Assembly: GCF_039545095.1 (NCBI RefSeq)
Contig: NZ_BAABRS010000004.1
Location: 124,001 to 188,000 of the forward strand
DNA: 64,000 nt
Direction of reading: 5' to 3'
DNA from: Fodinibius salicampi
GTDB lineage: Bacteria; Bacteroidota; Rhodothermia; Balneolales; Balneolaceae
Shown: positions 1 through 64,000 of the stretch, piece after piece
Layout of the letters: every line of letters starts with the position of its first letter
Position numbering within the stretch: the stretch's first letter is position 1
Program-made: the position numbers and the translations under genes
Notes under the pieces: model-generated
What the model was told of the DNA's origin: nothing
Databases searched by the model: none
Seen by the model: the letters and a program-made list of their open reading frames with translations, nothing else

Positions 1-1
1 A

Positions 2-673
2 ACGAATACGGCCAACCTGTTACATGAAGCCGTACTTAATAACGACACCATTCTTTTGGAAGGAGCCCAGGGTAGTCTTCTGGATGTAGATCACGGAACC
101 TATCCCTTTGTCACCTCCTCATGCCCCACGGCCGGCGGAGCATGTACAGGTACCGGTCTCCCTCCAACCGCAATCGATAAAGTTATGGGAATAACCAAAG
201 CGTATTGTACCCGCGTTGGAAACGGACCATTTCCTACCGAGCTCAATGGAGAAGTTGGAGAAAAGATTCGTGAGGCCGGGCAGGAATTCGGAGCTACTAC
301 AGGACGTCCACGACGCTGTGGATGGATTGACTTGGTTGCCCTCAGGTATGCTGTCCGTGTTAATGGAATTAACGAATTAGCGGTTACTAAGCTGGATATC
401 CTGGATGATTTTGAGGATATAAAGGTATGTACGGCTTATGAAATCGATGGGGAAGAAACAGAAGTATTTCCCACTGACCTGCCAGATATAAAATCCCTGA
501 AGCCGGTTTATAAGTCGATGAAGGGATGGGAAGAGTCTCTCGATCATTACAGCAGTATTGAGGAACTTCCCGTAGAAGCCCGTGAATATCTTGACTTTAT
601 TTCCGAATATCTGGACGTAGAATTGACTATCCTTTCCAAAGGACCCAAACGAAATGAAACCATTGTACTGTAA
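2..673 (+). CDS. purA: Adenylosuccinate synthetase, C-terminal part (cut by window start)
   Basis: This is the C-terminal part of adenylosuccinate synthetase, which makes adenylosuccinate from IMP, aspartate and GTP in AMP synthesis. The frame is open from the window edge: the codons before the first possible start already read as conserved protein (LLHEAVLNNDTILLEGAQG), so the gene begins upstream. The fragment carries the family motifs LLEGAQGSLLDVDHGTYPFVTSS, here split as LLEGAQG and GTYPFVTSS, then VGNGPFPTEL and the late motif GRPRRCGWID with the IMP/GTP-contacting arginines. About 223 residues of a protein that is usually about 430 are present. The stop codon lies inside a perfect hairpin. 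It stands apart from purF by a tRNA gene, so the two purine genes are not one operon. Confidence 0.95.
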   Translation, partial: TNTANLLHEAVLNNDTILLEGAQGSLLDVDHGTYPFVTSSCPTAGGACTGTGLPPTAIDKVMGITKAYCTRVGNGPFPTELNGEVGEKIREAGQEFGATTGRPRRCGWIDLVALRYAVRVNGINELAVTKLDILDDFEDIKVCTAYEIDGEETEVFPTDLPDIKSLKPVYKSMKGWEESLDHYSSIEELPVEAREYLDFISEYLDVELTILSKGPKRNETIVL

Positions 674-696
674 TTTCGTCTGGAATTACAGTACAA
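663..696 (+). terminator. 13-bp perfect hairpin spanning the purA stop codon
   Basis: TTGTACTGTAATT (663-675) pairs perfectly with AATTACAGTACAA (684-696) around an 8-base loop. The stem covers the last three codons and the stop codon of purA. No T-run follows on the plus strand, only an A-run, so this is not a classical intrinsic terminator; it may act as a 3' stability or release structure. Confidence 0.55.
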
Positions 697-744
697 AAAG
701 GACTTCATATGTTTCGGAAAGTTTGCGAAAAAATGTCAATTTAA

Positions 745-777
745 GTTGAAATGTAATAAAGAATAGTCTTATATTTG
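745..777 (+). promoter_or_regulatory. Possible Bacteroidota-type promoter for tRNA-Gly
   Basis: TATATTTG at 770-777 matches the Bacteroidota -7 element TAnnTTTG. A GTTG lies 21 bases upstream at 745-748, near the expected -33 position. This would start a transcript about 70 bases before the tRNA. The match is short and the region AT-rich, so this is tentative. Confidence 0.3.
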
Positions 778-852
778 GTCTCTTTGAAAAGCGGGAGTCC
801 TTCTTCGCTAGAAGCTACGGAGGATGAGAGCTTTATTTTTATTGACTTATTA

Positions 853-924
853 GCGGGAGTAGCTCAGCGGTAGAGCATCTCGTTGCCAACGAGAAGGTCG
901 CCGGTTCAAATCCGGTCTCCCGCT
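853..924 (+). tRNA. tRNA-Gly (GCC)
   Basis: All four arms fold. The acceptor is GCGGGAG/CTCCCGC, the D arm GCTC/GAGC, the anticodon stem TCTCG/CGAGA with loop TTGCCAA (anticodon GCC at 885-887), and the T arm GCCGG/CCGGT with TTCAAAT. The discriminator is T, and CCA is not encoded. A terminator follows closely, so it is probably a single-tRNA transcript. Confidence 0.97.
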
Positions 925-932
925 CTCAGCTC

Positions 933-962
933 AAAGCCCTTGTAGTTTCCTACAAGGGCTTT
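933..962 (+). terminator. Terminator after tRNA-Gly
   Basis: AAAGCCCTTGTAG (933-945) pairs over 13 bp with CTACAAGGGCTTT (950-962) around a TTTC loop. The 3' arm itself ends in TTT and is followed by a weak T-rich stretch. Confidence 0.75.
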
Positions 963-1145
963 GTTATTTGGGGTATGTATCAAACTTATTTTATGCAGCC
1001 AGCCAATTGACTAGTACTATCCCGACCATTTCTCGGAGGGGTTAAAAGAGGTTGAAACGGCATGATTGCAGGGACATTGATAATAGCTAGATCCCCCTGG
1101 AACTGTAAGTCTTTTGACAAAAAAATAAGCTGACTGAGGAAGTTT

Positions 1146-1316
1146 TTAGGCACAAACTACGCATTTTGTGGTTCAGGGCATAAACTTAAGGCGACCAAAT
1201 GGCGTTATCAGGAGCAATGGGTTTTATCAACTCTTTAGATGCTCAATTTCTTCTTTAGTTTCAACAATTTTTTTAAGAATAATTGTCTCTAACTTCTCCT
1301 GTTCCTTTTGATTCAT
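1146..1316 (-). pseudogene. Decayed DksA/TraR-type zinc-finger gene with large internal deletion
   Basis: Read on the minus strand from ATG at 1316, the first 28 codons (MNQKEQEKLETIILKKIVET...) match the N-terminal coiled-coil of Bacteroidota DksA/TraR-like proteins. The frame then stops (TGA, 1227-1229). One base over, it continues as ELIKPIAPDNAI, the conserved bend before the family's IGRISRMD motif. A further frame change gives GRLKFMP, then a stop in place of Glu, then TTKCVVCA and a terminal TAA at 1146. That is the family's C-terminal zinc-finger end, with only the last CxxC pair left. About 60 central residues are missing, and the junction sits at an Ile-Gly-Arg word that occurs at both ends of the lost part. 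With at least three lesions it cannot give a working protein. Family assignment is by remembered motif only. Confidence 0.6.
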
Positions 1317-1496
1317 AGCTTTCTTTATGTTTTTAAGATTTTGTTAAAGATACTTAACTTCATGCTATGGAAGAAAAAATCTTCCGTTACCTCACAACAT
1401 TGTTATCACTGAGATTGCTGTGTGAAGATTTTGATGCAGGGTTCTGTCGCTCAGAATCAGTTGTTAATTTTGTTACTAATTAGTGATTGAATTTAT

Positions 1497-1504
1497 TAAC
1501 TTTG
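1497..1504 (+). promoter_or_regulatory. purF: Possible -7 element of the purF promoter
   Basis: TAACTTTG is an exact match to the Bacteroidota -7 consensus TAnnTTTG, 37 bases before the purF start codon. No well-spaced -33 TTTG is present; the nearest TTTG, at 1469-1472, is 24 bases away. Only the -7 half is supported. Confidence 0.35.
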
Positions 1505-1540
1505 TGACCACCGAAAATTATTTACTATCGGATACCTTCA

Positions 1541-3043
1541 ATGATTGATAAACCACGAGATTATTGCGGCATCTTTGGAATTCAAAACCATCCGGATGCA
1601 GCTCTTCTCACCTACTATGGATTGCATGCACTGCAGCATAGAGGGCAAGAATCAGCAGGCATCGTAACCTCATATTTTGATGAGGACAAGGAGCGCTGGA
1701 TAATGCCTGCACATCGAGACTTCGGATTGGTTCTCAATGTCTTTGACGACCAAAATATTTTTAAGAGGGAACTACAGGGACGGGCTGCCATCGGCCATAA
1801 TCGATACTCTACAACGGGTGCGGCCAAGAATCCTGCGAACATCCAGCCTTTTCGCGTACATTATCACGAAGGAAATATCGCCATTGGACATAATGGGAAT
1901 TTAGCGAATGCCAAACAGCTTCGTGATCGCTTCAGGCAAGAAGGGGTACTGTTCCAAAGTACTTCTGATACAGAGCTTATTCTGCATTTAATTTCACATA
2001 GTCCAAAGAAAACACAGATAGAGCAGGTGCTTGATGCACTGGATCAAATTGAGGGGGCTTACAGCCTGATGATGCTTACCGATGATAAGTTGATTGCGGT
2101 TCGCGATCCCAACGGTTTTCGCCCCCTGGCACTAGGAAAAGTAGACGGTAGCTACTGTGTTTCCAGTGAAACCTGTGCTTTTGATATCATTGATGCCGAA
2201 TATATTCGGGATATTGAGCCCGGAGAGGTGCTGGTGATTGATCAAAATGGGGGATCTGACTCTGAGCCCGAATCCTATCATCTGGACCCGGAGTATGGCA
2301 CCGATACAAGTCAGTGTATCTTTGAGTTTGTTTATTTTTCCCGTCCTGATAGTAAGATATTTGGTGAAAATGTAGATAAGGTTCGAAGAAACCTGGGTAA
2401 ATATCTGGCGAAGGAGCATCCTATAAATGAAGTTATCAGAAATGCACCGGATGATAAAAAGCCCATTGTTATTTCAGTGCCCGACTCTAGTAATACGGCT
2501 GCCTTGGGCTATGTGCATGAAAACCAGAAATTTGGCCATGAGTGCAAGTTTGAAATCGGACTGATACGGAATCACTATGTAGGACGTACCTTTATTTCTC
2601 CAGGACAGAAATCACGCGAGCAGAAGGTGCGCACCAAATTTAATACCGTTAAAGGGGTTATTGAAGGCCGGTCGGTGATTATTGTTGACGATTCCATAGT
2701 GCGGGGGACGACTTCGCGCTATTTGGTGAATATGATTCGACAGGCAGATCCGGCCGAAATACATTTCCTGGTGAGTTCACCCCCAATTATCAGTCCTTGT
2801 TATTACGGAATGGATTTTCCGAGTCCCGAAGAATTAATGGCCAATCGTTTTGATCGTGATATTGAAGAAATGGCTAAAGAAATTGGAGTGGATAGTCTGC
2901 GATATCTTTCTCCTGATGGGCTGGTAAATGCCGTGAAGGAAGCGAATATATCGGATCATGGATATTGTACAGCCTGTTTTACAGAAAATTATCCGGTACC
3001 TGTGAACTTTGGCGTTGAAAAAGAAGAAAATGAAATTGTTTGA
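1541..3043 (+). CDS. purF: Amidophosphoribosyltransferase
   Basis: This enzyme catalyses the first committed step of purine synthesis, moving the glutamine amide to PRPP. The protein has 500 residues. A short propeptide (MIDKPRDY) precedes the catalytic Cys9 of CGIFGI, typical of the B. subtilis-like processed class. An N-terminal Ntn glutaminase is followed by a phosphoribosyltransferase domain with the PRPP loop VIIVDDSIVRGTTSR near residue 379. Four cysteines (about 259, 420, 476 and 479, in QCIFEF, SPCYYG and YCTAC) sit where the B. subtilis enzyme binds its [4Fe-4S] cluster, so an oxygen-sensitive iron-sulfur form is expected. The stop overlaps the engB start (TGATG), which suggests translational coupling. 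Confidence 0.97.
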   Translation: MIDKPRDYCGIFGIQNHPDAALLTYYGLHALQHRGQESAGIVTSYFDEDKERWIMPAHRDFGLVLNVFDDQNIFKRELQGRAAIGHNRYSTTGAAKNPANIQPFRVHYHEGNIAIGHNGNLANAKQLRDRFRQEGVLFQSTSDTELILHLISHSPKKTQIEQVLDALDQIEGAYSLMMLTDDKLIAVRDPNGFRPLALGKVDGSYCVSSETCAFDIIDAEYIRDIEPGEVLVIDQNGGSDSEPESYHLDPEYGTDTSQCIFEFVYFSRPDSKIFGENVDKVRRNLGKYLAKEHPINEVIRNAPDDKKPIVISVPDSSNTAALGYVHENQKFGHECKFEIGLIRNHYVGRTFISPGQKSREQKVRTKFNTVKGVIEGRSVIIVDDSIVRGTTSRYLVNMIRQADPAEIHFLVSSPPIISPCYYGMDFPSPEELMANRFDRDIEEMAKEIGVDSLRYLSPDGLVNAVKEANISDHGYCTACFTENYPVPVNFGVEKEENEIV

Positions 3044-3630
3044 TGCAGTTTAAAAAAGCTCATTTTGTTACCGGTGCCCCATCATTGGATGTATGTCCCG
3101 AAGCTTATTATCCGGAAGTATGTCTTGCCGGACGTTCGAATGTGGGGAAGTCATCGCTTATCAATGCGATGGTAAACCACAAGGGATTGGCCCGAACCAG
3201 TAATACGCCAGGTAAGACCCAACAGATGAATTACTACCTGGTGGACGACAAAACGTATTTGGTTGATTTACCCGGTTTTGGTTACGCCAAAGTTTCCAAA
3301 AAAGAACGGGAGCGATGGGGAAGGGATATCAGGGATTATCTGTTGGAACGTCCCACGTTAAGACTGGTTATTCACTTGGTAGATATCCGCCATAAACCCT
3401 CAAAGCTTGATGAAGAATTTTTTTACTGGTTGGGGACTAATCGGTTGCCATTTATAGTGGTATTGACCAAAGGAGATAAGATTTCACATAATAAGTGCCA
3501 ACAGTCTAAGGCACGCGTTAAGCGAATTTTAGACGAAATGAATATTGAAGTACCTATAATTATTAGCTCTGTTAAAGACGATGTCGGAATTGACGAGGTC
3601 AAAGAGCTGATATCCGAATTTACTCAATAA
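3043..3630 (+). CDS. engB: Ribosome-biogenesis GTPase EngB/YsxC/YihA
   Basis: This is a small essential-type GTPase needed for large-subunit ribosome assembly, 195 residues. G1 (GRSNVGKSS) lies near residue 30, G3 is DLPGFGYAKV, G4 is LTKGDK and G5 is ISSVK. I chose ATG at 3043 because it shares its A with the purF stop in a TGATG overlap and gives the usual N-terminus; a TTG one codon upstream is possible but less likely. It lies between purF and serA, and the 24-base gap to serA allows co-transcription. Confidence 0.95.
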   Translation: MQFKKAHFVTGAPSLDVCPEAYYPEVCLAGRSNVGKSSLINAMVNHKGLARTSNTPGKTQQMNYYLVDDKTYLVDLPGFGYAKVSKKERERWGRDIRDYLLERPTLRLVIHLVDIRHKPSKLDEEFFYWLGTNRLPFIVVLTKGDKISHNKCQQSKARVKRILDEMNIEVPIIISSVKDDVGIDEVKELISEFTQ

Positions 3631-3654
3631 ACCTAACACTATACATAAGACTCC

Positions 3655-5247
3655 ATGTCATTTAGCATCCTGATTTTAGATAATGTTGATCCGTTAGCTG
3701 AAAAAGTTTTTGAAGAACGCGGTATTAAAGTTACTCGTAACCACAATCTAAGTGGTGAAGAGCTACACCAAGAAATTAAAAAATACGATGGTATTGTAGT
3801 ACGGAGTTCGACCACGGTAAGTGCAGATCTCCTAAAATCTGCCGAAAACCTAAAAGTAGTAGGGAGGGCAGGTGTAGGAGTTGATAATATCGATATAGAA
3901 GCAGCAACGGCCGAAGGAATTCTGGTTATGAATACTCCCGATGGAAATACCGTTTCTACCGCCGAACATACCTGTGGAATGATATTGGCACTGGCACGGA
4001 ATATTCCCCAGTCTGTAGATAGAGTTAAGAATGGCGGCTGGGATCGAAAAAAATATATGGGGACGGAAGTCCATAGCAAGACGCTCGGTATTATAGGATT
4101 GGGAAAGATTGGTGCGGAAGTAGCCCAGCGCATGCGAGAGTTCGGTATGACGGTAAAAGCGTATGACCCTTTTGCTTCTGTGGAAAAAGCTGAGAGTCTA
4201 AATATTGAGCTTTTAGAATTGGATGAGCTGTTAGGTACTGCGGATTTTCTTACGGTACACACCCCGCTCACAGAAAAAACCAAAGGTTTAGTTTCTCTTG
4301 AGAACGCTGATAAGCTTAAGAAAGGCATGTATTTGGTGAACTGTGCCCGAGGCGGTATTTATAAAGAAGAAGATCTCTCACAGCTTATTGACAATGGCTA
4401 TGTGGCCGGTATTGCACTCGATGTTTATTCTCAAGAACCCCCTAATGAGGCACTTTATAAGCAGCTAAAACATCCACATATAATTTCTACGCCTCATCTG
4501 GGAGCATCCACCGAAGAGGCACAGGAAAAAGTGGCCGAACAGATTGCCTACCAGATGTCTGATGCACTAGAGCAGAAAAATTTTAAAGGCAGCCTAAATG
4601 GGAAATCCATTTCGCTTATAACCAATAAAGAAGTTCAGCCGTACCTTAAGCTGGCAGAAATATTGGGTAGTGCTGCTATACAGCTGGCCCCTGAAAATGC
4701 AAACAACTTCTCCTTTGAATACAGCGGGGCTTGTGCGCAATATTCAGATGTACTGACGGATTCTATTTTGAAAGGGATGCTTTCCCATCACGTCAGTGAG
4801 TCGGTAAATCTTATTAATGCCCGTCACTATGCGGATGATCGCGGATTAAAAATACGGGAAACCAAAGTCAGTGATACAAAGACTTTTAATGATTTGATTA
4901 CGGTAACATTTGGAGAAGACGCCGACTACCAGACGATATCGGCAACCGTATTCGGAGAGGATGATTACCGTATCGTCGAGATTGACGGTTATGGTATTGA
5001 GCTCCGCATGGAGGGAGATATTGTAATGTATCAGAATGTTGATAAACCCGGGATGCTTGCCGGCGTGAGTGGAGCAATGGCCAAGCAGGGTATCAATATC
5101 GGCGCGCTAAGTCTGGGACGTACGGATAAGGGCTCGAATGCCATTACTGCCGTATCGGTGGATAAGGAACTCACAGAAGAGGAACTGAAGCCTATTATTG
5201 AGCTGGATGGTGTGAATGCATTGAAATACATCAGCCTGAATAACTAA
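3655..5247 (+). CDS. serA: D-3-phosphoglycerate dehydrogenase, long form with ASB and ACT domains
   Basis: This enzyme oxidises 3-phosphoglycerate with NAD+ in the first step of serine synthesis. At 530 residues it has the length of the three-domain B. subtilis/M. tuberculosis form. Seen in order: the split substrate domain (VVRSSTTVSADLL, GRAGVGVDNID), the NAD fold with GIIGLGKIGAEVA near residue 148, catalytic NCARGGIY (Arg) and TPHLGAST (His), an allosteric substrate-binding-type region from about residue 320, and a C-terminal ACT domain (DKPGMLAGVSGAMAKQGINI) that usually senses serine. No Shine-Dalgarno sequence is obvious. A terminator follows directly. Confidence 0.96.
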   Translation: MSFSILILDNVDPLAEKVFEERGIKVTRNHNLSGEELHQEIKKYDGIVVRSSTTVSADLLKSAENLKVVGRAGVGVDNIDIEAATAEGILVMNTPDGNTVSTAEHTCGMILALARNIPQSVDRVKNGGWDRKKYMGTEVHSKTLGIIGLGKIGAEVAQRMREFGMTVKAYDPFASVEKAESLNIELLELDELLGTADFLTVHTPLTEKTKGLVSLENADKLKKGMYLVNCARGGIYKEEDLSQLIDNGYVAGIALDVYSQEPPNEALYKQLKHPHIISTPHLGASTEEAQEKVAEQIAYQMSDALEQKNFKGSLNGKSISLITNKEVQPYLKLAEILGSAAIQLAPENANNFSFEYSGACAQYSDVLTDSILKGMLSHHVSESVNLINARHYADDRGLKIRETKVSDTKTFNDLITVTFGEDADYQTISATVFGEDDYRIVEIDGYGIELRMEGDIVMYQNVDKPGMLAGVSGAMAKQGINIGALSLGRTDKGSNAITAVSVDKELTEEELKPIIELDGVNALKYISLNN

Positions 5248-5261
5248 AACAACGTAAGATC

Positions 5262-5303
5262 AATGGGCACACAGTGTTTTGTTATTACCGTGTGCCCATT
5301 TTA
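5262..5303 (+). terminator. Terminator after serA
   Basis: AATGGGCACAC (5262-5272) pairs with GTGTGCCCATT (5290-5300), an 11-bp stem with a 17-base loop, followed by a short T-run. It lies between the serA stop and the mce start, so mce may need its own promoter or read-through. Confidence 0.6.
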
Positions 5304-5314
5304 CTCCACAGAAA

Positions 5315-5719
5315 ATGAAACATCTCGACCATATTGGTATAGCGGTTGCAGATTTGGAAAAGGCTATCAATACCTACAAAAAACTGTTGGAAAGTCCCTG
5401 TTACAAGCGGGAAACGGTGGAACAGCAGAAAGTAGAGACCGCCTTTTTCCGGGCAGGTGAGTCAAAAATTGAACTGCTGGGTGCTACAGCACCGGATTCC
5501 GTGATTGATAAGTTTGTTTCCAAACAGGGAGAGGGAATGCATCATGTTGCATTTGAGGTAGATGACATCTATGCTGAAATGAAACGGTTGGAAGAAGAAG
5601 GGTTTACGCTTTTATCGGAGGAACCCCGTCCCGGCGCCGATGACAAGCTTGTGGTCTTTGTCCATCCGAAAGATAATTGTGGAGTGTTAATAGAATTATG
5701 TCAATCGACCGGAAAATAG
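5315..5719 (+). CDS. mce: Methylmalonyl-CoA epimerase
   Basis: This is a VOC-fold metalloenzyme that interconverts (R)- and (S)-methylmalonyl-CoA. The protein has 134 residues, the usual family length. I chose ATG at 5315 (MKHLDHIGIAVADL); an earlier in-frame start would encode sequence lying inside the terminator hairpin. Metal-ligand motifs are visible: HLDHIGIAV near the start, HHVAFEVDDI in the middle, and IELCQ near the end. Its function fits with the acyl-CoA carboxylase beta subunit at about 25.9 kb, which together would serve propionyl-CoA metabolism, although the two are 20 kb apart. Confidence 0.93.
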   Translation: MKHLDHIGIAVADLEKAINTYKKLLESPCYKRETVEQQKVETAFFRAGESKIELLGATAPDSVIDKFVSKQGEGMHHVAFEVDDIYAEMKRLEEEGFTLLSEEPRPGADDKLVVFVHPKDNCGVLIELCQSTGK

Positions 5720-5763
5720 GTTGAGTTTTGCAGTAATTGGCACTATCTTTTGAATCGATATTT

Positions 5764-5837
5764 CGGGACGTGGCGCAGTCCGGTAGCGCACACGACTGGG
5801 GGTCGTGGGGTCGCAGGTTCAAATCCTGTCGTCCCGA
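5764..5837 (+). tRNA. tRNA-Pro (GGG)
   Basis: The acceptor is CGGGACG/CGTCCCG, the D arm GCGC/GCGC, the anticodon stem CACGA/TCGTG with loop CTGGGGG (anticodon GGG at 5798-5800), and the T arm GCAGG/CCTGT. The discriminator is A, and CCA is not encoded. Confidence 0.96.
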
Positions 5838-5843
5838 CTTTAT

Positions 5844-5886
5844 AAAGCCTTCTGATAGCTTTGAGAGCTGTTGGGGGGCTTTTTTA
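5844..5886 (+). terminator. Terminator after tRNA-Pro
   Basis: AAAGCC (5844-5849) pairs with GGCTTT (5877-5882), which runs into a T-run. An inner AGCT/AGCT hairpin sits inside the loop, giving a two-tier structure. Confidence 0.6.
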
Positions 5887-5918
5887 GTTTTAAGTCTTTC
5901 TTAGAATATATGCAGCCA

Positions 5919-6803
5919 CTATGATGCCAGTAGTTGTTCGAGATGTTCAACTGATTTCAGCCATATCATGCTCTTTCCGGTTTCCAGTTGATTAATTAAT
6001 TTGTGGTTGCCCGACAGGTATATCTTTTTGTCAGGAAAGCTGTCTTTTAGCTGATCAAGGTATTTACGGCTATTTTCAGGTAAATCGAAGTGCACTAGAA
6101 AAAAAAGCAGGTGATCGGATTCTGTCTCTGATACTGCGTTTATGAGTAGCTGCACCGGGACATTGGCACCGAGATATATCGCCTGTTGGCCGGAACGGCG
6201 AATAAGATAATGGGCAAACAGTAGCCCCAACTCGTGGAATTCATTTTCTGGAAGGAACAAGAGCCATTTATCCCCGTCAGGTTTAGCGGGGGGTAACGAA
6301 TCAATAGCCGTCAGCAGTTTTTGCCTGACCAAGTTACTGATAAAATGTTCATGAACGGGAGGCAACCGGTCGCTCGTCCACATTAATCCCAGTCGTACCA
6401 TCATAGGATATATGATTCTGCTATAGGCATCTTTCAGTCCGTATCTCAGCAGGCAATGAGAAAATACTTTTTCAAAATATAATTCATCATAGCTTATTCC
6501 GGCTGCTATAAGCTGTAAAACAAAATATTCATCGGTTTCATCGGGCGTCGTTTTTTCTTGTTCTTTTAAAACCAGTTCGTTCAGTTTTTTATCTGGCATT
6601 GCACCCAGTTCCGAGAGTTTATAACCAGAATTTTTGAGACTTACTATATTCAGCAACCGTCGCAGTTGTGCATTGCTGTAATATCTTGTGTTTCCCTCCG
6701 AGCGATTTGGTTTCAAGGCACTATAGCGCTGTTCCCACATCCGGATGGTATGTGGTTTGATGCCCGAAAATTGAGATATTTGAGATATCGAAAAAGAATC
6801 CAT
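5919..6803 (-). CDS. MerR-family regulator with cobalamin-binding domain, CarH/LitR-like photoreceptor candidate
   Basis: The protein has 294 residues. The N-terminus is a MerR winged helix-turn-helix (SISQISQFSGIKPHTIRMWE, then NTRYYSNAQLRRLL). The middle holds a four-helix cobalamin-cap-like region, and the C-terminus a Rossmann-type B12-binding fold (about 178-290). Two signatures of light-sensing AdoCbl repressors are complete: W142-x9-E152-H153 in the cap, and E188-x-H190, whose His is the lower axial cobalt ligand in CarH. In characterised members, AdoCbl lets the tetramer bind DNA in the dark and light breaks it apart, often derepressing carotenoid genes. No carotenoid gene is seen nearby, so the target is unknown. 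It lies alone, reading away from the fasciclin gene's 3' end. Confidence 0.88.
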   Translation of the reverse strand: MDSFSISQISQFSGIKPHTIRMWEQRYSALKPNRSEGNTRYYSNAQLRRLLNIVSLKNSGYKLSELGAMPDKKLNELVLKEQEKTTPDETDEYFVLQLIAAGISYDELYFEKVFSHCLLRYGLKDAYSRIIYPMMVRLGLMWTSDRLPPVHEHFISNLVRQKLLTAIDSLPPAKPDGDKWLLFLPENEFHELGLLFAHYLIRRSGQQAIYLGANVPVQLLINAVSETESDHLLFFLVHFDLPENSRKYLDQLKDSFPDKKIYLSGNHKLINQLETGKSMIWLKSVEHLEQLLAS

Positions 6804-6954
6804 GTTTATTATTTATAGCATATATTTAAACGGTATAATTTAGTTTGCACCCGTTTCATAAAGGTTACATGTTGTTGCCAGTATCAGGTAGACTAAAATG
6901 TAAAAAACTATGAAGTGTTTTACTGTTTAAAAGTATTTTTTTCCGTTTCCATCT

Positions 6955-6995
6955 TCTTATAAATAAAGCCACGCTCTGGAGTACAAAGCGTGGCT
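6955..6995 (-). terminator. Terminator of the fasciclin gene (minus strand)
   Basis: AGCCACGCT (6967-6975) pairs with AGCGTGGCT (6987-6995), a 9-bp GC-rich stem. Read on the minus strand it is followed by TTTATTTATAAG, so it fits an intrinsic terminator for the minus-strand gene that ends at 7033. Confidence 0.7.
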
Positions 6996-7032
6996 AAATA
7001 TTGTGGAAATATTTATGCTAGTCATTCTAAGA

Positions 7033-7977
7033 CTAACTTGGCATGAGTACTCCGTCAATGATATGGACCACACCGTTGGTGCCTTCGAGGTCAGCTTGGG
7101 TTACCTGGTAGGTATTGCCTTGCTGGTCGGTCAGCGAAACCGTGTTATCACTTGCAACTTCGATAGTCAGCTCATCTCCATTAACAGTAGTAACAGTTTG
7201 CGAAGTAGCAAGGTCTCCGGACAAAACCTTGCTATCCAGCACGTGATAGGTCAGTACATCCTGCAGCTGTTGTTGGGAAAGCCCTGACAGGTCGAGTCCT
7301 TCGAACGAGGCATTATTTGGGGCAAAGACAGTAAAGGGTCCTTCGCCTTGGAGGGTAGAGACTAAATCCGCTTGTCCGACAGCCCCTTCCAGGGTTTGCA
7401 AGCTGAATCGTTTAGCCACAATACCCACTACATCCAGGTAGCTATCGGGAAGGACTACCTGATCAATGGCATGAATGACGCCATTGGAGGCTTCTACATC
7501 AGCCGTAACAACCGAAGCGTTATCGTTTACCATTACGTCGCCATCCATGACTGTTACAAAAAGCTGGCCTCCCGCTGACGCTTCCACCGATTGTTCAGCC
7601 TGCAGGTCGCCAGCCATAACAGTTGATCCGGCTACAACGTGATAGCTTAATATTTCGTTTAACTGTTCATTGGACAGGCTTTCTAGCAGGCCCTCCGGTA
7701 GCGCTTCAAATGCTTGGTTGGTGGGGGCAAATACAGTAAAGGGTCCACTGCCCTGCAATGTTGTAGCCAAGCCGGCATCGGTAACAGCCGATACAAGGGT
7801 GCTGAAATCATCGTTGGACTGAGCCACTTCGACAATGTTGCCCGGCCCTTCTGGGGCCGTTGGCCCATCATCGTCATCTCCACAAGCCGATAACATGGTG
7901 AATGCTAATAAAACTATGAAGGCTTTGATCACTGGGACTTTTCTCCCTATAGAGAATTGTTGTATTCTGGTTTTCAT
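7033..7977 (-). CDS. Lipoprotein with two fasciclin (FAS1) domains
   Basis: The protein has 314 residues. I chose ATG at 7977 because it places a signal peptide ending in the lipobox LSAC directly before CGDDDDG; the longer frame to 8046 adds an unlikely AT-rich leader. An acidic linker leads into two FAS1 repeats, about 50-180 and 185-312. Both carry the family's FAPTNQAFEALP / FAPNNASFEGL core and the closing motif IHAIDQVVLP / VHIIDGVLMP. Such proteins are exported and are thought to act in adhesion or at the cell surface. It is monocistronic with its own terminator. Confidence 0.92.
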   Translation of the reverse strand: MKTRIQQFSIGRKVPVIKAFIVLLAFTMLSACGDDDDGPTAPEGPGNIVEVAQSNDDFSTLVSAVTDAGLATTLQGSGPFTVFAPTNQAFEALPEGLLESLSNEQLNEILSYHVVAGSTVMAGDLQAEQSVEASAGGQLFVTVMDGDVMVNDNASVVTADVEASNGVIHAIDQVVLPDSYLDVVGIVAKRFSLQTLEGAVGQADLVSTLQGEGPFTVFAPNNASFEGLDLSGLSQQQLQDVLTYHVLDSKVLSGDLATSQTVTTVNGDELTIEVASDNTVSLTDQQGNTYQVTQADLEGTNGVVHIIDGVLMPS

Positions 7978-8239
7978 AAGAAATAGGATTGGATTAAGGT
8001 GTATTTTTGTAATTTTGTTTAAATTTAAAATTAAAAATTTAAACAATCTGAATTATCTATACATCTTTAGTCTCTGAAAAGTTCCCGACCATTGCTGGTG
8101 TATCTGTTTTCGGGCAGATTCATCCCCGGATATCGTTTCTCGGTAGGTTTTTTCTTTGTTTATATCTATATGAGATTGGGCTTTTCTCAGTAAAGTGGGA
8201 CTGTTCGGTTATGTAATCATCAGGGGGATATTGAGCTAT

Positions 8240-8524
8240 ATGATACTGTTTATCTACGAACACGATACTTGTGAATTCTATAAGTCAAACTATTTTGAGC
8301 GCAATGACCAGCTCATCCAAGAGGTGCAAGGCCAAATCATCGAATGGTAGCAACTGGATATGATTCAAGGCAAGCGGCCTGATCCTCAAAACGAAGAAAA
8401 CTTTACCCAGATTCGTCTGATGGCAAGGGGATTGAAGCTTTGCAATATGTATAAAAGATATGCTAAAAACTTAAACGGACAACAAAATAAGAAGTCTGAT
8501 ATCAAAGATCAGGAAACTGGCTGA
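8240..8524 (+). pseudogene. Possible decayed ORF interrupted by one in-frame TAG
   Basis: From ATG at 8240 the frame reads 36 codons (start MILFIYEHDTCEFYKSNY), hits TAG at 8348-8350, then stays open for 57 more codons to TGA at 8522. The two halves have similar polar, charged composition (KRPDPQNEENFTQIRL in the second), which fits one gene broken by a nonsense mutation. The frame is also open upstream to about 8174. I do not recognise the product, and chance openness cannot be excluded. Confidence 0.22.
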
Positions 8525-8772
8525 GGAGAGAGCTTAGAGAATCCAGAGATCTATGTAGCTTATTTAAGCGAATTATCGTACGTCAGGTAATTGAAACTAG
8601 AATTACATAAATATGAAGTAAATCACTATGTCACTTAATAAAAAAGCTTACCTACGGCAAGCTTCTGAGAGATGGCGAAATCGAGAGTCCAAACCCGAGT
8701 AATTAAAGTCAAGATATGTACCCGTTAAAAATATAAATAGGGTTGTAATTTTAAGAGAATTACTTCCTGTAT

Positions 8773-8961
8773 CTACCAATTTGCTGATTTTTGGTATTGT
8801 TTGTTGATAGGTCGCGGATCACAATCTTTTAGTAAATGATCATATGTTGAAGTAGGGATCTGGAGGTCTTTATAATGATCCCAAATTTGGTAATCAAATC
8901 CTGCTGATTCCAGATTTGCAATGAACTGAGCAGATTCGAGGGATGTCATTGGGTTCCTCAT
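8773..8961 (-). CDS. Hypothetical 62-residue protein
   Basis: A soluble, slightly acidic small ORF beginning MRNPMTSLESAQFIANLESA, with no signal peptide, membrane segment or motif that I recognise. It sits alone in an eroded region without a clear ribosome-binding site. It could be real or chance. Confidence 0.25.
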   Translation of the reverse strand: MRNPMTSLESAQFIANLESAGFDYQIWDHYKDLQIPTSTYDHLLKDCDPRPINKQYQKSANW

Positions 8962-9469
8962 AATATGAGTATGATATTTTTTATACTTTGTCGTTCTTAG
9001 CAGTACGTTTTAAATGCATGAAGTCACAAATGAATGATTCAGGCATGAATGGAACGGCCAATTTACTTCCGGATATGTTATAGTTAAGATCCTAAATAAT
9101 CCGGGTTTCATGAAATTCTTTTCATTGGTAAATATAAGCAGAATTTAGTACAAGTTCATTCAGTGAGCTTATTCTTTGTAGAATCTATATCGTAATTACC
9201 AGTAAATTATTCGATAATATTTTACAAATAGAGATCACAACAGAAACCTCGTCAGATATTGTAGGTAGGGAAGGCAGTAAAAAGCTAAAGTACAGAAATC
9301 AATATTATTATTCCTCTATACTGGTTATTATTTTGATTTTAAATAGGATAATAGGTACTCTGCTATTAATGCTTCTATGGGGAAATAGATATAGTCAGTA
9401 AGTCATGTTTTGCTTTTGGTCCGAAAGGACATATCATTTGACAGATAAATAATATAGGGGAGGGGCATT

Positions 9470-10834
9470 ATGGAAGAGATTAACATGCTCAGTTCAGAGG
9501 TGGCGCCATATTTATTTGACAAAAATCCCAGTCCAATGGTCATCTTCGACCGGGATTCATTACAAATTGTAAAGGTTAATGAAGCCGCTTGTGAAAGATA
9601 CGGCTATTCCCGGGAAGAGTTTCGGAATTTGGATCTTACACAAATCAGGCCGAAAGAAGATATTCCCATTCTCATGGAAAGTCTCAACCAGGTAGATGGT
9701 CAAAATGAACGATCTGTTTTTCGCCATTTAACCAAGGATGGAGAAACGTTCTATGCAAAAATAAAACCACAAAAAATAGACATTGAGGGACGCTCATTGC
9801 AGCTGGCCGTTATTGATGATATTACATCGGAGATCGAAGCCAAAATTCAGGCCCAGCAAGCGGGGCAGTTAGCTCGGCTGGGATGGTGGCGGTATGAGGT
9901 TGCCGAAAACCGATTTATATGGTCCGATAAGCTATATGACATCATGGATGTGGATAAGGAAACCTTTGAAGCCAATTTTGAAACATTCTATGAACTGATT
10001 TATCCGGAAGATCGTCCTAAGATGGTTAAGATCATAAAGCAAATTCGAGAAACAAATGAGGCTAGGGATTTTGTCATACGGGGTGTGATGCAGAATGAAG
10101 AGATTTCTTATCTGAAATGCCGGGCACAGGGAGAGTTTAACAGCGAAGGAAAATTGGTGCGTCTTAATGGTGTTACGTTAGATATTACCCAGCTTAAACA
10201 ACAAGAACAGAAGATCCAGCAGTCTCTCAAGGAAAAGGAAGTTCTTCTCGAGGAAATCCATCACCGCGTCAAGAATAATCTTACCGTTATATCAGGTCTG
10301 CTGGAATTACAACGATATGAACCGGTGGAATCATTAGATGCATTGATTGATGAAACGCAATCGAGGATTAAATCCATTGCCAAAATCCATGAAAAACTCT
10401 ACCAATCAGCAACCCTCTCTGATGTCAATATTAAGGAATACATCGAAGATTTTTCCAATATCATATCGGATACCTTTAATTCTGAACAGAGAGCGATTGT
10501 AATAACCAAAGACTTGCAACCTCTCACTGTTGACATCACCAATGCGGTTCCCCTGGGGCTCGTTATTAACGAATTGCTTACTAATGCGTTTAAGCATGGG
10601 TTTTCGGATATACATGAAGGGGAAATAAGAATTACAATGGAAAAGGCCAATGAAGAAGCTATGCTATCTGTTGCGGATAATGGCCATCCGTTACCCGATG
10701 ATTTTTCCCTTGAGAGCAGCAGTTCACTGGGCATGACGCTCATTAAGACGCTTATCAGCCAATTGGAAGGTGATATTACTATCTCGCAAGGAGAATGGAC
10801 CACATTTGAAGTCACGTTCCCTTATTCAACCTGA
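9470..10834 (+). CDS. Cytoplasmic PAS-PAS sensor histidine kinase, HisKA_2/HWE type (kinase 1 of 3)
   Basis: The protein has 454 residues and no membrane segment. PAS domain 1 spans about 12-120, a PAS_3-like domain about 135-240 (LGWWRYEVAENRFIWSD, YPEDRP), then a HisKA_2 dimerisation helix with EIHHRVKNNL (phospho-acceptor His264/265) and an HATPase domain. The N-box is intact (NELLTNAFKHG). The G1 box reads DNGHPLP, so the second Gly of DNGxGLP is missing; SLGM is kept. An unusually strong Shine-Dalgarno sequence (GGGGAGGGG) precedes ATG 9470. It is the first of three paralogues in tandem. No receiver gene is adjacent; this class often signals to distant single-domain receivers such as the one at 57960-58325. 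Confidence 0.9.
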   Translation: MEEINMLSSEVAPYLFDKNPSPMVIFDRDSLQIVKVNEAACERYGYSREEFRNLDLTQIRPKEDIPILMESLNQVDGQNERSVFRHLTKDGETFYAKIKPQKIDIEGRSLQLAVIDDITSEIEAKIQAQQAGQLARLGWWRYEVAENRFIWSDKLYDIMDVDKETFEANFETFYELIYPEDRPKMVKIIKQIRETNEARDFVIRGVMQNEEISYLKCRAQGEFNSEGKLVRLNGVTLDITQLKQQEQKIQQSLKEKEVLLEEIHHRVKNNLTVISGLLELQRYEPVESLDALIDETQSRIKSIAKIHEKLYQSATLSDVNIKEYIEDFSNIISDTFNSEQRAIVITKDLQPLTVDITNAVPLGLVINELLTNAFKHGFSDIHEGEIRITMEKANEEAMLSVADNGHPLPDDFSLESSSSLGMTLIKTLISQLEGDITISQGEWTTFEVTFPYST

Positions 10835-10998
10835 TTTAAGGATTCTGTTAAAAGCAAAAAATCCAAATAGATTTGGATTCAAATCATAGATTATATTATG
10901 TTCCAGCTATAAGTACGTAGGTATAAAAACGTAGATATATAAAAAGTAAGTTTGCAGTTGAAAGGAACTGAAAACCCTAACTAAAAGCTATATCTACC

Positions 10999-12801
10999 AT
11001 GGGAGATAACATGGAACTGCCCTCGCTTTTCTTTGACAAACATCCCAATTCGATGTTTGTGTACGATATTGATACCCTTGAGATGTTAGAGGTTAATCAA
11101 AGCGCCGTCCAAAAATACGGATTCAGCCGGGATGAATTTTTGCAGCTGACGATCGAGGATATCCGCCCCCCGGAAGATATCCCTACCTTGCGCGAGCGAC
11201 TTAACCAAATACAACGAACATCAGATGTTTCGAATGGGGGGACTTTTCGCCATCAGACTAAAAACGGAGAACTCTTATACGTTCAAGTTACCGGGCAGGA
11301 TCTTTCTGTCGGGGGTCGGGATGCCCGTATTGCCCATATTCATGACTTGACGGAAACCCTCCGGTTGAAAAATGAAATTGAAGAAACCTACCGCGCCCAG
11401 CAGGAGCTTATCCATAATAACCCGCTGGCGATGGTCAAGTTAGACGAGGATTTTCGGATTATCGAATGGTCACGACGGGCGAAACAAAAGAGTGGCTATA
11501 CTGAAGATGAAGTACTGGGAAAATCCTTATTTGACATACCCCTTTTTGAAGAGGGAGAAGCAGCTTCTGTAAAATCGCGCATGCAGGATATTGCTGCCAG
11601 AGAGAAAGACCGGGACCGGTTTGAGGCCCCCATACAGCTAAACGATGGGCGCAGGATGCATGTACTGTTGCATGTATCAGCGTTGCGTAAACCAGATGGG
11701 ACCCTGAAATCAGTGTTGACGTTTATTGAGAATATTACGGCCCAAAAGGAAGCTCAAAAGCAGTTAGAGCGGAGCGAGCAATTATTTAAAAGCCTATTTT
11801 TTAATTCCCCCGTTTCCATTGTCATGATTGATGCCAACGGAAAAATACAGAAGGTTAATAAATCCTACGAAGAGTTATTCGGCTATCAAGAGAAAGAAGT
11901 GGTTGGGAAAGATCTGCTGGAGCAACAGCTACCCGAAGAACGGCATGACGAAATTGAAAAGCTTTATGCGGGTATTTTTAAAGAAGGTACGTCAAAATAC
12001 TATGAAGATCAGCGGCTAACTAAACAGGGAACCACGAAAGATCTGCTTGTTGGTGCCTTACCTGTCATGACGAATGGAGAACCCATTGCAGCATTTGGCA
12101 TTTACACCGATATCACGAAGCTGAGAGAGACCGAAGAAAACCTTCAGCAATCGCTCGAGGAAAAAGAAATACTCCTCTCAGAGATCCATCACCGGGTGAA
12201 AAATAACCTTGCGATCATTTCCAGCCTCTTGCAGCTTGAGGCTATGAATTACGAGGAGGATTCGACTGTTTGGGATGCGTTGATCCAAAGTAAGTCTCGC
12301 ATCCATTCCATGGCTCATATCCACGAGCAGTTATACGACTCCCGGGATTTTGCAAATATAAGCATGGAAGAGTATATATCCGACCTCGTGGAGTATGTTT
12401 GCGAGAGCATGCAAAGGAAAAATCGCCGGGTGGATCTAAGTGTAGTGTGTGATGAGATATCTCTGAATGTTAATCAAGCGGTGCCATGCGGGCTGATGAT
12501 AAATGAGTTGGTAACCCATGCTATTAAGCAGGCCCCTGGTACTCAACCACTACATATCGAGGTCAATTTTACGCGCGAAAGTGAACGGGTAACACTTGTT
12601 GTTGAGGATGATGGCGCAGGATCTCTTAGGGATTTAAAAACCTGGTCTGAAGAGTCTCTGGAATATCAAATTGTTGAACAATTGGTCCGACAATTAGAGG
12701 GAGATATTGATGTTGCATATACTGAAGAGGGAAAAACCCGTTATGAAATTAAGTTCCCAAAAACTGATAGGTCCGGATCGACAGGTAATCATTTTGTATA
12801 A
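10999..12801 (+). CDS. PAS-PAS-PAS histidine kinase, HisKA_2/HWE type, degenerate ATPase (kinase 2 of 3)
   Basis: The protein has 600 residues and is cytoplasmic. Three PAS domains lie at about 8-120, 130-250 and 260-375; the first resembles PAS 1 of the preceding kinase (FFDKHPNSMFVYD against LFDKNPSPMVIFD). The HisKA_2 motif EIHHRVKNNL is intact (His397/398). The ATPase domain looks worn: the N-box reads NELVTHAIKQA, with His in place of the Mg-binding Asn, the G1 box reads DDGAGSL, and SLGM has become SLEY. It may bind ATP poorly or act as a pseudokinase partner. Either ATG 10999 or ATG 11011 could be the start; GGGAG lies just before the second. Confidence 0.87.
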   Translation: MGDNMELPSLFFDKHPNSMFVYDIDTLEMLEVNQSAVQKYGFSRDEFLQLTIEDIRPPEDIPTLRERLNQIQRTSDVSNGGTFRHQTKNGELLYVQVTGQDLSVGGRDARIAHIHDLTETLRLKNEIEETYRAQQELIHNNPLAMVKLDEDFRIIEWSRRAKQKSGYTEDEVLGKSLFDIPLFEEGEAASVKSRMQDIAAREKDRDRFEAPIQLNDGRRMHVLLHVSALRKPDGTLKSVLTFIENITAQKEAQKQLERSEQLFKSLFFNSPVSIVMIDANGKIQKVNKSYEELFGYQEKEVVGKDLLEQQLPEERHDEIEKLYAGIFKEGTSKYYEDQRLTKQGTTKDLLVGALPVMTNGEPIAAFGIYTDITKLRETEENLQQSLEEKEILLSEIHHRVKNNLAIISSLLQLEAMNYEEDSTVWDALIQSKSRIHSMAHIHEQLYDSRDFANISMEEYISDLVEYVCESMQRKNRRVDLSVVCDEISLNVNQAVPCGLMINELVTHAIKQAPGTQPLHIEVNFTRESERVTLVVEDDGAGSLRDLKTWSEESLEYQIVEQLVRQLEGDIDVAYTEEGKTRYEIKFPKTDRSGSTGNHFV

Positions 12802-13063
12802 AATAAATGCAGGCCAATAAAGTCTTTCTTATCATGTTTTCTTTGCGATTAGGGAGTTTTTACAAACATGTGGTATATTCATTACATTCCTAACATCTGG
12901 TAGCAGGCGTGAATACCAGTGCATACAAATAATAAAGCAGATTTAAGCTTACTGTTCATAAGATAAGTTGCCATATGTGCTAGTTAAAAGGTAAAAATGG
13001 TTAAAGGTAATAATCGGGTAATAGTATTCACGGGATTCGCTCTAATTAGAGATATCATCATAA

Positions 13064-14812
13064 ATGACGGATTTTAAACAATCTCTTCGTGACAAGAAGG
13101 GGCATATTATTATATTATCGGTTTTTTTCGTGGTAGCTTTGTTCTTGGTGGTGGCCACTCATTATGGGACAAAAACACTTTCTGCTGTTCGTGCCTATGT
13201 AGCGAGTGAGGGTCAATGGACCAAAGCCCAGAAAGAAGCTGCGAGTCTGCTGGTGCAATATAGCGTTGAACAGGATCCAGAGTTATATACCCAATTCCAG
13301 GAAGCATTGGATTTACACAAGGGGTATAAGCGAGCACGGCAGACACTGACCTCCGAAAATCCGGATCATGATCTGGCTTATAAGGGATTTCAAAAATCTG
13401 ATCTACACCCGGAGGATATTGAGCTGCTTATATGGTTGACCCAGTTTCACGATGATATATCATATATGGAAGAGGCCGTAGATATATGGAGGCAGGGTGA
13501 TCAGCAGATTGCTGAACTGGACAAACTTGGCCGCGAGATACATCAAGCTGTACAGGCGGGACAGATGAATCCAGAGCTCAGGAGCCAGTCTATCAGGTAT
13601 ATTAACTCTTTAGATCAGAGGCTAACAGACCTTGAAACCTCGTTTTCCGCAACTATGGGGGAGGCGGCCCGCTGGGTACAGGACATTATTTTTTGGGCTA
13701 CCGTAGGATTAGGAGCCGTTGTTATTGTTATAGGCTATATCATTACACGGAGGTTCTTTCGGGGAATAAACGATTTGAACAGGCAGCTGGTTAAGAGTGA
13801 ATCCAAATTTAAGAAAGTACTTCAGAATTCTCGTGATATTATTTATCAGATGGATTTCAATTCCCAGAACTATGAATATCTAAGTCCCGCAGTGGAATCG
13901 ATGCTGGGCTATACCCCCGAAGAACTGGTGGAAAAAGGACCCGGATTTATATTGGATCGCATACATCCAGAGGATTTAAAGCGGATCGAACAAGAAGTCA
14001 ATGAGATGAAAGGAAAAGGGGTTGAAGATCACTTTGCAAAGGAAACCAAGTATCGCATAAAAACAAAAGAGGGAAATTATATTTGGGTTAATAATCGCCG
14101 TAGATTGCTCAGGGATGAAGACGGCAAACCCGTAGCCTTTGTAGGCAGCATACGTGATATATCGGAACAAGAGAAACAAGAAGCAAAGATACGGCAATCG
14201 CTGAAGGAAAAACAAACCCTTCTGGCTGAAATTCACCACCGCGTTAAAAATAATCTGGCAATTATTTCAGGTTTAATGCACCTGCAACAAACAGACGCTG
14301 ATGAGCAAATACGCCCTATTTTGGAAGATATGCAGTCGCGAATCCAATCCATTGCCATGATTCATGAAAAATTGTACCAGACGGACAGTTTTTCTGAGGT
14401 AGACATGAAAGAATATGTTGAAGACTTTACCCAAATGGTTGAGAGTACCTATGGGTCGGAGCAACAGGAGATCACCATGAAGGAGAACCTGGAGAGCTTT
14501 ACGCTTGATATTACCAAGGCTGTTCCCCTTGGATTAATACTGAACGAGCTGCTTAATAATGCGTATAAGCATGGATTCTCGGATTCCGAAAGTGTGGGGG
14601 AGTTACGTATTACAATGGAAAAACAAAATGGAACGGCTATGATGCAGGTAACGGACAACGGGATCGGATTGCCGGATGATTTTAGTTTTGAAAAACAGCA
14701 ATCACTGGGGATAACCTTGGTCAAAACACTGACTGATCAGCTGAATGGAAAGGTGGAAGTGGTTCCCGGAGAAAATACTACATTTCAGGTAACCTTCCCG
14801 ATTTCCTCCTAA
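13064..14812 (+). CDS. Membrane-bound PAS histidine kinase, HisKA_2/HWE type (kinase 3 of 3)
   Basis: The protein has 582 residues. One transmembrane helix lies at about 14-33 (HIIILSVFFVVALFLVVA) and a second at about 206-228 (IIFWATVGLGAVVIVIGYII), framing a roughly 170-residue helical outside domain. A PAS_3-type domain (about 248-370, with PEELVEKGPGFILDRIHPED) follows, then HisKA_2 with EIHHRVKNNL (His391/392) and a canonical HATPase (NELLNNAYKHG, DNGIGLP, SLGI). It has the best-preserved catalytic site of the three tandem kinases, which share a near-identical linker (QQSLKEKEVLLEEIHH in kinase 1). The input signal is unknown. Confidence 0.9.
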   Translation: MTDFKQSLRDKKGHIIILSVFFVVALFLVVATHYGTKTLSAVRAYVASEGQWTKAQKEAASLLVQYSVEQDPELYTQFQEALDLHKGYKRARQTLTSENPDHDLAYKGFQKSDLHPEDIELLIWLTQFHDDISYMEEAVDIWRQGDQQIAELDKLGREIHQAVQAGQMNPELRSQSIRYINSLDQRLTDLETSFSATMGEAARWVQDIIFWATVGLGAVVIVIGYIITRRFFRGINDLNRQLVKSESKFKKVLQNSRDIIYQMDFNSQNYEYLSPAVESMLGYTPEELVEKGPGFILDRIHPEDLKRIEQEVNEMKGKGVEDHFAKETKYRIKTKEGNYIWVNNRRRLLRDEDGKPVAFVGSIRDISEQEKQEAKIRQSLKEKQTLLAEIHHRVKNNLAIISGLMHLQQTDADEQIRPILEDMQSRIQSIAMIHEKLYQTDSFSEVDMKEYVEDFTQMVESTYGSEQQEITMKENLESFTLDITKAVPLGLILNELLNNAYKHGFSDSESVGELRITMEKQNGTAMMQVTDNGIGLPDDFSFEKQQSLGITLVKTLTDQLNGKVEVVPGENTTFQVTFPISS

Positions 14813-14847
14813 GAAGGGGATATTAATTTATCCGAACGATTCGATTT

Positions 14848-15444
14848 CTATGCAGCAATATTAATAATCCCATCATACACAAATTGTATAGCAAGTGCGG
14901 CGAGTATGACGCCTAAAAAGCGCCTCAAAATTTCATCGCCCGTTTTGCCGATTATTTTCTTCAGGTATTTAGAAACCAGCATAAGGATTAGGGTGAGCAG
15001 CAAGATGGTCACGATGGCTGCTATAACTCCAATGTTGGCACTGCTTTCACTTGATTTGGAGAACATGAGGATAGACAAGATCAAGCCGCCCGGTCCGGCC
15101 AGCAGGGAAATGGACATTGGAAATACGGAGATATCTTTCTTCTCGGGAGCGGGAGTGTATTCCACTTTTTCAGTAATCATATTAAAAGCGGTATAGAACA
15201 GTAGCAGTCCGCCCGCAATGCGCAGGGAATTGATATCGATGCCAAGCTGGTCCAGTAAGGGTTCACCATAATTACCAAACACAATTAAAAGAAACATGGA
15301 AATAATCACCGTCTTGAAGGCCATTTTTCGGCGATGACTGGCCTCTTTCTCCGGGATCAGGGAGTGAAATACCAGCGCCGCCCCGATTGGATCCGTAATG
15401 ACAAAAAAGCCGGTTAATGCATTTAGATAAACTGCCAGATCCAT
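14848..15444 (-). CDS. MarC-family integral membrane protein
   Basis: The protein has 198 residues with about six hydrophobic segments. Family marks are FFVITDPIGAALVFHSL near the start (residues 13-29), SLRIAGGLLLFYTAFNMI, SISLLAGPGGL and the C-terminal ILRRFLGVILAALAIQFVYDG. The MarC family (also called UPF0056) is widespread; its transport substrate is not settled, and the old link to multiple antibiotic resistance is not supported. It is convergent with kinase 3, with a 35-base gap and no clear terminator. Confidence 0.92.
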   Translation of the reverse strand: MDLAVYLNALTGFFVITDPIGAALVFHSLIPEKEASHRRKMAFKTVIISMFLLIVFGNYGEPLLDQLGIDINSLRIAGGLLLFYTAFNMITEKVEYTPAPEKKDISVFPMSISLLAGPGGLILSILMFSKSSESSANIGVIAAIVTILLLTLILMLVSKYLKKIIGKTGDEILRRFLGVILAALAIQFVYDGIINIAA

Positions 15445-15659
15445 GTAATGGTGTTTAATTTATAGGATGATTGAAAAGAATTAAGTCATAAGAGAATAGG
15501 AATTAAATTGGATGAGCTCAAAAGGTAATTTTTGAGGTGCCAACTTATCATAAGGGAGATTACTTCTTCTAAGACCGGTTAGATAGTGGACCGAAAGAAG
15601 TTAAAAGGACAGGGAAGGGTGGATGCCCACGTAATACTCTTGTGCTGGTAAAGAACGAA

Positions 15660-16064
15660 TCATAACGCTAGGGAGAAATGATACGCCTCTTCTAATAGTG
15701 GTTTAATAACTTCTACTTCAATTAAATCCCTTAACTTTGCTACATGAGTTACTTTTTTATCATCACTTACTGTTTTTATAAATATAGGATCATCAACTTT
15801 TCGTCCTATATGAATGGCTACCCGTACGGCATCTTTCATGATGGATAAGTCTGTAAAAATACGAGTGCTTCGAAAAAGTACGTATCTTTCTCTTGCTACA
15901 ACTTCAACCGTGCCAAGGCTCATGACGAAGTCCTCAATGGCATTGTAGATTTCGACAACGGAGTCAGGTCTGTTTCGGAGCACATGTTCACGATCTCCAG
16001 TACCACAGGCGTGTCTCTGGTTTCGACGAGTAAATTCCCGATTGCATTTTGGGCATTTCCACAT
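15660..16064 (-). CDS. DUF5655-domain protein with N-terminal zinc finger
   Basis: The protein has 134 residues. The N-terminus MWKCPKCNREFTRRNQRHAC has two CxxC/HxC-type ligands (Cys4, Cys7, His18, Cys20) typical of the small C2HC-like finger found in front of DUF5655. The rest (about 25-134), with VARERYVLFRSTRIFTDL, matches the DUF5655 alpha/beta domain, whose role is unknown. It stands alone on the minus strand in a run of small minus-strand orphans. Confidence 0.8.
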   Translation of the reverse strand: MWKCPKCNREFTRRNQRHACGTGDREHVLRNRPDSVVEIYNAIEDFVMSLGTVEVVARERYVLFRSTRIFTDLSIMKDAVRVAIHIGRKVDDPIFIKTVSDDKKVTHVAKLRDLIEVEVIKPLLEEAYHFSLAL

Positions 16065-16273
16065 TTCAGGTGTATTGTGTGAGCCTCCTAACGACCTTGT
16101 TGCGGCTTACTACTACGACTGTACATAGCCGGCACACGGATTACTGTTGACTTTCAACTAACGAAAGAAGATTCTTAAAACCAAGTGGCGGGAATTTGAC
16201 GTTCAGAATTTTGAAGAGCTGTCTGTAAGCGTGAGATGGGATTTGAAAATTGGCGCTATCAATTGAAGGCATA

Positions 16274-16651
16274 TTAGGAGCAAATGCAACATGTAATTGC
16301 TCCGTGGGCTGAATAGAAAAAGGGAATTGCAGGACAATTATTTTTTATCCTACAACCCCTAGAAAGAACTATTTTAAAAAAAAGAATTAGAAAATACGCA
16401 CCTGTTAATAATAAGACTGATAGCGCTCCTAGTCCGCGCTTCTTCAGCCTGTCATATTGCTTATGCCGAACATCATTATATATCGCAACAATAAGCGAAG
16501 ATACAGCAATAATTAGACAGGTATAAAAACCTAACATATAGGGTTCGGGCTGGATAAATAGAGACACAACTCCAAGCGCAACAAAAAAGAATCCTATATA
16601 ACGGGCAATAGAGTTCACCTTTTCGTAATCTTGAAATATTAATGAAAACAT
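16274..16651 (-). CDS. Hypothetical membrane protein, 125 residues
   Basis: Three hydrophobic stretches are visible (about 17-33, 39-57 and 74-94), with a basic loop between the second and third (RHKQYDRLKKRG) and a cysteine-containing C-terminus (RGCRIKNNC, CCICS). I do not recognise a family. It is about 19 bases from the broken lipoprotein gene on the same strand and could once have been co-transcribed with it. Confidence 0.5.
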   Translation of the reverse strand: MFSLIFQDYEKVNSIARYIGFFFVALGVVSLFIQPEPYMLGFYTCLIIAVSSLIVAIYNDVRHKQYDRLKKRGLGALSVLLLTGAYFLILFFKIVLSRGCRIKNNCPAIPFFYSAHGAITCCICS

Positions 16652-16670
16652 GGTAATAACGAATTAAGTA

Positions 16671-17398
16671 TTAATAATTATAATAGGCATCAGGATTATC
16701 CATGTTTGGTGGTTCACAATGGCGACAGCCCTTGCATTCCCAGTAATCTTGCGAACAAGCATATTTTTGTGTTTCATACGTTCCAATATTCACGGCTTGG
16801 CACGCCAATCCCGATGGAAATGTGCCAAACGTTCCAACAATAATACACGCTGCTGTACCGCTCACAAACTGAACAGTGGCATCTCTCAAACAATCATTAA
16901 ACTCTTCTACACATGGATCAGCACGATTTTTCGGCGTCTTCGGACTGTTCTTTTTTAATGATTTGAAAAGTAGCTTCTTGAATAGCCTTCTTCTTAAATT
17001 CAGGATATACTTTATGAAGCTTTTCTACCTTACTTCTGACCGATTGCGAAAGATCCTTATATTGTTGGATATTTTTATAACCCATCTTTTTGAACCATTT
17101 GTTCTGAGTCAATGGTTAATTTTGGTTTCGAACCAGAATTATCAATGTAAGAAGAAATATTTTTTTTAAACTCTCTTATTTCTTCTTTTTCCATTGGTAT
17201 CATCTTCTTTACTAAAGGTGCGTTAAGTTGTTCAATACTACCTACTAGGCTTTTGAATTCTGTGCTTTGGGTCAACTCTTCAACACCCGCAATTTGTTCA
17301 GAATCCGATTTTATAGTATCACTGCACGCAACAGCTATAGTAATTATCCCAATCACTCCTGTTAAAATATATGTAAATCTTGATTGAATATATTTCAT
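16671..17398 (-). pseudogene. Cysteine-rich lipoprotein gene split by two single-base frameshifts
   Basis: Three consecutive minus-strand frames (17398-17075, 17112-16918 and about 16980-16671) join into one 241-residue protein if one A is removed from each of two A-runs: the CAAAAAG run near 17090 and the TTAAAAAAG run near 16955. The joined protein starts with a signal peptide and lipobox (IITIAVAC), then a charged helical region (KKMIPMEKEEIREFKKNI, VRSKVEKLHKVYPEFKKK), then a C-terminal part with eight cysteines (PCVEEFNDC, FVSGTAAC, GLACQAVNIG, YACSQDYWECKGCRHC). Composition and register stay coherent across both joins. No family is recognised. It is either a genuine pseudogene or two homopolymer sequencing errors; both shifts have the same sign. 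Confidence 0.6.
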
Positions 17399-17511
17399 AA
17401 TAAATGAAATTATATTTAGGTTTTCATAACAAGACCATAAAAGGAGGCTATTTGTTACAAATTAGTTGATTTTCCAGCCTTACAAAGTCGCTGACACTCG
17501 AACTAATGGCG

Positions 17512-17733
17512 CTAAACCTTATCGAAACCTAAGAGCGGAAGCGAGCCCACGACAATGAGCACAATGCCGGCAGGGAGAACGACAGGGGTAAGGAATCCCC
17601 GAGGGAGCGAAAGGGGCACGGCGAATTGCAGGGCAGCAGCAATAAGAAAGGGAATACCAAAAACCATTTCAAAGGTATGCCACTTACTTTTGTGTGCCAC
17701 ATCCGTTGTTTCTTTTTCGAATTTGTTGTTCAT
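17512..17733 (-). CDS. Hypothetical two-helix membrane protein
   Basis: The protein has 73 residues. A polar N-terminus (MNNKFEKETTDVAHKSKWH) is followed by two hydrophobic helices (about 23-42 and 46-68) with a proline-rich turn between them (SLPRGFLTPVVLPAG). No family is recognised. The full membrane topology and a codon pattern like the neighbours favour a real gene. Confidence 0.5.
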   Translation of the reverse strand: MNNKFEKETTDVAHKSKWHTFEMVFGIPFLIAAALQFAVPLSLPRGFLTPVVLPAGIVLIVVGSLPLLGFDKV

Positions 17734-17824
17734 AATTGGTTATTCAGCTTAGTTGTTTTGATTGCCGCCTTATGATTCTGGAGAGGGTGATTAAAGTTGA
17801 TGGGACCTCTCTGCTAATGCGGAG

Positions 17825-18199
17825 TCAGATAGTGGATTTTATTTCCTTGTCATCCAGCAGCTTTATGAGCAATTCCATAGAGCTTTTAATGGTATAATAT
17901 TCTTTTGCAGAATATAGCAGTATTATAACAAGAGCCGCCCAAGCAATTAAACCTAATGTCAGGTCAAACCAGTTAGGTTCAGCTCCATATTCAATAAAGC
18001 TTATGATGCCATACCAGGAACAAACAAATATACTGAAGGCAACGGACCAGAATATTTTGCTTGCTTTGTTAATTTGTTCCCGGGCATATTTACGGTAGCT
18101 GCCATTTTTTAATAATTGTTTGTCTTTGTAAAGGAAAAAGTGAGAAGTATTTCGGAATTGCTCTTCGAAAAACTCTTTGATTAATTTTGATGTAGCCAT
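17825..18199 (-). CDS. Hypothetical membrane protein, 124 residues
   Basis: An amphipathic, basic N-terminal half (LIKEFFEEQFRNTSHFFLYKDK) is followed by two transmembrane helices (about 48-68 and 80-97) and a polar helical tail (IKSSMELLIKLLDDKEIK). No family is recognised. It is transcribed divergently from the exported PepSY-like protein across a 370-base spacer. Confidence 0.55.
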   Translation of the reverse strand: MATSKLIKEFFEEQFRNTSHFFLYKDKQLLKNGSYRKYAREQINKASKIFWSVAFSIFVCSWYGIISFIEYGAEPNWFDLTLGLIAWAALVIILLYSAKEYYTIKSSMELLIKLLDDKEIKSTI

Positions 18200-18569
18200 T
18201 CTCTTATGATTGTCTGTTAATATTTACGAAGCCAGCTGAACTATCATTCATTATATCTTCATGATGATACGACAGATAAGTCTCGGAAATATCCATCTAA
18301 GAGGCAAATACGCATAATCCCTACATGGGTAATAAGAGATCCATAGGTAGGGATCTCGAAGACCTATCCAGCTATTCAATCGTTAATAAAATTTAATTAA
18401 CTGCAAGAAAATAATTGTAGGATGTCATTGGGGTTAGTGATAGCTTTACTAGTTGATAATAGGTAAGCCTCTCCAGAAAAAGTTGTTATCGCAAAATTTC
18501 ACTGTCCGAGTCCCCTTATTATCAAGTATATTAATAACAGAAATGAGTTTAATTACTCAGAGCAAATCG
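18200..18569. other. Divergent intergenic spacer
   Basis: AT-rich DNA between two divergent genes. An in-frame extension of the plus-strand gene to 18453 exists but reads as non-coding. An imperfect ATAGGT...ACCTAT repeat near 18340-18365 is the only structure noticed, and no function is assigned. Confidence 0.4.
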
Positions 18570-19115
18570 ATGAAATCAATAAATAGTATCCTGAAAATTG
18601 TATTAGGTACAGGGTTTTTGTTTTTCTATACCCCGTTACTTAATGCCCAGGATTGTAAATGTCAGGAAGTGATCACAGTACAACAAATCGAACCTACATC
18701 TTTTCTGACTGAGATTGGAGTGAATGAATACCCATATTTTTTGAATATTGCAGGATTGAAAAAGTATTCAAATATTCAATATATAGGGTTGGATGAGAAC
18801 AGTTATCCCAAAGCTGATTTTTTTACCGTAAAAAGTAAAAATAAAAATATGAATCTTAAAGCAACCTATGGAAAAAATGGGAATTTAATTGATGGTCGCC
18901 TTATTAAGGAAAATGTACCTCTCCCTAAAACTATAGCAAGTAAGTTGGTAAGTGATGAGTATAAGGGATGGACAATGGCCAGTAATAAAATTGTTGTCCA
19001 TGACTTTAATGTCCTCAGGACAGAGTACGAAGTAAAACTCCAGCAGGACGAGATGATGCAGACCGTGTTTTTTGATCATTCAGGCAATCAAATTAAAAAG
19101 ATTTCCCGAACGTAA
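18570..19115 (+). CDS. Exported PepSY-like protein
   Basis: I chose ATG at 18570 because it gives a clean signal peptide (MKSINSILKIVLGTGFLFF) with a probable cleavage after LLNA, just before QDC. The mature part of about 155 residues carries a double motif of the PepSY_like (beta-lactamase-inhibitor-like) kind: LPKTIASKLVSDEYKGW, then EYEVKLQQDEMMQTVFFD and the closing HSGNQIKKI. Such Bacteroidota proteins are periplasmic and of unclear role. The match is by pattern, not by search. A strong terminator follows, so it is monocistronic. Confidence 0.65.
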   Translation: MKSINSILKIVLGTGFLFFYTPLLNAQDCKCQEVITVQQIEPTSFLTEIGVNEYPYFLNIAGLKKYSNIQYIGLDENSYPKADFFTVKSKNKNMNLKATYGKNGNLIDGRLIKENVPLPKTIASKLVSDEYKGWTMASNKIVVHDFNVLRTEYEVKLQQDEMMQTVFFDHSGNQIKKISRT

Positions 19116-19154
19116 CAGGGAAAAGATGTTTTAAAATTATTGATTAGATGTACT

Positions 19155-19185
19155 AAAGGCCATGCAGGGATGCATGGCCTTTTTT
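19155..19185 (+). terminator. Strong intrinsic terminator
   Basis: AAAGGCCATGCA (19155-19166) pairs over 12 bp with TGCATGGCCTTT (19171-19182) around GGGA and is followed by further Ts. The A-run on the left side could make it work on both strands. Confidence 0.9.
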
Positions 19186-19377
19186 ATTTACTTTAAATGT
19201 AATTGTACTCCGGCCTGGTTTCGAATTCATTTCCCGGAACAGAATCTACCCATTTTACCTATAAGTGATAGCTGTATGCCGAGCACCTTTGGTGGCCTTC
19301 ATACCTTCAGGCCATATTTATTTGTGACTGGTTGCAGCATACTTAATCCATAGCTGAAATCAGGAATTCTACTTCGA

Positions 19378-20421
19378 ATGAATATTAATACCATTGTATG
19401 TTTATCTGGTCTTTTATTACTGGCTGGCTGCTCTCTTATCGGGGATCCGTCAGACTCCGATAATGCCCGGGGAGTCGTTCATTTTCAGACTTCTGCATCT
19501 GGTGAAGCCCACCGTGAATTTATAAAGGGAGTTGCGGCTCTTCACGATTTTTGGTATCCGCAGGCCCGGGTGCATTTCAAAAAGGCCCGTAAACTGGACC
19601 CGGATTTTGCCATGGCATATTGGGGGGAGGCCATGACTCATGACCATCCCTTATGGAGCCGGCACGAGCATGAAAAAGGGAGTCAGGTGCTGAAGGAATT
19701 AGATCAAAAAGTGAATGCGGGAACAGTGAAGTGGTCTGAGAGAGAAAAGGCGTATCTAGATGCCGTGCGTGTTCTTTATGAAACGGGACCTCCCATGCAT
19801 AAAAGGCGGGATCAATATGCCTCTGCGATGGCTGAGCTGGCTGAGCAATACCCAGATGACCAGGAGGTAACTGTTTTTGAATCGCTTGCAGCGATGAGCG
19901 TAAATGGATTTAGTTTTAGTGCCGAAAGCGATGTGGAGCCTGTAGCAGAACGTTTAGAGTCCGTTATCGAGCAGAATCCGGATCATCCCGGGGCCCTTCA
20001 CTATTTAATTCATCTGTACGATACGAGAAAGTTTGCGCAGCGGTCTCTTCCGGCTGCTGAGCGATATATGGAGATCGCAAAATCTCCTCATGCCCTTCAT
20101 ATGCCAAGCCATATTTTCAGGCATTTAGGAATGTGGGATAAATTTATTGAATCAAATAAGGCTGCTTATGAGGCCTCCGTACAATGGCAGCAGGAAACGG
20201 GGCGGCCATTGGTTTCTCGCGACTTTCATGCTTTCACCTGGCTGTTTGACGGATATATGAAGGTAGAAAACTTTGAAGAAGCCTGTAAACTGTTAAATGA
20301 GTTAGATCAGATGATTGCCAAAGCCCGGAACAGGGGAGAAGATCATGCGCACCTGGTGGGAAAGAGCGAAAGTTTGGGCAAGCTGTACAATGAACAGGCC
20401 GGAGCTCCTGTTTGTGAGTGA
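19378..20421 (+). CDS. TPR-containing lipoprotein
   Basis: The protein has 347 residues with a lipoprotein signal (LSGLLLLAGC, Cys at 18). It is helical throughout with TPR-like repeats: WYPQARVHFKKARKLDPDFAMA near residue 60, a middle repeat with VIEQNPDHPGALHYLIHLYD, and a last one with NFEEACKLLNELDQM. Conserved AYWGEAMTHDHPLW, HYLIH and HALHMPSHIFRHLGMWD motifs mark a known but uncharacterised bacterial TPR family; as I recall, many members are longer (about 500 residues), so this may be a short form. It lies directly upstream of a broken PEGA gene. Confidence 0.8.
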   Translation: MNINTIVCLSGLLLLAGCSLIGDPSDSDNARGVVHFQTSASGEAHREFIKGVAALHDFWYPQARVHFKKARKLDPDFAMAYWGEAMTHDHPLWSRHEHEKGSQVLKELDQKVNAGTVKWSEREKAYLDAVRVLYETGPPMHKRRDQYASAMAELAEQYPDDQEVTVFESLAAMSVNGFSFSAESDVEPVAERLESVIEQNPDHPGALHYLIHLYDTRKFAQRSLPAAERYMEIAKSPHALHMPSHIFRHLGMWDKFIESNKAAYEASVQWQQETGRPLVSRDFHAFTWLFDGYMKVENFEEACKLLNELDQMIAKARNRGEDHAHLVGKSESLGKLYNEQAGAPVCE

Positions 20422-20423
20422 TT

Positions 20424-20724
20424 AGGCGTGGCCACGGAAGTATTTATAAGCTAATCCTTCAGCGGAGGTCTATGTCGATGGATACTATAGGGGAGACATG
20501 CCGGTTAGATTAAACCTTAAGTCGGATAAAGAATATGATATTAAATTTGAAAGAGAAGGGTATGAAACCAAAAGCGTCCATATAGGTAATTCGGTGGGAG
20601 CCGGATGGGTGGTCTGGATGTTCTGGGCGGACTTGTTCCTGTGGTCGTGGATGCCGCAACTGGTGCATGGTATAACCTTGATCAGGAGAGTATCAATGCC
20701 ACGCTGAAAGAACAAAATTCGTAG
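20424..20724 (+). pseudogene. Frameshifted PEGA-domain gene
   Basis: The frame from 20450 reads NPSAEVYVDGYYRGDMPVRL, a clear PEGA-domain opening, continues to GNSVGAGWVV near 20610, and then leaves register. One base over, it continues as LDVLGGLVPVVVDAATGAWY and ends NATLKEQNS at TAG 20722-20724, the normal ending of small PEGA lipoproteins. Upstream, the codons for GVATEVFIS lie in yet another frame, and no signal peptide is left. So the gene has at least two frameshifts and has lost its 5' end. PEGA proteins are exported and usually surface-associated. Confidence 0.7.
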
Positions 20725-20729
20725 GTCAT

Positions 20730-20885
20730 TTAGAAAACCAGCCATAACAGAAGGAGAATAGCCATTACCCAGGCCATAATTTGGATGCTCAAGGGTTGGC
20801 TGGGGAATTCATATCCACAGATTGGACAGATATCTGAGTCGGCATCTACCTCCATTGCGCATCCGGGGCATTCTTTTTTCTTCAT
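20730..20885 (-). CDS. Tiny zinc-ribbon membrane protein, 51 residues
   Basis: ATG at 20885 gives MKKKECPGCAMEVDADSDIC, then PICGYEF, so two CxxC pairs (Cys6/9 and Cys20/23) form a rubredoxin-knuckle zinc ribbon. A single transmembrane helix (about 34-51) runs to the C-terminus. This ribbon-plus-anchor architecture recurs in Bacteroidota small proteins, with no known function. The stop lies six bases past the end of the PEGA remnant on the other strand. The reading is compact and convincing despite its size. Confidence 0.75.
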   Translation of the reverse strand: MKKKECPGCAMEVDADSDICPICGYEFPSQPLSIQIMAWVMAILLLLWLVF

Positions 20886-21026
20886 AATCACGGGGGGATA
20901 ACTATAGCTTATCTGTCTTTTTGGATATCTATAATGAAAAAATAGGTTTTGTAATTCAAATGGCAGGCTTCTAATTTCGGATATATAATCAACACAGACA
21001 GAGCCTTGTATTTATTATAATTAATT

Positions 21027-21389
21027 ATGAAACAGCAAACCAAAGCGTATATAAAAAAAGCAGAATTGGATGGCAAGAAGATATCTTTACCGGGTGAGGT
21101 AACCGTAAATCTGGAGCTTTCAGCTATTGATACGGGGGGAGGATTTCATGATCCTATTGTGGATTTTACTTTTACCTTGCCGGGAAGCTTTGGTGATTTG
21201 CAAGCAAACAAAAAGTGTACTATAGACCTCCTTATCGGGAATCCGGGGAATAGGGATGATACCATTCATTTTAGTTACAAAGGGACACTTAAATCGACAA
21301 ATGGGCAACAGATGGAAATTATGGGGCGACTACAGGACGAGCAGGTAAGCCGGGAGATGGTCCGCTTTATTATGCGTTGCGTGCGATAA
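21027..21389 (+). CDS. Hypothetical 120-residue protein
   Basis: A soluble, beta-rich protein beginning MKQQTKAYIKKAELDGKKIS, with a strand-turn pattern (FTFTLPGSFGDLQANKKCTI, IHFSYKGTLKSTNGQQMEI) that resembles a small beta-barrel or sandwich. It has no signal peptide and no family I recognise. It is followed at 130 bases by two small membrane proteins. Confidence 0.6.
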   Translation: MKQQTKAYIKKAELDGKKISLPGEVTVNLELSAIDTGGGFHDPIVDFTFTLPGSFGDLQANKKCTIDLLIGNPGNRDDTIHFSYKGTLKSTNGQQMEIMGRLQDEQVSREMVRFIMRCVR

Positions 21390-21518
21390 CAATCCCGTCT
21401 ATCTATACGCTCTCTTTGTTGTAGAAACTTAATATTGTAAATGGTTATATAATTTTGTTTTGGGAACAATTTAGACGAATATACATTTAAGTTTAAAAAT
21501 GAATCAAAGAGATCTATT

Positions 21519-21719
21519 ATGAAAATACTTGGATATGTGGTTACGATTGGCGGACTTATCGGATTGATCTTCACGGGCATTAATTATATCAATAATACAG
21601 AGAGTTTTAGTGCCTTAGGACTTGATGTTACGGTGAGTGAGGGAGATCCCACGGGGATGATCGTTTCTGTTATAGTACTGCTTGCAGGTCTTTTAATTAC
21701 ACGAGCAGCTAAAGAATAA
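21519..21719 (+). CDS. Small two-helix membrane protein
   Basis: The protein has 66 residues: helix 1 at about 3-23 ([20 protein letters not shown]), an acidic outside loop ([11 protein letters not shown]), helix 2 at about 46-62, and a short basic tail. The layout resembles small DUF3185-like membrane proteins, but I cannot confirm the family. It is 28 bases upstream of a DUF1328 gene and probably in the same transcript. Confidence 0.65.
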
Positions 21720-21747
21720 TGTTAATAAAAAAATAAGGGAGTCTATT

Positions 21748-21912
21748 ATGCTACGATGGAGTATTACATTTTTGGTCATTGCTATTATTGCTGCAGTATT
21801 GGGATTTGGCGGAATAGCAGGTGCTACGGCCGGAATCGCTGAGATACTGTTTTATGTTTTTATCGTTCTTTTTGTTATTTCCCTGATCTTCGGTAGGGGC
21901 CGGGGCGTATAG
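21748..21912 (+). CDS. DUF1328-family small membrane protein
   Basis: The protein has 54 residues and starts at ATG 21748 after AAGGGAG. It reads [20 protein letters not shown], then [20 protein letters not shown] and ends IFGRGRGV. This is the full DUF1328 (UPF0391, E. coli YtjA-like) pattern: a short LRW opening, a Gly/Ala-rich first helix, and a second helix with ISL-FGR. The function is unknown; relatives are often stress-induced. Confidence 0.85.
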
Positions 21913-22061
21913 AGTACAAGCGTACCAAGTTGATGATGGGAACAAATTAGGAAGGTATGAGTATCAATAATATCCGGGGAAGTAATTAGATCAATATTCT
22001 CTGGAAATTGAATTTGAAGGTGAGAGAAAATGCTGATTATGGCCTAATAAAATTGTTTCCC

Positions 22062-22562
22062 ATGTATATTATCGACCGAAAAAAACAAATCGCTCTCATT
22101 AATGAGATGAAACAGCTTCGCAAAGACAGTCAAAACTGCGAAGCATATTATCATCATCCTGTAACTAACCAGATGTGGAAAAGTTTTTTCCCGCAGTCAG
22201 ATGAGGAATCCATGGGTCCTAAGCTATTACGCCATGAACCTGTACCGGGAACAATAGAGGAGCAATTTAATATTTGCCTCACGGAAGAGGCTCCCGAAAA
22301 TGCCATTGGACTGGGTATTGAATGGACAAACAGGGCAGACTTATGGCCTGCTATCATGAATGTGCTAGAGCAAAACTATTCTCACTATTCCCGAAGCCAG
22401 CTGAAGCTGTTCTTGAAACATCTGACGTTTGAGGAAGCTGAAATTCCTGAGCACGAGCAAGAACCATCACAGAATGATGCTGACTTATCAGATACGATGA
22501 TAAATGAACTCGTCTGGCGTTCCCGTAAGATCCGCCTGAAGCGTTTTTTTGTTTTTGGCTGA
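22062..22562 (+). CDS. Hypothetical 166-residue protein
   Basis: From ATG at 22062 the product begins MYIIDRKKQIALINEMKQ. An in-frame TTG at 22008 would add 18 residues of less protein-like sequence. It is soluble, with a mixed N-terminal domain and a conserved-looking ADLWPAIMNVLEQNYSHYSR stretch, then an acidic linker (about 130-145) and a basic end (RSRKIRLKRFFVFG). I recognise no family. The gene has no close partner. Confidence 0.5.
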   Translation: MYIIDRKKQIALINEMKQLRKDSQNCEAYYHHPVTNQMWKSFFPQSDEESMGPKLLRHEPVPGTIEEQFNICLTEEAPENAIGLGIEWTNRADLWPAIMNVLEQNYSHYSRSQLKLFLKHLTFEEAEIPEHEQEPSQNDADLSDTMINELVWRSRKIRLKRFFVFG

Positions 22563-22744
22563 GCCCATACCACTAGTCTCGTTTATAGGGTTTCACTTTT
22601 ACAGATAGATTTCCTGCTATCATTTCCTTTCGTGAGAACTCTTCGTCAAATCGGAAGAAGAATTGGAAACAAAAATTCAGATTCTTCTCTAAACCAATTA
22701 TCTTTACGAAGCTATTAACTCAGGCTCACGAAATTGTATAACGA

Positions 22745-23116
22745 ATGATTCAAGAATATCTTAATTCTGTTGAAAAATTTATTGTTGTTGGCGACCGGGT
22801 ACTCATCAAACCACGCGATATGGAAACGCGGACGAAAAGTGGGTTAGTGTTACCGGCAACCGTTAAAGAAAAGGAAGACATACACAGCGGTTATGTGGTA
22901 AAGACCGGACCCGGTTATCCCATTCCATCCAATGAGATTGATGAATCATGGAAAGATACCGACGAGACAAAATATATTGGAATGCAGGCGCAGGAAGGCG
23001 ACCTTGCGATCTTTCTGAAAGATCAGACTCATGAGATTGAATTCGAAAATGAGAAATATCTTATTTGTCCCCATGGAGCAATATTGCTGCTTATCCGGGA
23101 TGATATGACTGTGTAG
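22745..23116 (+). CDS. GroES-like (Cpn10 fold) protein
   Basis: The protein has 123 residues. The core pattern of the co-chaperonin fold is visible: VVGDRVLIKPRDMETRTKSGLVLP near the start, then IHSGYVVKTGPGYPIP, QEGDLAIFLKDQTHEIEFENEKYLICP and the closing ILLLIRDD. It is longer than classical GroES (about 97 residues), and the mobile-loop region (METRTKSGLVLP) differs. No groEL is near it. It may be a divergent paralogue in Bacteroidota that does not pair with GroEL; this is inference. Confidence 0.8.
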   Translation: MIQEYLNSVEKFIVVGDRVLIKPRDMETRTKSGLVLPATVKEKEDIHSGYVVKTGPGYPIPSNEIDESWKDTDETKYIGMQAQEGDLAIFLKDQTHEIEFENEKYLICPHGAILLLIRDDMTV

Positions 23117-23163
23117 CATCCGCAAAAGATTAAACTTCGCACAAAAGTAAATAGAAATAGATA

Positions 23164-23364
23164 ATGTCCAAGTCACCTGACAGAGCATCGGAAAAGTCAT
23201 CGGTTGTTTCTCGTCCGGATAATGACCTTCGGCGCTGTTCCTATTGTGGGGCCGAAGCCCCTTTGGTTTGGGTTCATGGACACGGACAATGTGCAAATTG
23301 TGGAATTAATGTAGCAGAATGCTGCCAGGGGGAGTCGTGCCAAACGACAGATGAGCCTATATAA
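23164..23364 (+). CDS. Small cysteine-rich zinc-binding protein
   Basis: The protein has 66 residues. A disordered N-terminus leads to CSYCGAEAPLVWVHGHGQCANCG, followed by a CC and a later Cys (ECCQGESC). Two CxxC pairs with HGHG between them form a probable zinc ribbon. I know no function. It lies 47 bases after the GroES-like gene, and its stop overlaps the 3' end of the convergent ABC ATPase gene by eight bases. Confidence 0.65.
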   Translation: MSKSPDRASEKSSVVSRPDNDLRRCSYCGAEAPLVWVHGHGQCANCGINVAECCQGESCQTTDEPI

Positions 23365-23983
23365 ACTGTTGTCGCTCAACAGTAAAAATCTGCTGGCAAA
23401 CCTCAAGTTCCCGCGGATCGTTAGATGCTATAATTAGCAGGTGTCGAGGATCTTGATATAGGTTTGCAATCTCACTGACAAGGCTGCGTCCGGTTTCATC
23501 AAGATTGGAGCCGGGCTCATCCAGCAAAAGAATGTCCGGCTGATGAAAAAGAGCAGCGGCTATTCGTAGTCGCTGCTGCTGTCCTGTAGAAAGCGTGCCA
23601 TAAGGTTGGCCTTCTACATTGGAAAGTCCAGTCTTACTAATCCATTTTTTTATATTTTCTGCACTGTCGGTATGCCGGCGGATATTAGATAGAAATTGAA
23701 GGTTTTCAATAACAGTTAGCTCATCATAGAGGTTGATATAGGGTGCGGCGTAGCCCATAGATTGGTTGAAGATTTGGGCAGAAATTCTCTCATTGTTTTC
23801 CAGCCAGTTGACCTCTCCTTCGGTAGGAGATAATAATCCTGCCAGACATTTTAAAAGGGTAGATTTTCCGGAACCGTTAGAGCCGGCAATGCCCAGCGTA
23901 TTTCCGGAATACTCGAAAGATAAATCCGAAAATACAGTGTGGGGACCAAAAGTCTTTTTTAAACGTTTAACCTGTAGTGTCAT
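23357..23983 (-). CDS. ABC transporter ATP-binding protein, CcmA-like
   Basis: From ATG at 23983 the protein has 208 residues (MTLQVKRLKKTFGPHTVFSD); a longer frame to 24076 adds an unlikely hydrophobic leader. Walker A is GSNGSGKST, the Q-loop region IFNQSMGYAAPYINLYDELT, the signature LSTGQQQRL, Walker B ILLLDEPGSNLD and the switch His is replaced in IASNDP by Asn. Length and the CLAGLLSPTEGEVNW stretch resemble the haem-exporter ATPase CcmA, but no ccmB or ccmC is adjacent, so the partner permease lies elsewhere. Confidence 0.8.
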   Translation of the reverse strand: MTLQVKRLKKTFGPHTVFSDLSFEYSGNTLGIAGSNGSGKSTLLKCLAGLLSPTEGEVNWLENNERISAQIFNQSMGYAAPYINLYDELTVIENLQFLSNIRRHTDSAENIKKWISKTGLSNVEGQPYGTLSTGQQQRLRIAAALFHQPDILLLDEPGSNLDETGRSLVSEIANLYQDPRHLLIIASNDPRELEVCQQIFTVERQQFI

Positions 23984-24227
23984 CACAGACAAAGGTAAAA
24001 AGTGAGGAGATAATCCCCAATGGAAATATAAAATATATTTTATGGCTAGAGAGGAAGGATAAAGTACCCTCTCCATTTCATAAGAACCATTGTATTTAAC
24101 ATATTAGATAGCGGGCTGCTAATAATTTTCCGAATTGAAAAGTCGTTTTAAGCAGCGCGACTCTACTGGCTATTTTTAATTTTTAAAGTTGTATTGACAA
24201 CAGGCAGACAATATATTCCCTACAAAA

Positions 24228-25874
24228 ATGATGAACCAAACCCTTCAGAAGACCACCCAGAAACTGATTAACCTGCTACCCGAGGAGCAGCAGTATTACC
24301 AACCGGATGAGCTCCGCACATGGGGTTTTCCTTCCTTTGTCGTAAATCGCATTCGAGTGGAGTTGAAACGTAATCTGGCCGAATCAATGATTCCTCCCAA
24401 GACAGATTGGGCGAATATAGAAACGGAAGCGGTACAGCATGCCTGGGAACAGTTTGTACAGGCTATTCGCGATGAAACACGGCTGCCGGCCAGCTATGCG
24501 CGAGCAGTTATTGAGACCTCGGTTGCTGATGTGCTGGATATTTTGATTGCTCCCCGGCAGAATGTACCGGAAGTGATTTTTGGTAATGATGAAGAACTGA
24601 GCTACGAACAAGTTTGTCGGCGCGCAGAGGCGATTACAGTCTATTCGCATTTTTCTACCTTTCTACCGCGTTACATGGAGAAAAAAGAGCTTGATACCCT
24701 GGCAAAGGAGCGTTGCTCCCAAATTGTTAAACAGGCGGATGCCAAGATGACGGCCAACTATTCTTCCTTAAACTGGGCGCAGATGCTCGCCCCACTTTTT
24801 GACTTATTGGATGGAGAGGTGGAACCCTCATTGTTCCGGTTGTTTTTTGAGGATAGAAATATGGATCGCTTTGCGGAAGCTTTTGATCAAAAAGATGAGT
24901 CGCTCAACCGGGCTGGTTTTATAGAGACACTTTCAACACCCGGGGCAGTTAGCGATAATCCGGATGAGTTTTCTGAAGATGAGGAGGTTAAGCCGGTAGA
25001 ACAGGAAAAAGAATCGTTCTCAAACGAAATTGATATGGATACAGATTATGTTGAAAGTACCACTAACACAGATGACATTGCTAAGCAGCAGGAAGATGAT
25101 CAGTCGGAACCGGTTAGGGAAGATGAAAAAATGCCAACTGCTTCCGAAGAACAGGAAGATTCAGAAGAATCGCCGGAGCAAAAAGGGGATGAACCGGAAA
25201 GAATGAATGATCAGTATGAATATTCGGAAGCTATGTATGATCCGGCAGAAAAAGAATATGAGAATAATTCATTAAACGCCATTTTTGCTGGTGAAGAAGA
25301 GTCGTCGGAAGATGAAGAAGAGGCGATAGAGACTTCAGACTTTTCTGATGAGGAAATATCTACAGAGTCTACAGAAGAGGAAGAAGAATATGAGACCCCA
25401 TCTCCTGTGGTTGAAAATAAAGCAGAACCGGGTAAAGACAGTGATACCCCTATTTGGATGAATTATATGAGTGAAGAGGATAAGACTGCTCTTGAAGAAC
25501 AGGATGAGGTTCCCGAAGAGTTGTCTGTTACCGGTTATGAAGAAGAAACAGATGCTCCCGTTGATGAAGATGGATTTATTGAGGAGCCGATTATCGATTT
25601 GAGAGAGGAGGAATCACCCGAAGAGGAAACGAGTGATCTCAGTAAGTACCTGTCCGATGAGCGCGATCGCTTTGTGGAAGAAATTTTCGGAGGATCAGAT
25701 CAGGCCTATGATAAGGCAATTGAGAAAATTGCCAGTTATGAAAATTGGCGCAGCGCCAGTAAATATATACAGAAGGAAGTTTTTAAGCGTAATATGGTAA
25801 ACCTTTATTCCAAAACAGCCGTTAACTTTACCGATCGATTACAGAACTATTTTTTAAAAAAAGAAAATCAATAA
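24228..25874 (+). CDS. Large acidic protein of unknown function, linked to the carboxylase gene
   Basis: The protein has 548 residues. A predicted folded N-terminal part of about 230 residues (QTLQKTTQKLINLLPEEQ, RTWGFPSFVVNRIRVELKRN) is followed by about 230 residues of very acidic, low-complexity, probably disordered sequence rich in Glu, Asp and Ser. A helical C-terminus closes it (DRFVEEIFGGSDQAYDKAI, YENWRSASKYIQKEVFKRNM). I recognise no family. The gene ends 13 bases before the acyl-CoA carboxylase beta gene, so the two are almost surely one transcript and may act together. Confidence 0.75.
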   Translation: MMNQTLQKTTQKLINLLPEEQQYYQPDELRTWGFPSFVVNRIRVELKRNLAESMIPPKTDWANIETEAVQHAWEQFVQAIRDETRLPASYARAVIETSVADVLDILIAPRQNVPEVIFGNDEELSYEQVCRRAEAITVYSHFSTFLPRYMEKKELDTLAKERCSQIVKQADAKMTANYSSLNWAQMLAPLFDLLDGEVEPSLFRLFFEDRNMDRFAEAFDQKDESLNRAGFIETLSTPGAVSDNPDEFSEDEEVKPVEQEKESFSNEIDMDTDYVESTTNTDDIAKQQEDDQSEPVREDEKMPTASEEQEDSEESPEQKGDEPERMNDQYEYSEAMYDPAEKEYENNSLNAIFAGEEESSEDEEEAIETSDFSDEEISTESTEEEEEYETPSPVVENKAEPGKDSDTPIWMNYMSEEDKTALEEQDEVPEELSVTGYEEETDAPVDEDGFIEEPIIDLREEESPEEETSDLSKYLSDERDRFVEEIFGGSDQAYDKAIEKIASYENWRSASKYIQKEVFKRNMVNLYSKTAVNFTDRLQNYFLKKENQ

Positions 25875-25887
25875 AATAAGTGGTTGA

Positions 25888-27438
25888 ATGTCTTCAGATA
25901 AAAAGGTAGAACGACTTAAACAAAAGCGTGAAGAAGCACGGAAAGGAGGAGGAGAGAAGCGTATAGAAAAGCAACACGACAAAGGTAAACTTACGGCCCG
26001 TGAACGCATCGATCTGCTGCTCGATGAGGGCACTTTTGAGGAGATCGATCCTTTTGTAACGCACCGGAGCCATAAGTTCGGACTGGAGGAGAAAAAGATT
26101 CCCGGCGACGGAGTGGTTACTGGTTTTGGAAAGGTACACGGACGACCTATTTATGTTTTTAGCCAGGATTTTACAGTTATTGGCGGATCGCTTTCGGAAA
26201 CGCACGCAGAAAAGATATGTAAAGTGATGGACCTGGCAATGAAAAACGGGGTACCGGTCATGGGATTGAATGACTCGGGCGGCGCGCGAATTCAGGAAGG
26301 AGTTTCTTCCCTTGGAGGCTATGCAGAGGTGTTCTGGCGCAATAGCATGGCTTCGGGAGTAATACCACAGCTATCCGCGGTTATGGGTCCTTGTGCTGGT
26401 GGAGCGGTATATAGTCCGGCTCTCACCGATTTTGTTTTTATGGTGAAAAATACCAGCTACATGTTTGTAACGGGACCAAATGTGGTGAAGACCGTAACCC
26501 ACGAGGAAGTTACATCCGAAGAGCTGGGCGGGGCGAGTGCACACAGCACGAAGTCGGGAGTAGCGCATTTTGCTGAAGAAAATGATGCGCTTTGCCTGCA
26601 GGATATGCGTAAAATATTGACTTATATCCCGCAGAATTGCGAGGAAAAACCACCCCGAAAAGAGTCCAAAAAACCTGACTCTTCTAAAGCAGAAGAACTG
26701 GATGATCTTGTTCCTGACCAACCCAACAAGCCTTATGATATCAAGGATGTTATAAAGGGTATTGTGGATAAGGACTCCTTTATGGAAGTGCATGAGCATT
26801 ATGCGGATAATATAGTGGTCGGTTTTGCACGTATAGACGGGCGCAGTGTGGGTATTGTAGCCAATCAACCGTTATCTCTGGCTGGTGTGCTGGATATCGA
26901 TGCCTCTATCAAGGGGGCCCGGTTTGTACGTTTCTGCGATGCTTTTAATATCCCGCTGGTTACTTTTGAGGATGTCCCAGGATTTTTACCTGGCACTGAC
27001 CAGGAATGGGGTGGAATAATTAAACACGGGGCTAAATTGCTGTACGCTTTTTGCGAGGCAACAGTCCCAAAGATGACCGTCATTACCCGCAAAGCCTATG
27101 GCGGTGCCTACGACGTAATGAACTCTAAGCATATCCGTGCCGATTACAATGTGGCCTGGCCCACGGCTGAAATCGCGGTTATGGGCCCCAAGGGAGCGGT
27201 TGAAATTATTTTCCGCAAAGAGATCGCCGAAGCTGATGATCCCGAGGCTAAAGAGCAGGAGCTTATTGATTATTACAAAGAAGAATTCGCCCATCCTTAT
27301 AAGGCGGCAGAGCGTGGCTTCATTGATAATGTGATTCTGCCGAGTGAAACCCGGGAGAAACTAATTCATGCGCTTGAAATTAGCGAAAATAAAGTGGACA
27401 GTATTCCGCAGAAGAAACACGATAACCTTCCCTTGTAG
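25888..27438 (+). CDS. pccB: Acyl-CoA carboxylase beta (carboxyltransferase) subunit, propionyl-CoA type
   Basis: This subunit transfers carboxyl from biotin to propionyl- or acetyl-CoA. The protein has 516 residues, normal for PccB/MmdA-like crotonase-fold subunits. Motifs: [21 protein letters not shown] near residue 36, the oxyanion GGARIQEGV and [12 protein letters not shown] in the N-half, and [21 protein letters not shown] and [11 protein letters not shown] in the C-half. The biotin/biotin-carboxylase subunit is not in the window. With mce (5.3 kb) it suggests a propionyl to methylmalonyl-CoA route. The exact acyl substrate cannot be read from sequence alone. Confidence 0.93.
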
Positions 27439-27489
27439 ATTAATGTTTTAATATTACTTCGGGGTTTAGGCTTATAATATTTAGTTTAT

Positions 27490-28272
27490 TTAGAGAGCGC
27501 TCTTTGCCAAAAACGTATCCATAAGGTGTTCAACATTGTTTGGGTTTTTAAATTCTGGGTGCAGCTTAACGACGTCCCCAATTAAAATAAGTGCCGGATT
27601 GGTTAGTCCGTGTTTATCTACTTCATGGACGATCGTTTCAACCGTGCCGAGGGCTATTTTTTCTTCCGGTAAGGATCCCTGTTGAATAACGGCAGCAGGT
27701 GTTTCGGCCTTGCCGTGTTTCTCAAAAATAGCGGTGATTTTCGGTAGGTTTCTCATTCCCATCAGAATCGCAACAGTAGCCGTCGTTTTTGCAGCGAGTT
27801 CAATATCCTCTGAGACTCCGCCATTTCTGGTCACACCGGTAGTGACCCAAAAGCTTTCATTGATTCCTCGTTTAGTGAGCGGAATTGTTTGAAGCTCCCC
27901 GATAGATGTACAGCTTGATATACCGGGTATAACCTCAACGGGAATATCATGGTCACGAGCGTAAGTCAGCTCTTCATGTCCTCTTCCAAAAATAAACGGA
28001 TCTCCTCCTTTTAGTCGAACAATACAATTACCTTCATTGGCTTTTTGAACAATGAGGTTATTGATCTTCTCCTGACTATTTTGACAAGAGCCTGCCTTTT
28101 TACCTACATAAATTTTCTCAGCGGTTGATGGGGCATAATCCAGCAATGCCGGATGTGAAAGAGTATCATAAAGTACTACATCTGCTTGTTTAAGTGCTTT
28201 AACACCTTTAACGCTGATGAGGTCCGGGTCACCCGGTCCTGCTCCTAACAAAATTAATTTTGACCTTTCCAT
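27490..28272 (-). CDS. cobA: Uroporphyrinogen-III C-methyltransferase (SUMT)
   Basis: This enzyme methylates uroporphyrinogen III twice with SAM to give precorrin-2, the branch to sirohaem and B12. The protein has 260 residues, with the family motifs LLGAGPGDPDLISVKGVKAL at the start, RLKGGDPFIFGRGHEE (about 82-97), EVIPGISS and the late NPALILIGDVV. It lacks the CysG dehydrogenase/chelatase part, so the last sirohaem steps need another gene. It is divergent from nirB, which needs sirohaem, and both probably share the 347-base control region. Confidence 0.95.
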   Translation of the reverse strand: MERSKLILLGAGPGDPDLISVKGVKALKQADVVLYDTLSHPALLDYAPSTAEKIYVGKKAGSCQNSQEKINNLIVQKANEGNCIVRLKGGDPFIFGRGHEELTYARDHDIPVEVIPGISSCTSIGELQTIPLTKRGINESFWVTTGVTRNGGVSEDIELAAKTTATVAILMGMRNLPKITAIFEKHGKAETPAAVIQQGSLPEEKIALGTVETIVHEVDKHGLTNPALILIGDVVKLHPEFKNPNNVEHLMDTFLAKSAL

Positions 28273-28435
28273 GGGTTGATGGCTTTGGGATTGGTTTGTC
28301 TATTCTCTTGGTGAAATATTCTTTGATGAGGTTAGGAATAACCAGCACATGCAGGCATGCCCACTCATAAAAAAGCCTGTTGCATTGTATCGTGAGGTAG
28401 AGCTCAAGGAATCGGTTGTTGAATTATTAAAATTC

Positions 28436-28468
28436 ATTGTTGACAATAATTTTCTTTTACATTAGTAT
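28436..28468 (+). promoter_or_regulatory. nirB: Possible nirB promoter with palindrome over the -35
   Basis: TTGACA (28440-28445) is followed after 17 bases by TAGTAT (28463-28468). The -35 lies within a perfect inverted repeat, ATTGT-TG-ACAAT (28436-28447), a natural place for a regulator to bind. Which sigma factor this species uses here is unknown. Confidence 0.35.
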
Positions 28469-28530
28469 TAGAGGTAAAATTAATTCTTTGCATAAATTAA
28501 TTATGAATTATTAAAAATAAAACTTAAAAA

Positions 28531-28538
28531 TTAATTAA
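28531..28538. promoter_or_regulatory. TTAATTAA word upstream of nirB
   Basis: An AT-only palindrome (AATTAATTAA context) 82 bases before nirB. Similar words occur before moeA/mobA, moaA and amt. It may be a shared operator or simple AT bias. Confidence 0.2.
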
Positions 28539-28619
28539 AATATTTTATTTATTGGTAGGCAAAGATATCAATGAGGAGCTAATAAATTTTAAGACAGAAC
28601 CAGCAATTTTAATTGCTTT

Positions 28620-31148
28620 ATGAAAAGATCAGACAGAAAAAACATCATTGTTGTCGGAAATGGAATGGTAGGATACAAGTTTTGTGAGAAGCTTGTTTCA
28701 AAAGAAGGTGATGAAGCGTTTAACATCACTGTTTTTGGTGAGGAGCCCCGTCCAGCCTATGATCGTGTTCAGCTAAGCTCATATTTTGACGGAGCGGATG
28801 AAGAAGACTTGCAAATGGCCCCGGAGCAGTGGTACGAAGAACAGGGTATTGAACTGTTTACCGGTGAATTGGTTGTAGATCTGGATCGGGATAATAAAAC
28901 GGTTACGTCGCAAAAAGGTAGAACAGTCTCATACGACAAACTTATTCTTGCTACCGGATCAAGTGCCTTTGTCCCTCCCATAGAGGGTGTAGATAAAGAT
29001 GGGGTATTTGTCTATCGCACGATAGAGGATCTGGAAGCGATCACGAAATATGCAGCAGGAGCCAGCAAGGCTGCGGTCCTAGGAGGGGGCTTGCTGGGTT
29101 TAGAGGCGGCTAAATCAGCCATGGATTTGGGCCTCAAAACAAGTGTGATTGAGTTTGCCCCCCGCCTGATGCCCAAGCAGTTGGATGAAATTGGGGCTGG
29201 TGCTCTGAAAAAAGCACTCGAAGAGCTGGATCTGGAGATATTATTAAATAAAAACACAACCCTGATCGGAGGTAATGGAACTCCCCAATACCTCGATTTT
29301 GCAGATGGCGACCGCCTGGATGCCGACATGGTGATTATATCCGCGGGTATTCGACCACGCGATGAGCTTGCTAGAAAAGCTGACCTTGAAGTCGGTGAGC
29401 GCGGAGGAATAATTGTTGACGATCAATTAAAAACAAGTGATTCGGATATTTATGCTATCGGTGAGTCGGCTTTACACCGCGGGATGATCTATGGTCTTGT
29501 AGCCCCCGGATATGAGATGGCCGATGTAGTGGTAGAGAATCTTACTGGCGGTGAAGAGGAGTTTACGGAATTCGACATGTCAACCAAGCTGAAATTGGTA
29601 GGCGTGGATGTAGCCAGTTTTGGAGACGCATTTGGCGAATCGGAAGAAAACAGTAAGAAAGTCATAATAGACAATAAGGCGAAAGGTGTTTATAAGCGCA
29701 TCAACGTCTCGGAAGATGGTGATCGTCTGCTGGGCGGGATGCTTGTAGGTGATGCCGACGATTACAATATGCTTCTTCAAATAGCCCAAAACGGCTTTTC
29801 ACTTCCGCCTGATCCTGTTGATCTGATTATCGGAGATCGTGACGAAGAATCAAGCGGGGGGCAGAAGGTCTATGAATTTCCAGATGACTCCATTATTTGT
29901 TCCTGTGAAAGCGTGACAAAGGGAGAAATTTGTGATGTCATTGAAGAAGAAGGAAAAGAGGATATTGACAGTATAAAATCATGCACGAAGGCGGGAACGG
30001 GCTGCAGTGGCTGCGTACCCATGCTCGATGACCTGCTAACCCAATCCATGGAGGCCCGTGGTAAAGAAGTACGCAAAGTAATCTGTGAACACTTTGATTA
30101 TACCCGTCAGGAGCTGTTTGATATTATCAAGGTGAAAGAAATTCATACCTTCGATGAATTATTGGATGAAGTGGGGCAAGGCGATGGATGCGAAAAATGT
30201 AAGCCTGCTGTGGCTTCGTTGTTGGCAAGTGCCTTCAATGAACACGTACTCGAAGAACGAGATACCATTCAGGATACCAACGATCGCTTTCTGGCTAATA
30301 TTCAGCGCGGAGGTACTTATTCGGTTATTCCCCGGGTGCCCGGCGGAGAGATCACTCCGGATAAGCTGATCACTATTGGTGAACTGGCCAAGAAATACGG
30401 TCTTTATACTAAAATTACTGGTGGACAGCGTATCAACATGATGGGCGCCCGCGTCGATCAGCTTCCCGATATCTGGGAGGACCTGATTGAATCCGGTTTC
30501 GAAAGCGGTCATGCTTATGGTAAGGCGCTGCGTACCGTCAAAAGCTGTGTTGGTTCCACATGGTGCCGATACGGACTGCATGAATCTGTTTCATTTGCTA
30601 TCGAAATTGAGGAACGGTACCGCGGCTTGCGGGCCCCACATAAACTTAAGGGCGGGGTTTCTGGCTGTGTGCGTGAATGCGCGGAGGCCCAGGCTAAGGA
30701 CTTTGGAATAATAGCCACAGAAGAGGGTTGGAATCTGTTCGTATGCGGAAATGGCGGTACGAATCCCCAGCACGCTAAACTATTGGCTACTGACCTCGAT
30801 GAAGAGACGCTAATTAAATATCTGGACCGCTTCCTGATGTTTTACATTAAGACGGCCGAACATCTGAATCGAACTTCTACTTGGTTGAATAAGATGGAGG
30901 GCGGCCTCGAGTATCTGAGGAAAGTTGTGGTTGAAGACTCACTTGGAATAGGAGAAGAGCTTGAAAGAGAAATGCAGCAGCTGATTAATGTCTATTCCTG
31001 CGAGTGGAAAGAAGTGGTAAACAATCCGGAACTCAGGGAGCGGTTTACCCACTTTGTCAACTCCGATGATGTGGACCCCAGTGTCAAATTCAAAGACTAT
31101 CGCGAACAGCCTGTGCCCGCGCCATCTGGCTGGGAAGATGATGAGTAA
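28620..31148 (+). CDS. nirB: Assimilatory nitrite reductase [NAD(P)H] large subunit
   Basis: This subunit reduces nitrite to ammonium in the cytoplasm. The protein has 842 residues, close to E. coli NirB (847). Domains in order: a FAD/NAD(P) oxidoreductase (1-400; VGNGMVGYKFCEK at the start, VLGGGLLGLEAAKSA near 155), a [2Fe-2S] BFD-type domain (SIICSCESVTKGEICDVI, CTKAGTGCSGC, about 423-470), a second BFD-like segment that keeps fewer cysteines (VICEHF, DGCEKC), then the ferredoxin-like and sirohaem/[4Fe-4S] halves with CVGSTWC (C-x5-C) and GCVREC (C-x3-C). It is the first gene of the nitrate operon. Confidence 0.97.
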   Translation: MKRSDRKNIIVVGNGMVGYKFCEKLVSKEGDEAFNITVFGEEPRPAYDRVQLSSYFDGADEEDLQMAPEQWYEEQGIELFTGELVVDLDRDNKTVTSQKGRTVSYDKLILATGSSAFVPPIEGVDKDGVFVYRTIEDLEAITKYAAGASKAAVLGGGLLGLEAAKSAMDLGLKTSVIEFAPRLMPKQLDEIGAGALKKALEELDLEILLNKNTTLIGGNGTPQYLDFADGDRLDADMVIISAGIRPRDELARKADLEVGERGGIIVDDQLKTSDSDIYAIGESALHRGMIYGLVAPGYEMADVVVENLTGGEEEFTEFDMSTKLKLVGVDVASFGDAFGESEENSKKVIIDNKAKGVYKRINVSEDGDRLLGGMLVGDADDYNMLLQIAQNGFSLPPDPVDLIIGDRDEESSGGQKVYEFPDDSIICSCESVTKGEICDVIEEEGKEDIDSIKSCTKAGTGCSGCVPMLDDLLTQSMEARGKEVRKVICEHFDYTRQELFDIIKVKEIHTFDELLDEVGQGDGCEKCKPAVASLLASAFNEHVLEERDTIQDTNDRFLANIQRGGTYSVIPRVPGGEITPDKLITIGELAKKYGLYTKITGGQRINMMGARVDQLPDIWEDLIESGFESGHAYGKALRTVKSCVGSTWCRYGLHESVSFAIEIEERYRGLRAPHKLKGGVSGCVRECAEAQAKDFGIIATEEGWNLFVCGNGGTNPQHAKLLATDLDEETLIKYLDRFLMFYIKTAEHLNRTSTWLNKMEGGLEYLRKVVVEDSLGIGEELEREMQQLINVYSCEWKEVVNNPELRERFTHFVNSDDVDPSVKFKDYREQPVPAPSGWEDDE

Positions 31149-31214
31149 TGAATTAATCCAATCATACAATTTTCATCCTAATTACAATTCTAAAAGTACT
31201 ATTCAACCCTAGCT

Positions 31215-31562
31215 ATGCAAACGAAAGAAAACATCAAAAAATGGTTCAAAGCTGCCAGAGTTGACGATTTTCCCAAAAACGGAGGAGCCTGTGTAAAGTA
31301 TAAGGACAAGCAGATTGCGGTATTTAATTTTACCCGGCGCGGCGAATGGTTTGCCTGTCAGAATATGTGTCCCCACAAAAAGGAGATGGCTTTGGCCCGT
31401 GGAATGATCGGGGAATCGAAAGGCGAACCAAAAGTGGCTTGTCCCTTTCATAAAAAAGCTTTCTCGCTTTGTTCTGGTGAGAATATTAATGGCGAAGAAG
31501 ATCCGGTTACAACCTATCCGGTGAAAGTAGAGGATGGGTATGTGTATATCGGACTCTCGTAA
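31215..31562 (+). CDS. nirD: Nitrite reductase small subunit
   Basis: A Rieske-fold partner of NirB, 115 residues. The two cluster half-sites are present as CQNMCPHK and CPFHKK (C-x-H and C-x2-H order), within the NirD fold ending DGYVYIGLS. In the family, E. coli NirD lacks some of these ligands; here Cys and His are kept in both half-sites, so a real [2Fe-2S] Rieske cluster is possible. It lies 66 bases after nirB and 33 before moaCB. Confidence 0.92.
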   Translation: MQTKENIKKWFKAARVDDFPKNGGACVKYKDKQIAVFNFTRRGEWFACQNMCPHKKEMALARGMIGESKGEPKVACPFHKKAFSLCSGENINGEEDPVTTYPVKVEDGYVYIGLS

Positions 31563-31595
31563 AAATACTAATTTACAAACTCTAACTTTAGAATT

Positions 31596-32549
31596 ATGAG
31601 AGATATTTCTGGTAAGAATTCCTCGCTTCGCACTGGAAAAGCACTTTCGGTGGTCAGTTGCAGCCGGGAAACACTGGGGCGGGTAAAGTCTGATACGCTT
31701 CCCAAGGGTAACTTGTTGGATGTAGCTCGATCGGCCGGCTTTTTGGCCTCCAAGCAGACCCATCACCTGATACCACACTGCCATCCTGTTTCGATTGATG
31801 CACTCGATATCTCATATAGCTTTATCGAAGCCGGTAATTGCAAAGAGGATATCGGAAAAGTAGAGGCAGAATATGGGATTGCTATTATTGCCGAAGGAAA
31901 ATCAATTGGCCGAACCGGGATAGAGATGGAGTTGCTTACGGCGGTTTCTATCAGCGCGCTAACGGTTTACGATCTCCTTAAACCACTTGGAGATGAAGTC
32001 GAAATTCGGACGACGCGCCTGCTCAATAAAACAGGTGGCAAAAGCAATCTGAAGAAGATAGTGGGCAAACAAAATAAAGTTGCCGTGCTCATCTGCTCTA
32101 ACTCCGTTGCCGCCGGTCGAAAAGAGGATCGGGCGGGACCTATTATTGAACAGATACTTCAGGAGCACAATGCAGATATCGTCGATTTTAAAGTGATGCC
32201 TGATCGTCCCGAAGCCGTCCAGTCCCAGCTCAAAGAATGGGCGGACATGAATATCCCATTTGTATTTACTGTAGGGGGTACCGGACTCGGACCGGATAAT
32301 ACCGCTGTTGATGCAGTTCAGGAAATCATCGAGCGAGAGACACCCGGAGTGGTTGATGCCATGGAACTGCACGGGCTGAAAAGAACCCCGCTGGCCATGA
32401 TGTCACGGCTGACTGCCGGGATCCTGAAAAGTACGCTTATAGTGACGTTGCCCGGCAGCTCCGATGGGTTGCGGCAAAGCCTGGGAGGTATTTTGCCAGG
32501 GGTATTTTATGCAAAGAAAATGCTCCGCCCGGTCCGGATAGAAAAGTGA
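31596..32549 (+). CDS. moaCB: Bifunctional molybdenum cofactor protein MoaC-MoaB/MogA fusion
   Basis: The protein has 317 residues. Residues 1-155 are MoaC (cyclic pyranopterin phosphate synthase), with KGNLLDVARSAGFLASKQTH, IPHCHPV and GRTGIEMELLTAVSISALTVYD. Residues 160-317 are a MoaB/MogA-type molybdopterin adenylyltransferase, with TVGGTGLGPDNTAVDAV and VTLPGSSDGLRQSL. This fusion is characteristic of Bacteroidota-type Moco loci and joins an early and a late step of cofactor synthesis. It serves the nitrate reductase encoded three genes downstream. Confidence 0.95.
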   Translation: MRDISGKNSSLRTGKALSVVSCSRETLGRVKSDTLPKGNLLDVARSAGFLASKQTHHLIPHCHPVSIDALDISYSFIEAGNCKEDIGKVEAEYGIAIIAEGKSIGRTGIEMELLTAVSISALTVYDLLKPLGDEVEIRTTRLLNKTGGKSNLKKIVGKQNKVAVLICSNSVAAGRKEDRAGPIIEQILQEHNADIVDFKVMPDRPEAVQSQLKEWADMNIPFVFTVGGTGLGPDNTAVDAVQEIIERETPGVVDAMELHGLKRTPLAMMSRLTAGILKSTLIVTLPGSSDGLRQSLGGILPGVFYAKKMLRPVRIEK

Positions 32550-32610
32550 CTTCTACTCAAAATCTGCTTCTGATTAAACTTATTTCATATAGCCTCATAA
32601 TATAATCTAA

Positions 32611-33915
32611 ATGTTTTTTACAAAAAGCTACCTGGCGTCTGTTATAGTCTTTTCCTGTATTTTGTTACTGATATCTGCGAATACGCTTTTCGCCCAATTC
32701 AATCTATCTGGCGAGTTACGTCCCCGTACAGAACTTCGCCATGGATACAAAACTTTGCCAGCTGAGGGAGATAATGCTGCATTTTTTACTGAGCAGCGTT
32801 CCCGACTTAACCTCAATTATAGCAAAGATCTGTACAAGGTTGGTTTTACCGTTCAGGATGTACGTATCTGGGGTAGTCAGGGCCAGCTGAATAAAAGTGA
32901 CGGACTGTTTTCGGTGCACGAAGCATGGGGGCAAATTAATTTTAGTGAAAGTATTGCTCTGAAAGCCGGCCGACAGGAATTAGTGTATGACGATCAGCGA
33001 ATTTTGGGGAGTGTTGGATGGACAGCGCAAGGTCGAAGTCACGATGTTATGCTTGTTAAATTTACTGATGAAGCATGGACTCTGCATACCGGTTTTGCAT
33101 TTAATCAGGATATAAATCCACCAGAACCAGCCAAATTATTTGATACTTTTTATTCTGGAGTAAATAATTACAAGACCCTTCAATATCTCTGGTATCATCG
33201 TGAATTTGAATCTGCCGAGCTTTCTTTTTTATTCCTGAATAATGGTGTTCAGCAGCCGGATTCCACCGTAAACTTCACTCAAACAGTAGGGGTAACCGGC
33301 AGCCACACTTTTCCTGATTTTCAAGTGAACGGTACCACATACTATCAAACTGGAACAGATCCGTCTGGAGCTGAAAAGAGTGCTTTACTTGCTTCGGGGA
33401 ACATATCTTATTCGGGATTTAAAGATATCAGCTTGACTCTCGGTGCAGATTATCTTTCCGGAACACGAGCTGATCAGGAACAAAACCACTCCTTTAATCC
33501 CCTCTATGGGACGCACCACAAGTTCTATGGATTTATGGATTACTTTTATGTAGGTAATCCGCACTATCAGCAGACAGCAGACCATAACAATAATATTGGA
33601 TTGGTGGATCTTTACCTGCAATCAACGGTACAGGCTTCCAAAGAAACGACTGCCTCAGTCGCTTTTCATGAATTTATATCACCGGTCTCTATTGTCAATC
33701 CCATAAATCCAGTGAACAGGTTACGCAATCGGCTGGGCACTGAAATTGATCTTGTTTTTAGTCATGTACTATCCGAGGAGGTCAAAATCCAGGCTGGATA
33801 CTCTCATATGTTTGGAACCTCTTCATTAGAAGCAATCAAGGGTGGAAGCAGTAGTCAAACTTCTAACTGGACTTGGCTGATGCTCAGCTTTAATCCCCAT
33901 TTTTTATCGAAGTGA
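32611..33915 (+). CDS. Outer-membrane porin, alginate-export-like beta barrel
   Basis: The protein has 434 residues. The signal peptide ends at LFAQ, then ELRPRTELRHGYK opens a barrel of alternating strands typical of the alginate-export/OprE-like porin family: FFTEQRSRLNLNYSKD, KAGRQELVYDDQRILGSVGW and a C-terminal strand ending WLMLSFNPHFLSK. The RQEL-YDDQR motif is common in this family. Its place between moaCB and the nitrate transporter suggests that it lets nitrate/nitrite (or molybdate) cross the outer membrane; this is inference from context. Homologues of the family are named for alginate but many transport other anions. Confidence 0.82.
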   Translation: MFFTKSYLASVIVFSCILLLISANTLFAQFNLSGELRPRTELRHGYKTLPAEGDNAAFFTEQRSRLNLNYSKDLYKVGFTVQDVRIWGSQGQLNKSDGLFSVHEAWGQINFSESIALKAGRQELVYDDQRILGSVGWTAQGRSHDVMLVKFTDEAWTLHTGFAFNQDINPPEPAKLFDTFYSGVNNYKTLQYLWYHREFESAELSFLFLNNGVQQPDSTVNFTQTVGVTGSHTFPDFQVNGTTYYQTGTDPSGAEKSALLASGNISYSGFKDISLTLGADYLSGTRADQEQNHSFNPLYGTHHKFYGFMDYFYVGNPHYQQTADHNNNIGLVDLYLQSTVQASKETTASVAFHEFISPVSIVNPINPVNRLRNRLGTEIDLVFSHVLSEEVKIQAGYSHMFGTSSLEAIKGGSSSQTSNWTWLMLSFNPHFLSK

Positions 33916-33955
33916 TAATTAATTAATCCAAAATAAACATACCCTGATCAATGCT

Positions 33956-35317
33956 ATGAAGACAACCGATACCAACAAAGCGACAAGTATTAACATTTTT
34001 AGTTTTGCAGCCCCGCATATGCGGACCTTTCACCTGTCCTGGATTTCGTTTTTCCTTTGTTTCTTTGGCTGGTTTGGGGTTGCTCCCCTAATGGCCGTAA
34101 TACGTGAGGAACTGGGCTTAACCCAATCACAAATTGGTAATACCATTATTGCATCAGTGGCAATTACGGTAATTGCACGGATATTTATCGGTCGGTTTTG
34201 TGATAAATATGGTCCCCGCCTTACCTATACGGTTTTGCTTATTTTTGGATCGATTCCTGTTATCGGTATTGGATTGAGCAATAGTTATGAAACATTTTTA
34301 CTGTTTAGATTAGCTATCGGGATTATCGGGGCTTCATTTGTGATAACCCAATACCATACCTCGGTTATGTTTGCAGATAACGTGGTGGGTACCGCCAATG
34401 CTACCACCGCAGGATGGGGGAATATGGGTGGAGGCGCTACTCAGGTAATTATGCCGCTTATTTTTGCCGGATTCGTATTTCTCGGCTTTGAGGACTCTTC
34501 TGCATGGAGATATGCTATGATTGTTCCGGGAATAGCTATGATTGTCTTGGGTATTCTTTACTACAATTATACAACTGATACTCCCAAAGGAAACTTCTCT
34601 GAGCTGAAAGTGGATTCCATAGCAGAACTTGAGGGCGAAGAGGAGGAAGCTGATGTATCAATGATTGAAGTAATGAAGGATTATCGGGTGTGGAGCCTGT
34701 TTGTAATCTATGGCGCTAGTTTTGGTATTGAACTAACGATCAATAATATCGCCGCTATTTATTACCACGATTATTTCTCTCTGGATCTGCAGACCGCCGG
34801 ACTTATTGCCGGGATGTTTGGCCTGATGAATATTTTTGCCCGTTCGGCCGGTGGATATCTGGGCGACAAGTTTGGAATTAAGTTTGGCCTCAAGGGTCGG
34901 GTTCGATTTCTGTTTGTTATGTTATTCTTGGAAGGGTTGGCCCTTATGCTCTTTTCCAGCATGGTGACCCTGACATTGGCTATTGGGACTATGATTTTCT
35001 TTAGTCTCTGCGTGCAGATGGCTGAAGGAGCCACCTATTCGGTCGTTCCTTTTGTAAACCGTAAAGCCGTAGGAGCCGTTTCCGGGATTGTAGGAGCTGG
35101 GGGAAATGCCGGTGCTGTGATGGCTGGCTTCCTGTTTAAATATGAATCTTTAGGCTATCCCGAAGCGTTGTTTATTATCGGGTGCGTTGTTACAGTGGTT
35201 TCCTTCCTCTCTTTTACCATTCGTTTCTCAATGGGTGACGAGAAAGAAGCGAGATATGAATTAGAAGAAGCCCTGTCAGATCCGGAACCCGAGTTAGAGC
35301 CGGCCTATGTTGATTAA
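33956..35317 (+). CDS. narK: Nitrate/nitrite transporter, MFS (NNP family)
   Basis: The protein has 453 residues and about 12 transmembrane helices. NNP signature stretches are present: FFGWFGVAPLMAVIREELGL in helix 1, RIFIGRFCDKYGPR between helices 2 and 3, and GWGNMGGGATQVIMP (nitrate signature 1) in helix 5, with a second glycine-rich motif GIVGAGGNAGAVMAGFL in helix 11. An acidic C-tail ends it. It lies between the porin and nitrate reductase genes, so it should import nitrate for assimilation. An 80-85-residue loop (GELKVDS... to MIEVMKDYRV) separates the two halves. Confidence 0.95.
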   Translation: MKTTDTNKATSINIFSFAAPHMRTFHLSWISFFLCFFGWFGVAPLMAVIREELGLTQSQIGNTIIASVAITVIARIFIGRFCDKYGPRLTYTVLLIFGSIPVIGIGLSNSYETFLLFRLAIGIIGASFVITQYHTSVMFADNVVGTANATTAGWGNMGGGATQVIMPLIFAGFVFLGFEDSSAWRYAMIVPGIAMIVLGILYYNYTTDTPKGNFSELKVDSIAELEGEEEEADVSMIEVMKDYRVWSLFVIYGASFGIELTINNIAAIYYHDYFSLDLQTAGLIAGMFGLMNIFARSAGGYLGDKFGIKFGLKGRVRFLFVMLFLEGLALMLFSSMVTLTLAIGTMIFFSLCVQMAEGATYSVVPFVNRKAVGAVSGIVGAGGNAGAVMAGFLFKYESLGYPEALFIIGCVVTVVSFLSFTIRFSMGDEKEARYELEEALSDPEPELEPAYVD

Positions 35318-35320
35318 TTA

Positions 35321-35357
35321 AAGGTTGAAAGTTAAAGGTACGAAAGTTGAAGGTTGC
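35321..35357 (+). repeat. Degenerate GAAAGTT/GAAGGTT intergenic repeat
   Basis: AAGGTTGAAAGTTAAAGG followed by GAAAGTTGAAGGTT, with a roughly 7-base period (AAGGTTG / AAAGTT). The same word family recurs at 39009-39040 in the next long gap of the operon. Such spacer repeats are common between genes in Bacteroidota; their role is unknown. Confidence 0.5.
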
Positions 35358-35437
35358 CAAGTTGTGAGTACTGTCACATTCCGTTGTGATGGTTATTTCA
35401 AAGTACAGTTGGGATTCTTCAATAACGAAATACTTAA

Positions 35438-38400
35438 ATGAATATGGATCAATCCGGAACTGAAAAATTTAAATCTACCTGTTCTTACTGTGGAGTAGGA
35501 TGTGGTGTTATTGTAGAAAAGAACGCCAAAGGCCAGATTGAGGTTACCGGGGATGAATCGCATCCAGCAAACAAAGGGATGCTCTGTTCCAAAGGAATGA
35601 ATCTGCACTACACGGTGTCAGATCATTCTGACCGGCTACTCTACCCACAGATGCGATGGGCCCGCAATCAGCCTCGCAGACGCGTAGACTGGGATACAGC
35701 CCTGGATCGGGCGGCGGCGGTGTTCGGTACTTTTATCAATAAATATGGACCCGATTCTGTGGGGTTTTATGTTTCAGGCCAATGCCTTACTGAGGAATAT
35801 TATACGGTCAATAAGCTTGCTAAAGGATTTGTAGGCACGAATAATATAGATACGAATTCGCGGCTCTGCATGAGTTCAGCCGTAGCTGGGTACAAGAAAT
35901 CCCTGGGAGAAGATTCACCGCCGATCAGCTACGATGATATCGAGCTGGCCAACTGTTTTTTTATAACCGGTGCCAATCCGGCCTGGTGCCATCCTATTCT
36001 TTTTCGCCGTATTGAAGCCCACAAAGAGAAGCATCCGGATGTTAAAGTTATCGTTGCCGATCCTCGGGAAACACAATCCTGCTCTATAGCGGATCTTCAC
36101 CTGCAGCTAAACCCGGGCACCGATACGGTGTTATACCATGCCATTGCCCGCTGCCTGATTGAAAATGACCGGATTGACGAATCGTTCATCGAAAACCATA
36201 CCGATGGATTTGAAGATCTTAGAGCCCAGGTTATGTCAAGGTCGCTGGAGCAAGCAGCCAAGACCTGTGGCTTGGAAGTAAGGGAAATTAAGCAGGTTGC
36301 CCGATGGATTGGTGATGCCAACGGCTTTATTTCAATGTGGGCGATGGGGCTTAACCAAAGTGTGGATGGCACCGATAAAAATCTCGCGCTTATTAATCTT
36401 TCCCTCATTACGGGCCAGATCGGCAAACCCGGCGCGGGTCCTTTTTCACTGACCGGACAGCCCAATGCTATGGGGGGACGTGAAGTGGGCGGTATGGCCA
36501 ATCTGCTTTCCGCGCACCGCGATCTCAGTAATCCGGAACACCGACAGGAGGTGGCCGATCTCTGGAATGTTAATTCGGTTCCCGCAGAGCCTGGCTATTC
36601 GGCAACCGAAATGTTTGACGCTTTGCGGAATGGGAATATGAAAGCAATTTGGGTCATTTGTACTAACCCGGTAGTGAGTCTCCCCAATTCTGCCATGGTC
36701 GAAGAAGCGCTTAAAAAGGCCAAATTTGTAATCGTACAGGATATTTCACAGGATTCCGAAACCGTTGATTATGCCGACCTGGTGTTGCCGGCAGCAGGAT
36801 ACCTGGAGAAAGAGGGCACGATGACTAATTCTGATCGCCGAATTAGCTACTTAAATAAAGTGGTAGAAGCACCTGGCGAGGCTCTGCCGGATGCCGAGAT
36901 ATTGTGCCGTTTTGCCCGCAAGATGGGGTATGAGGGATTTGACTTCGATTCGGCCGAAGAGATATTTGATGAGCATTGTAAGCTTACTAAGGGGACCAAT
37001 ATTGATATCAGTGGATTAAGTCATGAGTATTTAAAACAAAATGGAACGGTTCAGTGGCCATTTCCGGAGGGAGCGGTAGAGGGGACACGGCGTTTATTTC
37101 TGGACCACCAGTTTTATACGGCCAACGGTCGTGCTCAAATCCACACCCAGAGTAAGAAACTGCCAAAGCGCCGGGATGAAGACCGACCACTGGTGTTAAC
37201 GACGGGTAGAATTCGTGATCAATGGCACACAATGACCCGCACTGGCAAAGTGAGTCGGCTCAATCAGCATATTGATGAACCTTATATCGAAATACATCCT
37301 GAGGATGCCCGTAAGCATGGTATTGGCAATGAAGACGTGGTTGAAGTAATAAATGATCGGGGAGCAGTTCGTGTGCGAGCGGTGCTCTCAGAAGCCATAA
37401 AGCCCGGTGTTGTATTTATCCCGATGCATTGGGGAAAGATACTCCAAAAAGATTTTCCGCGAGCGAATAATTTGACCAGCGATAGAGTAGACCCCGTTTC
37501 AAAGGAACCTGACTTTAAATTCTCAACCGTAGAGGTTTCAAAATTTGAAAAAGAGAAGGAGAAAATTATTGTGGTTGGGGCCGGAGCCGGAGGTTTTCAG
37601 TTTGTCAATAGCTATCGCGAGTACAATACGGAAGATGAGGTAGAAGTTTTCTCCAAAGAGTATGACTGGTTTTATAATCGGGTATTGCTTCCTGACTATA
37701 TCAGTGGAGAGTTGGATTGGAAGAAGCTGAAGAAAATGCAGTCCGATAAGCTCGTAGAACTCGATATCCTTATGCACGAGGGCATCAGCGTGGCGAGCAT
37801 AGATCCCGATACGCAAACCATTATTGATTCAAATGGCGATATGCATTCTTATAATAAACTGGTTCTTTCTACCGGAAGTCGTGCAAATTTTCCTAATGGT
37901 ATTCCCCGTTTGCCGGGCGTATTCACCATCCGTCATCGAGACGATGCTGAAGAGCTGATCGAATACACAAATAAGGAAGGCCATGTAGTAATTGTAGGCG
38001 GTGGACTCCTTGGATTAGAGATGGCAGCTGCACTGCGAAAAGTTGATATAGCAGTTACACTGGTACATCGCAATCCAAGGCTGATGGAGAGGCAGCTTGA
38101 TACAACCGCGAGTGAATTGCTCTATGAACACATACGAGACTGTGACATTAATGTGATATTTAACGACGAAATTGAGCATTTGTCTCAACGAGAAAATGGA
38201 GTTCATGCGTCTTTGAAGAGTGGTAAATTTATGGATTGCAAGGCGGTAGTTTATGCGATAGGCACTCGTCCGAATATCGGTCTGGCAAAAAAAGCAGATC
38301 TGGAATGTAAAAGGGGCATAGTGGTTAATGAGCATCTGCAAACCAGCGATCCCAATATTTATGCGATTGGAGAAATTGCCGAGCACAAAGGATCCATGAA

Positions 38401-38947
38401 TGGAATAACAGCTGCAGCGGAAGAACAGGCGGATATTGCGGCTGCTTATATTTCAGGTGATCTCTCCAGCAGCTATTCGGGTACGGTTTCCATGAATATA
38501 TTGAAGTTCCCCAACCTTGAACTCTGCTCGATGGGTATAACCGAGATACCCGACAGTGCATCCGGATATGAAAAAATCGTATTGGTGGATAAGAGCGAGC
38601 GATTTTATAAGAAATGCATTGTCTACCAAGACCGATTGGTAGGTGCTATTTTGATGGGAGATAAGACTGAGTTCAATGAGTTTCGCCGACTGATAGATAA
38701 TAACATGGAGTTATCTGATCGGCGTAAAGAGTTGTTGCGTTCCGGTCAGTCGCTGACACCATTGAAAGGCGAAGTAGTCTGTTCCTGCAATAATGTTGGA
38801 GACGGAAATATTCTAGAGGCTATTCGTGAGGGATGTGAAGATTTCAAAGATCTTTGCAATCAAACGGGGGCAGGAACAGGCTGTGGAAGCTGTAAGCCCG
38901 AAGTAAAAGCAATCCTTGAACAGGCTACAGTGAAATTAAAGCAGTAG
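35438..38947 (+). CDS. nasC: Assimilatory nitrate reductase fused to FAD/NAD(P) electron-transfer and [2Fe-2S] domains
   Basis: The protein has 1169 residues. Residues 1-700 are a Mo-bisMGD nitrate reductase: the [4Fe-4S] motif CSYCGVGCGV (Cys15, 18 and 22, with LCSKG), DTNSRLCMSSAV near the Mo site and the C-terminal MGD domain LVLTTGRIRDQWHTMTRTG. Residues 705-1080 are a NirB/NasB-type FAD-NAD(P) oxidoreductase (IVVGAGAGGFQF, then VIVGGGLLGLEMAAAL). The end is a BFD [2Fe-2S] domain (VVCSCNNVGDGNILEAI, CGSCKPE). So one chain holds catalytic and electron-input modules that are separate NasC and NasB subunits in Bacillus. It should be cytoplasmic; there is no Tat signal. Confidence 0.95.
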   Translation: MNMDQSGTEKFKSTCSYCGVGCGVIVEKNAKGQIEVTGDESHPANKGMLCSKGMNLHYTVSDHSDRLLYPQMRWARNQPRRRVDWDTALDRAAAVFGTFINKYGPDSVGFYVSGQCLTEEYYTVNKLAKGFVGTNNIDTNSRLCMSSAVAGYKKSLGEDSPPISYDDIELANCFFITGANPAWCHPILFRRIEAHKEKHPDVKVIVADPRETQSCSIADLHLQLNPGTDTVLYHAIARCLIENDRIDESFIENHTDGFEDLRAQVMSRSLEQAAKTCGLEVREIKQVARWIGDANGFISMWAMGLNQSVDGTDKNLALINLSLITGQIGKPGAGPFSLTGQPNAMGGREVGGMANLLSAHRDLSNPEHRQEVADLWNVNSVPAEPGYSATEMFDALRNGNMKAIWVICTNPVVSLPNSAMVEEALKKAKFVIVQDISQDSETVDYADLVLPAAGYLEKEGTMTNSDRRISYLNKVVEAPGEALPDAEILCRFARKMGYEGFDFDSAEEIFDEHCKLTKGTNIDISGLSHEYLKQNGTVQWPFPEGAVEGTRRLFLDHQFYTANGRAQIHTQSKKLPKRRDEDRPLVLTTGRIRDQWHTMTRTGKVSRLNQHIDEPYIEIHPEDARKHGIGNEDVVEVINDRGAVRVRAVLSEAIKPGVVFIPMHWGKILQKDFPRANNLTSDRVDPVSKEPDFKFSTVEVSKFEKEKEKIIVVGAGAGGFQFVNSYREYNTEDEVEVFSKEYDWFYNRVLLPDYISGELDWKKLKKMQSDKLVELDILMHEGISVASIDPDTQTIIDSNGDMHSYNKLVLSTGSRANFPNGIPRLPGVFTIRHRDDAEELIEYTNKEGHVVIVGGGLLGLEMAAALRKVDIAVTLVHRNPRLMERQLDTTASELLYEHIRDCDINVIFNDEIEHLSQRENGVHASLKSGKFMDCKAVVYAIGTRPNIGLAKKADLECKRGIVVNEHLQTSDPNIYAIGEIAEHKGSMNGITAAAEEQADIAAAYISGDLSSSYSGTVSMNILKFPNLELCSMGITEIPDSASGYEKIVLVDKSERFYKKCIVYQDRLVGAILMGDKTEFNEFRRLIDNNMELSDRRKELLRSGQSLTPLKGEVVCSCNNVGDGNILEAIREGCEDFKDLCNQTGAGTGCGSCKPEVKAILEQATVKLKQ

Positions 38948-39008
38948 AACCAATGAACAGGAAGAAATAAAAAAGTGAAAAGAAAGAAGTGTTAATCTGA
39001 AAAGTCGG

Positions 39009-39040
39009 AGGTGAAAGGTTGAATGTTGAAGGTTTCAACT
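39009..39040 (+). repeat. Second degenerate GAAGGTT intergenic repeat
   Basis: GAGGTGAAAGGTTGAATGTTGAAGGTTTC resembles the repeat at 35321-35357 and is followed by a CAACGAATAACCAATAAC-like tract. Both lie in the long gaps that flank the nitrate reductase gene. Confidence 0.45.
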
Positions 39041-39148
39041 TAAAGCTGAGCAACCAACGAATAACCAATAACTGGTTGACTGACAACAAATAACCAAAAT
39101 TGATCCTTGACACGTAGTATAAAAACATCAGTAACTGCTAAATCCGCT

Positions 39149-40624
39149 ATGAAAAAAAATGATCTCATCCGAGCTTTCATTCCCGGTGGAGTTTTAACCC
39201 CAAGGGACTTAAAAAAGATTATCGGCATTGCCCAGGACTTGGGGAATGAGGTGGTCCATTTTGGGTCAAGGCAAGATATTATGTTTCCGGGTGATGAGGT
39301 GGATCAAAAAAAATTGGATGAAGAATTTGGTTCGATTCAAACAAATTACGAATGGAGCGGACGACGGTATCAGAATATTGTTACTTCCTATTTGGCGGTG
39401 GACTTAATGGCAAGTTCTCCGTGGGTCACTTCGGGAACCTATTTTAATGTGCTTGAATATTTTGACTATCGGCCCCGGTTAAAAATAAATATAACGGATC
39501 CCAAGCAGAGCCTGGTCCCGTTGTTCAACGGACAACTTAATTTTGTGGCTTCCGACCATGAGGACTATTGGTATCTGTTTATTAAGCTCAACTCCTCCGA
39601 TGAACTGCAGCGCTGGCCGGTCTTGGTTGATAGCCAGGATATAGGAAAGTTAGCTGCTGCTATAGAGGAGTACCATTTTAGACCTGAAAAGGAAAGTATC
39701 ATATCCACCAAGAATTTATTCGACGAGATAAATAAAAAAGTAGGGACAAATAACAGAACTATTGACAAAGACTTGGATTACCCCTCTGAGCCCTTTCCAT
39801 ATTATGAAGGATTGAATAAAATGGCTGGTAACAAGTATTGGCTGGGATTGTATTGGCGAAACAATCGCTATACCATCTCTTTCTTAGAGAAGGTTTGCAA
39901 CCTTTGTGAGCAGACCAACTGTGGACGAATTATCATTACTCCCTGGAAGTCTTTTATTGTTAAGGATATTTCAGAAGAAGACCGGCCGAAGTGGGAACTC
40001 TTGTGTGGTAATAATGGAATTAATTTGAGGCACTCGTCCCTCGAACTCAATTGGCATTTGCCCGTGCTTGATGATTCAGCTCTGAAGTTGAAAAATTACC
40101 TGGTTGATGTGTTTGACAAGCACGATATCAGCACGTATGGACTAACGTTTTCTATCAAGGAGCAGCCGGTTAACTTGTTTACTTCTGTTGCTATTCTTAC
40201 CCAGCCGAGTATCCGGCTGTTTGGAAAATATAATGTTTTGAAGCGCTATAATGTACTATACAGCAAGAATTTTGATCCCAATGAGGAGCATTATATCCCA
40301 TTTGCAATGTATGTCTCAAAGAAGGAGCTGCCTAATGTTCTGATGAGGCTGAGCAGGATATACTACGAAGAAATGAATAAGGAAAAGGAAGATAGGATAT
40401 GGGAGGAGCAGGAAGAGGAACCTTCTTTGCAAACCGCATTTCAATGTTCGGATTGTATGACGACCTATGATGAGCGATACGGAGATCCACAGTCGGGTAT
40501 TCCTGAAGGAATACCTTTTGTTGAGCTTCCTAATACGTATTCTTGTCCGATGTGTGAGGCTCCGAAATCTTCATATCAGGAAATAAAAATTGATTTTGGT
40601 GAGGAGATAAGTCAGGAATATTAA
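39149..40624 (+). CDS. Sirohaem-reductase-like protein with C-terminal rubredoxin domain
   Basis: The protein has 491 residues from ATG 39149; an earlier start at 39107 adds 14 residues of weak coding quality. The first part resembles the NIR/SIR ferredoxin-like half (FIPGGVLTPRDLKKI, RQDIMFPGDEVD) and a second half follows (SSPWVTSGTYFNVLEYF, TPWKSFIVKD). The usual sirohaem/[4Fe-4S] cysteines (C-x5-C and C-x3-C) are absent; only a CNLCEQTNC cluster lies near residue 265. Residues 430-480 form a complete rubredoxin (CSDC...YD...GIPFVELPNTYSC, CPMC). It is probably an electron-transfer or assembly partner of the nitrate reductase; no experimental role is known to me. Confidence 0.82.
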   Translation: MKKNDLIRAFIPGGVLTPRDLKKIIGIAQDLGNEVVHFGSRQDIMFPGDEVDQKKLDEEFGSIQTNYEWSGRRYQNIVTSYLAVDLMASSPWVTSGTYFNVLEYFDYRPRLKINITDPKQSLVPLFNGQLNFVASDHEDYWYLFIKLNSSDELQRWPVLVDSQDIGKLAAAIEEYHFRPEKESIISTKNLFDEINKKVGTNNRTIDKDLDYPSEPFPYYEGLNKMAGNKYWLGLYWRNNRYTISFLEKVCNLCEQTNCGRIIITPWKSFIVKDISEEDRPKWELLCGNNGINLRHSSLELNWHLPVLDDSALKLKNYLVDVFDKHDISTYGLTFSIKEQPVNLFTSVAILTQPSIRLFGKYNVLKRYNVLYSKNFDPNEEHYIPFAMYVSKKELPNVLMRLSRIYYEEMNKEKEDRIWEEQEEEPSLQTAFQCSDCMTTYDERYGDPQSGIPEGIPFVELPNTYSCPMCEAPKSSYQEIKIDFGEEISQEY

Positions 40625-40644
40625 CCAAAAGCAGGAAACAGATT

Positions 40645-40887
40645 ATGCGATTGAATGTAAAGCTTTATGGAATAACAAAAGAGATCATCGGTCAAACGGA
40701 ATTGGAATACTGCCTTTCTTCATCGCCGGATGTATCTTCATTACGAAAAGAACTTAGAAGAGAATATCCTGAACTCGGCCGACTTACATCATTGATGGTT
40801 GCCGTCAATGGGGAGTATGCTCCCCAGGATTTAGTATTGAATGAACAAGACGAGGTGGTTCTCATCCCCCCGGTAAGCGGAGGATGA
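40645..40887 (+). CDS. moaD: Molybdopterin synthase small subunit
   Basis: A ubiquitin-fold sulfur carrier of 80 residues ending VLIPPVSGG; the terminal Gly-Gly is adenylated and thiocarboxylated to donate sulfur to precursor Z. It lies 20 bases after the rubredoxin gene and 30 before moaE, its partner. No moeB-type activating enzyme is visible in the window. Confidence 0.93.
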   Translation: MRLNVKLYGITKEIIGQTELEYCLSSSPDVSSLRKELRREYPELGRLTSLMVAVNGEYAPQDLVLNEQDEVVLIPPVSGG

Positions 40888-40917
40888 TTTTATGAGAAGT
40901 TAACGGGGAATTAAATT

Positions 40918-41328
40918 ATGGTTGAACTAACAGACAAACCTATTGATGTACAGCAAATGATTAACCGGGTTTCGTCAGAAAAAGCCGGCGCATTGGCACT
41001 TTTTATTGGGACGGTCAGAAATATGACTGATGGCAAACGGGTAGTAAAGCTCGACTTTGAAGCCTATGATAAGATGGCAATATCGGAACTTGAAAAAATC
41101 GTGAATAGAGCCAAAGAGCAATGGCCAATAAAGAATATTTCAGTCATTCATCGCATCGGCGAGCTGCGAATCTCCGATATTGCCGTGGTCATCGCTGTTT
41201 CATCACCCCATCGCAAAGAAGCATTTAGAGCTTGTGAATTTGTGATTGATACCCTCAAAGAAACGGTCCCTATTTGGAAGAAAGAGTTTTTTGAGGACAA
41301 GGAAGTTTGGGTGTCTGCACATCCGTGA
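40918..41328 (+). CDS. moaE: Molybdopterin synthase catalytic subunit
   Basis: The protein has 136 residues and pairs with MoaD to convert precursor Z to molybdopterin. Family marks: GALALFIGTVRNMTDGKRV near the start, LDFEAYDKMA, IHRIGELRISDIAVVIAVSS, HRKEAFRACEFVID and the final WKKEFFEDKEVW with the catalytic lysines. It is the last gene of the nitrate operon before a terminator. Confidence 0.95.
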   Translation: MVELTDKPIDVQQMINRVSSEKAGALALFIGTVRNMTDGKRVVKLDFEAYDKMAISELEKIVNRAKEQWPIKNISVIHRIGELRISDIAVVIAVSSPHRKEAFRACEFVIDTLKETVPIWKKEFFEDKEVWVSAHP

Positions 41329-41410
41329 ATCAAGTTATTAGTTAATTTTTAGCACCGATACTAAGCTCATTATAGCATTTTCCCTGATTGTGTTAAGCAT
41401 GGACACTTAA

Positions 41411-41431
41411 AACAGCCTATTGAGGCTTTTT
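41411..41431 (+). terminator. Terminator of the nitrate operon
   Basis: AGCCT (41414-41418) pairs with AGGCT (41423-41427) around ATTG, preceded by AAAAC and followed by a five-T run. The stem is short but well placed, 85 bases after moaE. Confidence 0.5.
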
Positions 41432-41549
41432 GGGAAGATTTTTTCTTCTAACATCATTTTTTACTGACGGCTGAAAAATTTTAGTCAAACCCATGGTTAT
41501 TCCAAGAATTTATGCTTGGAAATAGATAGGTTTGTTCCTCTTTTACTAT

Positions 41550-42389
41550 TTAATTTATCCTCTTGGGAAGTTCTTCTGCTATTTCGTTAATAAAGATAGC
41601 CAGCTTGGGACGCGAAGGCTCAAAATCAGCCTTAATTCCATGTGACTCCAATCCACCAGAGCAAACGGGTCCGATGGATGCCACTACTACTTCTTTCAGG
41701 GCCTTGCGCAACTCCTCTTTGGATGCCACCATACCTGCTACCTTCATCACATGATTAACCTGAGTTTTACTGGTGAAAAGTACAATATCTGTTTCTCCAT
41801 CCAGAATAGCCCGAATGCCTTTTTTTAACGGTTTCAGATCATCCGGAAGAGCCCAGCGGTAGATAGAGGTCTGCAATAATTCAGCACCGCGTGCCTCTAA
41901 TTCTCTATTTAGTTTTTCATTCGGTTCGCCATATTCCTGTATGGCTATGAGCTTTTTATTTAAATCCGAGGTTAATTTGTTATCGGCAAGGGATTTAAGG
42001 AGCTCTTTCCAAGTGTTAGGTTCCGGCACTTTTATATCAATCGGTATATCGAGCTCACGAAGTACTTTAGCCGGCTTAGGTCCACGCGAAACAACAGTAA
42101 GATCCGATAATGCCTGGTGTATATTCTCCCAGTCGTACTTGGTTTTCATGGTTTTAACCAGCATATCTGTGCCTACACCCGTCATGCAAATCAGAATATC
42201 TACATTACCGGCAAAGAGTTCATCGCAGAATGAAAATACAGCGGTATGATTTTCCAAGGGTACTTCCTGCATGGATGGGGCGCTAATAGTCCGGGCTCCT
42301 TTTCGTTGCAAGAGTTGTGCGGTAGAATTTGCCATTCGGCTTTCAAATGCCAAAGCCGTAATATTTTCAAGTGGAGTTGTAGTGCTCAT
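41550..42389 (-). CDS. hemD: Uroporphyrinogen-III synthase
   Basis: This enzyme closes hydroxymethylbilane to uroporphyrinogen III, the substrate of CobA/SUMT. The protein has 279 residues in two similar half-domains. Family stretches: ICMTGVGTDMLVK, VVSRGPKPAKVLRELDI, LIAIQEYGEPNEKLNREL, IVLFTSKTQVNHVMKVA and VVASIGPVCSGGLESHGI. HemD is usually near other haem genes; its place here beside mobA fits sirohaem supply for NirB. It lies 93 bases downstream of mobA on the same strand. Confidence 0.93.
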   Translation of the reverse strand: MSTTTPLENITALAFESRMANSTAQLLQRKGARTISAPSMQEVPLENHTAVFSFCDELFAGNVDILICMTGVGTDMLVKTMKTKYDWENIHQALSDLTVVSRGPKPAKVLRELDIPIDIKVPEPNTWKELLKSLADNKLTSDLNKKLIAIQEYGEPNEKLNRELEARGAELLQTSIYRWALPDDLKPLKKGIRAILDGETDIVLFTSKTQVNHVMKVAGMVASKEELRKALKEVVVASIGPVCSGGLESHGIKADFEPSRPKLAIFINEIAEELPKRIN

Positions 42390-42482
42390 AGGTTAATCAG
42401 TTTTTCAAACTTAAGATCAATGAAAAATACTATTCATTTTAATGGTATGTAAAAGGAGAAAGTTATTTAATCAAGTTTTGAT

Positions 42483-43643
42483 TCATCGGGTTGATAATTT
42501 TGCCAGAGCCTGCTCATATTCCCCGGGATTATTGGCATTCATAAGCTCTTGTGAATCAGGAGGATCTAATAGCTGAACGTCAGCGTTGATTAATGCCTTC
42601 CGGGGACAAGAGTGGCCCATTCCCAGAAACGTCAGTAGAACCTGGTAACTTTTAGGTTCCCAAATGGTAATAAGCGGTTCCGGGAATCCGCTCTCGTTAT
42701 TTTTAAATGCAGTGGCAATTTTAGAAGGATTTTGATTCTCTTTGAGACTCTCTAACGTTTTGGATGTTAACAAAGGAAGATCGCAGGCCACTGTGAGGAA
42801 GGCTGAATCTGGATGCTGCTTGAAAGCTGATAATAGGGCTCCCATGGGACCCATATCCAGAAAGGAATCGGTAATAATGTTATAACCCTCCGGTATATCT
42901 GATTGCTGTTCCTTTCGGCATGAGAGGAATACTTCATCGCAATAATCATCCAGCAGTTCATAGAGATGCACGCGTTGCGGCTTGCCATGATAGTCTAACT
43001 TGGTTTTGTCGGTGTGCATTCTTGTACTTTTTCCACCGGCCAATACCAATCCTTTCAAGGGGGATATTGCACCCTCTAAAAGTTGTTCAATATTGGAGGC
43101 AATTTTTGCAGTATCTCCAATTTTAAAAACAGGGACCTGGTCCATCTCTTTTATATTTTTCTTCACGTAATCAGGTATCCGGGTTAGTCCTTCTTGCAAT
43201 ACAATGAGCTTTGTATTGGCTAAATCTTCCGGTTTTACCGGCTTCCGTGGATCAATAACTGTAATTCGGTTTTGGACTTTAAAATGATTCCCGTTAAGAA
43301 GTATCAAGTCTACTTCATTAAAGATCGATTTGACCTGATAGTTATTCAGCCTCTTTTTAAAATTAAATTTTTGTACGGACTCTGTCTGAATATGGACCAG
43401 GTCAGTATCTGGATACGTTTCTGAACTATCTCTATCAGAACTATTTTTATCCCAATGCTCTGCATCTATATAGCCGAGCTGGTACTTTTGGGATAACTGT
43501 TTGCTAAGTTGATTGGCAAACTTTTTAATGGCCGTACAAGTGGTACCAACAATGGACAGCTCATTTCTGCCAAATGTACCATCATGCGCCTTAGCTAATG
43601 AAGTGTGTTTTTGATGAGGTTGCCCGTTCTTATTCTTTGGCAT
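42483..43643 (-). CDS. mobA: Molybdenum cofactor guanylyltransferase with MobB-like N-terminal domain
   Basis: The protein has 386 residues. The C-terminal 190 are MobA, which adds GMP to molybdopterin to make the MGD cofactor needed by the nitrate reductase (LKGLVLAGGKSTRMHTDKT near residue 198, MGPMGALLSAF, ACDLPLL). The N-terminal part has a MobB-like layout (LSIVGTTCTAIKKFANQLS, IDAEHWDK, VDLILLNGNHF), but the phosphate-binding loop GxSGSGKTT of real MobB is lost. So the first domain is probably a non-hydrolysing adaptor. It is divergent from moeA over 143 bases. Confidence 0.88.
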   Translation of the reverse strand: MPKNKNGQPHQKHTSLAKAHDGTFGRNELSIVGTTCTAIKKFANQLSKQLSQKYQLGYIDAEHWDKNSSDRDSSETYPDTDLVHIQTESVQKFNFKKRLNNYQVKSIFNEVDLILLNGNHFKVQNRITVIDPRKPVKPEDLANTKLIVLQEGLTRIPDYVKKNIKEMDQVPVFKIGDTAKIASNIEQLLEGAISPLKGLVLAGGKSTRMHTDKTKLDYHGKPQRVHLYELLDDYCDEVFLSCRKEQQSDIPEGYNIITDSFLDMGPMGALLSAFKQHPDSAFLTVACDLPLLTSKTLESLKENQNPSKIATAFKNNESGFPEPLITIWEPKSYQVLLTFLGMGHSCPRKALINADVQLLDPPDSQELMNANNPGEYEQALAKLSTR

Positions 43644-43701
43644 TATTGAGGATCGTTTTACCGATTTGATTCGATTTTATTATTAACTGCAGTAATTATT
43701 A

Positions 43702-43709
43702 TTAATTAA
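43702..43709. promoter_or_regulatory. TTAATTAA word between mobA and moeA
   Basis: It lies within TTATTATTAATTAAG, 78 bases before moeA and 59 before mobA. It resembles the words upstream of nirB, moaA and amt; nearby ATTAACTGCAGTAAT is also almost palindromic. Confidence 0.25.
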
Positions 43710-43786
43710 GTTAGTAAAATATGAATTATATCAATAATTTATTAATATAATTAGTTTTTTTAAGAAAATTATTTATACATAAATAT

Positions 43787-44998
43787 ATGATAGGAGTATC
43801 AGAGGCTAGTGATATTATTAATGGGATAAAGCTGAAGATAGAGACTGAGAAACTTGATATTTCTGAAACTGTTGGAATGATTCTCCGGGAATCCATAACA
43901 CTGGATAGGGATTTACCCCCTTTCGACCGGGTTATGATGGATGGAATTGCTATTCAGTATGATAAGTGGGAACAGGGGCAGAGCGTGTTTCCGGTAGAGG
44001 GGTTACAAAAAGCAGGGGGACCTAAGCAGGTCATGGATGGTAGCGGACACTGTATGGAAGTTATGACCGGAGCAATATTACCAGGTAAGACGGATACTGT
44101 GATTCGGTATGAGGATATTGAAATCCAGCAGCAGGAAAAAGAAACTGTAGCAGTTATACAAAAAAGTCCGAAAGCAAAGGGACAGAATATCCATCCAAAA
44201 GGAACTAATCGCCCAAAAGGGGATCTGGTAGCGAACGAAGGCATGGTTCTAAGTCCGGCCGAAATTGGGGTAGCTGCTACGGTGGGGAAGACACGGCTGA
44301 ACGTTTCGAGAGTACCGGAAGTGGCCGTTATATCCACTGGCGATGAGCTGGTACCTATCAGCCAGCGTCCGCTTCCCCACCAAATACGTCGATCAAATGC
44401 CTATACAATCTCTGCGGCACTGCGAGAGCTACATATGGAAGCAGAGCTGTTTCATCTGAATGACGATCGTTCTGAGATTTCCAAAAGACTGGATGATATA
44501 CTCAAAAAATTTGAGTTGGTGATTTTAAGTGGAGGCGTCTCCAAGGGTAAATTAGACTATATTCCAGGGATTCTTGAGCAGAAGGGGGTAGAAAAACTCT
44601 TTCATAAAGTGCGACAGCGTCCGGGCAAACCCTTCTGGTTTGGAAAATCTGAGGAGTCCGTGGTATTTGCCCTGCCGGGAAATCCGGTTTCTACTTTTTC
44701 CTGCTGTTACAGGTATGTTATGCCTTGGCTGAAAAAGCAGTTAGGAATAAGTAAAAGAAATCAATTAATGGCTCAGCTTACTGTAAATTATACCTTCGAG
44801 AAAAAGTTAACCTATTTTTTGCAGGTGAAAGTTGAAATTAATGATGAAGGTATTATGAAGGCTACTCCGGTAAAAGGGAAAGGTTCCAGTGATTTAGCCA
44901 ATCTGTGCAAGGGCGATGGCTTTCTGGAGTTGCCGGAAGATCAAGACCATTTTAAGGCCGGGGAAAGCTATCCTCTGTTTCTGTATCGAACTTTATAA
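43787..44998 (+). CDS. moeA: Molybdopterin molybdenumtransferase
   Basis: This enzyme inserts molybdate into adenylylated molybdopterin. The protein has 403 residues. Motifs: RESITLDRDLPPFDRVMMDG, MTGAILPGKTDTVIRYEDI, KGQNIHPKGTNRPKGD, VAVISTGDELVP, ILSGGVSKGKLDYIPGIL and FALPGNPVSTFSC. It is monocistronic and convergent with modC with almost no gap (two bases). Confidence 0.95.
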   Translation: MIGVSEASDIINGIKLKIETEKLDISETVGMILRESITLDRDLPPFDRVMMDGIAIQYDKWEQGQSVFPVEGLQKAGGPKQVMDGSGHCMEVMTGAILPGKTDTVIRYEDIEIQQQEKETVAVIQKSPKAKGQNIHPKGTNRPKGDLVANEGMVLSPAEIGVAATVGKTRLNVSRVPEVAVISTGDELVPISQRPLPHQIRRSNAYTISAALRELHMEAELFHLNDDRSEISKRLDDILKKFELVILSGGVSKGKLDYIPGILEQKGVEKLFHKVRQRPGKPFWFGKSEESVVFALPGNPVSTFSCCYRYVMPWLKKQLGISKRNQLMAQLTVNYTFEKKLTYFLQVKVEINDEGIMKATPVKGKGSSDLANLCKGDGFLELPEDQDHFKAGESYPLFLYRTL

Positions 44999-45000
44999 CT

Positions 45001-45864
45001 TTAAAGTTTATGCTGATAGTTTTTTGATGTAACTCTTAATGAAATAGTAGTACCGATCCGGATATCCGGATTTTTGTCTGGGTCATATGGAATATGTATC
45101 AAACCATGGTGTGATGTTACAACAAGTATATTTTTGTCGAATAGAATATCAATAACTTTAACAACGCCTGGCTTCATATTTTGGGCAGGTTGTGAATATA
45201 TTAGTTCAGCGGGGTTTCCAGTTTGCGCTATTTTTCCCTGATGGAGCGTAATAGCACGGTCTGTGAGCTGTACTATTTCTGCTGGATCGTGCGAGACTAA
45301 GATCATGATTCCATCAAAATTAGAAGAGACGCGTAAGAGATCATGCCGTAACTTTGTTCTCATTTCTGGATCCAGGGCTGAAAGGGGTTCATCTAAAAGC
45401 AGGAGCTGAGGCTGGCGGATGAGGGCACGTCCAAGACCTACCCGTTGTTTTTGCCCCCCGGAAAGAGTAGCTGGTTTTTGATTAGCTATAGAAGTAATAT
45501 CCAGCATCTCGAGAATTTCATGTAGGCGATGGCGATTTACGTCGCCGGAGAAAGCAAATTCCAAATTTTCTTGGACATTCATATTTGGAAATAGGGCATA
45601 ATCCTGGAAAACAAATCCGATATCTCTTTGTTGTGGTGGTCGATTGATATTACGGTCTGAATCAAACCAGAGATTATCGTTAACCTTTAATTTGCCCGAA
45701 TCAGGGGTTATCAGGCCGGCCAGTATTTTTAGTAAGGTAGTTTTACCGGCTCCGGAAGGCCCCAATATACCTATATTTTCCTGAGCGTCTATTTGAAGAT
45801 TGATCTCCAAATATGGAGTAGGTCCCCCTGGATTGAGTTTTTTATAAACAGAGCACTGGATCAT
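45001..45864 (-). CDS. modC: Molybdate ABC transporter ATP-binding protein
   Basis: The protein has 287 residues. Walker A is GPSGAGKTTLLK, signature LSGGQKQRVGLGRAL, Walker B LLLLDEPLSALD. A C-terminal TOBE-type domain (about 220-280, MKPGVVKVIDILFDKNILVV) binds oxyanion or senses it. The ATG overlaps the modB stop (ATGA). This is the last gene of moaA-modABC. Confidence 0.93.
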   Translation of the reverse strand: MIQCSVYKKLNPGGPTPYLEINLQIDAQENIGILGPSGAGKTTLLKILAGLITPDSGKLKVNDNLWFDSDRNINRPPQQRDIGFVFQDYALFPNMNVQENLEFAFSGDVNRHRLHEILEMLDITSIANQKPATLSGGQKQRVGLGRALIRQPQLLLLDEPLSALDPEMRTKLRHDLLRVSSNFDGIMILVSHDPAEIVQLTDRAITLHQGKIAQTGNPAELIYSQPAQNMKPGVVKVIDILFDKNILVVTSHHGLIHIPYDPDKNPDIRIGTTISLRVTSKNYQHKL

Positions 45865-46496
45865 AAAAAATTGATGTTTCTGTAATGTTGGTAAGAGTGG
45901 ACAGCAAGTAACACCAGCAGAGAAAAAATAAGCAGTATAAGGGAGTAAGAATTGGCAGCTGCATAATTCATGCTTTCCACCTCGTTATATATTGCTATAG
46001 AAGCCACTCTTGTTTTGCCCGGTATATTTCCGCCAATCATAAGAACCATACCAAATTCACCAATGGTATGCGCAAATGACATTACAATACCTATCAGGAT
46101 GGAAGGCTTTATGTTTGGAATCATTACTTTATAAAACGTGGTAACTTTAGACTTCCCGAGGGTAAAAGCAGCATCTTGAAAGTTTTGGGGTAAGTTTTCA
46201 AGACCGGATAGTATTGGATTCATCATAAAAGGGAGGCTATAAATGATGGACCCCGCAACTAGGCTTGTAAAACTAAAGGCTAAATTTGATTCGCTTAAAG
46301 CAATCAGCATATAGAAACCGAGGACAGTTGGAGGTAAGACAAAAGGCAAATTGATCAGCGATTTCAAAAGCGGAGTTATTCCTGAGCTATAAAAAAAGAT
46401 ATAGCAACAAAGAGGGATACTTGCCGCTAAAAGTATAATCGTTGTGACCGTGGCAAGTTCAAGACTTAAAATAAATGGATACCAGAATGAGTCCAT
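45861..46496 (-). CDS. modB: Molybdate ABC transporter permease
   Basis: The protein has 211 residues with about five transmembrane helices. The EAA loop is AAFTLGKSKVTTFYKVMIPNI, followed by GIVMSFAHTIGEFGMVLMIGG, typical of ModB/CysT permeases. I chose ATG at 46496, which follows the modA stop by one base; an upstream start would overlap modA by 66 bases. Confidence 0.93.
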   Translation of the reverse strand: MDSFWYPFILSLELATVTTIILLAASIPLCCYIFFYSSGITPLLKSLINLPFVLPPTVLGFYMLIALSESNLAFSFTSLVAGSIIYSLPFMMNPILSGLENLPQNFQDAAFTLGKSKVTTFYKVMIPNIKPSILIGIVMSFAHTIGEFGMVLMIGGNIPGKTRVASIAIYNEVESMNYAAANSYSLILLIFSLLVLLAVHSYQHYRNINFL

Positions 46497-46497
46497 A

Positions 46498-47283
46498 TCA
46501 GTATTTTTTTGGAGGATTTTTATAACCAAACTGTTGGAAAACACACTGTGCCCGTTTGCCAAAAAGATAGTCCATAAATAATTCAGCCCGATGTATTTGG
46601 CGATCCTGATTATCTTCTTGTTGGATTATTACAGCCCCGTGGGGAATTTTGAGTGGTAGTACCTTCCAATGGCCCTTTTCCCTTAATTGTGTCATATCAA
46701 TTGCAGAGGATGAACTAAAAGCTGCACTTACTTGGTCTGAGAAAATAAATTGATTAACCTGGGTTACATTTTCTCCAAATACTAGTCTTTCCTGAACATG
46801 TTGATATAGCTCATTTTCTTTCAGCCATTGCTTGGCTGCTTTACCAAATGGGGCAAACTTCGGATTGGCAATAGCTATATTTTGCTGTTGATTCTTTTGT
46901 AGGATGTCTTCAGCTGATTTCCCTAATAGCGGTGTGTTACTCCAGAATACCAGTGATCCTAAAGTGAATATCTGAGGTTCGAAAAACGTTTTACCTTGTT
47001 CAAATACTTTTTGAGGATATTGGAGATCTGCCGACAGGAAAAGATCATAGGGAGCGCCGTGTAGAATTTGGGTTGCAAGAACACCGGAAGATGCACTAAT
47101 GAGTTCAACGTCAATTTCGTATTGGTCTTCGAATGCTGCTGTGACTTCTTCCAGGGGGACTTTAAGGCTGCTGGCTACGGCAACAGTTAACTTACCGGAA
47201 TGCTTTGGAACAGATCCTAAATAGCTACCTACTAAAAGCAGACAGGCCAAGAGTGCCAAATTTATTCGGTGTATTGATATCAT
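46498..47283 (-). CDS. modA: Molybdate-binding periplasmic protein
   Basis: The protein has 261 residues. A signal peptide (LALLACLLLVGSYLG) precedes the binding fold: LTVAVASSLKVPLEEV, ISASSGVLATQILHGAPYDLFLSAD, FAPFGKAAKQWL and VSAAFSSSSAID. The motif SSGVLATQI with GAPYDLF is the oxyanion site of ModA-type proteins. It is 43 bases downstream of moaA. Confidence 0.94.
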   Translation of the reverse strand: MISIHRINLALLACLLLVGSYLGSVPKHSGKLTVAVASSLKVPLEEVTAAFEDQYEIDVELISASSGVLATQILHGAPYDLFLSADLQYPQKVFEQGKTFFEPQIFTLGSLVFWSNTPLLGKSAEDILQKNQQQNIAIANPKFAPFGKAAKQWLKENELYQHVQERLVFGENVTQVNQFIFSDQVSAAFSSSSAIDMTQLREKGHWKVLPLKIPHGAVIIQQEDNQDRQIHRAELFMDYLFGKRAQCVFQQFGYKNPPKKY

Positions 47284-47326
47284 TGACAGGAATTTATTTG
47301 ATAGATGTGGAAGTCATACTACTCTA

Positions 47327-48328
47327 TTATCCACCAATTACCGACATGGACTCTTGGAGTTTTTCTTTTCTTCTCTTTTCAGCCTCAAACCCATCTTTGG
47401 GCCGCTGTTTAAAGGTATGTTTGAAGAGATTACTGATTTCTTCGTCACTGGCTCCATCCCGGAGAATATCCTTGATGTTAAGAACACCACTATCATAGAG
47501 ACAGGTTTTAAGGGTGCCTTGGGAATCGATGCGTATTCGATTACAAGTCCCGCAAAATGTACGGCTATAAGCCGCGATAATACCTAGTTTTCCCCTGTAG
47601 TTGGGAACCTTGTAGTTGGTGGAGGTAGAGTGGGGGCCAGAGGATATCGTTTTTAAATTGGGATATTCATCTTTGAGATGATTCAGGATTTTGTCGTATG
47701 TCCAGGTAAGTTTCGAGCCATTCCCGCCTTTTCCATTAAAGGGCATTTCTTCAATAAACCGTACCGACAGGTCATATTGCTGCGTAAGTTCGGCCAAGGG
47801 GATGATATCTTCAATATTTTCATCCTCCATCACTACTGTATTTATTTTAAAGGGAATAGAGCTCTTTTTAAGGAGATAGAAAGTTTCAATCACCTGATCG
47901 AATTGATCTCTTCGTGTAATTGATTTAAACCGGTCAGGATCGAGTGTGTCAAGACTCAGATTGACAGAGGTAATCCCTATTTCTTCCAGGCGTGAAATAT
48001 AAGGGGCCAGAAGAGTGCCATTTGTAGTGATGGCAATCTTTTTAAGCTTTTTATTCTTGCTAATTGTGGATATAAAATCAATTAGATCTTTTCGTACAAA
48101 GGGTTCACCCCCGGTTATGCGAATCTTAGAAATTCCCAGCCCTGTTAGAATATTGATGATACGCTCGAGTTCTTCGTAGGATAAGATCTCCTCACGGGGT
48201 AAAAAATTAATGCCCTTGGCCGGCATACAGTATTTGCATCGCAAATTACATCGATCCGTCACCGATAAGCGAAGATAGGTAATAGGCCGACCGTGATTAT
48301 CATAGATAACAGAATGATCAGTATTCAT
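47327..48328 (-). CDS. moaA: GTP 3',8-cyclase (radical SAM)
   Basis: This enzyme starts molybdopterin synthesis by rearranging GTP. The protein has 333 residues. The radical-SAM cluster is CNLRCKYC near residue 27, a SAM region is ITGGEPFVRKDL, the second [4Fe-4S] uses CGTCNRIRID and GTLKTC, and the C-terminus ends in SVIGG, the Gly-Gly that the family needs for activity. It heads a moaA-modABC transcript. Confidence 0.96.
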   Translation of the reverse strand: MNTDHSVIYDNHGRPITYLRLSVTDRCNLRCKYCMPAKGINFLPREEILSYEELERIINILTGLGISKIRITGGEPFVRKDLIDFISTISKNKKLKKIAITTNGTLLAPYISRLEEIGITSVNLSLDTLDPDRFKSITRRDQFDQVIETFYLLKKSSIPFKINTVVMEDENIEDIIPLAELTQQYDLSVRFIEEMPFNGKGGNGSKLTWTYDKILNHLKDEYPNLKTISSGPHSTSTNYKVPNYRGKLGIIAAYSRTFCGTCNRIRIDSQGTLKTCLYDSGVLNIKDILRDGASDEEISNLFKHTFKQRPKDGFEAEKRRKEKLQESMSVIGG

Positions 48329-48428
48329 TAGGTAATTATATTAATTTAATTCTAATAAATACTAAATATAAATAATTATTTATCTATAACAACCTTATAT
48401 AATAACAAAAAAATACTAATAACTAATA

Positions 48429-48436
48429 TTAATTAA
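48429..48436. promoter_or_regulatory. TTAATTAA word upstream of moaA
   Basis: It lies within ACTAATATTAATTAAGG, 101 bases before the moaA start. It resembles words upstream of nirB, moeA/mobA and amt. Tentative. Confidence 0.22.
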
Positions 48437-48536
48437 GGTAATGTTAATTTGAATAAAATACTTAATGTGGTGGCAATAGGAAGAGTCATTTTTATGCTAT
48501 TGATTTATATATTTGAAGTATTGTGGGCAAGCTTTT

Positions 48537-49481
48537 TTATACTTCCGCTTTTCCTATAACATTCAAGGTCTTTTGAAGACCTGTTTCCGCCACCGACTGC
48601 AGGTCTCGTTCCCAATAATCAGGATTATATAGTTCAAGAGATACACAGCCTGTATATCCCGTTGACTTTAGATCCTTTAGTGATTGAACAAGAGGAAGTA
48701 CGCCATCACCGGGGAACACCCGATGCTTGTCTTCGAGCTTTTCAACAGAAGGGCTATCCGGAGCATCAGCAAACTGAAAGATGGCAATCATATCTCCGTT
48801 TAACAGTTTTAATCCCTCAAAACCTCCTCTGCTAATATGCATATGGAACGTATCTGGAATGACCTTGGCTTCAACATGATTAGCATTCAGGGCAACAGCT
48901 GCTGCTTCTCCCAGCGTTTTAAGTGGGAAGAATTTGACAAAGACGATAGCAGGATGAATCTCATATTCCTGAACTCCTATCTCAATGATATCCCTGTAGC
49001 GGTCGGCCACCCACTTTAAATCATAATTTTCGCCTACCGTATTGGGAATCGTCTGGATGTGTTTTGAACCTATGTCAGAGGCCATACGCATTCTCCGGCG
49101 GGTATCCTGTAATGATTCTTCCCACTGTTCCCGGGTGGGAGGGAGCGCATTCCAAAGACCAATCACACTGGGTACGAACATACCCCGATCCTTAATTTCC
49201 TGCCCCAATTTATTCAGATCCCCTCCATTTTCTTCAAACTCTTGCAGTTCATTATCCCAGGGTTCAATAGCATCGTAACCGGCTTCGGAAGCGATGCGAA
49301 CTTTATCTTTTAGTGAAGCGGGACGGATAGTGGCAGTATCCAAGCAAATAGGCCAGGGACTTCGACCATCCTGATATCTTTTCTCCTGCTTCTTCGGCAC
49401 GCTGGACTTGCTGATCCCCAGAGCGGATACTGAACCTCCCATTAAACCTGCCCCCAGTGTAATAAATTTTTTACGATCCAT
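48537..49481 (-). CDS. Exported TIM-barrel sugar-phosphate isomerase/epimerase-like protein
   Basis: The protein has 314 residues. The start MDRKKFITLGAGLMGGSVS is a Tat-like or lipid-less export signal with RK and a hydrophobic stretch. The barrel follows (xylose-isomerase-like TIM fold): GYDAIEPWDNELQEF, VPSVIGLWNALPPTREQW, VIPDTFHMHISRGGF, GCVSLELYNPDYW. Metal-ligand Glu, Asp and His of this fold are visible (EPW, DTFH, LELY). The substrate is not clear. It sits between the Moco cluster and rarA without an operon partner. Confidence 0.78.
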   Translation of the reverse strand: MDRKKFITLGAGLMGGSVSALGISKSSVPKKQEKRYQDGRSPWPICLDTATIRPASLKDKVRIASEAGYDAIEPWDNELQEFEENGGDLNKLGQEIKDRGMFVPSVIGLWNALPPTREQWEESLQDTRRRMRMASDIGSKHIQTIPNTVGENYDLKWVADRYRDIIEIGVQEYEIHPAIVFVKFFPLKTLGEAAAVALNANHVEAKVIPDTFHMHISRGGFEGLKLLNGDMIAIFQFADAPDSPSVEKLEDKHRVFPGDGVLPLVQSLKDLKSTGYTGCVSLELYNPDYWERDLQSVAETGLQKTLNVIGKAEV

Positions 49482-49662
49482 GAATCTGTGTTCTCTTATT
49501 TATTGTTGTCATTGTATATATGGTTGCTAAGGTATTAAGTAAAACCAAATTCGGATAAGTAGTACGTTATCAATATATTTTTTGAATGGAAACATACATA
49601 TTATGAGTTGGATTTTGAGAAAAAATCGAGCCAACTCAAAATGAAGAATTGGAAATTGATTC

Positions 49663-51042
49663 ATGGATCTTTTTGAAGAGGAAGAAATGACCGATACATC
49701 TGGAAGCGGTAATGATTTCGTTAATCCGCATGAACCCTTGGCTACCCGCATGAGGCCCCGTTCGCTGGAGGAGTTTGTGGGTCAAAAACATATTGTGGGT
49801 GAGGGTAAGATGTTGCGGCGTATGATAGGGTCTGGCGTTATAGGGTCGCTTATTTTTTACGGTCCGCCCAGCTCGGGTAAAACGACGCTAGCACACGTTA
49901 TTTCCAGGGAAATTAATGCCCAATATGTTGAACTGAATGCTGTATTGGATGGGATTAAAGACCTGCGGGAAGTGGTGACAAAGGCCGAAAAGATTCAGCA
50001 GATGAATGGCCGTAAGACCATCCTGTTTGTGGATGAAATTCACCGGTGGAATAAGGCGCAACAGGATGCCTTATTGCCTCACCTGGAGTCGGGAATTATC
50101 ACGCTCATTGGGGCTACTACCGAAAATCCTTTTTATACCATGGTTGGTCCGTTGCTTTCCCGATGTCAGCTGTTTGAGCTTTATGATCTGACCAAAGACC
50201 ATGTGCTGACGATGATTGATCGGGCCCTGAATGAGGATCAAAGAGGGCTCGGTAAGAGGAATATAGAGGTGACCGAAGCAGCAAAAGATCATCTGGCAGA
50301 CTTTGCTGCGGGGGATATTCGCAATGCTCTTAATGCCTTGGAGGTAGCCGTATTGTCAAGTGAGCCGGACGAGGATGGCGTTATACACATTGACCTTGAA
50401 ATCGCTAAGGAATGTATTCAAAAACGCAGTGTGCGCTATGATGGAACCGGTGATGAGCACTATCATTTTGCCTCGGCTTTTATTAAATCCATGCGCGGAT
50501 CCGATCCAGATGCGGCACTATACTGGATGGTAGCCATGCTGGAAGGAGGAGAGGATCCGAACTTCCTTTTTCGGCGGATGCTCATCCTGGCTTCAGAAGA
50601 TGTGGGGATGGCGGATCCGCATGCACTTACCGTTGTTAATTCGGCTCATGAGGCTTTTACCAAGTGTGGGATGCCGGAAGGACTCTACTTTTTAGCCCAT
50701 GCCTGTATTTACCTTTCGTTGACGCCCAAAAGTAACAGTACGGGAGCTGTCTTTTCGGTTCGCAGTGAAATTAAAAATAATGGCATTGGCACTGTGCCTC
50801 CGCATCTGCGTGACAAAACGGCTAACTCTAAGCAATCGCGTTACCTGGGAGTGGAAAATGCTTCGGATGATTATATCTATCCGCATTCCCATGATCACCA
50901 TTGGGCTCCCCAGCAGTATTTACCGGAAGAAGTGACCGGATCCTCTTGGTACGAACCCGGAAATATCGGACGAGAGAAAAAGCTCTGGAAACGCCTGGAA
51001 GCTATTAAAGAGGCTTATGCTAAAGCCCGGGAAAAAGAATAG
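49663..51042 (+). CDS. rarA: Replication-associated recombination protein A (AAA+ ATPase)
   Basis: The protein has 459 residues, a clamp-loader-like ATPase acting at stalled forks. Motifs: LATRMRPRSLEEFVGQKHIV, Walker A GPPSSGKTTLAHVI, Walker B LFVDEIHRWNKAQQDALLPH, sensor 1 ATTENP, and later GDIRNALNALE and the tetramerisation region with ALYWMVAMLEGGEDPNFLFRR, split here as ALYWMVAMLEGG and FLFRR. The acidic leader before MTDTSG at 49684 leaves two possible starts. Confidence 0.95.
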   Translation: MDLFEEEEMTDTSGSGNDFVNPHEPLATRMRPRSLEEFVGQKHIVGEGKMLRRMIGSGVIGSLIFYGPPSSGKTTLAHVISREINAQYVELNAVLDGIKDLREVVTKAEKIQQMNGRKTILFVDEIHRWNKAQQDALLPHLESGIITLIGATTENPFYTMVGPLLSRCQLFELYDLTKDHVLTMIDRALNEDQRGLGKRNIEVTEAAKDHLADFAAGDIRNALNALEVAVLSSEPDEDGVIHIDLEIAKECIQKRSVRYDGTGDEHYHFASAFIKSMRGSDPDAALYWMVAMLEGGEDPNFLFRRMLILASEDVGMADPHALTVVNSAHEAFTKCGMPEGLYFLAHACIYLSLTPKSNSTGAVFSVRSEIKNNGIGTVPPHLRDKTANSKQSRYLGVENASDDYIYPHSHDHHWAPQQYLPEEVTGSSWYEPGNIGREKKLWKRLEAIKEAYAKAREKE

Positions 51043-51101
51043 GGACCAGACCCTGTCAAGTATCCAGTCCCTGCTAAGTGATCATCAAACTAATTGCACT
51101 T

Positions 51102-52547
51102 CTATTGGTTGTTTATATCAATTTTTAATGTTTGTTCTTTAAGTAGCGTGAGTTCCTGTTCGATATCCAGATCAAGCATATCCCTGGCTTCATTAACTCC
51201 CCAAAAGTCGGGATAGGCCGAGGTGCCGTGTTCATTTCTGTCAAGCCCGTGCAATTCTTCCGCTTCTGAAACGCGAAGTCCGGAGTAAACATCTATGGCT
51301 TTAAAAACGGCAAGGGCCGTTCCCGCTGTCCAGCCAAAAATTGCCAATACTCCCACTGATTGAATAAGAAGCTGATAAGCAGATCCGCCAAAAAATAAAC
51401 CAATTAAGGATGTGGAATAAGGTGCCTGTGCAAAAAGTGCGACCGCCAGTGTCCCCCATACTCCCGCAAAGCCATGTACGGGTATAGCTCCTACTGGATC
51501 ATCAATGCGGGCATATTCAAGGATTTTTGTACCATAAAACATTACTCCACCTCCAATGCATCCGATAATTAAGGCAGAAGTGGGAGAAACAACCGCACAC
51601 CCCGCGGTAATAGATACCAGTCCGGCTAATGCACCATTCAGTGTATACCCCAAATCTGGTTTCCCAATTTTGATCCAGGCTATCACCATTGCAGTAATAG
51701 CTCCTCCAGCAGCAGCAAGATTTGTAGTAACAGCAATGCGGGCAAAGGAAATATCGGCTCCCAGCGTACTACCGGGATTAAAACCGAACCACCCAAACCA
51801 CAATATGAATACTCCAAGAGTACCAAATGCCATACTGTGACCTGGAATTGCATTTACTTTTCCTTTGACAAATCGTCCAATGCGGGGCCCCAAAATATAA
51901 GTACCGCTAAGTCCGGCCCAGGCACCAACGCCATGTACCACTGTTGATCCGGCAAAATCATAAAATCCCAGATCAGAGAGCCAGCCACCGCCCCAGACCC
52001 AATGTCCAACGACCGGATAGATTAAGGCCGTTATACAGACGGTATAGATAAGATAACTGGTAAATTTAGTGCGTTCTGCCATAGCACCGGAAACAATAGT
52101 GGCTGCTGTCGCAGCAAACATCGCCTGGAAGAACCATTCTCCATACATCCAGGCATTTAGAGAACCATCGGGTTGGATAGCGTCAGAGAGGAAAAAGTTG
52201 CTAAACCCGACGATTCCCCCAATATCTGAGCCGTACATCAGGCCAAAACCTACTGCCCAAAAAATGACCGTACCAATTCCAAAATCCATCATGTTTTTCA
52301 TCATGATATTGGCAACATTCTTAGCCCGGGTGAAGCCAGTTTCAATAAGGGCAAAACCCGCCTGCATAAAGAATACCAGAAATCCGGCAATCATAATCCA
52401 CAGCAGGTCGGTAAACGTTTTGTTATTTGCGGTCTCCAGTATTTCGATTGTAGAGGAAAGGAAAACGGTATCGTCAGCCAATATGCCTTTGGGAAGACAC
52501 AAAACCAGTAATCCCAATGACAAAATAATTTTAGCGAACTTAATCAT
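51102..52547 (-). CDS. amtB: Ammonium transporter (Amt/MEP/Rh family)
   Basis: The protein has 481 residues with a cleavable signal (LSLGLLVLCLPKGILA) and about 11 transmembrane helices. Signatures: DLLWIMIAGFLVFFMQAGFAL, ETGFTRAKNVANIMMKNMMD, the pore-gating WVWGGGWLSDLGFYDFAGS stretch and GFAGVWGTLAVALFA with the pore histidines. A cytoplasmic tail of about 50 residues is acidic. No glnK/glnB lies beside it, although amtB-glnK pairs are common. It fits nitrogen scavenging next to the nitrate island. Confidence 0.95.
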   Translation of the reverse strand: MIKFAKIILSLGLLVLCLPKGILADDTVFLSSTIEILETANNKTFTDLLWIMIAGFLVFFMQAGFALIETGFTRAKNVANIMMKNMMDFGIGTVIFWAVGFGLMYGSDIGGIVGFSNFFLSDAIQPDGSLNAWMYGEWFFQAMFAATAATIVSGAMAERTKFTSYLIYTVCITALIYPVVGHWVWGGGWLSDLGFYDFAGSTVVHGVGAWAGLSGTYILGPRIGRFVKGKVNAIPGHSMAFGTLGVFILWFGWFGFNPGSTLGADISFARIAVTTNLAAAGGAITAMVIAWIKIGKPDLGYTLNGALAGLVSITAGCAVVSPTSALIIGCIGGGVMFYGTKILEYARIDDPVGAIPVHGFAGVWGTLAVALFAQAPYSTSLIGLFFGGSAYQLLIQSVGVLAIFGWTAGTALAVFKAIDVYSGLRVSEAEELHGLDRNEHGTSAYPDFWGVNEARDMLDLDIEQELTLLKEQTLKIDINNQ

Positions 52548-52652
52548 TTGCCATATTCAATTAGTTTTTTGTATTTATTTACCTCTTATTATAATGAATA
52601 ATAAATTAATTGCAAAAATAAATAACATTTAAAATTTAAAATAACTTAATTA

Positions 52653-52660
52653 TTAATTAA
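52653..52660. promoter_or_regulatory. TTAATTAA word upstream of amtB
   Basis: It lies within ACTTAATTATTAATTAAAAA, 106 bases before amtB and about 105 before the divergent FMN reductase. It resembles the words before nirB, moeA/mobA and moaA. Confidence 0.22.
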
Positions 52661-52764
52661 AAAATTTAAAATCCCCTAATAATAATTGTATAGAAGGTAG
52701 GGAAAATAGTTTTGCTTTGTAAATAGTATTTTTAGCTTAAGCAGAAACAAGGTGCATACTTTTT

Positions 52765-53334
52765 ATGATAGATTTGCAAATTATAAGCGGGACAGATCGG
52801 CCGAATTCAAATGCACTTCGCGTATCGAATTATTTGCAAAAGAGATATAAAGACGAAGGAGTTGAGGCAGGAATAATTGATCTACAGGATTTTCCCACTG
52901 GGCAAGTTACGGGAGGGAAATATGGACAGGAGCTTCCTGTTGTTGATGCTTTTGTAGACAATGCGGTACAGGCAGATGGACTCGTGATTGTTTGCCCGGA
53001 ATATAATGGAGGGTATCCTGGTATATTGAAGCTATTCATTGATTACCTGCCCTTCCCCGGCAGTTTGAATAAAAAACCTATTGCTTTGGTGGGAGAGGCT
53101 AATGGAGATTTCGGAGCGCTTCGCGCAGTAGAACAACTACAGCAAGTTGTAGGCTATAGAAATGCTCATGTTTTTCCCGAACGGGTTTTTATTCCACGTA
53201 TTAACAAAAACTTCGATGATGAAAATGGGATAAAAGATTCCTTTCAACAGGAGTTGATGGAGTCTCAAATAAAGAATTTTATCCCTTTTGTACGTGATTT
53301 CAAGGAGCCGGTAGTATCCTCCAGCCAAAACTAA
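52765..53334 (+). CDS. NAD(P)H-dependent FMN reductase-like flavoprotein
   Basis: The protein has 189 residues with a flavodoxin-like fold. The start LQIISGTDRPNSNALRVSNY binds FMN phosphate, and PEYNGGYPGILKLFIDYL is the family signature near residue 76. Related enzymes reduce FMN, quinones or azo dyes; the substrate is unknown here. The stop overlaps the convergent response regulator's end by four bases. Confidence 0.88.
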   Translation: MIDLQIISGTDRPNSNALRVSNYLQKRYKDEGVEAGIIDLQDFPTGQVTGGKYGQELPVVDAFVDNAVQADGLVIVCPEYNGGYPGILKLFIDYLPFPGSLNKKPIALVGEANGDFGALRAVEQLQQVVGYRNAHVFPERVFIPRINKNFDDENGIKDSFQQELMESQIKNFIPFVRDFKEPVVSSSQN

Positions 53335-54035
53335 TTTATCTTCAGCATATAGCCTACCCCATGTAGGGTGACCAAGTACTGAGGATCATCTGGCTGAGTT
53401 TCTATCTTGGAACGTAATTTGGAAATATGTACATCAACTGTGCGGGTATTCGTACTAAACTCATAGCGCCAAACATTCTCCAGAAGGGCATCTCGCGATA
53501 CCGGTTCATTGGCATGGGCCACCAAGTACCGAATAAGCTCGACCTCCCGGGTGGTTAGCTCGATGCTTCCTTTATCCGGATGTTCGGCCCGAGCCTTATT
53601 TAAGTCAATGTGGATATCTCCTAAATCTATTTCGCTGGCAGGAGTATTGTTGGAATATCGTTCTGATCTGCGGAGACGCGCTTGTATACGAGCCAGTAAT
53701 TCTTTTACACCAAAAGGTTTCGTCATATAGTCATCTGCTCCGATATTCAGACCGGTTACTTTATCAATTTCCTGGTCCCGGGCCGTGAGTATAATAATCG
53801 GGAACGTATAATTCATGCTTCGCACTTTCTTGCAGACATCAAAACCGCTCATTCCGGGAAGCATCAGATCAAGTATCATCAGATCTGGCTTTTCATCCTT
53901 TACAATATCTATGGCTGTATCCCCGGTTTCAGCAACAAATACACTATAGCCTTCGTTTTCGAGGGTGTCCTCCAAGGTAAAGACCAAGCTCGGTTCATCT
54001 TCTACAATAACAATTTTCTTAGGTTTAGCTGACAT
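53331..54035 (-). CDS. OmpR-family response regulator
   Basis: The protein has 234 residues. The receiver (1-120) has the acidic pair EDEP, phospho-Asp in LMILDLMLPGM and the Lys of MTKPFG. A winged-helix DNA-binding domain follows, with LTTREVELIRYLVAHANEPVSR and TRTVDVHISKLRSKI. Its start overlaps the end of the kinase gene by 11 bases, so the pair is co-translated. Confidence 0.95.
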   Translation of the reverse strand: MSAKPKKIVIVEDEPSLVFTLEDTLENEGYSVFVAETGDTAIDIVKDEKPDLMILDLMLPGMSGFDVCKKVRSMNYTFPIIILTARDQEIDKVTGLNIGADDYMTKPFGVKELLARIQARLRRSERYSNNTPASEIDLGDIHIDLNKARAEHPDKGSIELTTREVELIRYLVAHANEPVSRDALLENVWRYEFSTNTRTVDVHISKLRSKIETQPDDPQYLVTLHGVGYMLKIN

Positions 54036-55731
54036 AATTTTCAGACTGCTGAGTTAATGGAATAGATCGTTTATTTGAAGTTGGCTCGGTCGGTTTATCG
54101 GAATTATCGGAAGGCATATCCGTTAAGACTGGAAAGATTACGGTAAAAGTAGATCCTTTACCGGGAGTACTATCTACTTTTATTGTACCTCCATTTAATT
54201 CAACTAAATTTTGAACTATTGATAGCCCCAAGCCATGACCCTTGGTTTCTGCGGTAAGCGTATCTTCAGCCCGGTAGAATTTATCAAAGATATGATTGAT
54301 GGTTTTCTTTGTCATCCCTATGCCATGATCCACAATCTTAAGCATAATCTCTTCGTCTGAAGCATCCAGGTAGATACCCAGATGATGTTCTTCAGTACTG
54401 TATTTGAGAGCATTTTCTACTAGATTACCGAGAATAGTATTAAAGCTATTTTCATCAAGCATGGTCTTTGGAATATCATTGTCCATATTTACTTCCAAAG
54501 TAAAGCCCTTATCGCGTATAAACTCTTCGTGATCGTCAAGATAGTTTTGAACCAGTTCATCTAGATAGACCGGCTTTGGTTCAATAAGAGACTGCCCGGC
54601 ATCAGCTTTCGCTACATCAAGAAGTTTTTCAATCATTTTACGAAGCCGGACGGCCTCTTCAAAGATATGATTTCCGTAACTTTTAAGACGTTCTTGGTCC
54701 TGAACCCTTCCGTCAGATAGATTTTCACCTGCAGCCTGCATAACCGTCAGTGGTGTTTTGAGTTCATGCGTAACATTGGCCAGAAAACTGGCTTGACGTT
54801 CGGCCAACGCCCGTTCTCTTTGGGCCGAAATAAACATAAATACTAATGCCCCCAGCAGAAGTAATACCCCTGCTATGAGTACGATAAGATTTCGAGTTAA
54901 AGAAGCATTTGAAGCCTCAATGGTAGAAGAACCGGTAAATGCTACTTCCAAATTCCAGTTATCAAAAAAGTCGGGAAAGCGTTGCTTGAATTGTACCTTG
55001 TCGTGATCGTAGTTAGCTTGCTCATTGCTACTGGCAATTATGTTATTATTAGTCCAGTCCCGCATCCATACATTCATACCAGATTCTTCCGGCGGACCAA
55101 ATCGTTTTTGCAATTCTTTTTCCAGAAAACGTTCGGTAAGGTATGTTTGATTTATGGGCATCGTCACATAGCCGAAAATAGTTTTCTCCGAAGGGTTAAC
55201 CAGTACCACAGTAACACTTCTGTTAGTATCAAAAGTGACCTTGTTATTATACCTGTAATCGTGAATAAGGGCGCGCATCTGTGTACGGGCGATGCCCATT
55301 CCGTCACAGACTATATCAGAGATATTGCTACTTGGTATGAGTTGCTGATGTGCTTTATTATATTTGTAACCGAAGCGATTTTGTTGACAAGCCTCTGTAT
55401 TTGCCGGAATAAAGTATACATCAGTAAAGATAGAATCTTCAGCTGCTTCCTGAACCCTAGTGGCGACCTCTTCGGTAAACTGGTTCGTTTTTTCAAAATG
55501 AGATTGAAGCTTTTCTATACTCGTTGAACTTAGTCCCCAGAAAGGTTTGAAAAAACGATAACGGACACGATCTGCAAACTCCGCTACTTGTAGCTTCTTG
55601 GGTTCCTGGTCTGTCTCAATGGTACTTTCATGAAGCTGATATAGCGAATATACATTCATGCCTGTGAGACCTAAGATGGCAATGACCCCGGCAGCCAGTA
55701 ATACCCAACGTAGTTTGCTGTATCGTTTCAT
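54025..55731 (-). CDS. Membrane sensor histidine kinase, partner of the OmpR-type regulator
   Basis: The protein has 568 residues. One helix at about 7-29 (LRWVLLAAGVIAILGLTGMN) and one at about 283-305 (IVLIAGVLLLLGALVFMFIS) bound a periplasmic sensor domain of about 250 residues. HisKA carries NVTHELKTPLTVMQ with phospho-His near residue 321. The HATPase has ILGNLVENALKYS, DHGIGMTKK and GHGLGLSIVQNLVEL. The sensor domain is not a type I recognise. No accessory gene gives the signal away. Confidence 0.93.
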   Translation of the reverse strand: MKRYSKLRWVLLAAGVIAILGLTGMNVYSLYQLHESTIETDQEPKKLQVAEFADRVRYRFFKPFWGLSSTSIEKLQSHFEKTNQFTEEVATRVQEAAEDSIFTDVYFIPANTEACQQNRFGYKYNKAHQQLIPSSNISDIVCDGMGIARTQMRALIHDYRYNNKVTFDTNRSVTVVLVNPSEKTIFGYVTMPINQTYLTERFLEKELQKRFGPPEESGMNVWMRDWTNNNIIASSNEQANYDHDKVQFKQRFPDFFDNWNLEVAFTGSSTIEASNASLTRNLIVLIAGVLLLLGALVFMFISAQRERALAERQASFLANVTHELKTPLTVMQAAGENLSDGRVQDQERLKSYGNHIFEEAVRLRKMIEKLLDVAKADAGQSLIEPKPVYLDELVQNYLDDHEEFIRDKGFTLEVNMDNDIPKTMLDENSFNTILGNLVENALKYSTEEHHLGIYLDASDEEIMLKIVDHGIGMTKKTINHIFDKFYRAEDTLTAETKGHGLGLSIVQNLVELNGGTIKVDSTPGKGSTFTVIFPVLTDMPSDNSDKPTEPTSNKRSIPLTQQSENYVS

Positions 55732-55889
55732 AGTGGTACCAGATTAAAATCTTATCCAAATAAGATAAGTATTGAAATATACAAAGTTTATGGGGTTTAA
55801 CATTTTTTTTCACTCTTAATGTTCAAGGACTAATAAAGGAGGGGTACTATTAAAATATCCCTCCCCAATATTACGAGAAATAATTTGGA

Positions 55890-57893
55890 TTATTGCTCCC
55901 AGCGGTTATTTATGCGATTAGCATCAGGAAACTTTCGGTACGGATCAATAACAATCTTTATTGCTTGTCCTTCTACCGTTAGCGTAGTTTTTACCGATCC
56001 TCTGAGCCAGGTATCTACCGGAATATGACGGTTTATGGTTGTACCATCAGCGAGGGTGATTTCAATGGATGTTGGCATAGGTACCTGCCCATGATCCTCA
56101 ATAACAATAGTTGTACCTTCATCATTGGATTGAACATTTCCAACAGCATGATCGAGTGTCCAGGTTTCATAGTACCAGCTTCTCCAAAACCAATCCAGAT
56201 CGCGGCCGGCTATATCTTCAAAGGTATTAAACATATCCCACGGATAGGGATGTTTATACTGCCAGCGGCTAAGAAAGGTCTGAAATGCATCCTGAAAAGT
56301 ATCTTCTCCCAGTAACTCTCGTAGAGCTATTAACATAGATGCGGGTTTCGGATATGAGGCCACACCATAGGCAAAGCTATTATAGTGATAATCGGACCAC
56401 CGCATGATGGGACCTTCAAGATCAGTATTGGTGATTTGAAGGTATGACTGAAAATCCTGGTGTTCATGGTCTACGTCAGGATAATATTCTTTTTTGGCTT
56501 GGGATTCGTTGAAGGTGGTTGTCCCTTCATCCATCCAGGCATAGCGTCGCTCATTAGTGCTTACTTGCATCGGTATCCACATATGTGCCAGCTCGTGGGC
56601 AATTACAGCATAGAGCGACTGTTCCGGCCGACCGTTATAGGCGCCGATGATTGTAATCATTGGAAACTCCATCCCGCCGCCAATGATCCCCCCCCCTTCA
56701 ACGGAGGTCATGTGTGGCCAGGGATAATTCAGGCCGGTGACGTCAGAGAGTGAGCTGATGGCATGACGGGTAAATTCTGCTCCATTGGTCCACAAAGGGG
56801 CTGAGCTTCGATAGATTGCATTAATTTCAACAAAATCGTTTTCGCCATCCCCATCCCGATCACCAATTTCAGATCGGGTGGCATCCCACATCGATTCTTT
56901 GGTTACACTAAAAGCAAAATCCCGGACATTATCAGAAGAAAAGTTCCAGGTAAGGGTTCCGTCACTGCTCGTTTGTGTAACATTTCCAAAATCGTCTTCT
57001 GTAACTACGGGTACAACCTCATCGCTGCTGTGGCCCTTTTCGAGTCGCTGATATATTTCATTATTTAATACATCCTGAGCGTTCGTCAACTGACCGGTTG
57101 ATGTGACTATCCATTGTTCAGGTACGGTAATATCCACATTGTAAGAAGCAAAATCATGGTAGAATTCTGCATTGCCTTTAAACTGATCAGTAAACCAACC
57201 ATTGACATCATCGTATACCCGCATCTGTGGATACCAATAGGCGATATAAAATAGGTTATCTTCACTGTAGCCCATGCGTCCACTGGCCCCTCTTTGCGGA
57301 ATTTTAAAGTCCCAATCTATTTCAAATTCGAGAGATTCGCCGGGTGCGAGTGCATTCCCGGGACGCAGGACCATGAGTGTTCCATCTACGTAATACCCTT
57401 GCTGAGCGCGCGAAGACTGCATTTCGCTAAGTGTCCCTTGGGCTGTTTCTATTCGGTGCAGGTTGATTCCTCCGGTTATCTCAGCGCTTTCATTACGTAC
57501 TACCCCTTCTTTGTGGAGATTTTGTGCAAGTTCCAGGAAAAGTTGGTTCAGCGTATCGGGGGAGTTGTTATGATAGGTAATAGTGCTGCTTCCTTTAATC
57601 AGGGTATCCTCGGGAATGAGTTCCACATCCATATCGTATTCGGCACGTTGTTGCCAATAGTCTGTTCCCGGCTCACCAGACATTGTTCGGGTTCCTTCCT
57701 CCATGGCTTGAAAAAAAGCATGGGGTATTTCATTAGTAATGGGATTAGGAACCATTCGATCCCGTTCGGATGGCAATTGGGACTGCTTCTCCTGTTTTTG
57801 TTCATTGGTTTGATCGACTGCTGTTTGCTGACTGGCAGTACATCCGGCAAAAACGAAGGCCATAGCTACCACAGATATCGCCGTCGTTTTCAT
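55890..57893 (-). CDS. M1-family metallopeptidase lipoprotein
   Basis: The protein has 667 residues from ATG 57893, which puts a lipobox (AFVFAGC) in place; a frame to 57926 adds 11 residues. The zinc site is HELAHMW near residue 432 with the distal Glu in WMDEGTTTFNE 18-19 residues on. The exopeptidase motif appears as GGGMEFPM, with Phe in place of the usual Asn of GxMEN. A long N-terminal beta domain precedes it. It should act outside the inner membrane, trimming peptides from the N-terminus. It is not in an operon. Confidence 0.92.
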   Translation of the reverse strand: MKTTAISVVAMAFVFAGCTASQQTAVDQTNEQKQEKQSQLPSERDRMVPNPITNEIPHAFFQAMEEGTRTMSGEPGTDYWQQRAEYDMDVELIPEDTLIKGSSTITYHNNSPDTLNQLFLELAQNLHKEGVVRNESAEITGGINLHRIETAQGTLSEMQSSRAQQGYYVDGTLMVLRPGNALAPGESLEFEIDWDFKIPQRGASGRMGYSEDNLFYIAYWYPQMRVYDDVNGWFTDQFKGNAEFYHDFASYNVDITVPEQWIVTSTGQLTNAQDVLNNEIYQRLEKGHSSDEVVPVVTEDDFGNVTQTSSDGTLTWNFSSDNVRDFAFSVTKESMWDATRSEIGDRDGDGENDFVEINAIYRSSAPLWTNGAEFTRHAISSLSDVTGLNYPWPHMTSVEGGGIIGGGMEFPMITIIGAYNGRPEQSLYAVIAHELAHMWIPMQVSTNERRYAWMDEGTTTFNESQAKKEYYPDVDHEHQDFQSYLQITNTDLEGPIMRWSDYHYNSFAYGVASYPKPASMLIALRELLGEDTFQDAFQTFLSRWQYKHPYPWDMFNTFEDIAGRDLDWFWRSWYYETWTLDHAVGNVQSNDEGTTIVIEDHGQVPMPTSIEITLADGTTINRHIPVDTWLRGSVKTTLTVEGQAIKIVIDPYRKFPDANRINNRWEQ

Positions 57894-57959
57894 TTTGATT
57901 GAAATTGAATTAGCTAGGTATAGCATATGACGTATAATTTTTGGCTGTAAGGAAGGTTG

Positions 57960-58325
57960 CTATTTAATATCAAAATGTTTCTTTATTACTCCTTTGAGAT
58001 CATCAAAATCAATGGGTTTGATTAGATAATCAAGGTACTTAGTGGCTTGCGCAGCCCGCCTTTTATGGTTTGGATCGTTGCTGCTTGTGATGTAAATGAC
58101 AGAAATATCTTTTTCATCCTGGATCTTTTTTACGGCATCGATACCATCCATTTCACCTTCCAGTATGATATCCATTAAAATAAGGTCAGGGTTAAAGTTC
58201 TGAGCCGTTTCAACAGCTGTTTTCCCATAGACCATATTTCCTTCTGTTTCAAACCCTAACCGATTAAGATAGGTCTCATATAGGAAACTAAGGACTAAAT
58301 CGTCTTCTACAACAAGTGCTTTCAT
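57960..58325 (-). CDS. Single-domain response regulator (receiver only)
   Basis: From ATG 58325 the protein has 121 residues, just a receiver: ALVVEDDLVLSFLYETYL, phospho-Asp in LILMDIILEGEMDG and Lys in YLIKPIDFDD. There is no output domain. Lone receivers like this often partner HisKA_2/HWE kinases, of which three lie at 9.5-14.8 kb; the link is inference. An upstream in-frame start at 58349 adds eight residues. Confidence 0.9.
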   Translation of the reverse strand: MKALVVEDDLVLSFLYETYLNRLGFETEGNMVYGKTAVETAQNFNPDLILMDIILEGEMDGIDAVKKIQDEKDISVIYITSSNDPNHKRRAAQATKYLDYLIKPIDFDDLKGVIKKHFDIK

Positions 58326-58533
58326 TGGCTGATTTATACCCCTGCTCAAAAAGATTCTGACTGAAAATTGATTTTAAAATAGCAAAATAGAAGGGTAAGA
58401 CCATATTTTTCTAATGCCATCACTATTTTTCTTTGCATGAAGTATACTTTTTAAGGAAATCTCTTCTTAATTTTCTGGGAAAGGAATCGTATTATAATAG
58501 TCTGTGCCAGTGCTAATTTTTAAGTGATATTGC

Positions 58534-61500
58534 ATGAATTTTTCTCACCTACATTGCCATACTCAATTTAGTATGCTTGACGGTGCCGCCAGCATCAGTC
58601 AGCTTATCAAGAAGTCAAAAAATGAAGGTATGCCAGCCATTGCCATTACCGATCATGGCAATATGTTTGGGGTGCCGGAGTTTGTTAATGAGGCACAGAA
58701 GCAGGGAGTTAAGCCAATTATTGGCTGTGAGTTTTATGTAACTCCCTCTGGCATGGATGACAAAAAGGATACCACTCGCTACCACCAGGTGCTGCTGGCG
58801 AAAAATATGACGGGCTATAAAAATTTGTCTAAGCTCTGTTCGATGGGCTACACCGAGGGGATGTACTACAAACCGCGTATTGATAAGCCCACACTGGCTG
58901 AGCATGCAGAAGGACTTATTGCAACAACCTGTTGTATTGCCAGCGAAATAAATCAGACTATAATCAATAAGAGTGAAAAAGAGGCCAAGCGGATTTTTGA
59001 GTGGTATCTGAATGTGTTTGGGGATGATTATTACATTGAACTACAGCGGCACGGACTGGAGGATCAGAATCGCTGCAATGAAACGCTGGTTAAATGGGCT
59101 AAACAGTACAATGTGAAAATGATTGCTACTAATGACTCTCATTATGTAGAGGAAGAAGACTCCGAGGCCCATGATATCCTCTTAGCCCTGCAAACTAATG
59201 CGGACATCGATGATCCCAATCGATTTCGATTTACTGATGATAATAACAATCTGAACACGGAATTTTACTTGAAAACGCCGGAGGAGATGGAGGAACTCTT
59301 CAGTGATCTGCCTTCGGCAATCGATAATACCAATGAGATTATCGAAAAAGTAGATGATATTGATCTCAGCTCCGAATTGCTCCTGCCGCATTATAGTATC
59401 CCGGATGAGTATGATTCGATGTACGATTATCTTCGTCAGCTTACCTATGAGGGGGCTAAAAAACGTTATGGGGAGATTACCCACGATGTGAGTGAACGCA
59501 TTGAGCAGGAGCTGACTATCATTAAGGAAATGGATTTTGTAGGCTATTTCCTGATTGTACAGGATTTTACTTCTGAGGCCCGCAAGCGGGATGTCTTTGT
59601 TGGTCCTGGACGTGGTTCTGCGGCTGGTTCTATCGTGGCGTACTGCCTGGGAATAATTAATATTGATCCCCTGCGGCACGATCTGCTGTTCGAGCGTTTC
59701 CTGAATCCTGAGCGAGTAAGTCCCCCGGATATAGATATTGATTTCGATGACAGCGGCCGCCAGGAAGTGATCGACTATGTAGTTGAAGAATACGGTCGCG
59801 ATAACGTGGCACAAATTGTTACCTATGGAACAATGAAGGCGAAGACAGCCATCCGTGATGTGGGGCGTGTATTGGGAGTGCCGCTGGAGGAGGTGAACCG
59901 GATTACCAAGCTGTTCCCCGATCAGCCGGGTGTAAATACCTTTGATAAGGTTTTGGACAAGTCTAAGAATCCTGAGTCTGCGGATGATATTAAAGAGCTG
60001 TTTGATCATCCTGATCCACAGGTACAGAAAATGATGCGCTTTGCGCGTACGTTGGAAGGGTCTGCCCGGCAAACTGGTATCCACGCGGCAGGGGTCATTA
60101 TTGCCCCGGGAGAAATAAGTGATTATGTTCCCGTCGCCCTTTCTAAAGACAAGGAATTAATTACCCAGTATGATGGTCCCCACGCTGAAGATTGCGGACT
60201 GTTGAAAATGGATTTCCTCGGTCTTAAAACGCTTTCTATCCTCAAAACAGCCATAGAGTATGTAGAAGAAAATCATGGAGTACACTACGAGTTGGATGAG
60301 ATTCCTGAAGAGGATGAGAAGACGTTTGAGCTTTACCAGAAGGGAAATACGATCGGGACCTTCCAGTTTGAGTCGGATGGCATGCGGAAATATCTTAAGC
60401 AGTTAAAGCCTACCGAATTGGACGATCTGATTGCGATGAATGCCCTTTATCGTCCGGGCCCCATGCAGTTTATCCCCGAGTATATTGATCGAAAGCACGG
60501 TCGAAGTGAAGTGGAGTATCCACATCCAGACCTGAAAGAGCTGCTGAAACCGACTTACGGTATCATGATCTACCAGGAGCAGATTATGAAGGCCGCCCAG
60601 ATTATTGCCAATTATTCACTGGGCGAAGCGGATTTGCTTCGCCGGGCTATGGGTAAGAAAAAGAAAAAAGTAATGGCCAAGCAGCGCAAGGTCTTTACTG
60701 AAAGAGCTGTTGATAATGGGGTATCCGAAGAGAAGGCCGAAGAACTCTTTGATATTATGGCCGAGTTTGCGAACTATGGTTTTAACAAATCACACTCGGC
60801 GGCGTATTCTGTTGTAGCTTATCAAACTGCGTTCTTTAAGGCCAATTATCCGCCGGAATATATGGCCGCGGTCTTAACGCACAATATGGGCGACATTGAT
60901 AAGGTGTCCAAGTTTATTGAAGAGTGCTACCATATGGGCATTACGGTAGATCCTCCGAATATAAATACGGGAGCCGGAAAGTTTGTAGCGGTGGATGGAC
61001 GAATTCAGTATGGAATGGAAGCTATCAAGGGGGTGGGTTCCAATGCCGTGGATGAGGTAGTGAAGGAGCGTAAAGAAAATGGAAAATACGAGTCGATTTA
61101 TGATTTCGCCCGTCGCATTGATCCTCGCGTTTGTAACAAACGCACCCTTGAGGGGTTGATTCAGGCGGGAGCCTTTGATTCTTTGAATCCAAACCGTCGA
61201 AAGCTGTCCAATAATATGGAAACGATTATCAGCTACGGTTCAAGGGTGCAAGAGATGGAAAACTCTAATCAGTCGGATCTGTTTGGAGACGGCAGCGGAA
61301 GTGCCTCTGCTATTGATGAGCCAGAGCTGCAGGAAATTAAACCATGGTCGAATATTGAACGGCTCAATAAGGAACGGGAACTGATTGGCTTTTATCTGAG
61401 TGGACATCCACTGAGTAAATACAAAGAAGATATACGTATCTTCTGTTCCCATACCTTAAAGGCTGAGGAACTGGAACAGCTCAATGATCGTACTGAAGTT

Positions 61501-62016
61501 CGGTGTGCCGGTATTATTACGGAAGTTAAACGGGTAACCGATAAAAAAGGACGTCCCTTTGCCTTTTTGCAAATGGAGGATTTACACGGCACGGTAGAGG
61601 TCATTGCCTTTAATGATGTGTACGACCGAAATTTAGGCATGATACAGGTCGATACCTTAGTCGTCGTGGATGGTAGTATTGATACCCGCCGCGGGAAACC
61701 CCAAATTATAGCTAACAGTTTTGAACGAATCGAAAGTATGCGGGAAAAATATCAGGATCAGATAGAGCTGAAGCTGGATATTGATACTTCCCAGGTAGAT
61801 GAGAGTGAGCTGCAGGAAATGGCTAATCTCTTCAAGAATAATCAAGGACAAACGAATGTACACTTTAATGTGTTAAGCAGGGAGGCAAAGCGACCTTTTG
61901 CCATGCATGTGCGTAAATACGTGGTGGATCCCAATGAAGAGTTAATCGGCGGATTGAAATCACTGCTGGGCGAGGATTCTGTTCAAATGAAACGGAGCGT
62001 GAATGGCAGAAGATAA
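58534..62016 (+). CDS. dnaE: DNA polymerase III alpha subunit
   Basis: This is the replicative polymerase, 1160 residues. The PHP domain opens with LHCHTQFSMLDGAA; the polymerase domain has GPGRGSAAGSIVAYCLGI and the catalytic PDIDIDFDDSGRQEVIDY (Asp triad). A lysine-rich AMGKKKKKVMAKQ, the NYGFNKSHSAAYSVVAYQTA motif, a helix-hairpin-helix region (RVCNKRTLEGLIQAGAFDSL) and an OB fold (VRCAGIITEVKRVTDKKGRP) follow. It is monocistronic in appearance, with trxA 116 bases on. Confidence 0.97.
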   Translation: MNFSHLHCHTQFSMLDGAASISQLIKKSKNEGMPAIAITDHGNMFGVPEFVNEAQKQGVKPIIGCEFYVTPSGMDDKKDTTRYHQVLLAKNMTGYKNLSKLCSMGYTEGMYYKPRIDKPTLAEHAEGLIATTCCIASEINQTIINKSEKEAKRIFEWYLNVFGDDYYIELQRHGLEDQNRCNETLVKWAKQYNVKMIATNDSHYVEEEDSEAHDILLALQTNADIDDPNRFRFTDDNNNLNTEFYLKTPEEMEELFSDLPSAIDNTNEIIEKVDDIDLSSELLLPHYSIPDEYDSMYDYLRQLTYEGAKKRYGEITHDVSERIEQELTIIKEMDFVGYFLIVQDFTSEARKRDVFVGPGRGSAAGSIVAYCLGIINIDPLRHDLLFERFLNPERVSPPDIDIDFDDSGRQEVIDYVVEEYGRDNVAQIVTYGTMKAKTAIRDVGRVLGVPLEEVNRITKLFPDQPGVNTFDKVLDKSKNPESADDIKELFDHPDPQVQKMMRFARTLEGSARQTGIHAAGVIIAPGEISDYVPVALSKDKELITQYDGPHAEDCGLLKMDFLGLKTLSILKTAIEYVEENHGVHYELDEIPEEDEKTFELYQKGNTIGTFQFESDGMRKYLKQLKPTELDDLIAMNALYRPGPMQFIPEYIDRKHGRSEVEYPHPDLKELLKPTYGIMIYQEQIMKAAQIIANYSLGEADLLRRAMGKKKKKVMAKQRKVFTERAVDNGVSEEKAEELFDIMAEFANYGFNKSHSAAYSVVAYQTAFFKANYPPEYMAAVLTHNMGDIDKVSKFIEECYHMGITVDPPNINTGAGKFVAVDGRIQYGMEAIKGVGSNAVDEVVKERKENGKYESIYDFARRIDPRVCNKRTLEGLIQAGAFDSLNPNRRKLSNNMETIISYGSRVQEMENSNQSDLFGDGSGSASAIDEPELQEIKPWSNIERLNKERELIGFYLSGHPLSKYKEDIRIFCSHTLKAEELEQLNDRTEVRCAGIITEVKRVTDKKGRPFAFLQMEDLHGTVEVIAFNDVYDRNLGMIQVDTLVVVDGSIDTRRGKPQIIANSFERIESMREKYQDQIELKLDIDTSQVDESELQEMANLFKNNQGQTNVHFNVLSREAKRPFAMHVRKYVVDPNEELIGGLKSLLGEDSVQMKRSVNGRR

Positions 62017-62132
62017 ATTTTTGTAATAGGTCGTATAATAAGAAGTGATATGATAGTTTTGTAAATTTATAAGATATTAACATCGAAATTAAATCGAAGG
62101 ATTTAACTTTAACTAACGGACAAAATGTTATT

Positions 62133-62468
62133 ATGAGTAAAGCACTAGAACTCACAGATGAAACGTTTGAAGAAGAAGTATTAAATGCTGATGCAGATAC
62201 TCCTGTATTGGTGGATTTTTGGGCTGAATGGTGTGGCCCATGCCGGATGGTCGGGCCTGTTGTAGAGGAATTGGCTGAAGAGTTTGAAGGAAAAGCGAAG
62301 GTAGGTAAGGTAGATGTAGATTCTAACTCTGAAACATCCACCAAGTATGGCATTCGTAGTATACCCGCTCTGCTCATTTTTAAAGATGGAGAAGTAGTTG
62401 ATCAGATTGTAGGAGCAGTACCTAAAGCCCAGCTTAAAAAACAGTTGGAAGCGCAGGTTACAAACTAA
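62133..62468 (+). CDS. trxA: Thioredoxin
   Basis: The protein has 111 residues, a cytoplasmic disulfide reductase. The active site [18 protein letters not shown] and cis-Pro loop [11 protein letters not shown] are complete. A strong stem-loop terminator follows. It is small and standard. Confidence 0.97.
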
Positions 62469-62492
62469 AAGAGTGCACTTTTTTAGTATTGG

Positions 62493-62526
62493 AGGCGGTG
62501 GAAGAGATTCACCGCCTTTGATATTT
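62493..62526 (+). terminator. Terminator after trxA
   Basis: AGGCGGTG (62493-62500) pairs with CACCGCCT (62510-62517) around a nine-base loop, followed by TTGATATTTT. It separates trxA from the efflux operon. Confidence 0.7.
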
Positions 62527-62659
62527 TAATCGCATTTTACAAATATGACCTTCACTTCTCTCCATTATCATTTTATTTTAAACTCAATCCTGTAATTATT
62601 GAACAGGAATGGTACTGTCGATTTTCAAAAGGTATGTAATTTCTCTAACTCATCAATAA

Positions 62660-63739
62660 ATGAATAAAAGAACAAAGCGTTTGATAGCAGGTCTGGGAGT
62701 GCTGCTGTTATTTTTAGTGTTAGCATATCCCAAAATTGCTCCACTTTTTAGTAGTCCTGCACAGGGAGAGCAATCGAACCAGTCGGATCCCTTGCAAGTT
62801 GAAGTGGCAGTAGCAGAACCTACTACGCTACAGCGAAAAATTTCATCAACCGGGTCAATTCTTGCGAATGAAACAGTTGATTTACGAAGTGAAGTTTCGG
62901 GTAAAATAACATCTATTTTTCTGAAAGAAGGACAGTCGGTACAGGAAGGTGATTTGCTTATAAAAATAAATGATAGCGAGCTGCAGGCACAGTTGGATCG
63001 GGCAAAACACCGCTTAGCATTGGCAGAGCAGCGTGAAGGCCGCCAGGCAAAATTGCTAGCAGAAGGGGGCATTAGCCAAGAAGATTATGACGCTACCCTT
63101 AATGAAGTGAATGTGCTTCGGTCGGAAGTTAACCTTATTGAAGCCCAAATTGATAAAACAGAAATTCGTGCCCCTTTTGATGGAAGGGTCGGACTAAAAT
63201 ATGTAAGTGACGGCAGCTATATATCGCCTACTACTAGAATTGCGTCGTTGCAGAATATTGATCCGGTTAAGATTGATTTTTCTATTCCGGAACGTTACTA
63301 CAATCAGGTGCAAAATGGTGATAAAATAGTATTTGATGTACAGACTGCCGAGCAGTCTTTCGAGGGAGATATTTATGCCATTGAGCCAGCTATAGAGCGT
63401 AATACCCGATCAGTGCAAATCCGGGCCCGCAGTGATAACAAAGAAGCCTTGTTATTACCCGGTTCATTTGCTGATATTGAACTTATTTTGGAAAGCAGTG
63501 ACAATGCGTTGACAGTACCAACGATCTCACTTGTTCCGGAATTAGGCGGTCAATATATATATTTGTATCGGGATGGAAAGGTTGTGAAGCAAGAGGTGAA
63601 GACCGGAATTCGAAGTGAAAGTCAGGTTGAAATAGTTGAAGGGTTGAATCCCGGTGATAGCGTACTGACGACCGGTCTTTTACAGGTTCGCGAGGGTATG
63701 GCGGTCGAAATTTCTGGTACAGATAGGGGGTCCTCATGA
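62660..63739 (+). CDS. RND efflux periplasmic adaptor (membrane fusion protein)
   Basis: The protein has 359 residues. An N-terminal anchor (LIAGLGVLLLFLVLAYP) precedes a biotinyl-lipoyl-like hairpin (GKITSIFLKEGQSVQEGDLL), a short coiled-coil, the second lipoyl half (KTEIRAPFDGRVGLKYVSDG) and beta-barrel and membrane-proximal domains (AIERNTRSVQIRA, GLLQVREGM). It bridges the inner-membrane pump and an outer-membrane channel. Its stop overlaps the pump start by ATGA. Confidence 0.93.
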   Translation: MNKRTKRLIAGLGVLLLFLVLAYPKIAPLFSSPAQGEQSNQSDPLQVEVAVAEPTTLQRKISSTGSILANETVDLRSEVSGKITSIFLKEGQSVQEGDLLIKINDSELQAQLDRAKHRLALAEQREGRQAKLLAEGGISQEDYDATLNEVNVLRSEVNLIEAQIDKTEIRAPFDGRVGLKYVSDGSYISPTTRIASLQNIDPVKIDFSIPERYYNQVQNGDKIVFDVQTAEQSFEGDIYAIEPAIERNTRSVQIRARSDNKEALLLPGSFADIELILESSDNALTVPTISLVPELGGQYIYLYRDGKVVKQEVKTGIRSESQVEIVEGLNPGDSVLTTGLLQVREGMAVEISGTDRGSS

Positions 63740-64000
63740 GTTTATCGTCACTGAGCATACGCCGCCCGGTTCTGGCCACGGTTTTTTCATTAGTCATATT
63801 ACTACTTGGATTTATCGCTTTTACCTTCCTTGGAGTACGAGAATATCCTGCAGTGGACCCACCGATTATTACGGTCAGTACTTCCTATACCGGAGCTAAT
63901 GCGGATGTCATTGAATCGCAAATTACCGAACCTCTGGAAGAGGAGGTGAATGGTATTGCCGGGATCAAAACCATGACTTCGGTTAGTCGTGAAGGGCGCA
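63736..64000 (+). CDS. RND efflux pump (AcrB/MexB-type), N-terminal part, runs off window
   Basis: The first 88 codons are present. SIRRPVLATVFSLVILLLGF is the first transmembrane helix and REYPAVDPPIITVSTSYTGA the start of the porter domain, as in AcrB-like HAE1 pumps. The ATG overlaps the adaptor stop (ATGA), so they are translationally coupled. Its substrate cannot be inferred from this part. Confidence 0.93.
   Translation, partial: MSLSSLSIRRPVLATVFSLVILLLGFIAFTFLGVREYPAVDPPIITVSTSYTGANADVIESQITEPLEEEVNGIAGIKTMTSVSREGR

Follow-up and report, generated by a model that had tools for sequence, protein, structure and literature searches.

A sulfite/nitrite reductase-like protein without sirohaem ligands and with a C-terminal rubredoxin accompanies the FAD-fused nitrate reductase NasC in Bacteroidota and Balneolota

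The target gene and its neighbourhood

The window analysed here, a stretch of 64,000 nucleotides from Fodinibius salicampi, contains at 39149-40624 (+) an open reading frame which we confirmed as the gene for a protein of 491 aa, hereafter the target. The ATG at 39149 was chosen as its start in line with the starts of homologues; the mechanically called frame opens at TTG 39107. Pfam recognizes NIR_SIR_ferr twice in the target (PF03460, E 1.9e-14) and, at aa 431-475, a rubredoxin (PF00301, E 3.5e-13, above cut-off); no other Pfam family was matched at E 0.1, and a comparison with PHROGs gave no match. In two plasmid records, homologues are annotated just as 'rubredoxin'.

The target follows nasC (35438..38947, +) after a gap of 201 bases and precedes moaD (40645..40887, +) by 20 bases, which agrees with the position given in the initial annotation. 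The NasC protein, of 1169 aa, was assigned with Pfam and NCBIfam as a nitrate reductase extended by a NirB/rubredoxin-reductase-like FAD domain and a BFD [2Fe-2S] domain (NasC-FAD), with its Cys ligands kept, although the NCBIfam NasC model matched it below its cut-off. Its flavin part matches Pyr_redox_2 and Rubredoxin_C; because NirB of the window has the same Rubredoxin_C match, the one in NasC is no specific sign. The other genes of nitrate assimilation are those for the sirohaem nitrite reductase large subunit NirB (28620..31148, +; TIGR02374 and PRK14989 above cut-off), a Rieske protein (31215..31562, +; PF13806) which is probably NirD, a name taken from its position beside nirB, and a NarK-type nitrate/nitrite transporter (33956..35317, +; TIGR00886 above cut-off). 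MoaD is a ThiS family protein (TIGR01682 just under its cut-off) and is followed by MoaE (40918..41328, +; PF02391).

Further genes for the Mo cofactor lie around the operon at 31596-32549, 42483-43643, 43787-44998, 45001-47283, and 47327-48328, encoding a MoaC-MoaB fusion, a MobA-domain protein, MoeA, a binding-protein/permease/ATPase transporter, which we infer to be probably for molybdate, and MoaA. A tetrapyrrole methylase and a uroporphyrinogen-III synthase (27490-28272 and 41550-42389, both on the minus strand) flank the operon and probably serve the sirohaem of NirB. The operon also contains an outer-membrane porin-like gene (32611-33915; Alginate_exp, barely above cut-off), perhaps a nitrate porin, and similar genes were found at 25 of 45 NasC-linked loci.

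The adjacency of moaD seems to be local. With MoaD of the window as the sole query at E 1e-10, a search that a divergent moaD could escape, moaD was found near the target at 3 of 45 NasC-linked loci, one of them a duplicate, so that a conserved link between the two genes was not found. In two plasmids, the next annotated genes after the target are those for an acyltransferase and cobA. A link to moaD that is not found conserved lends little support to a role of the target in cofactor loading.

Predicted fold

An AlphaFold2 model of the target, built with 43 homologues, has a mean pLDDT of 83.9. PDB fold matching aligned 376 of its residues with E. coli SiRHP (Z 28.2, rmsd 3.4). Further matches are M. 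tuberculosis NirA, at Z 24.8, and rubredoxin, at Z 9.4. A second predicted model, that of a homologue 34% identical to the target, gave nearly the same values (pLDDT 86.2; SiRHP, Z 28.3, rmsd 3.2, 383 residues; NirA, Z 24.8). With hhalign, the profile of the target aligned over the whole body with 21 sulfite/nitrite reductase (SiR/NiR) sequences at a probability of 98-99% over 388-412 columns; this larger set was required, as five close NirAs alone gave a weak match (probability 8%). Thus, the body is predicted to be a complete two-half SiR/NiR fold, and the two NIR/SIR-like halves and the C-terminal rubredoxin of the initial annotation are borne out by both Pfam and the fold match.

The protein can be divided into a first ferredoxin-like half domain (aa 5-65, 39161..39343, +) with the invariant R41-Q42 and the best PF03460 stretch (aa 7-52), a first NIR_SIR-like domain (aa 66-215, 39344..39793, +) placed by profile alignment with the SiR family, where the limits of both were set by us, a second half domain (aa 216-295, 39794..40033, +), a second NIR_SIR-like domain (aa 296-412, 40034..40384, +), and the rubredoxin domain (aa 429-479, 40433..40585, +) with Cys 433, 436, 466, and 469. 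The second half domain shows the highest conservation, with 26 of 80 positions conserved at ≥95%, and contains a conserved CxxC (C250 and C253; 39896..39907, +) in a predicted helix at 243-256.

The target shares its whole two-half fold with CysI/SiRHP and NirA, and differs from them in having an added rubredoxin and no cysteines for [4Fe-4S]/sirohaem. It also lacks the N-terminal extension of CysI, beginning at the residue aligned with about residue 80 of the E. coli protein. In carrying a rubredoxin on a linker, fused to a redox enzyme, the target resembles flavorubredoxin NorV and class III hybrid cluster protein, the rubredoxin of the latter being a fold match (Z 9.2), but in contrast to these, no metal centre is recognised in the body that bears it.

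Conserved residues and missing metal ligands

The second NIR_SIR-like domain aligns with the part of SiR that bears the C-x5-C and C-x3-C ligands. These are visible in E. coli CysI within the profile alignment, and no such Cys column exists in the 43 homologues, as the initial annotation had read from the single sequence. Besides the four rubredoxin cysteines, only C250 and C253 form Cys columns that are kept in most of the 43 homologues. C253 is Cys in 43/43, C250 is Cys in 42/43 and Ser in one member, and each rubredoxin Cys is kept in 42/43. The 'CNLCEQTNC' cluster of the initial annotation is present in the window, but only its CxxC is conserved: the third cysteine, C258, is Cys in 3/43 homologues and Ile in 38, and a three-Cys CxxCx4C cluster was rejected as a conserved element. 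Apart from the rubredoxin and the CxxC pair, no further conserved site for a cofactor emerged from the 43 homologues, including any that the initial annotation might have missed.

Two copies, L070:9293-10738 and L072:9269-10645, have a rubredoxin reduced to two CxxC knuckles and a short loop, with all four Cys kept; such a remnant might bind Zn in a structural role.

Despite identities to the window protein down to 31%, 32 columns are invariant across the 43 sequences, which indicates that the family is under constraint. Some of the conserved residues are of the kind that an active reductase with an unconventional cofactor, acting on nitrite, NO, or hydroxylamine, might keep. R41, Q42, R237, K267, E299, and K315 are invariant and R294 and H295 near-invariant in the 43 sequences. 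Moreover, of R83, R153, K215, and K217 in E. coli SiR, which we take to be the basic substrate-binding residues, R83 aligns with R8 (R in 35/43 and K in 5/43, basic in 40/43) and K217 with K112 (K in 35/43 and R in 7/43, basic in 42/43). However, the position aligned with R153 is basic in 0/43 and that aligned with K215 in 30/43, the Cys ligands are missing, and NirB is already present in all 27 carriers with NasC-FAD tested. Furthermore, the sole copy away from NasC-FAD, among copies with the upstream side examined, is one truncated orphan. An active reductase is therefore very unlikely.

Distribution and pairing with NasC-FAD

A near-full-length target was found in 28 of 394 genomes of the phylum. 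The other 94 of 122 matching genomes, with best E of 6.4e-11 or weaker, were not counted as carriers, and among the matches listed theirs cover the rubredoxin part only. In the family of genome G025, which judged by named relatives is Flavobacteriaceae, the target is present in 84 of 378 genomes and 62 of 237 genera, with an in-frame stop in 2 of the 84 copies. NasC-FAD was found in 32 of the 394 phylum genomes, 27 of which also have the target, and a search of 244 genomes of the window's class brought two more carriers and three more genomes with NasC-FAD but no target. Thus, the target is present in 29 of 37 NasC-FAD genomes and missing in 8, and 27 of the 28 carriers in the phylum set have NasC-FAD.

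NasC-FAD lies at most 1.1 kb upstream of the target on the same strand in 44/44 distinct loci (45 counted minus L173, a duplicate of L031; L042 and L073, where the contig ends upstream of the gene, and the duplicates L049 and L074 had been excluded before counting). In a second set, comprising the 30 of 84 family copies with the upstream side examined and sharing at least G025 and G021 with the first, the target lies behind the FAD part of NasC in 30/30 loci. Homologues are thus not found mostly away from nitrate genes, and the suggestion in the initial annotation of an additional element of nitrate assimilation, poorly described and linked to FAD-fused NasC, is supported. With the starts that we chose, on which the lengths depend, nasC and the target overlap by 1 or 4 bases at 12 distinct loci and by 11 bases at one. 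The gap is 606 bases in L069 and 954 bases in L072, where it includes a 269-aa open reading frame. At a strong cut-off, NarK was found in 24 and NirB in 17 of the same 45 loci. Homologues are also located on four plasmids, from Persicobacter (2), Spirosoma, and Hymenobacter, and NasC-FAD is adjacent in all three that were fetched.

Among copies with the upstream side examined, one truncated orphan alone sits away from NasC-FAD. This copy (L073:273-1553, genome G126) starts 273 bases from the contig end and breaks off ahead of the rubredoxin; in its genome, neither NasC-FAD at E 1e-100 nor NirB was found. It looks like a relic. Outside Bacteroidota and Balneolota, no target was found in a pattern scan of genome contigs (17 loci) or in plasmids (4 records), searches that are best at finding close relatives; profile searches covered the window's phylum and class and the family of G025.

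Genomes with NasC-FAD but without the target

The eight NasC-FAD genomes without the target belong to the window's class but not to its family and are, at a guess, Rhodothermia/Salinibacter-like; a profile search detected no divergent copy in them. At the five non-carrier loci that were read, NarK and a NirA-like gene lie near NasC-FAD, and the proteins confirmed there by Pfam are one NirA, a flavodoxin, and two FAD/NAD reductases. In one of these five loci (L105-L109), at L108:2951-6674, NirA, flavodoxin, and FAD/NAD reductase are encoded consecutively, and by eye all three proteins open with a similar short PF-x-x-x-Q stretch, which is perhaps a common docking peptide.

In a tree of NasC-FAD, one branch with an SH-aLRT of 100 parts 46 carrier rows (one a duplicate) from six non-carriers; the tree was made by a quick method with midpoint rooting, long branches were flagged, and the non-carriers G179 and G491 were left out. 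Such a split may reflect one gain or one loss of the target. At E 1e-100, NirB was found in 27/27 carriers with NasC-FAD and in 0/5 non-carriers. In the further carriers G394 and G426, the contig bearing NasC also has a NIR_SIR-containing open reading frame of about 850 aa, and three further non-carriers have only NIR_SIR reading frames of 587-716 aa.

This contrast, together with the NirA-like gene near NasC at the five non-carrier loci, would fit a target that acts between NasC and NirB. As a rubredoxin relay or scaffold, comparable to NasG of Paracoccus, it would then connect nitrate with nitrite reduction. However, the non-carriers all belong to one class and count as one evolutionary event, and from a single split one cannot tell whether the target follows NirB or NasC. 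In addition, NirB lies on another contig or more than 10 kb away in several carriers. Distances among 27 genomes also point to NasC: for the SiR part, partial r values, given without a significance test, are 0.72 and 0.73 with NasC versus -0.31 and -0.19 with NirB, so that its divergence does not track NirB once NasC is accounted for. The rubredoxin part is less clear, with partial r of 0.45-0.51 with NasC versus 0.03-0.21 with NirB. We therefore regard a role between the two enzymes as unlikely.

In NasC-FAD, all 44 carriers and the four non-carriers that were aligned retain the cysteines assigned to the [4Fe-4S], Mo, and [2Fe-2S] sites, and the idea that carrier NasC has lost its own centres and hence needs an outside carrier was rejected. 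Eleven positions differ between carrier and non-carrier NasC, scattered over the protein and inseparable from ancestry. Apart from the rubredoxin of the target, 27 of 30 carrier genomes have no PF00301 match; in the eight NasC-FAD genomes without the target, no rubredoxin was detected at all. This search missed the two shortened rubredoxins.

Alternatively, the target may be a redox enzyme maturation protein for NasC that takes charge of apo-NasC, its Mo cofactor, or sulfur during assembly by means of the empty SiR-like cleft or the CxxC, while the rubredoxin keeps the site reduced. No NarJ/TorD (PF02613) was detected in the 30 carrier genomes, whereas it is present in 4/8 NasC-FAD genomes without the target; the CxxC is near-invariant, and the half domain bearing it is the most conserved region. 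According to a study in Paracoccus, NarJ matures NasC there, and the authors leave additional NasC chaperones to be explored (PMC6618116). On the other hand, the remaining 4/8 non-carriers have neither NarJ/TorD nor the target, so that NasC-FAD can presumably mature without both. The Ser at C250 in one member and the moaD linkage that was not found conserved also argue against maturation. Although both are accessories linked to molybdoenzymes, the NarJ/TorD family is unrelated to the target, which matches neither PF02613 nor PF02634 (FdhD/NarQ) at E 0.1. The distribution of FdhD (10/28 carriers, 1/5 non-carriers) is not complementary to that of the target, and the target as a replacement of FdhD was rejected. 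Taken together, a maturation factor is conceivable but on balance rather improbable.

A NasC-FAD accessory

The direct basis for an interpretation consists of the predicted fold, the loss of ligands, the conserved rubredoxin and CxxC, and the tight genomic pairing with NasC-FAD. The target is very probably a partner of NasC-FAD of some kind. Since NasC-FAD seems complete, the target seems to be an accessory; the cysteines of a complete chain in NasC-FAD and its presence without the target in 8/37 genomes also stand against a simple electron donor. We prefer a one-electron relay or docking accessory over a maturation factor, with a probability of about 0.45.

In this relay, an SiR/NiR-type enzyme would have lost its [4Fe-4S] and sirohaem ligands and become a scaffold, which may dock on NasC-FAD, carrying a flexibly tethered rubredoxin. 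The rubredoxin would most likely accept single electrons from the NasC flavin, and could hand them on inside the NasC complex or to another protein, for instance NirB. The pairing, the single tree branch, the NasC-like divergence of the SiR part, and a rubredoxin that is conserved and usually the only one detected in the genome are consistent with the relay, as is the absence of a rubredoxin from the lone orphan, whose genome gave neither NasC-FAD nor NirB. Against it stand the unspecific Rubredoxin_C match, the cut-down rubredoxins of L070 and L072, and the reading frame between nasC and the target in L072; the likeness of NasC and target distances can also stem from linkage alone.

Redox proteins that are encoded in nasC operons and needed for nitrate reduction offer an experimental parallel: in Paracoccus, NasC receives electrons from NasG (PMC5424462), and in Bradyrhizobium, Flp is required for growth on nitrate, not nitrite (PMC4724949). 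NasG is a Rieske protein and Flp a flavoprotein, whereas here NasC itself bears the flavin and the [2Fe-2S] domain, and the target matches no Rieske domain of the NasG/NirD type at E 0.1. The low potential that the initial annotation ascribed to rubredoxins does not fit typical ones, for which PMC10502027 gives about -50 to +50 mV.

Conclusions

At the level of titles and the beginnings of abstracts, we found no description of the target protein in the open-access literature. The folds are known, and so is the kind of role, an accessory of a molybdenum nitrate reductase; to our knowledge, their combination has not been encountered elsewhere. One might go further and see in this cofactor-stripped fold an assembly or electron-handling factor specific for nitrate reductase, a redox pseudoenzyme which replaces NarJ-type chaperones for nitrate assimilation in Bacteroidota and Balneolota, but this is doubtful.

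In summary, the target seems to be an almost constant companion of one type of nitrate reductase, present in 84 of 378 genomes of what is probably Flavobacteriaceae. The question, raised in PMC6618116, of which factors besides NarJ serve NasC-type enzymes thereby becomes testable, and the target would exemplify a catalytic redox fold retained as a non-catalytic partner.
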